Assembly: GCA_025453595.1 (NCBI GenBank)
Contig: JALOQB010000022.1
Coordinates: forward strand, 1 to 34,374
Source: Polyangiaceae bacterium
GTDB lineage: Bacteria > Myxococcota_A > Polyangia > Polyangiales > Polyangiaceae
Reading direction: 5' to 3'
DNA: 34,374 bases
The notes under the pieces are model-generated. The model had not been told where the DNA came from. It was given only the letters and a program-made list of their open reading frames with translations, and made no database searches. Made by a program: the position numbers and the translations under genes. The number at the start of each line of letters is the position of its first letter. Positions within the stretch are counted from its first letter, which is position 1. This document shows positions 1-34,374 of this stretch, piece after piece.

Positions 1-1
1 A

Positions 2-154
2 GCGGCCGACGGGGAGATGAACCAGGTGCATTGGGCCAACCCCCTCGCGGTCTCGTGCGAGCACGTCTACGTCTCGATGCTAGTCAAGAAAGAGGGGGCT
101 ACGATTGCGCGTATCCCCCTGTCCTCCCTGGGCGAAGGGCTGCCAGCCGACTGA
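2..154 (+). CDS. C-terminal fragment of an unidentified protein (5' end outside window)
   Basis: Reading from base 2, an open frame of 50 codons runs to TGA at 152-154. It has the amino-acid texture of a real protein, with segments such as VSCEHVYVSMLVKK and ATIARIPLSSL, and mostly G/C third positions. The alternating beta-type pattern with a Cys would fit the last blade of a surface beta-propeller, but that is only an impression. The start lies left of the window and no family can be named. It points toward the convergent kinase gene, whose stop lies about 105 bp away; the gap 155-259 holds only GC-rich sequence in which I see no gene. Confidence 0.55.
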   Translation, partial: AADGEMNQVHWANPLAVSCEHVYVSMLVKKEGATIARIPLSSLGEGLPAD

Positions 155-259
155 TGCTCGCCCGTGCGGAAGGCTTTGCGAGGAGATCGCTACCACCGTC
201 GCCCCAGCTCTCCGCAGGCGAGGGCGGGAGCCGGGGGCCGCAGGCGGAGCCCAAGGCGA

Positions 260-2128
260 TCACTTGCGGTAGCCCAAGAACCCCTTGGGCTTCTCCTTCA
301 GCTCGACCGTGATCTCGTAGGGTTCCCCCCGCGCTTCCTTGAGCGAGAGCGTCCCGGCCTTCAGATCGAGGCGGGTCTCCGGGTCATCGCCGGGGCGATC
401 GCTGCCCGGGTCAAAGAACCCGATCGGTGACCCCCGCTCCAGGTCGCACCGCGCGTACCCGTTGTCGTGGGTCGACCCGTAGAGCTTCTTGCCTTCGCAG
501 GTGAGACGAGCACGGCAATTCAGCTCCGAGCCTGCCGGTGACAGCATCAGGTTGCAGCTCGCCCCCTTCGCCACCGGGCTCTTGCCCACCACCTCGGTCA
601 CCTGACCGATGCGCTCGATCACCGCGGAAAACTGCTGGTTGTTCCTCGCCAGCAGGCCGCTCCCATGGCGCGTGGCGCTGTCCGGTTCGATCCGCAGCGC
701 CACCCGGTACAGCGGCACCGTCTCCCGGAACAGCATCCCCTGCCGGTGCTCCGTGTCGATCGTCGCCTGCGCCCTCGCCCCGGTCCGCGGCCCCACGTCC
801 GAGTACCGCAGCCGGTAGCGGAAGACGCCGGCTCGCCCCAGCACCGGCTCCTCGCTCAGGTCCCAGCTCAGCATGCTGGTCCCTTCCAGCTGATCCTGGC
901 TGTGGAACAGCACCTCGGTGCCGCAGCGCCCCACCACCACCGGGGCCTCGAACTGGTTGCCTCGCGCGTTCCCGGTCACGATCACCTCGCAGCGCCCCCG
1001 CTTCGGATCGCCCACGGCCTGCGCCCTCCAGGTCAGCGTGAACGGGATCGGCGGCGCCTGCACCACCGGCGCCGCGGAGGCGACCGCCTGGGCCTGCGGC
1101 GGGCTGTTGACGGGCACCTGGATCCGGATCGGAGGCGGCGGCCCAGGTTGCCCCTGGACCATGAACACCCCGACCCCGACGCCCGCCAGCGTCAGCACCG
1201 CCGCCGCGGCCCCCACGAAGGCGATCGTGCGCGAGGGGGCCTCTCCACCACCCGCCGGTCGTGCCACCGGGATAGCCCGGGCGCTCATCATCCCCAGCGC
1301 CTCCCGCGCCGATCCGATCCGCTGGCCCACGATGGGCTCGATCATGCGATCCAGGACCTGCCGCGTCGACCCCGTCAGCCCGGGCGCCACCCGCTCGATA
1401 CGCACCTTGCCGCTGGATTCATCCACCGGCATCTCGGACGGGTTCTGCCCGGACGCCAGCGCCAGCATCGTCATGCCCAGCGCGTACAGATCGGAGGAGG
1501 GCCGCGCCGCCCCTCGAAGCTGCTCCAGCGGCATGTACCCCAGCGTCCCCACCGAGGTCGACCCCTGCTGATTCTCGAAGCGCATCCGGTCCTGGATGGC
1601 ACCGAAATCGACGAGAAATGGCCTGCCATCCGGCGCCAGCACGATGTTCTTCGGGTTGATGTCCCGGTGCACCACCGGCGGGTGCAGGCTGTGCAGGTAG
1701 TCGAGGGTGGCCAGCAGCGAGCGCAGCAGCGTCTCCAGCTGCCCGGAGCCCATCCGCTGCTGCCCCTGCATCACCTGCTGGAGCGAAGGCCCCTGCACGA
1801 ATTGCTGCACCAGGAACCACGACACCGCCCCCTGCGCCTGCGTCGCCTGCGAAGGCTCGATCGCCCGCTCCCCGTCGTGCGCGAAGAAGTCAACGTACGC
1901 AGGGATGTTCGAGTGCTTCAGCTGCGCCAGCACCCGCCCCTCCCGCTCGAAGAGCTCCAGCGCCTTCCAGTCCCGCAGCTTCTCGAACCGGAGCTGCTTG
2001 ATGGCCACCAGCGCCCCGCCCTCCGCGGACCCCTCGTACGTGAGCCCGAACCCTCCCTCCCCGCAGCGCTGCCTCACCCGGTAGCGCCCTCGCAGACCAT
2101 CGACCACCTGCCCTGCCTGCAACTCCAT
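260..2128 (-). CDS. Membrane-anchored Ser/Thr protein kinase (PknB/Hanks type)
   Basis: A 622-aa eukaryote-like kinase. The N-terminal kinase domain (about residues 14-285) has a glycine loop GEGGFG at 23-28, the ATP lysine in VAIK (K44), the catalytic loop HRDINPKN (D156, N161) and DFG at 174-176, so all key catalytic residues are present. A Pro/Ala linker precedes one transmembrane helix (about 302-325, ending VFMVQG), then a Pro-rich stretch and an extracytoplasmic beta-rich domain of about 290 residues with several Cys that I do not recognise. The topology suggests that the outer domain senses an envelope signal and the cytoplasmic kinase phosphorylates Ser/Thr targets. Such kinases are abundant in myxobacteria. 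The start is the ATG at 2126-2128; no substrate or phosphatase gene is adjacent. Confidence 0.93.
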   Translation of the reverse strand: MELQAGQVVDGLRGRYRVRQRCGEGGFGLTYEGSAEGGALVAIKQLRFEKLRDWKALELFEREGRVLAQLKHSNIPAYVDFFAHDGERAIEPSQATQAQGAVSWFLVQQFVQGPSLQQVMQGQQRMGSGQLETLLRSLLATLDYLHSLHPPVVHRDINPKNIVLAPDGRPFLVDFGAIQDRMRFENQQGSTSVGTLGYMPLEQLRGAARPSSDLYALGMTMLALASGQNPSEMPVDESSGKVRIERVAPGLTGSTRQVLDRMIEPIVGQRIGSAREALGMMSARAIPVARPAGGGEAPSRTIAFVGAAAAVLTLAGVGVGVFMVQGQPGPPPPIRIQVPVNSPPQAQAVASAAPVVQAPPIPFTLTWRAQAVGDPKRGRCEVIVTGNARGNQFEAPVVVGRCGTEVLFHSQDQLEGTSMLSWDLSEEPVLGRAGVFRYRLRYSDVGPRTGARAQATIDTEHRQGMLFRETVPLYRVALRIEPDSATRHGSGLLARNNQQFSAVIERIGQVTEVVGKSPVAKGASCNLMLSPAGSELNCRARLTCEGKKLYGSTHDNGYARCDLERGSPIGFFDPGSDRPGDDPETRLDLKAGTLSLKEARGEPYEITVELKEKPKGFLGYRK

Positions 2129-2248
2129 GCCCCGCAGCGTGTCAGCTTCCGCGCCCTCTGGCTACCTGCTCTCGACGGCCCCCCGGCCCGGCGATACGCC
2201 TCCCCATGTTGCTCGCCCCCGACAGCTCGCTCCGGCTATCTTGCCTCG

Positions 2249-2812
2249 ATGCATCTCCGTCTGATTCTCGGGTTTTCTGGCTCCCTCCTCGCCTGCGCTG
2301 CAACCCCCCCTCCGACCCCCGATGCGCCGCCCGCCCCGGCCCCCTCGGCCTCCCCGGCCGCCTCCTGCCCGGGCCAGATCCCCGCGGCCCCGGGCCTCCG
2401 CGAGGTCGACGATCAGGCGCTGCTCCAGCAGGCGCTGGGCAAGGCAGGGGAGGGCAAGCTCTGCGCGGGCAAGGTCTTCGAGGCCACCAGCGCGGTCACC
2501 GTGTACCGTGTATGGAACAAATCTACAGCATGGACGCAGCAGGGGCGCTGGTGGTCGCTGGAGCGCCCGGCGGGGCCGGTCGAGTCGTACCGCCAGCAGA
2601 ACGCGATCTGCCCTGAATGGAGCGCGCTCGACGTGGTGAGCGCCTGCAAGCTGAAGGTGGGGGCGCGGGTGGTGATGGGGACGGGGCAGAGCGCCACCTG
2701 CAAGGAGACGTCGTTCCCGGCGTCCCCCGTGGTGCAGGTCTTTGTGCCGAACGACGGGAAGAACGGCGTGCTGTTCGTGGAGGGGTGCTCCCCCGGCGAC
2801 CCCTGGCCCTGA
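2249..2812 (+). CDS. Small lipoprotein of unknown function
   Basis: A 187-aa protein. The ATG at 2249 begins a lipoprotein signal peptide with lipobox LLAC (Cys16), followed by a Pro/Ala/Ser spacer (17-45) typical of myxobacterial lipoproteins. The mature part has six Cys and many Trp (VYRVWNKSTAWTQQGRWWSL), suggesting a compact disulfide-bonded periplasmic or surface domain. I recognise no family. A much longer open frame continues upstream on this strand, but it is the antisense shadow of the kinase gene; the signal peptide fixes the start. The gene is divergent from the kinase (120 bp apart), and its stop lies 1 bp from the stop of the convergent protease gene. Confidence 0.8.
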   Translation: MHLRLILGFSGSLLACAATPPPTPDAPPAPAPSASPAASCPGQIPAAPGLREVDDQALLQQALGKAGEGKLCAGKVFEATSAVTVYRVWNKSTAWTQQGRWWSLERPAGPVESYRQQNAICPEWSALDVVSACKLKVGARVVMGTGQSATCKETSFPASPVVQVFVPNDGKNGVLFVEGCSPGDPWP

Positions 2813-2813
2813 A

Positions 2814-4571
2814 TCAGCTCTCGTCGGTCAGCAGGAACTTGCCGAGGAAGGCGCAGAGCACGGCGTTGACGGCCACCCAGCCCAGCAGCAGCACCCGGGT
2901 GACGGGGGGGAAGGTCTCGTTGAGCACCAGCACCGAGCCCAGGTAAGCCGCGGTCCCGAGGGAGACGCCCGCCAGGGAGGGGCGCAGCGCCTTGATGCCA
3001 AAGGCGAGGGTGGTCAGTCCGAAGGGGATGGCGATGTTGGCCAGGGGCAACCAGCGGTGCAGCGCGGGGCTGAAGAGCAGGTCAAGGTCGGCCAGGGGGC
3101 GGGCCAGGATGTCGAGGGCCAGCATCGGCACGGGGCTGACCAGGGGGGCAAAGAAGAGCAGGCCCGGGCCCGTGAGCAGGGCCCCCAGCAGGAAGCCCGG
3201 CGACAGCACCTTGGAGAGCCCGCTGGCCTTGCGGGCCATGTACGCCGCCCAGGCCGCCAGCACCCCGAGGAGCGCCAGCCGGGTGAAGGCATGCTGCAGC
3301 GCCGTCTGCCGCACCGCCGCCGCCGCGTCGAGCACGCCGGCCCCGTAGAGCTTCTTCGCGTCATCGGAGGGGTCGATGACCCGCGCCGTCCCCTTGAGCG
3401 CGCGCTCGATGGCGTCCGGGTCGGTCACCCCCTGGCTCACCAGCAGCGCCGCGGCGCCCGCCACGTGCGGCGTCGCCATCGAGGTGCCGTTGAAGGCCGG
3501 GAAGCGCTCGCACTTGCCCTTGCCGCCCTCGCAGATGGTCTGCTGCACCACGTCGACGCCGGGCGCCGCGAGGTCGACCTGGGGGCCCCGCGACGAGAAC
3601 TTCGCGATCTTGTCGTCCCGATCGCTGGCGCTGACCGCCAGCACGCCCTCGTGGGCCGCCGGGTAGCCCACGCTGCCCCCCGAGTTGCCCGCCGCCGCGA
3701 TCACGATGGCCCCCTTCGACCGGGCGTGATCGATCGCCTTCTGCAGCACCTGCGCTGGCCTCGGGCCCCCCAGGCTCAGGTTGATGACCTGGGCCCCGTG
3801 ATCCGCCGCCCACCGGATGCCATCGGCCACCCCGGCGGTCGTCCCCGAGCCGTTCGCACCCAGCACCTTCACCGGCATCAGCCTCGCGTGGAACGCCATC
3901 CCCGCGGCCCCGTGCCCGTTGTCCGTCGACTGCGCGATCGTCCCCGCCACGTGGGTCCCGTGGCCCTGGTCGTCGTTCGCATGCGGCGTGTTGTTGATGA
4001 AGTTGAACCCCTCCACGCACCCCGTCTTCTGCAGGTCGCTCACCTTGATGAACGAGTCGTGGTCCTCGCAGGCGATACCCGTGTCCACCACCGCCACCGT
4101 CACCCCGCGCCCCGTGCTGTAGTGCCACGCGCTCGGCGCCCCCACCTTGCCCAGGTGCCACTGGTCCTTGAACAGCGGATCGTCGGGTGTATGGAAGGCA
4201 TGCACACGCGCCAGGGGCTCGGCGTACTCGACCCGGGGGTCGGCGTTGAGGAGCGCCAGCACGCGCTGCGTCATGCCGGCGGGGACCGTGGCGATCTGGA
4301 TGCGGGTCTGGGCTTCGAGGGCGGTGGGGGCGAAGGAGAGGCCCAGGCCGCCGGTCAGGAAGCTCTGTACATCGCTGGCGCCGACGTCATCCCGGAAGTC
4401 GACGACGATCTGCCCGGGGATATCCTCGGCAGACTCGGGGGAGAGGGTGGCCCGGGCGCCCTCCGGGCCGCCCGTGGAGGAGGGAGAGCAGCCGGCGAGG
4501 GGGACCGCGGCGAGCAGCAAGGCGCCCGACGCGAGCGCGAACCTGGAAGAGCCCCGGAGCAACTTGGTCAT
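2814..4571 (-). CDS. Subtilisin-like (S8) serine protease, lipoprotein with polytopic C-terminus
   Basis: A 585-aa protein. The N-terminus is a lipoprotein signal with lipobox LAGC (Cys28). Residues about 50-125 look like an I9-type propeptide/inhibitor domain. The S8 domain has the complete triad: D163 in VVDTG, H204 in GHGTHVAG and S364 in NGTSMATPHVAG, with the oxyanion Asn in AAAGNSGG (N296). After the protease domain (about 420) the protein has four or five hydrophobic segments between 431 and 582, for example WVAVNAVLCAFLGKFLL. An S8 protease that is both lipid-anchored and polytopic is unusual, and if the outer-membrane lipobox and inner-membrane helices both operate the topology is conflicting; one signal is probably unused or the protein stays in the inner membrane. 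The gene starts with ATG at 4571. It is on the same strand as the VOC gene but 45 bp away and functionally unrelated. Confidence 0.93.
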   Translation of the reverse strand: MTKLLRGSSRFALASGALLLAAVPLAGCSPSSTGGPEGARATLSPESAEDIPGQIVVDFRDDVGASDVQSFLTGGLGLSFAPTALEAQTRIQIATVPAGMTQRVLALLNADPRVEYAEPLARVHAFHTPDDPLFKDQWHLGKVGAPSAWHYSTGRGVTVAVVDTGIACEDHDSFIKVSDLQKTGCVEGFNFINNTPHANDDQGHGTHVAGTIAQSTDNGHGAAGMAFHARLMPVKVLGANGSGTTAGVADGIRWAADHGAQVINLSLGGPRPAQVLQKAIDHARSKGAIVIAAAGNSGGSVGYPAAHEGVLAVSASDRDDKIAKFSSRGPQVDLAAPGVDVVQQTICEGGKGKCERFPAFNGTSMATPHVAGAAALLVSQGVTDPDAIERALKGTARVIDPSDDAKKLYGAGVLDAAAAVRQTALQHAFTRLALLGVLAAWAAYMARKASGLSKVLSPGFLLGALLTGPGLLFFAPLVSPVPMLALDILARPLADLDLLFSPALHRWLPLANIAIPFGLTTLAFGIKALRPSLAGVSLGTAAYLGSVLVLNETFPPVTRVLLLGWVAVNAVLCAFLGKFLLTDES

Positions 4572-4616
4572 GAGGAACCAATGTAGCGTAGGAGGCCGCC
4601 CCCGCCAGCCCCCCCC

Positions 4617-5180
4617 TCACGGATCGGTCTGACCCGCGAATTCACGCTCGTGGAGCCACGACGCCTGACGCACCGTGCGGCGCGTCCGGGTCCACTCGTC
4701 CACCATGCCCTGCGCCGCCTCCCGGAGCCGCTCCAGGTCACCGGCCTGCACCGTGTTCGCCGCCAGCTCCACCCGGTGCCCGTTCGGGTCGTGAAAGTAG
4801 ATCGACTGGAAGATCCCGTGGTTGGTCGGCCCCAGCACGTCCAGACCCATCGCCTCCAGCCGCCCCTTCGCCGCCTCCAGCGCCCCCACATCGGCCACCT
4901 CCAGGGCGATGTGCTGCACCCAGGACGGCGTGTTCTCGTCCCGCCCCATCGGCGGCGAGTGCGGCACCTCGAAGAAGGCCAGCACGTTGTTCCGCCCCGC
5001 ATCCAGGAAGATATGCATGTACGGGTCCGGCTCCTTCGTCGACGGGACCCGGTCCTCCGAGATGGCCAGCAGAAGCTCCATACCCAGCGCTTCCCGGTAA
5101 AAATCCACCGTCTGCCGGGTGTCCTTGCACCGGTAGGCGACGTGGTGGATCCCCTGCACCACCCTCCTCGCCTCGCTCAC
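4617..5180 (-). CDS. VOC family (glyoxalase/dioxygenase superfamily) protein
   Basis: A 187-aa vicinal-oxygen-chelate protein with two beta-alpha-beta-beta-beta modules. Candidate metal ligands are His13 in IHHVAYR, Glu71 in FFEVPHS, His90 in WVQHIALEV and Glu138 in GHRVELAA, the usual H/E arrangement. A conserved FHDPNGH segment precedes the last ligand. The start is GTG at 5180-5178, overlapping the hppD stop in a GTGA junction, which implies translational coupling. Its place behind hppD suggests a step in tyrosine or aromatic degradation, such as an extradiol-type or lyase reaction, but the substrate cannot be read from sequence. The frame stays open far upstream, but that part only shadows hppD. 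Confidence 0.88.
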   Translation of the reverse strand: MSEARRVVQGIHHVAYRCKDTRQTVDFYREALGMELLLAISEDRVPSTKEPDPYMHIFLDAGRNNVLAFFEVPHSPPMGRDENTPSWVQHIALEVADVGALEAAKGRLEAMGLDVLGPTNHGIFQSIYFHDPNGHRVELAANTVQAGDLERLREAAQGMVDEWTRTRRTVRQASWLHEREFAGQTDP

Positions 5181-6205
5181 AGCACACCCCGCCTCTCCTG
5201 GTCCTTCTCCAGCGACCGGAACAGGGCCCCGAAGTTCCCCTCGCCAAAGCCCAGGTGGTTCGCCCGCTGGATGATCTCGATGAAGATCGGCCCGATGATG
5301 TTCTTGGTGAAGATCTGCAGCAGGTACCCCTGCTCGTCCCCGTCCACCAGCACCTGGTGCACCCGGATCCGCTCCCGGTCCTCCCGCACGCCGGGGACCC
5401 GCCTGAACACCTCGTCGTAGTACTCGTCGTCGATCTCCAGCGTCTCGATGCCGCTGCCCGCCAGCCGGTCCAGCGACCCCAGGATGTCGCGCGTCGCGAA
5501 GGCCAGGTGCTGCACCCCGGGCCCCCGGTACTCCCTCAGGTACTCGGCGATCTGATCCCGCTCGTCCTTCGGCTGGTTGATCGGGATGCAGAACGACCCA
5601 TCCGGCGACCGCAGCGCGAAGCTCGTCAGCCCCGTCTTCACCCCCTTGATGTCGAAGTACCGCACCTGCGTGAACCCGAAGATGTCCTTGTAAAAAGACG
5701 CCCACCGGTCCTGCTCCCCGGGGGGCACGTTGTTCGTCAGGTGATCGACCACCAGGAACCCCTTGTCCGGCTGCTCCCTCGGGCTCTCCAGCGCCACGAA
5801 ATCCCGCTGGTAGATCGAGCCCCCCTTGCCGTCGATGAAGTAGATGTGGCTCTCCCCGATGCCCCACACCGCCGGGTACGGGTGATCCTTCTGCTCCGCC
5901 GGCACCTCCACCGCACCTCGCTCCACCGCCGCCGCCAGCGCCGCCGGACCGTCCTCCACGCGCCACCCCATCGCGCAGATCGACGGCCCGTGCTTCCGCG
6001 CAAACTGCGCCGAGTGCCCCTCCCGGCCCCCGTTCAGCAGGAAATGAATGTCATTCTGCCTGAAATACTCGATCGCCTTCGTCGCATGGCGCCGCAGCTT
6101 CGAGAAGCCGAACGCCCAGAAGAGGCGCTCCAGGCTCGCCAGATCCGGTCCGCAAAACTCCGTGAACTCGATGCCGCGCAGGCCGCAGGGGTTGGTGTTG
6201 CTCAT
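5177..6205 (-). CDS. hppD: 4-hydroxyphenylpyruvate dioxygenase
   Basis: A 342-aa enzyme converting 4-hydroxyphenylpyruvate to homogentisate in tyrosine catabolism; a non-haem Fe(II) enzyme of the VOC superfamily acting in the cytoplasm. The metal triad is visible: H155 in VVDHLTNNV, H233 in GVQHLAFATRD and E310 in IFIEIIQR. The C-terminal signature GEGNFGALFRSLEKDQ closely matches the family end, which closes over the active site. Length is as expected for a bacterial HPPD (about 340-360 aa). The start is ATG at 6205, with an 83-89 bp divergent region to the LysR gene that contains a perfect palindrome. The downstream VOC gene overlaps its stop codon, so the two form an operon. Confidence 0.97.
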   Translation of the reverse strand: MSNTNPCGLRGIEFTEFCGPDLASLERLFWAFGFSKLRRHATKAIEYFRQNDIHFLLNGGREGHSAQFARKHGPSICAMGWRVEDGPAALAAAVERGAVEVPAEQKDHPYPAVWGIGESHIYFIDGKGGSIYQRDFVALESPREQPDKGFLVVDHLTNNVPPGEQDRWASFYKDIFGFTQVRYFDIKGVKTGLTSFALRSPDGSFCIPINQPKDERDQIAEYLREYRGPGVQHLAFATRDILGSLDRLAGSGIETLEIDDEYYDEVFRRVPGVREDRERIRVHQVLVDGDEQGYLLQIFTKNIIGPIFIEIIQRANHLGFGEGNFGALFRSLEKDQERRGVL

Positions 6206-6248
6206 CTCAGGGTTCCTCTGACGGTGTTTTTTGACCTCGAAGCTCCTT

Positions 6249-6269
6249 CAAAGAAAGCGAATTTCTTTG
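6249..6269. promoter_or_regulatory. Perfect palindrome in the hppD/LysR divergent promoter region (candidate operator)
   Basis: CAAAGAAA - 5 nt - TTTCTTTG, an exact 8-bp inverted repeat in an AT-rich patch between the divergent hppD and LysR starts. Position and symmetry fit a LysR-type regulator site controlling both genes, possibly including autoregulation. Binding is inferred, not shown. Confidence 0.6.
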
Positions 6270-6294
6270 CCAAGGATGTTCTAAATTCTTGAAA

Positions 6295-7797
6295 ATGAAG
6301 CTCGACCTCGACGCCCTGCTGGCCCTCGACGCGGTGGTGCGCACCGGCAGTTTTTCCCGGGCCGCCGCCGAGCTCCACAAGGTCACCTCGGCGGTCAGCT
6401 ACCAGGTGAAGCGGCTCGAAGAGCAGCTCGGGCTGCCGCTCCTCGACCGGAGCGGCTACCGGGTGAAGCTCACGCCCCAGGGCGAGGCGATCCTGCTGGA
6501 AGGGCGCAAGGTGCTGAGGCAAGCGCACCAGGTGGAGGCGCTGGCGGGCCAGCTCTCCTCGGGCTGGGAGGCGCGGTTGCTCGTGGTCGTCGACGGCATC
6601 TTGCCCCTGGAGGACACGCTGCGGGCCCTCAAGCAGCTCGCCGAGGAGGGGGTCCCCACCCGGGTCCAGCTCAAGGTCGAGTTCCTGCACGGCGTCCAGT
6701 TTCGTTTCGAGCGAGACGACGCGGACCTGATGCTCGCCAAGGACTACGAACCCGCGGCCTTGCTCCGGGCCCGGGCGCTGCCGGAGGTCGCCTGCGTCCT
6801 CTGCGTCGGCGCCGAGCACCCCCTGGCCTCCCTCGGGCGCCCCGCGAGCCTGGAAGACCTCCACGCCCACGTCGAGCTGAGCGTCCAGGACTCCAGCGGT
6901 CGCGGCGATGATCGGCACATGTTCGGGGGCGAACGGGTCTTCTTTCTCTCGGGCTTCATGGCCAAGAAGCAGGCCTTGCTGATGGGCCTCGGTTTTGGCT
7001 GGATGCCCCGGTACCTGGTCCGCCACGAGCTTCGCTCGGGCTCCATCCGCGAGCTCTCCTACGAGGGGGGCTCCCGCTTTCGTTTCACCCCCTGGCTCGT
7101 GCATCGCCTGGAGCGGCCCCTGGGCAAGGCCGGCGCGCGCCTCGCCTCGCTCCTCGCGACCCCGGTCCGGCCTGGAAGAATCCGTTGTTCCCCCGGGAAG
7201 CGCGGGTTACCGTCTCCCGGTTGCGCTCACCGCAGACCCTCCTCCCTGTCCGGCTCCTCGCCGGCGCCCTGGCGCTCTCCCCCCTCGCGGCCCGGGCTGA
7301 CGAGAATCCCCCTCGCTTCGAGGTCTCCGCCGGGGCCGGGGTCTTCGGTCGCAAGCTCGCTTACCGCGATATCGTCACCCGCGGGCTCCAGGCCTACGAG
7401 CTGCCCGCGACCCCGATCTTCGAGCTCGGCGCCACCGCCTACGCGCTCCAGCGCCCTTCCTGGGGCCTCGGCCTCACCGGCGGCTACGCTCGCTCCCTCG
7501 GCTTCTCCTCCGAGACATCCCGCGGGGAGACCCTCTCTTCCAGCCACCAGCGATGGCAGGCGGGTCTTCGTTTCCTGTCCCGCCATGGCGCCTCGCGCTG
7601 GGGCGCCCAGGCCCTGCTCTCCGGTCTCTCCCTCTCCTTCGAGCGCGAGGACCCCTCGCTCCCCGCGGCTCGCGCCCTCTCCTTGCAGCTCGTCCTCGAC
7701 GGCGAGATCCCGGTCGGACCCCTGCGCCTCGGCGCCCGGGGCGGCGGCGGCTGGGCCCTCGCCATGGGCCCCTTCGAGGACCGCTTCCCCAGGCTGA
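6295..7797 (+). CDS. LysR-type transcriptional regulator, with an anomalous 3' extension of the reading frame
   Basis: The N-terminus (about residues 3-62) is a LysR winged helix-turn-helix: LDLDALLALDAVVRTGSFSR, then AAAELHKVTSAVSYQVKRLE. An effector-binding domain follows to about residue 290 (near base 7165), the usual full length. Divergent placement next to hppD suggests it controls tyrosine degradation. Oddly, the frame has no stop there: it stays open to 7797, adding about 205 Ser/Pro/Arg-rich residues that read out of frame through the next gene, whose own frame has the better codon pattern. So either the stop was lost by a frameshift or base change near 7140-7190, or the regulator really has a run-on tail. 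I chose the ATG at 6295; a TTG at 6289 in frame is also possible. Confidence 0.85.
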   Translation: MKLDLDALLALDAVVRTGSFSRAAAELHKVTSAVSYQVKRLEEQLGLPLLDRSGYRVKLTPQGEAILLEGRKVLRQAHQVEALAGQLSSGWEARLLVVVDGILPLEDTLRALKQLAEEGVPTRVQLKVEFLHGVQFRFERDDADLMLAKDYEPAALLRARALPEVACVLCVGAEHPLASLGRPASLEDLHAHVELSVQDSSGRGDDRHMFGGERVFFLSGFMAKKQALLMGLGFGWMPRYLVRHELRSGSIRELSYEGGSRFRFTPWLVHRLERPLGKAGARLASLLATPVRPGRIRCSPGKRGLPSPGCAHRRPSSLSGSSPAPWRSPPSRPGLTRIPLASRSPPGPGSSVASSLTAISSPAGSRPTSCPRPRSSSSAPPPTRSSALPGASASPAATLAPSASPPRHPAGRPSLPATSDGRRVFVSCPAMAPRAGAPRPCSPVSPSPSSARTPRSPRLAPSPCSSSSTARSRSDPCASAPGAAAAGPSPWAPSRTASPG

Positions 7798-7985
7798 ACG
7801 CCGGGGTCCTCCAGGGCGCCGCCTGGGTCGCCCTCCCGCTCCCGGGGCGCGTCCAGCTCCGCGGCGGCGCCGAGGTCCTCCACTTCTTCATGAAGTTCAA
7901 CCCCGAGCCCGGAGACCCCTTCGTCGCCGGCGGCGCCGTCGACCAGTTTGCCAGGATCTTCCTCGATGCCACGCTCTCCTTTTGA
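7185..7985 (+). CDS. Predicted outer-membrane beta-barrel protein
   Basis: A 266-aa protein of unknown family. A signal peptide ends near LSPLAARA-DE. The mature part alternates hydrophobic and polar residues, is rich in Gly/Arg/Leu strands (GLGLTGGYARSLGF, LRLGARGGGGWALAMG) and ends in Phe (ARIFLDATLSF), the classic beta-barrel assembly signal. The TTG at 7185 is preceded by GGAAGA at 5-nt spacing; a TTG at 7221 would give a shorter signal peptide. The whole 5' part overlaps the extended LysR frame. Third-position GC is high in this frame, supporting it as the true coding frame. The 3' end overlaps the cytochrome gene by 20 bp, so these genes form a unit with the two that follow. Confidence 0.75.
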   Translation: MFPREARVTVSRLRSPQTLLPVRLLAGALALSPLAARADENPPRFEVSAGAGVFGRKLAYRDIVTRGLQAYELPATPIFELGATAYALQRPSWGLGLTGGYARSLGFSSETSRGETLSSSHQRWQAGLRFLSRHGASRWGAQALLSGLSLSFEREDPSLPAARALSLQLVLDGEIPVGPLRLGARGGGGWALAMGPFEDRFPRLNAGVLQGAAWVALPLPGRVQLRGGAEVLHFFMKFNPEPGDPFVAGGAVDQFARIFLDATLSF

Positions 7986-8502
7986 GCCCGCCTTCCTCGC
8001 CTGCTTCCTGGCGCTATCCTGCGCTGGCCAGCTCGATGACCCCGATCGCTTCGCCGAGCTCGAGGAGGCCGGGGGGCAGCCCGCCGCGGGGCAAGCCGGC
8101 GCCGGCGGCGGGGGCGGAAGCTCCGGACAGGCCGGCAGCGCCGGGGCCGCGGGCTCCCAGGAGGAACCTCCCCTCGACCTGACCAAGGCCGACCTCGCCC
8201 GCGGCAAGATCCAGGCGGACCTCTGCACCAGCTGCCATGGCGCTGATCTGTCTGGAAGTTCCATAGGTGTATGGGCGCCCAACCTCACCCCGGACGAGGC
8301 CACGGGCCTTGGCTCCTGGACCCCGGAGCAGATCCGCGCTGCGCTGCGCCAGGGGGTCCGCCCCGACGGCTCCTCGCTCTGCTCCTCCATGCCTCGCTTT
8401 GGCGTCGAGAAGACCCCCTCCTCCGCGCTGCTGGATCTCATCGCCTACCTCCGCGCTCTGCCCCCCACCGCCAGCCCTCCCCAGGGCCAGGAGTGCCCAT
8501 GA
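7966..8502 (+). CDS. c-type cytochrome lipoprotein
   Basis: A 178-aa protein starting at ATG 7966, inside the end of the barrel gene. The signal peptide ends in the lipobox-like LALSC (Cys19), followed by a Gly/Ala/Gln/Ser linker (about 37-66) and one cytochrome c domain (about 72-166). The haem site is CTSCH (87-91) and the likely distal Met ligand is M142 in SSMPRFG. It probably carries electrons at the outer face of a membrane. The context (beta-barrel upstream, lectin lipoprotein downstream in an ATGA overlap) suggests a surface complex. No oxidase or dehydrogenase is adjacent, so the redox partner is unknown. Confidence 0.87.
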   Translation: MPRSPFEPAFLACFLALSCAGQLDDPDRFAELEEAGGQPAAGQAGAGGGGGSSGQAGSAGAAGSQEEPPLDLTKADLARGKIQADLCTSCHGADLSGSSIGVWAPNLTPDEATGLGSWTPEQIRAALRQGVRPDGSSLCSSMPRFGVEKTPSSALLDLIAYLRALPPTASPPQGQECP

Positions 8503-9179
8503 CCTCGACCCGCCTGCTCGCCGCCCTGACCCTCGGCCTCGGCTGCTTCGGGGCCTGCTTGCCGGAGAACAACGTCCTCGACATCCCCCGCAAACCTGCA
8601 CCATCCGGAAGTTCCGGACAGGCAGGGGCCGGCGGCTCCGGCGGCGCGACCGGCGGGGCGAGCGGCGCCAGCGGCGGGGGCGCCGGGGGATCGGCCGGGG
8701 CGGCGGGGTCAGGGCAGGCAGGCGCGGCCGGGGCCGCAGGGCAGGGGGGGGCCGGAGGTTCCGGGCAGGCGGGGTCCGGTGGGTCCGGAGGTTCCGGACA
8801 GGCAGGGGCCGGAGGTTCCGGACAGGCGGGGTCCGGTGGCGCAGGGGCGGGGGCTGGGGGGGCCGCCGGGCAGGCGGGGGCCGGTGGCAGCGGGGCGACG
8901 GTGCTCTGCGCCGAGGTGGCGGAGGGGGCCGAGCAAGAGCTGACGTGCCCGGCGGGGACGAAGGTGCGCGAGGTGCTCTTCGCGAGCTACGGGGTGCCGC
9001 AGGGGGGCTGCGGCTCGCTCCAGAAGGGGGAGTGCCACAGCCCGGGGAGCGAGGAGAAGATCAACGAGCTGTGCCTGTGGAAGAGCAGCTGCGTGGTGGC
9101 GGCGCAGAACGCTGTGTTCGACGACCCGTGCCCCGGGATGCCGAAGCGGCTCGCCGTCGAGCTCTCGTGCGAGCCCTGA
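8499..9179 (+). CDS. Lipoprotein with C-terminal SUEL-type (galactose/rhamnose-binding) lectin domain
   Basis: A 226-aa protein whose ATG overlaps the preceding stop (ATGA). A lipoprotein-type signal (Cys16 or Cys20) is followed by about 100 residues of Gly/Ala/Ser/Gln repeat linker (about 35-134). Residues 135-226 match the sea-urchin-egg-lectin (Gal_Lectin) plan: an FASYG segment like the family's ANYGR, DDPCPGMPKRL like the family's DPCxGxxKYL, a final LSC, and eight cysteines able to make four disulfides. The usual conserved Arg of ANYGR is replaced (ASYGV), so sugar specificity may differ. This domain normally binds L-rhamnose or D-galactose. In a predator or surface-motile bacterium it could bind prey lipopolysaccharide or self polysaccharide; that role is inferred. 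Confidence 0.8.
   Translation: MTSTRLLAALTLGLGCFGACLPENNVLDIPRKPAPSGSSGQAGAGGSGGATGGASGASGGGAGGSAGAAGSGQAGAAGAAGQGGAGGSGQAGSGGSGGSGQAGAGGSGQAGSGGAGAGAGGAAGQAGAGGSGATVLCAEVAEGAEQELTCPAGTKVREVLFASYGVPQGGCGSLQKGECHSPGSEEKINELCLWKSSCVVAAQNAVFDDPCPGMPKRLAVELSCEP
8604..8618. repeat. Palindromic word TCCGGAAGTTCCGGA in a linker
   Basis: A 15-bp inverted repeat (7-bp arms, 1-nt centre) within the Gly/Ser/Gln linker of the lectin lipoprotein. It is followed by CAGGCAGGGGC, and related copies follow near 8783-8830 with a mismatched centre. The same word recurs in another lipoprotein gene at 12984 and 13083. Confidence 0.8.
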
Positions 9180-10709
9180 TCAGGCCTTGAGCCAGGGCAG
9201 CACCTCGTTCATCGAGGTGGTGACGGCGGGGTCGTAGTTCTCGTACCCATCCCCGATCAGGAGCTTCCCGTAGCCGCCGTTGTCCGAGTACGCCTCCCAC
9301 TCGGAGCGCGGGACGCGCATGGCGTCGAGGACGTTGCCGAGCCACTGGTTGTAGAGGAGGCCGCATTTCTGGAGCCTATCCTCGGGGACGGAGGTGTTGG
9401 GCCACTTCCCGTAGGGTTTGTCCTGGTTGTGGTAGTCGATGTACTGCCCGGTCTTCATCCAGCCCGCGGCGCTGCCGGCGGTGACGATGGGGATGGAGTT
9501 GCAGTCGTGGGTGATGTTGCCGCTCTCCTGGGTCCAGTGGAGCAGCGTGTTATCGAGGACCTTGGTGCCGTCGCCCTCGTCGATGGCGTCGAGCTTGGCG
9601 GCGAGGTCGAGGAAGACGGATTCAAAGGTGCGCCGGTGGGCCTCGCGGATGATGCCCTGGGCCGGGTTATCCTCGATGTTGGCCTGGTGGGCGACGCTCT
9701 GGTGCCAGTCGCCCTGGTAGTCAGAGAAGGTCTGCTCGATGTGCATGGTGACGACGCGGCAGGTGTTGCAGGAGAACGCCGCGGCGATCACGTCGTTGAG
9801 GAGCGACCAGAACTCGCCGTGCAGGTCGGGCCGTATCCAGAAGTCTTGATTCCCGTTCATCACCGACATCGAGTTCTTGGTCGGCGGCGCCACCGTATCG
9901 CAGGAGACCTTGGTGTTTAGCTTTCGATCGAGCTCGTTGAGGCGCTCGATGTGCTCGTCGAGGCGGACCCGATCGGCCGACGAGAGGCGCCGGTTGCCGC
10001 CCCGGAGGCGCTTGTAGCTGTCGAGGATGCGGTTGACGAGCGGGGTCCGGGTCTGGTTCCCGTTCTGGGGGGGGACAAAGATCCGGTTGAAGAGCTCCTG
10101 CGAGCTGAACTCGGGCTTCAGCTCCTGGATCTCCCCGTTCTTGTCCTTCGGGTTGCTCCAGTAATACGAGATGCGATCGCCGATGACGAGGGACCGCTCC
10201 TTGATCGTGGCGATGTCAGGGTAAAACGAGGGCGACCAGGCCATCACCTGATCGATCGTGGGCCGGGGGAACGCCTGCATCTTCTGGCCATCGCCCCCGT
10301 TGCCGTCGTTGCGCGCGTAGTTCCCCAGGTGGCAGCCGGTGTGGTGGCCCGCGTAGTACGAGAGATCGAGGCCGCGGATCACGTTCATCTTCGCCGCCAG
10401 CGCCGCCGTGAGCTTCGCCGGGTCCCCCCGGAGCACCTTGCTGATCTCGCCCTGGTTCACCGCGAGGTTCCCCTTGCGGATCGTGTGGCCCCGGTAGTTC
10501 ATCTGCTCGGTCACCGGCGTGGTCACCGGGAACATCGCCGTCGTCCATACCCCACCGTGGTTGGTGGTCATCGCGACGAACCGCGGAAGCTTCGCGCCGG
10601 CCTCGCCGGCCCGCGCCTCCCGCGAGAGCGAGGGCAGGAAGGGGATGGCCAGGATGGCCCCGGCGGTGCCCCGGAGAAACATGCGGCGGTCTAGTTCGAT
10701 GATCGACAT
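9180..10709 (-). CDS. DUF1552 family protein with Tat signal
   Basis: A 509-aa protein beginning LDRRMFLRGTAGAILAIPF, a twin-arginine signal (R8-R9) that predicts folded export. The body (HHTGCHLGNYARN, IEQTFSDYQGDWHQ, LLHWTQESGNITHDC) is typical of DUF1552, a family found in planctomycetes and myxobacteria and resembling alkaline-phosphatase/sulfatase-like folds; its activity is not established. It starts 3 bp after the stop of the DUF1592-type gene, so the two are one operon, as in other genomes. Its stop abuts the convergent lectin-gene stop directly, the two codons forming TGATCA at 9177-9182. Residue counts are normal and no defect is seen. Confidence 0.9.
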   Translation of the reverse strand: MSIIELDRRMFLRGTAGAILAIPFLPSLSREARAGEAGAKLPRFVAMTTNHGGVWTTAMFPVTTPVTEQMNYRGHTIRKGNLAVNQGEISKVLRGDPAKLTAALAAKMNVIRGLDLSYYAGHHTGCHLGNYARNDGNGGDGQKMQAFPRPTIDQVMAWSPSFYPDIATIKERSLVIGDRISYYWSNPKDKNGEIQELKPEFSSQELFNRIFVPPQNGNQTRTPLVNRILDSYKRLRGGNRRLSSADRVRLDEHIERLNELDRKLNTKVSCDTVAPPTKNSMSVMNGNQDFWIRPDLHGEFWSLLNDVIAAAFSCNTCRVVTMHIEQTFSDYQGDWHQSVAHQANIEDNPAQGIIREAHRRTFESVFLDLAAKLDAIDEGDGTKVLDNTLLHWTQESGNITHDCNSIPIVTAGSAAGWMKTGQYIDYHNQDKPYGKWPNTSVPEDRLQKCGLLYNQWLGNVLDAMRVPRSEWEAYSDNGGYGKLLIGDGYENYDPAVTTSMNEVLPWLKA

Positions 10710-10712
10710 GGC

Positions 10713-12650
10713 TCAGTTTCCCTCCACGGCGGCGAAGGAACGCTCCCGGAACGAGCGGGTCATCGCGACCCGCGCCAGCACCTCACGCAGCGGCGCCTTC
10801 CCCGAGATCTGCGACCGTAGCTCCTCCAGGATGCAACCATCCGCCTTCGTGTCCTCCAGGCGGCTGAAGGTGAAACGGAAGTAATTTCTCACAAAACATG
10901 CCTGCGGCTTGCCGCTCTCGACCACGAGCCGGGTCAGGTCTTCGGCCCCCGACGAGGGCGTCATGTCCCCGATATGGACCTGCGGGATCGAGCTCGTGTC
11001 CACCGCCTTCGATTTCAGCAAAACCCCCTGCTCGTCGAAGAGTTTTTGCTCGAACCTCAGCCGCCCCAGCGCGTCGAAATTCTCCGTCGCAAAGCCCAGC
11101 GGGTTGATGTTCGTCTGGTGGCAGAGCGCGCAGGCGGTCCCGTCCTGCTCCGTCAGCGCCTCCACCACCTCGCGGGTCGTGAACTCTGGCGACAGCTTGG
11201 GGGGCATCGCCGCCGCGTTGTTCGGCGGCGGCGGCACCGCGTCGCACAGCAGCCCCTTCCGCAGGAAGACCCCCTTCATGATCGGCCTCGTGTTCGCGCT
11301 CCCGGTGGCCAGCAGCGCCGCCCGCGTCAGCAGGCCCACCCGCTCCTTCTCCGGCAGCTCTGGCGGCTCCCCGGCGCCATCCCACGGCTGCACCTTGTAG
11401 ATGCTCGCCAGCGCCGGGCCCCGGGCGAACGACCGGCGGCTGGTCAGCAGATCCTCCAGCGTCCCGTCGCTCTGCACCGCGTAGTACGCCCCCAGATCCG
11501 CGATCTCGTTCACCATCTCGTCCCGCAGCCCGGAGACCCCCTCTTGCCCGCTCGCGAAGGCGTCAAACACCGGCGTCCCCACCAGGCTGTCCAGCTCTTT
11601 CAGGTCGTCCAGCCACAGCCACTCGCTCACGAACTGATCCAGCGACTGCCGCGCCCGCGCGTCCCCCGCCAGGCGCTTCACCTGCGCCTCGTACACCGCG
11701 TCGCTCGCCAGCGATCCGTCCCGCGCCGCCTCCCTCAGCTCGTCGTCCGGGGGCGCCTGCCAGAAGTGAAAGCTCAGCCTCGACGCCAGCTCCCACGGGG
11801 ACAGCCGGAACACTTCCCCCTCCACCTGCCCCTCGCCGTGCTCCACGTGGTAGAGAAACTCCGGAGATGTCATGAATGACCCTAGCGCGTCGGCGATGGC
11901 CTGCTCGTTGACCCCCTTGGCGTCGTAGACCTCGCGGTAAAACGCCAGGTCTTCCTCGCTGAGAGGGCGGCGGAGGGCCCGCTCGCCGACGCGCCGCAGG
12001 AAGGCATCGATGCAGGCGTCGTCGTTGCTGGTATCGGCGTCGACGGCGCACTCGCCGACCACGGTCTTGCGCCAGGCGCTCGAGGCCAGCTCGGCCCCCA
12101 GCTCGACCGCGACGCGGTAGGTGCCGTCGATGTGCTCCTGCTGGACGCTCTGGTCGAGGCGTCGGTACCCGCCGTGGGTCTCGTTGGGCAGGCCCTTGCG
12201 GGCGTCCGGGGGCACCTTGGCCAGGGATCCATCGATCTTGGCCATCAACGCCCCCGACTGCCCTGGAGCGGTCGCCTCGATGAGGTCACGCAGGGCGTTG
12301 CGGTACTGGGCGTTCGAGAGCCGACGGAGCGGCAGCTCGGGGCCTCGCAGGGAGGGATCACAGGTGAAGGAGGGCGGGACGTTGCCCGGGTCGCCCCCGC
12401 TGGCGCCGCTGGTCCCGCTGGAGCCCCCGTTCGCGCCGCCAGCGCCGCCGTTGCCTCCGCCGCTGGCCCCTGGTTTCCCGCTGCCCCCTCCGAGCTCGTT
12501 GATCTTGCCGACGCCGCAACCCCCCAGGGTGGCCCCGGCGAGGCAGGTCGCCAGCAGCAGCGCGGAGAGCGGGGAGGGAAGGGGCGCAGGCCAGGATCCG
12601 CGCGATGCTCCAGGGAGGACGCGAGGAGAAGGGCGACGCAGGGGGCTCAT
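10713..12650 (-). CDS. DUF1592/DUF1588/DUF1587 multidomain lipoprotein with CxxCH haem motif
   Basis: About 645 aa. The signal has lipobox LGGC (Cys46 if counted from an upstream GTG at 12653; the ATG at 12650 is used here), then a Gly/Ser/Ala/Asn linker. The domains follow the planctomycete-cytochrome-associated order: DUF1587-like near 108-170 (RRLSNAQYRNALRDLI), DUF1592-like near 228-350 (RRPLSEEDLAFYREVYD, SPEFLYHVEHGE), DUF1588-like near 438-540 and DUF1585-like near 575-640. The DUF1588 region holds CALCH (508-512) followed by NPLGFATENFDALG, a c-type haem attachment site. Together with the Tat-exported DUF1552 partner it probably forms an envelope redox or hydrolytic complex; the substrate is unknown. 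Confidence 0.9.
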   Translation of the reverse strand: MSPLRRPSPRVLPGASRGSWPAPLPSPLSALLLATCLAGATLGGCGVGKINELGGGSGKPGASGGGNGGAGGANGGSSGTSGASGGDPGNVPPSFTCDPSLRGPELPLRRLSNAQYRNALRDLIEATAPGQSGALMAKIDGSLAKVPPDARKGLPNETHGGYRRLDQSVQQEHIDGTYRVAVELGAELASSAWRKTVVGECAVDADTSNDDACIDAFLRRVGERALRRPLSEEDLAFYREVYDAKGVNEQAIADALGSFMTSPEFLYHVEHGEGQVEGEVFRLSPWELASRLSFHFWQAPPDDELREAARDGSLASDAVYEAQVKRLAGDARARQSLDQFVSEWLWLDDLKELDSLVGTPVFDAFASGQEGVSGLRDEMVNEIADLGAYYAVQSDGTLEDLLTSRRSFARGPALASIYKVQPWDGAGEPPELPEKERVGLLTRAALLATGSANTRPIMKGVFLRKGLLCDAVPPPPNNAAAMPPKLSPEFTTREVVEALTEQDGTACALCHQTNINPLGFATENFDALGRLRFEQKLFDEQGVLLKSKAVDTSSIPQVHIGDMTPSSGAEDLTRLVVESGKPQACFVRNYFRFTFSRLEDTKADGCILEELRSQISGKAPLREVLARVAMTRSFRERSFAAVEGN

Positions 12651-12983
12651 CACCGTACAGCGTCTTCCTTTTATGTCCCGGGCTCAAGGGTCTCCTTGCG
12701 GGTTCGGGCTACCAACCTGCTTGCGCTGCCCCGGCGCCGTGGCGTTACCCTGCGAATCATGTTGCGGACCCCTCTCTTGCCCCTCGCCCTCGTCGCCCTG
12801 TCCCTGGGGCCTGGTTGCTACCTGCTTGGCACCAGCGAGGACCCCCAGGGAGGAGCCGAGGCAGGGGCCGGTGGCGCCGGTCCCTCGCAGGCCGGCTCCT
12901 CGCAGGCCGGCTCCTCGCAGGCCGGGGCTGGCGGGGGCGCGGGGGTCGGTGGGGGCGGCGCCGGGGGGGCAGGCGCAGCGGGG

Positions 12984-13097
12984 TCCGGAACTTCCGGACA
13001 GAGCGGCGCGGGCGGAGGGGGAGGCGCGGGGGCGTCGGGGGCGTCGGGGGCCGGTGGCGCCGGGGGCTCGGGCGCAGCAGGGTCCGGAACTTCCGGA
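12984..13097. repeat. Two copies of TCCGGAACTTCCGGA
   Basis: Copies at 12984-12998 and 13083-13097, each extendable to GTCCGGAA-C-TTCCGGAC (8-bp arms). They encode SGTSGQ in the linker of the propeller lipoprotein and use GGA and ACT codons that are uncommon in this GC3-rich window. Confidence 0.8.
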
Positions 13098-14109
13098 CAG
13101 GCAGGGGCAGGGGGTGGGGGCCCCGGGCTGACGGAGGTGTTCGTGGCGCAGGGGTACGTGGGGAGGACGGTGGTCTCCTGCGATCAGGGGCAGAGCTGGG
13201 TGGCGGATCGTTCCGACGACGACGCGCTGCGCTGCTTCTCGGGTGTGGACTGCGATCATCACCCGGGCTCACCCCGGGGGATCACCTTCGGCGCGGGGCA
13301 CTTTGTGGCGACCTTTGGCTGGGGCGCCCCGGGGGCTGACAAGCGAAGCGAGGGCGGTGTCGACTGGGAGGTGACGCTGCCGGACAAGGAGTTTGCAGGG
13401 GTTGTTTTTGGCAAGGAGACCTTCCTGCTGGGGGCCCGTCCGCCGCAGCGCTCCAGCGACGGCGGGGTCACCTGGGGGGTCGCGGGGGAGCCCGACTCGG
13501 CGCAATGGAACATCCGGCGCACGGGCTTCGCGGATCACGACGGGGGGCGCTTTGTGCTGGCCTTCCAGTCCGGAGCGAGTGACCTCAACATCAGCAAGGA
13601 TCAGGGCAACACCTGGGTCCGCCCGTCGAGCCTGCCCGAGGGCTGCGCCCGGGACATGCAGTGGAGCGGCGGCATCGAGTACGGCAAGGGCGTGATGCTG
13701 GTGCTGGGCGGAGACGGCACCGCCTGCCGCTCCCTCGACGGCGGGGACACCTGGACCGCCGCTTCCCTCGGGGGCACCGTGTCCGGCCGCCTGCTCTGGG
13801 ACGGCAGCGCCTTCGTGACCTGGGGCTCGACGGATAGCGGTCCGTCACGGTTCCAGAGCGCGGACGGCGCGGCCTGGACGGCGACCCCGCTCCAGGTGCA
13901 GCGCCCCCAGCCGGATGGATCGATGAAGACCTCGGCAGGCCCCGTCATCGGCGCGGTCGCCCGGGGGGCCTCGGGGGCCCTGGTCGCGGTCAACGGCGAG
14001 TGGGATCGCTGGTACGAGAAGCAGGAATTTTACCGGAGCACCGACGGGGTCACCTGGCAGGCGCTCCCGGCGGGCGCGTACAAGGGGGGGCACCCGATCG
14101 GGTTCATCG

Positions 14110-15123
<1,014 letters not shown>

Positions 15124-15320
15124 GGTTGCCCCTTTAGCAGCAGCGCGGGCCGGATGTCGCCTCCGGTCGCACGCGCCACACCGTGGGGGTGAAAAACGCC
15201 TTGGACCACCATGTCTTCCGCGAAAGTCGCCTTTGAAACCAGGGGACGCGCGGCTGTGGGGCTACGCAGGCGTCGTCCTGCGGAGCGGATGGGACCGTCG
15301 ACCGCGACCAGGGCTGGGGA

Positions 15321-16265
15321 TCAGCGGAAGACGTCGTCGGCGCTGGTGGCGGTGATGGCGAGGTCGAGCCAGCGCTCCAGGGTGTCGAGGTCGTTACAGG
15401 CCGCGAGCTGCGCCGCCTGCGCCTCGGAGATGGCGAGGTTCCGCCGTCGCAGCACGCGCTCCACGGCCTTCCGCGCTTCTTCGACCTTGCCCTCGCGAAG
15501 CCCGTCGACCTTGCCCTCGCGCCGCCCTCGTTCCAGGCCCAGGCGGTGCGCCATCGTCAGCGCACCTCGCGCGTCCTGCAGCGCGATCCGGTCCCGCTCG
15601 TACGCCTCCCACTCCGCCAGCGTGAACCCTGCTGTCCTCGCTTCTTCCAGCGCCTGCCCCATCACCGACCCCTTCAACACCCGCGGCACCCCCTCCAGCT
15701 CGCTCGCTTCCCGGAAGAAGTACGCCCACCGCTCCACCTCCGTCGTCGGGTCCTGCGCGGGGTCATACTTGGGAAGCTCCAGGAACACGTACTGGATGTG
15801 CCCCATGCCTTCTGACCCCGAGTGCGTCTCGTGCATCCTCCATCGGCTCAGCAGGGGCACTGTGCTGCCGCTGGCGCGGGGCCACAGCTCGAAGTCACAG
15901 ATGCTGATGGCGACGACGTCGTTGAGCTGCGGGTACTCCTCGCCGCCGCGAAGTTGTCCTGTGTACGACTTGCAGGCGTTGTAGACCACGCGCTTGTCGA
16001 ACCCTTCGACGGGCAAGACCTGCATCTCGATGACGTAGGTGGTGCCCTGGGCGTCGGTGCACTTCACATCGACGATGCTGAGCTTGGCCTCCTGGACCGA
16101 GGGCTTCAGCTCCGGGGGCAGGAGCTGGACGGAGACGATGTGGTGGGCGGCGTCGGTTTCGAGGAGGTCGTTGAGGAGGGCGAGAAGGAGGTGGATGCGA
16201 GGCTCAGACCCGAAGAGGCGCTTGAAGACAAGGCCGGTCATGGGGTCGGCAAAGACAGGGCGCAT
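15321..16265 (-). CDS. Rpn family / PDDEXK-type nuclease (recombination-promoting nuclease-like)
   Basis: A 314-aa protein. The N-terminus FADPMTGLVFKRLFGSEPR and LLLALLNDLLE is the hallmark of the Rpn/PD-(D/E)XK nuclease family. The catalytic core is visible as D66 in LSIVDVKC and E80-x-Q82 in YVIEMQV. The C-terminus is charged and helical, with a repeated REGKV/LREGKV stretch (about 244-260) common in this family. Such proteins were first called transposases, but they cut DNA and promote RecA-independent recombination, and some act in phage defence. It lies on the same strand as the RT operon, 224 bp downstream of the RT stop. It could be an accessory nuclease of that system or an independent neighbour. 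The 197-bp gap to the FKBP gene (15124-15320) shows nothing I can name. Confidence 0.88.
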   Translation of the reverse strand: MRPVFADPMTGLVFKRLFGSEPRIHLLLALLNDLLETDAAHHIVSVQLLPPELKPSVQEAKLSIVDVKCTDAQGTTYVIEMQVLPVEGFDKRVVYNACKSYTGQLRGGEEYPQLNDVVAISICDFELWPRASGSTVPLLSRWRMHETHSGSEGMGHIQYVFLELPKYDPAQDPTTEVERWAYFFREASELEGVPRVLKGSVMGQALEEARTAGFTLAEWEAYERDRIALQDARGALTMAHRLGLERGRREGKVDGLREGKVEEARKAVERVLRRRNLAISEAQAAQLAACNDLDTLERWLDLAITATSADDVFR

Positions 16266-16489
16266 CGGAGGGCAAGGTAGCGCCGCGGGATGCGAAGGTC
16301 ACGCCCAGGTTCATCGAAACCCACCTGGTTTTTCGAGGATGCACCCCATTGGGAGGATGCGCTGCATCCCGACAGTGGCATCGCTGCCCACCACGCACGA
16401 TGAGTGCCGTCGTGGTGTTGCAGACCTCCCTCAACCCTCCCGTCGCCACTCCCCCCTCTGCCCTTCAGGGAGAGGGGGTGTGAGGTCTC
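16266..16489 (-). ncRNA. Highly structured intergenic segment 3' of the RT; candidate msr-msd or other structured RNA
   Basis: Between the RT stop and the Rpn start, several inverted repeats are packed together. GAGGTCT (16482-16488) pairs with AGACCTC (16422-16428) and encloses a strong hairpin, CCCCCTCT-g-CCC-TTCA-GGG-AGAGGGGG (16452-16478). CACCACG-c-ACG / CGT-CGTGGTG occupies 16389-16417. GGATGC-GCT-GCATCC is at 16355-16369, with another GGATGC at 16337. CCAGGT / ACCTGG is at 16305-16328. Retron RTs need a structured msr-msd nearby, and there is no space upstream of this RT. The first hairpin also resembles generic REP-like palindromes, and the last is followed by TTTTT on the + strand, so a terminator or repeat explanation is open. 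No branching-G site can be assigned with confidence. Confidence 0.35.
16305..16333 (+). terminator. Hairpin plus T-run, + strand
   Basis: CCAGGT - 12 nt - ACCTGG followed by TTTTT has the form of a Rho-independent terminator read on the + strand. No + strand gene precedes it, so it would end an antisense or unannotated RNA, or be fortuitous. Confidence 0.3.
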
Positions 16490-17902
16490 TCACTTGTTGC
16501 GGGCGACGAGGGCCTCGATGCGTTCGAGGAGGGCCTTTCCCTTGGCGGGATCGGTCATGTAAACGAAGGCCGCCATGCCCTTGAGCTGGTCGAGGGATTC
16601 GCCCTCCTTGCCGGGCTTGCCCTGCTCGCGGTTATGGAGAGCGGCGCGGAGCTTGCGGAGGGTCTCCCGGGGGACGCGAGCGGCGGCGCTCTTTTCGGCG
16701 CTGTTGATGACGAGGCCGGTGACCGCCTGGCGCTCGCCGGCGCGCATGATGCGGGTCTTGGCGGGGTTGAGGCGGAAGCCCTCGGCCTCGAGGATCTGGC
16801 CGATACCGCGGAGCAGCGCGCCGGTGCCAGGCTGGGGGCTGGTGCCGGGCTGGATCGGGCCCGGGTGCCAGGAGAAGGTGAGGTCGTCGGCGTAGCGGGT
16901 GTAACGAAAGCCCAGCGCGCGGGCGAGGCCCGAGAGCCTGCGGTCGAGGCGCAGGCAGATGGTGTTGGTGAGGGCAGGGGAGGTGGGGGCGCCCTGGGGC
17001 AGGGCGCGGGGGCCGCTGGCGACGTAGTGGGTCTTGCCGCGGAAGAGCACCTCCTCGCGGGGGGCGTCGGTGGCGAGGAGCGAGAGCAGGGTGGCGACGT
17101 TCTCCGGGAGCCCCTGCTTGCGCAGCAGCCCCTTCACCCGCTTCCAGGTGATGGAGGGGAAGAAATCCTTGATATCGACCTTGATCACCAGGGGCGAACC
17201 GGCGTGCACCTGGGCGTTGGTCACGATGGAGCGAGCGGAGAGGAACCCGTGGGCCGCGGCGTGGACCGGCAGCTTCTCGAGGACATTGCGCAGGACCCAG
17301 CGCTGGGCTGCCTTGAGCTGCCCCTTGGGGGAGGCCAGCGTGCGGGTCGAGACCCCATCTCGCTTGAGGACCTTCCAGCGGCGGTAGTGGGTGCTGGTGT
17401 CGACCTCGCGGTGAAAGGCGAGCCACCGGAGCGTGGGGATGGTGAGGCCCAGCGCCTCGGCGAGCTGCTTGACGCTGGTGACCTCGAGCTTGAGGGCCTG
17501 CGCTCGCGCGTCCCGCTGGGCGTGGTCGAAGGCATCCGCCTTCTCTTCGTCGGACCAGAAGATGCCGGCGCCGAGGTGGGTGATGTGCGTGGCCGTGTAG
17601 GCCTCCCAGGCGAGCTTCTTCAGGGCCCGGCGCTCGGTGGCCTCGGCCTTCTTGCGCTCCTTGAACTGGCCCCTGGCCTTGTCCGAGAGGGCCGAGGGGT
17701 TGGTCTCCTCGACGAGCAGGCCACGGGCCTTGAGCTCGGCGTTGACCCAGGACGGGACGCCGCCGGCGGCCTCGATGGCCTTCCAGCGCTCGGTGCGCTC
17801 GGCGATCAGCTTGGGGTCCTGGCGGGGAGGGGGCTTGGCGGGGGATCCGCCGGCGAGGGTGGGGGGGGCGGCTTGCAGGTGCTTGTCGATCAGGGCAGTC
17901 AC
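16490..17902 (-). CDS. Retron-type reverse transcriptase
   Basis: A 470-aa protein that should synthesise msDNA from a structured RNA. The N-terminal 150 residues are a basic/helical extension, longer than in short enterobacterial retron RTs but seen in myxobacterial ones. The retron-specific X motif NAxxH is present (N229-H233), followed by motif A VDIKDFFPSI (D243), LPQGAPTSPALTN (about 301-313), the catalytic YTRYADDLTFS (D339, D340) and the retron Y-region VTGLVIN (394-400). It starts at GTG 17902 with GGAGG about 6 nt upstream. It is the last gene of the five-gene operon, only 20 bp after the SWIM gene. It lacks maturase and HNH domains, so it is not a group II intron protein. GC and codon use match the neighbours. 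Confidence 0.92.
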   Translation of the reverse strand: MTALIDKHLQAAPPTLAGGSPAKPPPRQDPKLIAERTERWKAIEAAGGVPSWVNAELKARGLLVEETNPSALSDKARGQFKERKKAEATERRALKKLAWEAYTATHITHLGAGIFWSDEEKADAFDHAQRDARAQALKLEVTSVKQLAEALGLTIPTLRWLAFHREVDTSTHYRRWKVLKRDGVSTRTLASPKGQLKAAQRWVLRNVLEKLPVHAAAHGFLSARSIVTNAQVHAGSPLVIKVDIKDFFPSITWKRVKGLLRKQGLPENVATLLSLLATDAPREEVLFRGKTHYVASGPRALPQGAPTSPALTNTICLRLDRRLSGLARALGFRYTRYADDLTFSWHPGPIQPGTSPQPGTGALLRGIGQILEAEGFRLNPAKTRIMRAGERQAVTGLVINSAEKSAAARVPRETLRKLRAALHNREQGKPGKEGESLDQLKGMAAFVYMTDPAKGKALLERIEALVARNK

Positions 17903-17922
17903 AGGGGCCTCCAGGGGGCGGT

Positions 17923-19743
17923 TCAGCCAGCCGCTTCAGCGTCCACATAACCCTCCGTGGAGAGGGCTTCGAGTCGGGCGAAATAGGCCTCGCGGGCCTG
18001 CGCGTCGGTGTCGTACCAGAGCCGCTGGTGCCGGGGGTTCACGGAGCGAAGACCCCACTGTACCTGCACCACCTTGTCGTCCAGGGACACCCGGTACACG
18101 GTCTCCTTGCCGCTCGCGTCGCGCCGCGTGAGCACCCGGGTCTCCGCCCGGATCGCCTTGCGGCCTTCCGGCGTCTGGCGGAGCGCCTCCGCCTCGGCCA
18201 CCTTGCGTGTATGGAGGATCCGGAGGGCCAGCATGTGCTCGCAGGGGCCCTCGCGGAGCCCGGAGCGCTGGTACGTCGAGCAGTTGCACCAGGCCTCGGT
18301 GACGCGCCCCTCGATGTCCATGGAGAAGCGGGGGAGGAACTGGCGCCGCGCCTCCAGGTCGTTGACCTCGCCGTGGACCTCGATGCCCTCGCCGCTGATC
18401 TCGTGGAGCTTGGTGATCTCGACGGTGCGTGCGGTCTCGAGGAGGCGGTGGGCCTTGGCCTCGCGGGGGGAGCCGTAGCGGGTGACCTCGTCGGCCACCG
18501 GCTGGGCGAGGAGGGACCGGGGGCGGTAGCTGCCCTGGGCCACGTCGAAGAGCACACGACCACGGAGGCACTCGCGCTGCAGGACGGCGCGGAGGTCCTC
18601 GCGGGGGGCGCCGGTGGCCTTCTGGAGGGCTTCGAGGGAGGTGGGCCCCTGCTGCTGGAGGTGGGCGAGGGCCCGGTCGGCCACGGCGGCACCGCGCTCT
18701 GCGCCAGGGATCAGGCGGTCGAAGGAGGCGGCGCTGGCCCAGCTGCTCTCGGACCACCCGGTGAGGGCGACGGAGAGGGTCGCCACGCCGAAGTCGAGGG
18801 TCCAGAAGACCGGGAGCCCGGGGCCGAGCATCTGGACGCGGGCACCTTGCAGGTAGGGGAGGGCCCGGGCCAGGGTCAGGAGGCGCTGGCGGCCGAAGGT
18901 GCGCACGACGCGGGGGGTCTTGCCCTGGTAAGGGTCGCCGTGGCCTTCCAGGACCAGCTCCCAGGGCTCGAGGATCAGGCGCGGCGCCTGGCCCGGGATC
19001 AGCTCGAAGCGCAGCCCCCGGGGCGGGTTCTTGGCCTTGCGGGTGCGCAGGGCGAAGAGGAGGTTGTAGAGGTCGATGGGGGCCAGGTGGCAGGTGGTGG
19101 CCGGCAGCGTGGCGGCCGACTGCACCTGCAAGAACCCGCGGAGCCACCGGTGAGGGACGGTCACCTGGCGCTGCTCGCCGCCGCTACCCTCGCCCTTCCC
19201 GACCTCGAGGGCGAGGGGCAGGTAGCCCGGGAGCCGATCCAGTCGTTCCAGCAAGGCCGGGGGGAGGTCGACGAAGGAGGTGCCGTGGGCGGCCTCGCGC
19301 CCCTCGAAGAAATCGCTCGAGAACGAGAGGCGCGCGTAGGCGCTCTCATCGCGGGAGAACACCTCGAGGGATACCCCGTCCGGGTCCACCGTGAGCAGCG
19401 GATCCAGCACGCCGGACTGCTTCTTGTCGTCCTCGAACTGGGCATCGATGAACGACTTCTGAGCCTCCCAGATCGCCGCGTTGGCCCGCTTCCCTTGCTT
19501 CATCAGGTACGCGAGGTAAGCCGTTCGATCCCTGCCCTTGTAGCGCAGGTCGCTCTCCAGGATCTGGAGCGTCGTCATCAGCACGTCCCGGAACAGCGCC
19601 GCGTCCCGGGGGCGGCCCCGCAGGCCGACGACCCCTCGCCCTTGATCCAGCGCGAGCTTCACCGTGGACGCAGCCCCCGTGGAGCTCACCTCGCTCCGCG
19701 TGGCGTACTGGAAGGTGATCGTTTCTGCCGCAACCGCGCTCAT
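17923..19743 (-). CDS. Winged-helix + SWIM zinc-finger protein with degenerate C-terminal WGR domain
   Basis: A 606-aa protein. The first 350 residues have no family I recognise. About 353-410 reads as a winged helix (ADRALAHLQQQGPTSLEALQ, LRGRVLFDVAQGSYRPR). A SWIM finger follows with ligands C486, C488, C501 and H503 (CNC...CEH), suited to DNA or protein binding. The end (about 535-601: ETVYRVSLDDKVVQVQWGLRS, then YDTDAQAREAYFARL and EGY) follows the WGR domain plan, with WGL in place of WGR. Its ATG overlaps the stop of the giant HEAT gene (ATGA), and the RT gene follows at 20 bp. WHSWIM proteins are, as I recall, reported partners of certain myxobacterial retrons; the WGR-like end links it to the first gene of this operon. 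Confidence 0.85.
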   Translation of the reverse strand: MSAVAAETITFQYATRSEVSSTGAASTVKLALDQGRGVVGLRGRPRDAALFRDVLMTTLQILESDLRYKGRDRTAYLAYLMKQGKRANAAIWEAQKSFIDAQFEDDKKQSGVLDPLLTVDPDGVSLEVFSRDESAYARLSFSSDFFEGREAAHGTSFVDLPPALLERLDRLPGYLPLALEVGKGEGSGGEQRQVTVPHRWLRGFLQVQSAATLPATTCHLAPIDLYNLLFALRTRKAKNPPRGLRFELIPGQAPRLILEPWELVLEGHGDPYQGKTPRVVRTFGRQRLLTLARALPYLQGARVQMLGPGLPVFWTLDFGVATLSVALTGWSESSWASAASFDRLIPGAERGAAVADRALAHLQQQGPTSLEALQKATGAPREDLRAVLQRECLRGRVLFDVAQGSYRPRSLLAQPVADEVTRYGSPREAKAHRLLETARTVEITKLHEISGEGIEVHGEVNDLEARRQFLPRFSMDIEGRVTEAWCNCSTYQRSGLREGPCEHMLALRILHTRKVAEAEALRQTPEGRKAIRAETRVLTRRDASGKETVYRVSLDDKVVQVQWGLRSVNPRHQRLWYDTDAQAREAYFARLEALSTEGYVDAEAAG

Positions 19744-22700
19744 GCTCGTGTCTCCTGCTGCTTTCGGTTCGCCGAACGCTGGGCTCGACGCAGCGCTCGG
19801 TAGGCCGCCTTTCGCTCGGCAACCTCGTACTTCTTCTTGTCAAACGCGATCTGTCGCAGCGGCTCCAGCACCTCCGCCGCGCCGCTCCTGCCTGCCGCCG
19901 CGATCAGGTCCAGGAGCTCCTGGCCCTTCGCCGACGCCAGCATCGCGCCGAACCGGGCCCCGCCCCCTTCGAGGAACACCCGGGCAAGCACCAGGCGGCG
20001 CCCCTCGTGGCTCCCCAGGCTCTCCGCCGACGGCGCCGGGCTGGCGCTCGCGAAGGAGATGGGATCCTGGGGCTGCACCTTGAGCAGCAACCCCAGCGCC
20101 TGGCCTGGCGCATGACGCTGGAGGCCCTTGGCCGCGAGCGCCCGGACCGTCGGACTCGGGTCCCGCAGCGCCGCCTCCATCGCGCTCACGTCCTCCCTGG
20201 TGCTCCCCAGCTCCTGGAGCCCCCCCAGCGCTTCGACCCGGATCGACTCCGGCACCTTCTGCGGGTCCGAGGTCGCCAGCTCCCGGAGCCTCGCGGTGGC
20301 TGTAGAGAACTTCCGGATGCGCAAGGTCCAGAGGATGGTGCGCCACGCGGCCACCTCCTCGAGCTGGTCGTCGTCGCTGGCCTTGGCCCAGCAGGCGGCG
20401 GTCTTCTTCTCGGCGGCGAGGAGGGCCGCGGCCAGCTCGGGGGAGCCGGTCGCGGCGGTACGGGCCCCGAGGAGCCAGGCCGCGCTGCTCCGTGCGACGA
20501 CCGTGTCGTGGGTGAGCAAGGGGGCCAGGGACTCGTCGGCCAGGGTGGGCCTGCGCAGCAGACCGAAGCGCAGCTTGTTCACCAGCTCCTCGTCGATCTG
20601 CTCGGCCAGCTTGGGCAGAAGCAGCGCTGGATCGGCCTCGTCGGCGAGGTAGCGGGCCGCGGGCTCGGCGAGGTCGGTGTCGTCGAGGGTCAGCGCGTGG
20701 AGGTCGACCCGGACCCGATCCTGGGGGAAGAGCTTCCGGAGCGACTGGTAGCTCGTGCTCCGCACGTCGTTGTCGCTGTCCTTGAGGGCCGCGAGCAGGG
20801 CGGGCTCCGAGCCCATGTTTTTGAGCTCTCCCAGGATCTCGGCGGCGGTGACCTTGACGTTCCAGCGGACGCTGCGCTCGAGCAAGGTGGCCTCGATGGC
20901 GGCCCTGGCGCGCTCGTCCTTGATCCACCGGAGGCCCCGGAGGGAAGCCTGCTGCACCTCCACCTTGGGGTCGCTGAGCCCGGCACGGAGGCCATCGAAC
21001 AGCCGCTTCTTGACCTCGGTATCGAGCATCTTGTCGTGGAGCTTGCCCAGGGCCTCGATGGCGGCGGTGCGCATCGCCTCCTCGACCGGAGCCTCCTCGG
21101 TGCCTCCCGAGGCGATCTGCTCCAGCTCCGCCAGGGCCCGGGCGTCGCCGAGGGCGCCGAGGGCGAGGATGGCGCGAGGGCGCTCGTGGTCCTCGCCAGC
21201 GCGGGTGAAGAGCAGCAGGGGACGGAGCGCCCCCGCGCCTCCGCGCTCGGCGACGCCCTCCGCCGCGGCGAGCAGGGTCTCCCGGGCGCCCTTGCGCAGC
21301 ACGTCTTCGAGCGGTTCGACCGGCGCGTTCTTCTTCCGCACACGGCTCGCGTAGCTCTCGACAGCGGCTTTCCGGGTCTCCTGATCGCGATCCAGGAACA
21401 GGGAGCGAAGCACCGTGGACTGGCCGACCTCCTCGCCGTGCTCCAGCTCCACGGCCGCCCGGCGCCGCAGCTCTGGCGCTCGCGACTGGGCCCCGGCGTG
21501 CAGCGCCTGCAGCGCCAGGGGCCAGTTGCGCCGGTGGCTATCGATCTTGGACAGGGAGAAGGCCCCCTCGAAGGCCGCGACCCGCACCGCCTCGCTCTCG
21601 TCCGAGAAGCGCTGGCACAGCGGCGAAAGAGCTGCCTCGTTCCTGCTGCGGGCCAGCGCCTTGAGCAGGTTCGTCTTGAGCGCTTCGGTCGCTTCTTCCT
21701 GCAGGCGACCGGCGAGCACGGCGACGGCGGCCTGGCTACCCAGGCGAGCGAGGGCGTTCCGGGCCCGCTCCTGGAGGCCCTCGTCCTCGCTCCGGAGGAA
21801 GTTGCCGAGGACCTCCGCCGCGGCGTCGTTCTTCCGGTTGACAAGCAGCTCGGCGGCCATCATCCGGAGGTCGTCGTGCTCGCTGCGGAGCGCCTTGAGG
21901 AGCGCGCCAAGGACCCGCTCATCCGGCGTGTTCGCCAGGCGCTGGAGCACGCCCAGACGCATGTCCGAGTGATCGCTCTGCAGGGCATGGAAGAGGGGCT
22001 CCAGGCTGCCCTTGGGGTAGAGCCCTTCGAGCAGCGAGAAGGCGTGCTTGCGCACCTCCGAGGCCCCGGCGTTCAAGGCCCGAGCGATGGCCTCGCGGCT
22101 CGCCTCGCCGCGCGCTGCCAGCTCGTCGAGCGCGGCCCGGGCGATGTCATCGGAGGAGCTACCGAGGGCGAGCACCAGCGGCTCGTTGGCGCCCTCCGGG
22201 AACAGGCGCTTCAGGCCCGCAAAGGCGGCCCGTCGCACCAGGTAATTCGGGTCTTCCAGGGCGCGGCCCAGCGGAGGGAGTGCCGCGGTGAGGCCCACGG
22301 CGTTCTGCTGCACCAGCTCGACCACCCGCTCGATGGCATCGCGGCGGACCCGGTGCCCCTCGTCCCCCCCGCTGACCTGACGCAGCAGGCCCACGTAGGC
22401 CCCGAAAGCGAGCCAGCGCAGCCGCTGCTGCTCGCCGTCCGGTACCTGATCGTTCACCACGCCGGCCTCGGTCTCGCGGAAGAGACGCCGGAGCCACCCC
22501 TTGGCGCCCCACATCTCCTCGCCAGTGGCGGGCCTCGGGGTCGTGTCCGCGGGGGCCGGACGAGAGGCCGTGCGGGTGCGCGTCAGCTTCTCGACCTGGC
22601 GGAAATACTCTGCCGGACGCGATCGCAACCGCAGCGCCTGGGAGGCTGCGTAGCGAACATCGGGTTGCTCGGAGGCGATGCTCTCCGCCAGGGCGACCAT

Positions 22701-25700
22701 CAGCTTCCCCTGGGTCGGCTCGTCGGGCCAGTCCTTCATCGCCGACGCCTTCTCGGGCTTCGGCGGCAGCAGCGCCTCGATCAGGTGGTGCAGGTACCGC
22801 TCCGGGTCGCCGCGCAGCTCGAGGGCCCGGGCCGCGGCGTACCGGATCTCGGGGCGCTGCGATGAGATCGCGCTGGTCAGCAGGTCCGGCGCGTCCCCCT
22901 GGCGGAACGCCCGGAGGTCCCGCGCCATCACGATCAGGAACACCAGCTCCTGCACGTCGGCGGCGGCGTCCTCCAGCCCCTGCAGCATGCCCCCGTAGCC
23001 CTCGGGCCCCAGCGCCGCGAACGACAGGATCGCCCCCACCCGCACCGGCGGGTGCTCGTGGCGTAGATGGCCCGTGAGCACCGGCAACGCACGCACGTCG
23101 CCCAGCTTCGCCAGACCCTCCGCGGCCCAGGAGCGCACCGCGACATCCTTGTGCCCGAGCGCGTCCAGCAGGTACCGCTCGTCGCCCTTGCGGCAGGCCA
23201 GCGACAGCCCTCGCGCGGCCTGCTCCCGGACCGCGCCGTCCTCGTCCTTGAGCAGCTCGTTCGCGAAGTACGAGAGCAGCCGGGGCGAGGCCAGCGTCGC
23301 CAGCGCCTTTGACGCCCGGTAACGCAGCGTCGCCAGCTCCGGCAGGAGCGCCGCCGGGAGCCGGGTCTTCAGGTCCTTGTCGGCAAGGAAGCCGCGCATC
23401 GTATCGATGAGCTGATCATCCCCTCGATCCGCCAGGAGCTCCGCGGCCTGCACCTTGAGGTCGTAGAACGAGCCCTGGAGCGCGGCGTACAGCGGCCCTG
23501 CCTCCCTGGGCAGGAGCTTGTCCAGCGCCCCCAGCGCCTCTGCCCGCGCCTCTGCGTGGTCGTCCTGGAGCTGCCTGGTCAGCGGCCCCCGCGTCGCCTC
23601 GACGGTCAGGTGGCGGCAGGCCTTGGCCCCGGCGGCGCGCACCTTCCCGTGGACCGCCCCGAGGGCCGCCAGCGGCGCCCCGCTGTCCTCCTTGCCCCGC
23701 AGCTTCACCAGCGCCTCGAAGGCCGCCAGCGCCACCGCTTCGTCTCGATCCTGGATCGCCGCCAGCAGCCGGTCCTGCGCCCAGGTCTTCTCCTTGTCCT
23801 TCCCGAGGGTCTCGAGCTCCTGGACCGCCTTGTGTCGCAGGTCCGGGAAGCGCGCGTCCAGCGCCCGCGCCAGCGCCTGCTCCGGGCTCTTGCTGTGCCA
23901 GGACCACAGCGTCCGGAACGCCTCCGCACGCACCTCTGCGGACTCGTCCTCCAGCGCATCTCCCAGCAAGGTCGTCGTCGAATCGGTCCGCTTGTCCCCT
24001 TGCTTGACCAGCTGGTTGAGCCCCTGCACCCGGATGTCCTTCTGGGACGAGCGCAGCGCGGTCTCCGCCAGCTCCAGCGGGTCCAGCTCCAGCTTGCTGT
24101 ACGCCTCGTAGGCCGCGGTCCTCACGTCTGCGTCCGCGTCGTCCAGCATCCAGGCCAGACGCTTCTTGGCCCTCGGATCCTCCAGCGCCCGCAGCGCCGC
24201 CGCGGCCTCCCGCCGGATCTGCTTGTCCGCCTCTCGCGAGAGCTGCAGCAGCGCCCCCAGCGCCCGGATATCCCCCAGATCCGCCAGCCCTCGCGCGCCT
24301 CGCAGCGCCGTGTCCGGGGTCCGGCAAGCCATCGCCGCCAGCAGCGGGGCCAGATCGGCCTCGACCGGCGTGGTGTCGGCGGACACCTTCTTTCCGAGGG
24401 CCAGCCGCGCCTGATCCTGCTCCGCATCCCCCGGCGTTTTCCCTTCCTGGCGGGCCTGAAAGCCCGAACGGATCGTCGCCGCCAGCCGGCTGACCTCGGC
24501 GACGGTGCGCTGGAAATCCTGATCGCGGCTCTCCAGTCGAGCCGCGAGGGGAGGGTGGTGAAGGACCTGGATGGCGAACGCAAACCGACGGACCGAGGCA
24601 TCCTCGTTGTCGAGCGCCTGGGTCAGGATGGCGGCCATCTTGGGGTGCGTCAGCAGGCCGCCCAGCGCCGCGCGCACGAGGGCCTCGCTCCTGAGATCCG
24701 GCGTGCCTCGCTCGAAGGCGGTGAGCAGGGGCTCGACCGAGCCTTCGTCAAAGAGGCTGGCGTAGGCCTCCAGGGCAGCGACGCGCACCAGGGCGATGTT
24801 GCTCGCCATGTGCCCGGCCAGCAGGCCGCCGACGAGCGGAGAGCTCTTGTGCTTCGTGGCGAGGTCATGGATGGCACGGATGCGAAGATCGCCGTGCTTG
24901 GACTGGAGCGCGGACCGCTGGGGGTTGAGCGAGTCTTCCCCCTCGATCTGGATCAGCGCTTCGTAGCAGGCGAAGCGCACCGATGCGTGATTCGAGTGGA
25001 GCGCGGTGCGGAGCGCAGGGCGCCCCTTGAGCCGGCGATGCTTGCCGAACTCGCGGGCGATCAGCTCTTGCACCTCGGGGAAGCGACCCCCATTGAGGGA
25101 CTGGACCATCATGTTGATGGCCTCCGGCTCCTCGAGAGGGGCAAGCTCGCGGACGGCGTTTTCGTGGGCCGCCCTGGCGTTCGAGGAGAAGGCCTCGCGC
25201 AGCGGGAAGAACCCGTGACCGAGGACGATGGAAGAGCCCGGGGCCCCCGCCTGATCGACGGAGACCTGATCGACGGAGACGTGGTCACCGCCCACGAGCA
25301 GGAGGCCAAACTGGTCGCCCTTGGTGATCTTGGCGAAGGCGAGCGCGTGGGCCGCGTGGTTGCCGGTCTGGACGTCGATGGAGCGCGGTTTGCGTCGATC
25401 TTCCAGGCGCCAGAACTTGGCTTTCCCGTCGCTGCCGACGGAGACAAAGCGGTCACCTGGATCCTCCGTGCCCGCCTTGACCTTGGGGTTTGGCAGGAAG
25501 AGCAGCCCGTGGACGGTGCCCTTGTGCCCTGCGTCGTCGTTGCCGCGAACCTCGCAGTCGATGTCGCCCGCGAGGAACCAGATGCGGATCAGGCCGTCTT
25601 CTCCGCCGGAGACGATGCGTCCGTCCCGGGGGGTGAAGGCCAGCGCACGCACGGAGCCTTCGTGCCCCGGCATCTCGCGCAGGGCACCGCCGGCCAGCGT

Positions 25701-26180
25701 GATCACCCGCACCACGCCGTCGTCGCCCGCTGCTGCGATGTACTCCCCGGTCGGATCCGCCGCCGCCGCCCGCAGCGGCATCGAGGAGAGGGACCACTCG
25801 CTCTGGAGCGCCCCGGCCGTCGTGAAGAGGCGCAGCTTCCCGTCGGCCCCCGCGCTCAGCACCTTGCCGCCGTCCGCGAGCGCCACGACCGCCGTGGCCG
25901 CCCCCTGGTGCGCCTCGATCTCTCGCAGCGCCTCCCCCGTGCCTGCCTTGTAGAACCGCAGCTTGCCGTCGGAGCAGGCTGCCACGGCCACCTCGCCGGC
26001 GATCGTGACCCCGTGCACGTGCGCCGGGATCGTCGCCGCAGCCACCCGCTTGTGGCTCACGACGTCAAAGAACGTCACCTGGCTGGAGGCGCCATCGCGC
26101 TCGCCGCCCAGGACCAACACCCGCGCCCCGCTCGCCAGCGCGCGTACTCTCTCGAAATGGCCGATGTTGTGCTGCGCCAT
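19740..26180 (-). CDS. Giant WD40-propeller + HEAT-repeat protein (2146 aa)
   Basis: The ATG at 26180 overlaps the upstream stop (TGATG); the frame extends further upstream, but that overlaps the preceding gene. Residues about 1-310 form a WD40-like propeller: DGKLRFYKAGTG, DGKLRLFTTAG, DDGVVRVITLAG, EDGLIRIWFLAGD, SDGKAKFWRL. The remaining roughly 1800 residues are almost continuous HEAT repeats, seen as recurring ALEDPNYLVRRAAFAGL and LRSEHDDLRMMAAELL units, probably about 40-50 of them; an exact count needs a repeat finder. A low-complexity break with Pro/Thr lies near 1190-1220. No enzymatic motif, signal peptide or TM segment is visible, so it is likely a cytoplasmic scaffold. It contains a perfect 15-bp tandem duplication at 25251-25280. 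It is the largest gene of the retron-like operon. Confidence 0.9.
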   Translation of the reverse strand: MAQHNIGHFERVRALASGARVLVLGGERDGASSQVTFFDVVSHKRVAAATIPAHVHGVTIAGEVAVAACSDGKLRFYKAGTGEALREIEAHQGAATAVVALADGGKVLSAGADGKLRLFTTAGALQSEWSLSSMPLRAAAADPTGEYIAAAGDDGVVRVITLAGGALREMPGHEGSVRALAFTPRDGRIVSGGEDGLIRIWFLAGDIDCEVRGNDDAGHKGTVHGLLFLPNPKVKAGTEDPGDRFVSVGSDGKAKFWRLEDRRKPRSIDVQTGNHAAHALAFAKITKGDQFGLLLVGGDHVSVDQVSVDQAGAPGSSIVLGHGFFPLREAFSSNARAAHENAVRELAPLEEPEAINMMVQSLNGGRFPEVQELIAREFGKHRRLKGRPALRTALHSNHASVRFACYEALIQIEGEDSLNPQRSALQSKHGDLRIRAIHDLATKHKSSPLVGGLLAGHMASNIALVRVAALEAYASLFDEGSVEPLLTAFERGTPDLRSEALVRAALGGLLTHPKMAAILTQALDNEDASVRRFAFAIQVLHHPPLAARLESRDQDFQRTVAEVSRLAATIRSGFQARQEGKTPGDAEQDQARLALGKKVSADTTPVEADLAPLLAAMACRTPDTALRGARGLADLGDIRALGALLQLSREADKQIRREAAAALRALEDPRAKKRLAWMLDDADADVRTAAYEAYSKLELDPLELAETALRSSQKDIRVQGLNQLVKQGDKRTDSTTTLLGDALEDESAEVRAEAFRTLWSWHSKSPEQALARALDARFPDLRHKAVQELETLGKDKEKTWAQDRLLAAIQDRDEAVALAAFEALVKLRGKEDSGAPLAALGAVHGKVRAAGAKACRHLTVEATRGPLTRQLQDDHAEARAEALGALDKLLPREAGPLYAALQGSFYDLKVQAAELLADRGDDQLIDTMRGFLADKDLKTRLPAALLPELATLRYRASKALATLASPRLLSYFANELLKDEDGAVREQAARGLSLACRKGDERYLLDALGHKDVAVRSWAAEGLAKLGDVRALPVLTGHLRHEHPPVRVGAILSFAALGPEGYGGMLQGLEDAAADVQELVFLIVMARDLRAFRQGDAPDLLTSAISSQRPEIRYAAARALELRGDPERYLHHLIEALLPPKPEKASAMKDWPDEPTQGKLMVALAESIASEQPDVRYAASQALRLRSRPAEYFRQVEKLTRTRTASRPAPADTTPRPATGEEMWGAKGWLRRLFRETEAGVVNDQVPDGEQQRLRWLAFGAYVGLLRQVSGGDEGHRVRRDAIERVVELVQQNAVGLTAALPPLGRALEDPNYLVRRAAFAGLKRLFPEGANEPLVLALGSSSDDIARAALDELAARGEASREAIARALNAGASEVRKHAFSLLEGLYPKGSLEPLFHALQSDHSDMRLGVLQRLANTPDERVLGALLKALRSEHDDLRMMAAELLVNRKNDAAAEVLGNFLRSEDEGLQERARNALARLGSQAAVAVLAGRLQEEATEALKTNLLKALARSRNEAALSPLCQRFSDESEAVRVAAFEGAFSLSKIDSHRRNWPLALQALHAGAQSRAPELRRRAAVELEHGEEVGQSTVLRSLFLDRDQETRKAAVESYASRVRKKNAPVEPLEDVLRKGARETLLAAAEGVAERGGAGALRPLLLFTRAGEDHERPRAILALGALGDARALAELEQIASGGTEEAPVEEAMRTAAIEALGKLHDKMLDTEVKKRLFDGLRAGLSDPKVEVQQASLRGLRWIKDERARAAIEATLLERSVRWNVKVTAAEILGELKNMGSEPALLAALKDSDNDVRSTSYQSLRKLFPQDRVRVDLHALTLDDTDLAEPAARYLADEADPALLLPKLAEQIDEELVNKLRFGLLRRPTLADESLAPLLTHDTVVARSSAAWLLGARTAATGSPELAAALLAAEKKTAACWAKASDDDQLEEVAAWRTILWTLRIRKFSTATARLRELATSDPQKVPESIRVEALGGLQELGSTREDVSAMEAALRDPSPTVRALAAKGLQRHAPGQALGLLLKVQPQDPISFASASPAPSAESLGSHEGRRLVLARVFLEGGGARFGAMLASAKGQELLDLIAAAGRSGAAEVLEPLRQIAFDKKKYEVAERKAAYRALRRAQRSANRKQQETRA
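25251..25280. repeat. Perfect 2 x 15-bp tandem duplication
   Basis: CTGATCGACGGAGAC occurs twice in direct succession, duplicating five residues (VSVDQVSVDQ) just after the WD40 part of the giant protein. Perfect identity suggests recent slippage. Confidence 0.95.
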
Positions 26181-28948
26181 CACGTCCTCAGGATCGCAAG
26201 ACCGGGGTGCGCCCGGTGAAGGTGGGTCAAGGCGGCCAGGCAGGATTGCCACTCGCCGCGGGCCAGGGAACCGGAAAACTCCTGCAACACCGGGGCGACC
26301 AGGGCCGCAAAGGCCGCGTCCTCCGCCCCGAGATCACGCACCAGCTCCACGATGTTCTTCTTGATGACGCTCGCCGACACGTGCCGCCGCTTCGTCTCGC
26401 TATCCCCGGCCGGTGAACGGCCCGGAGGCAGCCCGAACAGCAGGCGGCGCAGAAGCCCGCGCAGCGCCTCCACGTCCTCGAAGCGCCCCTCGTCCGTCAG
26501 CGGCACGTCCGCCGCCTTGCGGGGCTTCCAGCCTTGCGGGTACGACCGGGGCCGGTGCTTCTCCCACAGCAGCCGCACCGAGAACAGGCGCACCTCCCGG
26601 TCTGCGCTCTGCATCAGCCAGCCCAGCCGCTCTGCCCCTCCCAGCCGCGTGTAGTGCCTCCGGATCAGCCCCATCGCCACGTCCCGCGTCGCCCGCTTCG
26701 TGCTCTCCGTCATCTGGAAGATCGGCGCCGCGTCCAGCTCCTCCAGCTTCAGCGCCACCTGCGGGTCTGCCAGCTCGTTCCCGGCCCCCTCCAGCGCCGC
26801 GTACGCCAGCGTGCGCACCTCCTTCGGCTCCAGATCCGCCAGCTCGTACACGCGTGTATGGAGGTTCCATGCTCTGAGGTTCGGGCGCACGAGCTGGAGC
26901 GCGAAGGCGCGCACGTCGGCCCGCTCGTCCCTCAAGAGCCCCCAGATCTTCTGGGGATCGTAGTCCTTCTCCTTGAGGACTGGTTTGAGCCCAAACTGCT
27001 TGCTCCTGGGCTGCTCGGGCCCGAGGGCGGGGTGGTGGCAGAGCAGGTAGGTCTGGGCAAAGGCGCGGACCGGCTCCTGCTCCCCGAGGGCGAGGCCGAA
27101 GAGGCGCGAGGCACCCGCCTGGGCGTCGCCCTCGGCGAAGTCTGCCGGCTTCATGTGCTCCAGCAGGTAGCGGTGGGCGAACTCGTGGAGGTCGGTGTCA
27201 GGGCGCTTGGCCAGCGCGAGCAGCCACGGGAGCCCGAGCTCCTTCGAGCTGACCAGCTTCGGGTTCCCCAGGATGGCCAGCGCGTCGGTGCGCAGGGATG
27301 GGTTGAACACCATGCCCTTGAGGCGTTCGATGTTGAGCCCCGGCAGGTGGGTTGCCTTCTGGAGCAGCGCGGAGGCCTCTCCGTTGAGCCAGTCCCTGGT
27401 GAGGGCGTCCACGAGCCAGTCGACGCCGATGTCCGCGGCCTTGTATTTCCCGAGAAACTTGAAGGCAACCTCGACGGTATCGGATTCTTCCTCGGCGCGC
27501 TTGTCGTCGAGCACCTGGGTCCAGAACGGGGCCCCGATCTCGGTACCGGGGTACTTCTTCTCGATGTACTTCTTCGCCCAGTCCCGCTGCTCTTCCTCGC
27601 CGTAGAGCATATCGACGAGGAATTCGCGGGGTAGCTCGCTGCGCTCGAAGCTCTCGGAGAGGGCCTTGGTGGCCCACTCCCGGGTGACCTTGGGCGAGAG
27701 CAGCTCGGCGATGAATGCATGACCGAGCTCCCGCGGGGGGCGAGCGGTCAGCAGCGACTGGGCCAGCTCGACCAGCTCCTTGTGGTCCGAGGAGAGCAGC
27801 CTGAACAGCCGCTCTTTTTCCATGTCACGAGCGTGGGCCCGGGCGTATTCAGCCGCGTACTTGTAGGCGACCTTGTTGCTGGAGCCGAGGAGCTCGAGCA
27901 CCGCGTCGTGGAGGCCCAGCCCCCGCAGCTTGCCCTGGTGCAGCTCGGGCGAGCCCGAGAGGGTCTCGACCACGAAGGCGTCGATGCTGTCGAGCTTGCG
28001 GTACGGCAGCCGGGCCAGCCACGCGGTCGACACGCTCCGGAGTCGCTCCGGGAAATCTTTTTGCAGACCCTGGATCGCGAAGCGCGCCACCACGTCGTGC
28101 CTGCACGCGTCCAGCAGGAACATCAGCTCGTCCGGCGAGCGCTTCCAGGACTCCGGGAAGGCCCGGTGCTTCACCATGTCCTCTGGCGGCAACCGGCCCG
28201 AGAAGCTGCGCAGATCGTAATGTTTGGTGCCGTGCCCCACGATGTGGTTCATCACCCACAGCCCGTGGATGTCGGCGCTGGAAGGGTAGTTCCGGAGCAC
28301 CTCGGCGGCGAAGCGCGGGTACATCTCGGGCACCGAGGCGCCCAGCTGCCTCAGGAAGCGCCAGGCGCGCCGGCGCAGGTAGCCGAGGGTCTCCCCGCTC
28401 ACGTCCCGGTCGTAGGCGGGGCTCGTCGCCCCCTGATCAAAGCGGGCCGCCAGCACCCCGAAGAGCTCTGCGTCGAGGGAGGCCTCGGCCTTCTTGTAGA
28501 TGCGCTTGAGCCCACCCCAGACGCCGTAGCGCAGCGGCACATCCTGGCAGATCTCGATGAGCAGGGCCCGGGCCGTCGCCGTGCCTTGCTGGTGCAGCGC
28601 ATCGAGCAGCTCGGCGAGCTGGAAGCGAGGCGGCAGCAGCGAGGGATCCTGGGCCAGGAACTTCTGCCATGCCTCCTGGATCTGCTGCTGGCGCGCCTGA
28701 CGGCTGTGCCGGGCCCGAGCACGCTCAAGCAGGTTGCTGTGGTCAGAGAAGCTGATCCAGTTCTCCGGCGGCTCCTTGCGTACCTGGACCTCTTTCGTTT
28801 CTCCGTCCTCGTCGGTCTGCTGGACGGTCTCCTCGAAGGGATCTGGATCGCCCTGCTCCAGGTATTGCCTGAGCAGATCGGCCAGGCCAGGCGCCTCGGT
28901 CCGGGCGAGTCGCTGGATTTCTGCCAGTTGCATCGTTTCGTTCGCCAT
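26180..28948 (-). CDS. Large helical-repeat (HEAT/ARM-like) protein of the retron-like operon
   Basis: A 922-aa cytoplasmic protein with no signal peptide or TM segment. The N-terminal 90 residues are acidic and charged (FEETVQQTDEDGETKEVQ). The rest is alpha-helical in character, with HEAT/ARM-like units such as LLSSDHKELVELAQSLL, LRDERADVRAFALQLVR and MQSADREVRLFSVRLLWEKH. I see no catalytic motif. WGR-domain and long helical-repeat regions are found fused in MolR/YehI-like proteins, and here the WGR part is a separate gene 3 bp upstream, so this could be the body of a split MolR-like protein; that comparison rests on architecture only. Its stop overlaps the start of the WD40/HEAT gene. Its codon use does not differ from its neighbours. 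Confidence 0.8.
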   Translation of the reverse strand: MANETMQLAEIQRLARTEAPGLADLLRQYLEQGDPDPFEETVQQTDEDGETKEVQVRKEPPENWISFSDHSNLLERARARHSRQARQQQIQEAWQKFLAQDPSLLPPRFQLAELLDALHQQGTATARALLIEICQDVPLRYGVWGGLKRIYKKAEASLDAELFGVLAARFDQGATSPAYDRDVSGETLGYLRRRAWRFLRQLGASVPEMYPRFAAEVLRNYPSSADIHGLWVMNHIVGHGTKHYDLRSFSGRLPPEDMVKHRAFPESWKRSPDELMFLLDACRHDVVARFAIQGLQKDFPERLRSVSTAWLARLPYRKLDSIDAFVVETLSGSPELHQGKLRGLGLHDAVLELLGSSNKVAYKYAAEYARAHARDMEKERLFRLLSSDHKELVELAQSLLTARPPRELGHAFIAELLSPKVTREWATKALSESFERSELPREFLVDMLYGEEEQRDWAKKYIEKKYPGTEIGAPFWTQVLDDKRAEEESDTVEVAFKFLGKYKAADIGVDWLVDALTRDWLNGEASALLQKATHLPGLNIERLKGMVFNPSLRTDALAILGNPKLVSSKELGLPWLLALAKRPDTDLHEFAHRYLLEHMKPADFAEGDAQAGASRLFGLALGEQEPVRAFAQTYLLCHHPALGPEQPRSKQFGLKPVLKEKDYDPQKIWGLLRDERADVRAFALQLVRPNLRAWNLHTRVYELADLEPKEVRTLAYAALEGAGNELADPQVALKLEELDAAPIFQMTESTKRATRDVAMGLIRRHYTRLGGAERLGWLMQSADREVRLFSVRLLWEKHRPRSYPQGWKPRKAADVPLTDEGRFEDVEALRGLLRRLLFGLPPGRSPAGDSETKRRHVSASVIKKNIVELVRDLGAEDAAFAALVAPVLQEFSGSLARGEWQSCLAALTHLHRAHPGLAILRT

Positions 28949-28951
28949 CGT

Positions 28952-29830
28952 TCACTGGTCCTTCAGCCGCGCCACGCGGGCCGCGAGGGAGGGGTCGCCT
29001 GCCGTATCGATCGTCTGGAGGTACTTGCGCAGGGTGGTCCCCTGCTGCGTCAGCTGCGCCTGGAGGTAGGGAGCCACGTCCCGCCAGAGCCGGGACCAGC
29101 CCGCCTCGTTGCCGCTGATGCCGCGGCCCGGGCGATCCAGCAGCAGGCAGCCCAGCCGGAACGCGAGCTCTGGCTCCGGGAATTGCTCGGCCAGCTTGCC
29201 CAGCAGCGCCACCTCCCGCAGGGGAGCCTCGGCGGCCTTCCAGGTGGCCAGCTGCCGCTCGTAGACCCGCACATCCATCGTCCACAGCAGATCGAGCGCC
29301 CGGAGCAGCGATAGCTTCCCCTTGCCCCGGCCCACCCGGGCCAGCAGCGCGTCCACCGCGCCCCCCAGCTCGCCGTGCTCGGAAGGGTCGACCCCGCCCA
29401 GCCTGGACAGCGCCCGCCGCGCCCGCCGCGCCTCCAGCTTGGCGTGCCAGCTGCGCTTGCCGCCCAGCGCGCGGCTCAGCCGCTGCACCGCGCTCGTCGC
29501 CGTCGCCACCCCCTCGCCCGTCGGTGCCCCCTGGTTCCGCGGCGGCATCGGCGCAGGCCCGGCCTTCCGCGTCTCCTTCTTCTCTTCCGGCGCGCTCGCC
29601 ACCGGGGCCGCCGGCGCAGACCCGCCTTCGACCTCCTTGTAGCCCTCTCGCAGCTTCTCGGCGACCTTCTTCTCGTACTCCTTGTAGGCCGCCTCCGCGC
29701 TGGGAAACTCCTTCTCCTTGCGGGACCCCGCGGTGCCGATCTTGCCGTACACCACGATGAATTTTTGGCCTTCCACGTCGGTAGACCAGAACTTGGCGCT
29801 GCTACCCTCGACGAACTCGAACCTGCGCAT
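28952..29830 (-). CDS. WGR-domain protein, first gene of the retron-like operon
   Basis: A 292-aa protein. I chose the ATG at 29830 because GGAGG lies 6 nt upstream and the family homology starts at once; the frame runs further upstream to 29968. Residues 1-70 form a WGR domain: RRFEFVEGSSAKFWSTDV, then VVYGKIGTAGSRKEKEFPS and a charged helix ending EGY. The core tripeptide reads YGK rather than WGR. A Pro/Ala/Glu linker (about 71-110) leads to a basic, helix-rich C-terminal half of unknown family. WGR domains bind nucleic acids in PARPs and occur in MolR-like bacterial proteins, so a nucleic-acid contact is plausible. The gene leads the operon and is followed at 3 bp by the 922-aa gene. Confidence 0.85.
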   Translation of the reverse strand: MRRFEFVEGSSAKFWSTDVEGQKFIVVYGKIGTAGSRKEKEFPSAEAAYKEYEKKVAEKLREGYKEVEGGSAPAAPVASAPEEKKETRKAGPAPMPPRNQGAPTGEGVATATSAVQRLSRALGGKRSWHAKLEARRARRALSRLGGVDPSEHGELGGAVDALLARVGRGKGKLSLLRALDLLWTMDVRVYERQLATWKAAEAPLREVALLGKLAEQFPEPELAFRLGCLLLDRPGRGISGNEAGWSRLWRDVAPYLQAQLTQQGTTLRKYLQTIDTAGDPSLAARVARLKDQ

Positions 29831-30080
29831 CGCGAGCCTCCACGATACCCTCGCCTCGACAGCCGGCCTCGGGACGCGCAGCCTAACGCCACCCCTCCCA
29901 ACCACGGAAGACTTTCCTCTCCACTCGGCCCCTTCTCCCCGATTTTTCGCCTTGATCCGTCGGTTCAAGGCGCGGACATTCTATGTCATCGATCCCCGCG
30001 AGCTCCCTCGCTGGACCGCTCACGCTCCGTCGCCATCGAGGCAGTACGGCGACTGCGGGCCTGGGAGCCCCTCACGATCC
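29831..30080 (-). promoter_or_regulatory. Leader/promoter region of the WGR-to-RT operon
   Basis: A 250-bp gap with several inverted repeats: CGCCTTGA - 9 nt - TCAAGGCG (29948-29972), GACAT-TCT-ATGTC (29975-29987) and GTCGCC / GGCGAC (about 30030-30054). The last could terminate the Cys-rich gene upstream; the first two lie where a promoter and operator, or an alternative ncRNA, for the operon would be. I cannot assign -35/-10 boxes. Confidence 0.4.
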
Positions 30081-32174
30081 TCAAGGAACGCACTTCCTGG
30101 TGGCGAGATCGCAGGTGGGGGTGAGGGGCGTGTCGGCGCAGTCTGCGTTCGAGGTGCACTCGATGCAGCGACCGGTCGCGAGCTCGCAGGTCTGGATCGG
30201 GGCCTGGCAGTCCGCGTCGCTCTTGCACTTCTCCTTGCAGGTGCCCGTGTCGCAGATCGGCTTGCCGGGGGTGCAGTCGCTGTCCTGGTTGCACTCGGTG
30301 CAGAGGTTGCTCTCGCTGTTGCAGAACGCCAGCCCCTGCGCCTGACAATCCCCGTTGTTGATGCACTGGACGCAGGTGTTCTGCTGCACCAGGCACACCG
30401 GCAGGAACGACACCTTGCAGTCGCTGCTGGAAAAGCACTCGCCGCACTTGCCCGAGGCGACATCGCAGACCTGGTTCAGGAAGGGGCAATCCGTGTCTTC
30501 CTTGCAGGCCGCGGTGCAGACGTTCGCGGTGCACACCGGCTTGCCGGGCGCCGTGCACTGGGCGTTGGTCACGCAGTTGACGCAGGCCCCGGTGGCGGTG
30601 TCGCAGGCGGGCAGGCCCGGGGCGGTGCACTGGGCGTTGCTCGTGCACTTGGCGGTGCACTGACCCTGGGTGCACACCGGCTGCCCCGGGTTCTTGCAGT
30701 CCGCGTTGTTGAAGCACCCCACGCAGACCCCCTGCTGGGGCTGGCAGAAGGGCTTCTGCGGCGAGGTGCAGTCCTGATCCCCGGTGCACTCGACGCAGGC
30801 GTTGTTGAAGCAGGTCCCCTTGCCAGGGGCGGTGCAGTCGCTGTTGCCCGTGCACTCGACGCAGCTCCCCGTGAGCGCCTCGCAGGCGCCTTTCCCTGGC
30901 ACCTTGCAGTCGCTGTCCGCCTGGCACCCCACGCAGAGCCGCAGCGCCGGGTCGCAGACCGAGGCCCCCGGGAACGTCTGGCAGTCAAGGGACGAGAAGC
31001 ACCCCACGCACTGGCCCGTCGCCTCCTCGCACAGCGGGCGCGAGAACTCCTTGCAGTCCCCGTCCGACGCGCACTTGAACACGCAGGTGCCGCCGTCGCA
31101 GGTCGAGGCGCCCGGGTCCTTGCAGTCCCCGTCGTCCACGCAGCCCACGCACGACTTCGTCCCCGGATCGCAGAGCGGTGTGTTCGCGTTGTTGCACTGA
31201 TCGTTTGAGGTGCAACCATCGCAGGTGCCCTGCTTCTGATCGCAGAATTTCCCCGGGCCGCAGTCGTCATCGAAGAGGCACTCGGCACAGCCGCCCTTGA
31301 CCAGGTTGCAGACCGGGGCCCCGGGCGCCGTGCAGTGCTTGTCCTCGGCGCAGGGCAGGCAGGCGTTGCCGGAGCAGTACGGTCGGGTCGGGTCCTTGCA
31401 GTCGCCGTCGACCGCGCACTCGCCGCCACAGGCCGGGGGGACGCAGGGCGTCTGGCACACGCCGGCCTGCTGGTTGCAGACGTCCCCGGGGAGGCAGTCG
31501 GTGTCGAAGGCGCACTGGGCGCAGGCCCCCTGGAGCTGGTTGCAGATGGGTTTTTTCGGGTCCGTGCAGTGCACGTTATCGAGGCAAGGGACGCAGCGTT
31601 TGTCGAGGCAGAAAGGGTTGTTGCTGCCGGCGCAATCGGCGTCCTTGAAGCAGGTCCCCGGGCAAAGGTTCCCGCAGGACATGCGGGAGACCAGGCAGGC
31701 TTCCCCCCACTCCTGCTCGCAGCATGCCGAATCCAGCGCGCAGACGCAGGCCTCGACCTCTGGATCAGCCGCGCAGCCCTTCACGCCGGGGGTCGCCTCG
31801 CAGCACTGCGGAACGCCCCCGCCGGCCCCCCCGTCGCCTCCGGCCCCCGCCACCCCCGCTGCCCCCGCGCTGCCTCCCTCTCCGCTCCCCCCGGCGCTCC
31901 CGCCTGCTCCGGCGCCCGCGCTGCCGCCCTCGCCCGCTGCCCCGGCCCCCCCGCCCGCCGCGCCGCCCGCGCCTGCAACGCCCGCCGTGCCCCCTCCGCC
32001 GACGCCCGCGCTCCCTCCGGAACCTCCGGTCCCGGCCGCCCCGCCGGCCCCCGCCGCGGTGCCACCCGCCCCGTCCCCCGGGTCCTGCGGGGGGGCCTTG
32101 TTCTCGGCGCCGTCACCGCACCCCTGGATCACAAGCCATAGCAAGCCCCATGCACAGAACAGACGGGAGGACAT
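30081..32174 (-). CDS. Cys-rich repeat lipoprotein
   Basis: A 697-aa surface protein. The ATG at 32174 has AAAGG 7 nt upstream and opens a signal with Cys19 in VIQGC. A Gly/Ala linker (about 30-125) is followed by a CC...CVC...CCEQEW module common in myxobacterial surface proteins. About 22 repeats of roughly 25 residues come next, each with a C-x5-C core such as CVDDGDC, CASDGDC, CTGNSDC or CTSNADC, and further Cys in patterns like PVCDxxTGxCVxC. The repeats should form a disulfide-rich rod, possibly binding metal through the D/N-rich loops. No enzyme motif is present. It is divergent from the dihydropyrimidinase gene and probably transcribed alone. Confidence 0.85.
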   Translation of the reverse strand: MSSRLFCAWGLLWLVIQGCGDGAENKAPPQDPGDGAGGTAAGAGGAAGTGGSGGSAGVGGGGTAGVAGAGGAAGGGAGAAGEGGSAGAGAGGSAGGSGEGGSAGAAGVAGAGGDGGAGGGVPQCCEATPGVKGCAADPEVEACVCALDSACCEQEWGEACLVSRMSCGNLCPGTCFKDADCAGSNNPFCLDKRCVPCLDNVHCTDPKKPICNQLQGACAQCAFDTDCLPGDVCNQQAGVCQTPCVPPACGGECAVDGDCKDPTRPYCSGNACLPCAEDKHCTAPGAPVCNLVKGGCAECLFDDDCGPGKFCDQKQGTCDGCTSNDQCNNANTPLCDPGTKSCVGCVDDGDCKDPGASTCDGGTCVFKCASDGDCKEFSRPLCEEATGQCVGCFSSLDCQTFPGASVCDPALRLCVGCQADSDCKVPGKGACEALTGSCVECTGNSDCTAPGKGTCFNNACVECTGDQDCTSPQKPFCQPQQGVCVGCFNNADCKNPGQPVCTQGQCTAKCTSNAQCTAPGLPACDTATGACVNCVTNAQCTAPGKPVCTANVCTAACKEDTDCPFLNQVCDVASGKCGECFSSSDCKVSFLPVCLVQQNTCVQCINNGDCQAQGLAFCNSESNLCTECNQDSDCTPGKPICDTGTCKEKCKSDADCQAPIQTCELATGRCIECTSNADCADTPLTPTCDLATRKCVP

Positions 32175-32181
32175 GACAAAA

Positions 32182-32197
32182 CCTTTATCACCAAAGG
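32182..32197 (-). promoter_or_regulatory. Short hairpin covering the ribosome-binding site of the Cys-rich lipoprotein gene
   Basis: On the minus strand CCTTT-GGTGAT-AAAGG, where AAAGG is the apparent Shine-Dalgarno sequence. A 5-bp stem could mask it and modulate translation, but it is weak and may be chance. Confidence 0.3.
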
Positions 32198-32237
32198 CAA
32201 GCAAGGGGGTAGCAACCGTCCCACCCGGATACCGTAA

Positions 32238-33755
<1,518 letters not shown>

Positions 33756-33773
33756 GCCTGGCTGTCGGGCCCG

Positions 33774-34374
33774 TCACTTCAAGATCTTCTCGGGCTTCCC
33801 CAAAAATTCGAAGTGCATCGTGTCCTGCAGCCGGTCGTGCCCCAGCCAGTGGAACCCATGGCGCTCGAAGGTCTCGACCCAGCACCTGGGCATCGCCATC
33901 CGCTCGTAGATCGTCTTCTTGTCCCCCTGGCAGGCCGGGTGATCGGGCCACGGCTCGACGCAGCGGCAGCAGGGGTTCCGCTCCGGATCGATGTCGATCG
34001 CGATGCCGAAGAGGTGGTTGGTCACCTCGCCCCCGCGGTAGCTGTTGTGGTCCCGGTGGCCCCCGATCGCCTGGGGCTTGTACCCGTGCTGACCGCAGCT
34101 CTTCTTCAGATCGGCCTCGACGCAGGCCAGCGCCGGGATCACCCGCTCGTGCATCTGGATCGGTAGCCCGAAGAAGGTCGTCGGCCGGATGTAATGGCTC
34201 GCCAGGTGGGCGTTCTGCGCGCTCGTCCCGTGATCCTCGACCCGGCCGTACTGCTTGATCCGGTAGTTCAGCGCCCGCGCATGGGGCCCTGGCAGCACGT
34301 GGTTCTTCACCACGAAGGTCGACCTCACCAGGAAGCTCTGCGGCTTCTGGTTCGCGCATTGCCCGTGCTTGCGT
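33774..34374 (-). CDS. VanY/M15-type D-alanyl-D-alanine carboxypeptidase-like protein (5' end outside window)
   Basis: The frame is open from its stop at 33774 to the right edge; the residues before the first possible internal GTG (34328) still look coding (KHGQCANQKPQSFLVRST), so I treat it as truncated by the window. M15 zinc-peptidase features are visible: GEVTNHLFGIAIDIDPE (the SxHxxGxAxD-type site, with Asn before His here) and GFHWLGHDRLQDTMHFEF, ending in the H-x-E metal/catalytic segment. M15 enzymes trim D-Ala from peptidoglycan stem peptides or act as endolysins. It has several Cys (NPCCRCVEPW, PACQGD) in the middle, unusual for VanY and suggesting a disulfide-stabilised exported form. 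Confidence 0.8.
   Translation of the reverse strand, partial: RKHGQCANQKPQSFLVRSTFVVKNHVLPGPHARALNYRIKQYGRVEDHGTSAQNAHLASHYIRPTTFFGLPIQMHERVIPALACVEADLKKSCGQHGYKPQAIGGHRDHNSYRGGEVTNHLFGIAIDIDPERNPCCRCVEPWPDHPACQGDKKTIYERMAMPRCWVETFERHGFHWLGHDRLQDTMHFEFLGKPEKILK

Follow-up and report, generated by a model that had tools for sequence, protein, structure and literature searches.

A type XIII retron operon of a Polyangiaceae bacterium and its probable template RNA, a separate gene with a variable msd stem

A contig of 34,374 nucleotides from a Polyangiaceae bacterium, called the window here, was analysed over its full length. It carries on the minus strand a five-gene operon (16490-29830) that belongs to sub-clade B of the type XIII retrons. 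The msr-msd RNA is not part of the transcriptional cassette of the reverse transcriptase (RT): it is absent from the 34-kb contig and is found megabases off in complete relatives. We consider it very probable that the operon uses a stand-alone template RNA encoded in trans and acts as a guard. Whereas this kind of operon is already known, the trans, multicopy and stem-variable ncRNA appears to be the new aspect.

The five open reading frames overlap or abut each other (Table 1). The junctions were present as in a preliminary description of this DNA, with a 3-bp gap between the WGR gene and the gene of the 922-aa protein, TGATG between the latter and the giant, ATGA between the giant and the SWIM gene, and a 20-bp gap between the SWIM and RT genes. 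For the WGR gene the ATG at 29830 was taken as the start, since the listed TTG start at 29968 was judged to be too long. Pfam matches were obtained to RVT_1 (4.5e-18), SWIM (6e-4), HEAT_2 (2e-90), WD40 (1e-18) and WGR (9e-16), and the retron motifs that had been noticed in the RT were all found as NAQVH, YADD and VTGL. The co-linearity of the five genes is not due to chance, because the same gene order recurs across many genomes. Directly downstream of the RT gene, a PD-(D/E)XK nuclease-family transposase (PF12784, 3.2e-40) is encoded on the minus strand at 15321-16265, possibly as a mobile insertion. Adjacent genes with DUF1552 (HXXSHH) and DUF1592/1588/1595 (9180-12653, minus strand) are unrelated to the retron.

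Table 1. Genes of the type XIII operon and the SWIM-RT spacer in the window
Feature	Coordinates	Strand	Remarks
WGR-domain protein, helical C-terminus, 292 aa	28952-29830	-	first operon gene; Pfam WGR 8.7e-16
HEAT/ARM solenoid protein, 922 aa	26180-28948	-	HEAT-ARM_XIII (PADLOC 5.3e-266); also matches the repeat part of WGR_XIII (1.1e-46)
WD40 + HEAT giant scaffold, 2146 aa	19740-26180	-	HEAT-ARM_XIII (PADLOC E 0)
SWIM_XIII protein, 606 aa	17923-19743	-	PADLOC 9.6e-152
SWIM-RT spacer, 20 bp	17903-17922	-	site of msr-msd in cis relatives; too short here
Retron-type RT, 470 aa, extended N-terminus	16490-17902	-	PADLOC RT_XIII 3.4e-150

The proteins were compared with the retron-classification models of PADLOC. 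Strong matches to type XIII models were obtained for four of the five, and the operon is therefore a member of a described class. This bears out the mention in the preliminary description of a retron class that pairs the RT with WHSWIM and ARM/HEAT proteins. Its proposal of an extended form had to be given up, because the HEAT-ARM_XIII model of 1972 positions already covers the giant (E 0; 1343 bits across ORF positions 25-2167). The WGR protein of the first gene had no PADLOC match, including to WGR_XIII, and a WGR gene upstream of the operon was not found in the closest relatives (L089, L098 and L096). Only this separate upstream gene is peculiar to the window genome.

Across the Myxococcota, the genes for RT_XIII and SWIM_XIII are adjacent with few exceptions, and the upstream genes, which might have occurred mostly on their own, nearly always accompany an RT. 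The RT of the window is placed by the tree inside the RT_XIII clade and not outside the retron RTs. The tree splits the RTs into two groups, with a support of 100/99 for the B clade. The group A operons consist of a helical-repeat protein, the SWIM protein, a spacer mostly of 60-800 bp and the RT, and the group B operons, including that of the window, have the same plan plus the WD40/HEAT giant of about 2200 aa. The window genome contains a second type XIII system (L103, G000:C361) that belongs to group A and has a cis ncRNA between SWIM and RT. In the cis group B relatives L087, L099 and L100 a small WGR protein is encoded right after the RT with an overlap of 4-8 bp, and the SWIM proteins of these relatives retain a WGR-like stretch at their end.

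The SWIM protein was modelled with AlphaFold2 using 17 homologues (pLDDT 85.3, pTM 0.84). When the model was searched with Foldseek, the 50 best PDB matches were all sliding clamps (E 1e-7 to 1e-6), comprising PCNA, DnaN and Rad9-Hus1-Rad1, with a TM score (target) of 0.60-0.68 for PCNA. A PCNA-like sliding-clamp fold is thus predicted by the model for the N-terminus (about residues 1-330); sequence searches gave no support for it. The clamp is followed by a winged helix, a SWIM zinc finger (C486, C488, C501, H503) and a C-terminal WGR-like domain. The earlier naming as a WHSWIM-WGR protein holds in so far as this last domain is visible in the sequence and forms a domain of its own in the predicted model, but it had no Pfam match. 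An alignment showed that the zinc ligands are degenerate in the cis or cis-displaced relatives L085, L087, L096 and L099. The 922-aa HEAT protein was modelled by AlphaFold2 as a solenoid (mean pLDDT 85) and its structural matches were solenoids only. None of the five operon proteins was found to contain a toxin or nuclease domain.

In group A and in part of group B a canonical msr-msd is located in the SWIM-RT spacer. Besides the a1/a2 arms it comprises two hairpins, GGCGGYG..CGCCGTCC and that of the msd, the latter being very long. In the 34-kb window the msr-msd was searched for with fuzzy motifs, an inverted-repeat scan and two profiles, all with a negative result. There was no long inverted repeat with a score of 18 or more anywhere in the window, the enlarged ncRNA profile had no match across it (best E 6), and Rfam gave no match to a retron family. 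The tripartite cassette implied by the preliminary description did not hold up, as the ncRNA is located outside the window and encoded in trans. The same ncRNA family is displaced from the spacer in L096, L079, L126 and L138. In some spacer-less relatives it was found just outside the operon: L096 has a tandem pair that follows the RT, and in L079 three copies precede the operon. Downstream of the RT, L098 and L124 have long hairpins, which were judged to be GGGGACGG-type mobile repeats and not ncRNA.

A covariance model termed R1 was built from 15 ncRNA copies that were located in the cis spacer or displaced from it. Its only match in the window genome was on another contig (G000:C545:31891-32091, 97.6 bits, E 2.6e-17). 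This ncRNA, about 310 nt long including its a1/a2 arms of about 31 nt, has a CAGC after a1 and an msd arm of 34 positions. A search of some 8-10 kb on either side of it found no retron genes. The composition of the C545 contig and the operon contig agrees with a tetranucleotide r of 0.989. Because the assembly is fragmented (81% complete, 570 contigs), the distance between operon and ncRNA is given as a lower bound of about 13 kb.

The R1 scan was then extended to 360 Myxococcota genomes. The ncRNA was detected in 26 genomes, all of which contain a group B operon (p 1.5e-33), and in none of the 327 genomes without such an operon; 15 of the 26 positive genomes had given no sequence to R1. Likewise, all 22 named genomes with a B-type RT, chosen by RT similarity, contain the ncRNA. 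In the complete chromosome of Minicystis rosea (CP016211.1) the RT is encoded at 877,283-878,551 and the RNA at 2,751,033-2,751,233, 1.9 Mb apart. In that of Nannocystis poenicansa (CP114040.1), 3.4 Mb separate the RT at 11,154,062-11,155,336 from two tandem RNA copies at 7,768,377-7,768,910. Each of the two has a single cognate RT, and profile searches of their operon loci detected no ncRNA. Since the separation amounts to megabases in complete chromosomes, the distance between RT and ncRNA is not an effect of the assembly.

Many genomes contain a trans copy only and no cis copy. According to the RT tree, the cis arrangement is probably ancestral, and linkage between ncRNA and RT was lost at least two times in sub-clade B. 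The distances of ncRNA and RT are correlated (Mantel 0.75, p 2e-4; trans copies only 0.64, p 0.0014), which can also reflect joint vertical descent. Five B-type genomes were without a convincing ncRNA in the scan (G127, G204, G331 and G136, and G170 with only 1.7e-4). Four of these form one RT clade, in which the RNA may have diverged, and the contig of G136 is short. Two more genomes were missed by the strict scan, of which G160 was found with lax filters and G223 has a fragment at a contig end. When the ncRNA loci were submitted to Rfam, no retron family was found; the matches, mostly to miRNA families, were all below the gathering scores and are long hairpins.

The number of trans copies differs between lineages. 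In Myxococcota the ncRNA copy number rises to four, in G236 and G327, which belong to one genus, and tandem trans copies are present in both Nannocystis genomes (L323, L324). Three Planctomycetes contain 13, 17 and 26 dispersed copies, each with one B-type RT. The copies sit between unrelated housekeeping genes. Orthologous loci are syntenic between related genomes, and at the ncRNA locus of G218 both neighbours are common with Nannocystis. Beyond this synteny of orthologous loci, no recurrent neighbour gene of the trans copies was observed. The motif TTGC-N18..22-TA(C/A) occurs about 45 bp upstream in 20 of 34 Planctomycete copies (shuffled mean 1.6, maximum 5), and a T-run follows a2 in 25 of the 62 copies examined. 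These signals suggest that the trans copies are separately transcribed from promoter-like sites of their own.

The cores of the copies are alike, whereas the msd arms differ between most of them. In 38 Myxococcota copies the mean ungapped arm identity was 0.32, and the msd arms paired with their own partner at 99.0%. Between paralogues the core identity was 0.87-0.97 and that of the arms 0.43-0.70 in a gapped alignment. At one syntenic locus the stem was replaced (L184/L186), and similar stems were kept in a few orthologous or recently diverged pairs. When 22 Planctomycete copies were aligned, 26 of 27 stem pairs changed on both sides. The stem covariation was 0.608, compared to at most 0.110 when slid, and was reached in none of 500 shuffles.

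The interiors of the Myxococcota stems contained 813 Watson-Crick pairs, no G-U pair and 8 others in 821 cells, and G-U was also absent from columns 86-110 of the Planctomycete alignment. On reverse transcription, G-U in the RNA would turn into a C-A mismatch in the cDNA, and selection therefore seems to act on the DNA hairpin. We take the stem pattern as indirect evidence that the ncRNA is reverse transcribed.

Palindromes are enriched in the Planctomycete stems, with a mean half-length of 3.83 compared to 2.65 (sd 0.19) in dinucleotide shuffles; this enrichment was not seen in the Myxococcota stems. The Planctomycete arms (L309-L321, L329-L348) contain palindromes of up to 16 bp, such as TGAAGTACTTCA, GGGGGAATTCCCCC and CGCACCACGTGGTGCG. 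The arms look as if they presented binding sites of dimeric proteins. A possible origin of the stems as copies of phage DNA was tested by searching three arms exactly in viral contigs, which gave no match. An origin from nearby host sequence was rejected as well, with a longest match of 9.8 compared to 9.5 in shuffles. In the genomes tested, an arm was found only in its own ncRNA and nowhere else.

The closest precedent for RT-less msr-msd repeats is Retron-Nex1 (Ne160) of Nannocystis exedens. In the passages of the 2019 review PMC6868368 on this element, several duplicated msr/msd repeats are described, after Lampson and Rice 1997, that lack an RT within one kilobase and may have been inserted by an RT located far away. 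Ne160 and the trans ncRNAs have in common that they are repeated msr-msd without a nearby RT, and the tandem copies of the two Nannocystis genomes are plausibly the same thing as Ne160, matched by description and not by sequence. Whereas those passages treat Ne160 as possible retrotransposition by a distant RT that was not identified, here the RT, the effector operon, the distribution and the stem variation are identified. This offers an RT gene for the old puzzle of the RT-less msDNA repeats of Nannocystis.

According to the 1997 proposal for the N. exedens repeats, the dispersed ncRNA copies could be dead by-products of retrotransposition or duplication. The RT-less duplicated repeats at Ne160, for which the retrotransposition reading is cited (PMC6868368, in the same passages), and the high copy numbers in Planctomycetes would agree with this. 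However, decay would be expected of dead copies, and the parent sequence would persist in their stems. The cores are conserved, the stems co-vary and have an interior without G-U, the promoter-like sites are kept, the loci are syntenic across species and a cis copy is lacking in many genomes with a trans copy, and we regard dead by-products as highly improbable. Hardly credible to us is also that an unrecognised cis ncRNA serves the window retron and that the C545 ncRNA belongs to another RT in the missing part of the genome. The genome is 81% complete and retron ncRNAs diverge fast, but neither a profile match nor an inverted repeat above the threshold was found in the window, and the ncRNA is likewise absent at the operon in two complete genomes. 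The only other near-full-length RT_XIII match, on C361, has its own cis type A ncRNA, and the ncRNA closest to that of the window comes from G062, a genome whose RT is grouped with the window RT.

A template encoded in trans, the reading that we prefer, can be put into a working model. The RT would recognise in trans the conserved ncRNA core, start synthesis at the conserved AGC and turn the msd into a hairpin of DNA. In several lineages the template has multiplied into dispersed, separately transcribed copies with differing hairpin duplexes. The RT-msDNA and the clamp-like SWIM, HEAT, WD40/HEAT and WGR proteins may form one complex, and a phage product that binds, cuts or modifies the msDNA hairpin would release or activate it. 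A set of different hairpins would then respond to a wider range of triggers. In known systems the RT, the ncRNA and the RT-DNA restrain the effector until a phage trigger comes (PMC12548924). The sensor complex monitoring msDNA that the preliminary description had proposed is plausible. We moderately favour abortive infection as the cellular outcome, which is suggested by analogy, because no known toxin domain was found.

Alternatively, the system could be a host regulatory or DNA-maintenance device, with msDNA hairpins serving as decoys of host DNA-binding proteins and the clamp and HEAT proteins working at sites of replication or repair. The predicted sliding-clamp fold, the palindrome-enriched Planctomycete stems and the housekeeping neighbours of the ncRNA copies are compatible with such a device, as is the finding that viral contigs contain no copies of the window RT clade (best match 37% identity, to other retrons). 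We think this unlikely. Since the stem sequences are absent elsewhere in the genomes tested and are unlike their own flanks, they are not copies of host operators. The patchy spread (33 of 360 genomes) fits defence better than housekeeping, and retrons of known function are defensive (PMC12548924, PMC12887533). We tentatively propose that separately transcribed template RNAs form a genome-wide library for one RT-effector operon, each with a DNA hairpin that differs in its duplex sequence. The cell would then have a repertoire of dsDNA baits against sequence-specific phage proteins, linked to the clamp-like effector. If this is true, it would be an innate immune repertoire produced by reverse transcription.

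The window operon has four of its five proteins and the gene order in common with retron type XIII (PADLOC RT_XIII, SWIM_XIII, HEAT-ARM_XIII and WGR_XIII). It differs by a trans-encoded ncRNA, with no msr-msd adjacent to the RT, and by WGR as a separate first gene; its relatives have several ncRNA copies whose stems are different. With group A (including C361, L103) it shares a related RT and SWIM protein, and in both the ncRNA combines a long msd stem with the GGCGGYG..CGCCGTCC hairpin. In contrast, group A has no WD40/HEAT giant, and its ncRNA was always in the SWIM-RT spacer where examined. The RT motifs, the a1/a2 arms, the AGC priming motif and the msd hairpin are common to the window system and Retron-Eco1 and other cis retrons. 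As described in the passages of PMC6868368 on validated retrons, msr and msd are all in one transcriptional cassette and the msd stems generally have mismatched or wobble pairs, whereas the window system has a separate RNA gene and a wobble-free variable stem. No paper found by a literature search of incomplete coverage describes retron RNAs that are encoded in trans or that occur in several copies differing in their stems. Retrons are described as a compact RNA-RT-effector cassette; here the RNA is a separate gene with up to 26 versions per cognate RT. The purpose of the msDNA sequence is now testable, because nature varied only the hairpin and kept the rest. Searches for retron RNAs beside the RT will miss the sub-clade with trans ncRNA, and RTs able to use a large number of msd inserts, supplied in trans by scattered loci, would be of use for intracellular DNA production.

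The ncRNA is kept beside the RT in Archangium, Corallococcus and a Sorangium MAG, and most of these RTs are 57-63% identical to that of the window. In two Archangium loci (L227, L210) RT and ncRNA were found together, and the other operon genes were not seen within the flanks analysed; the contig sequence of L210 ends just upstream of the ncRNA. A B-type SWIM gene is located about 60 kb off in A. lansinium and on other contigs in the genome of L210. These Archangium loci are the reverse kind of splitting.
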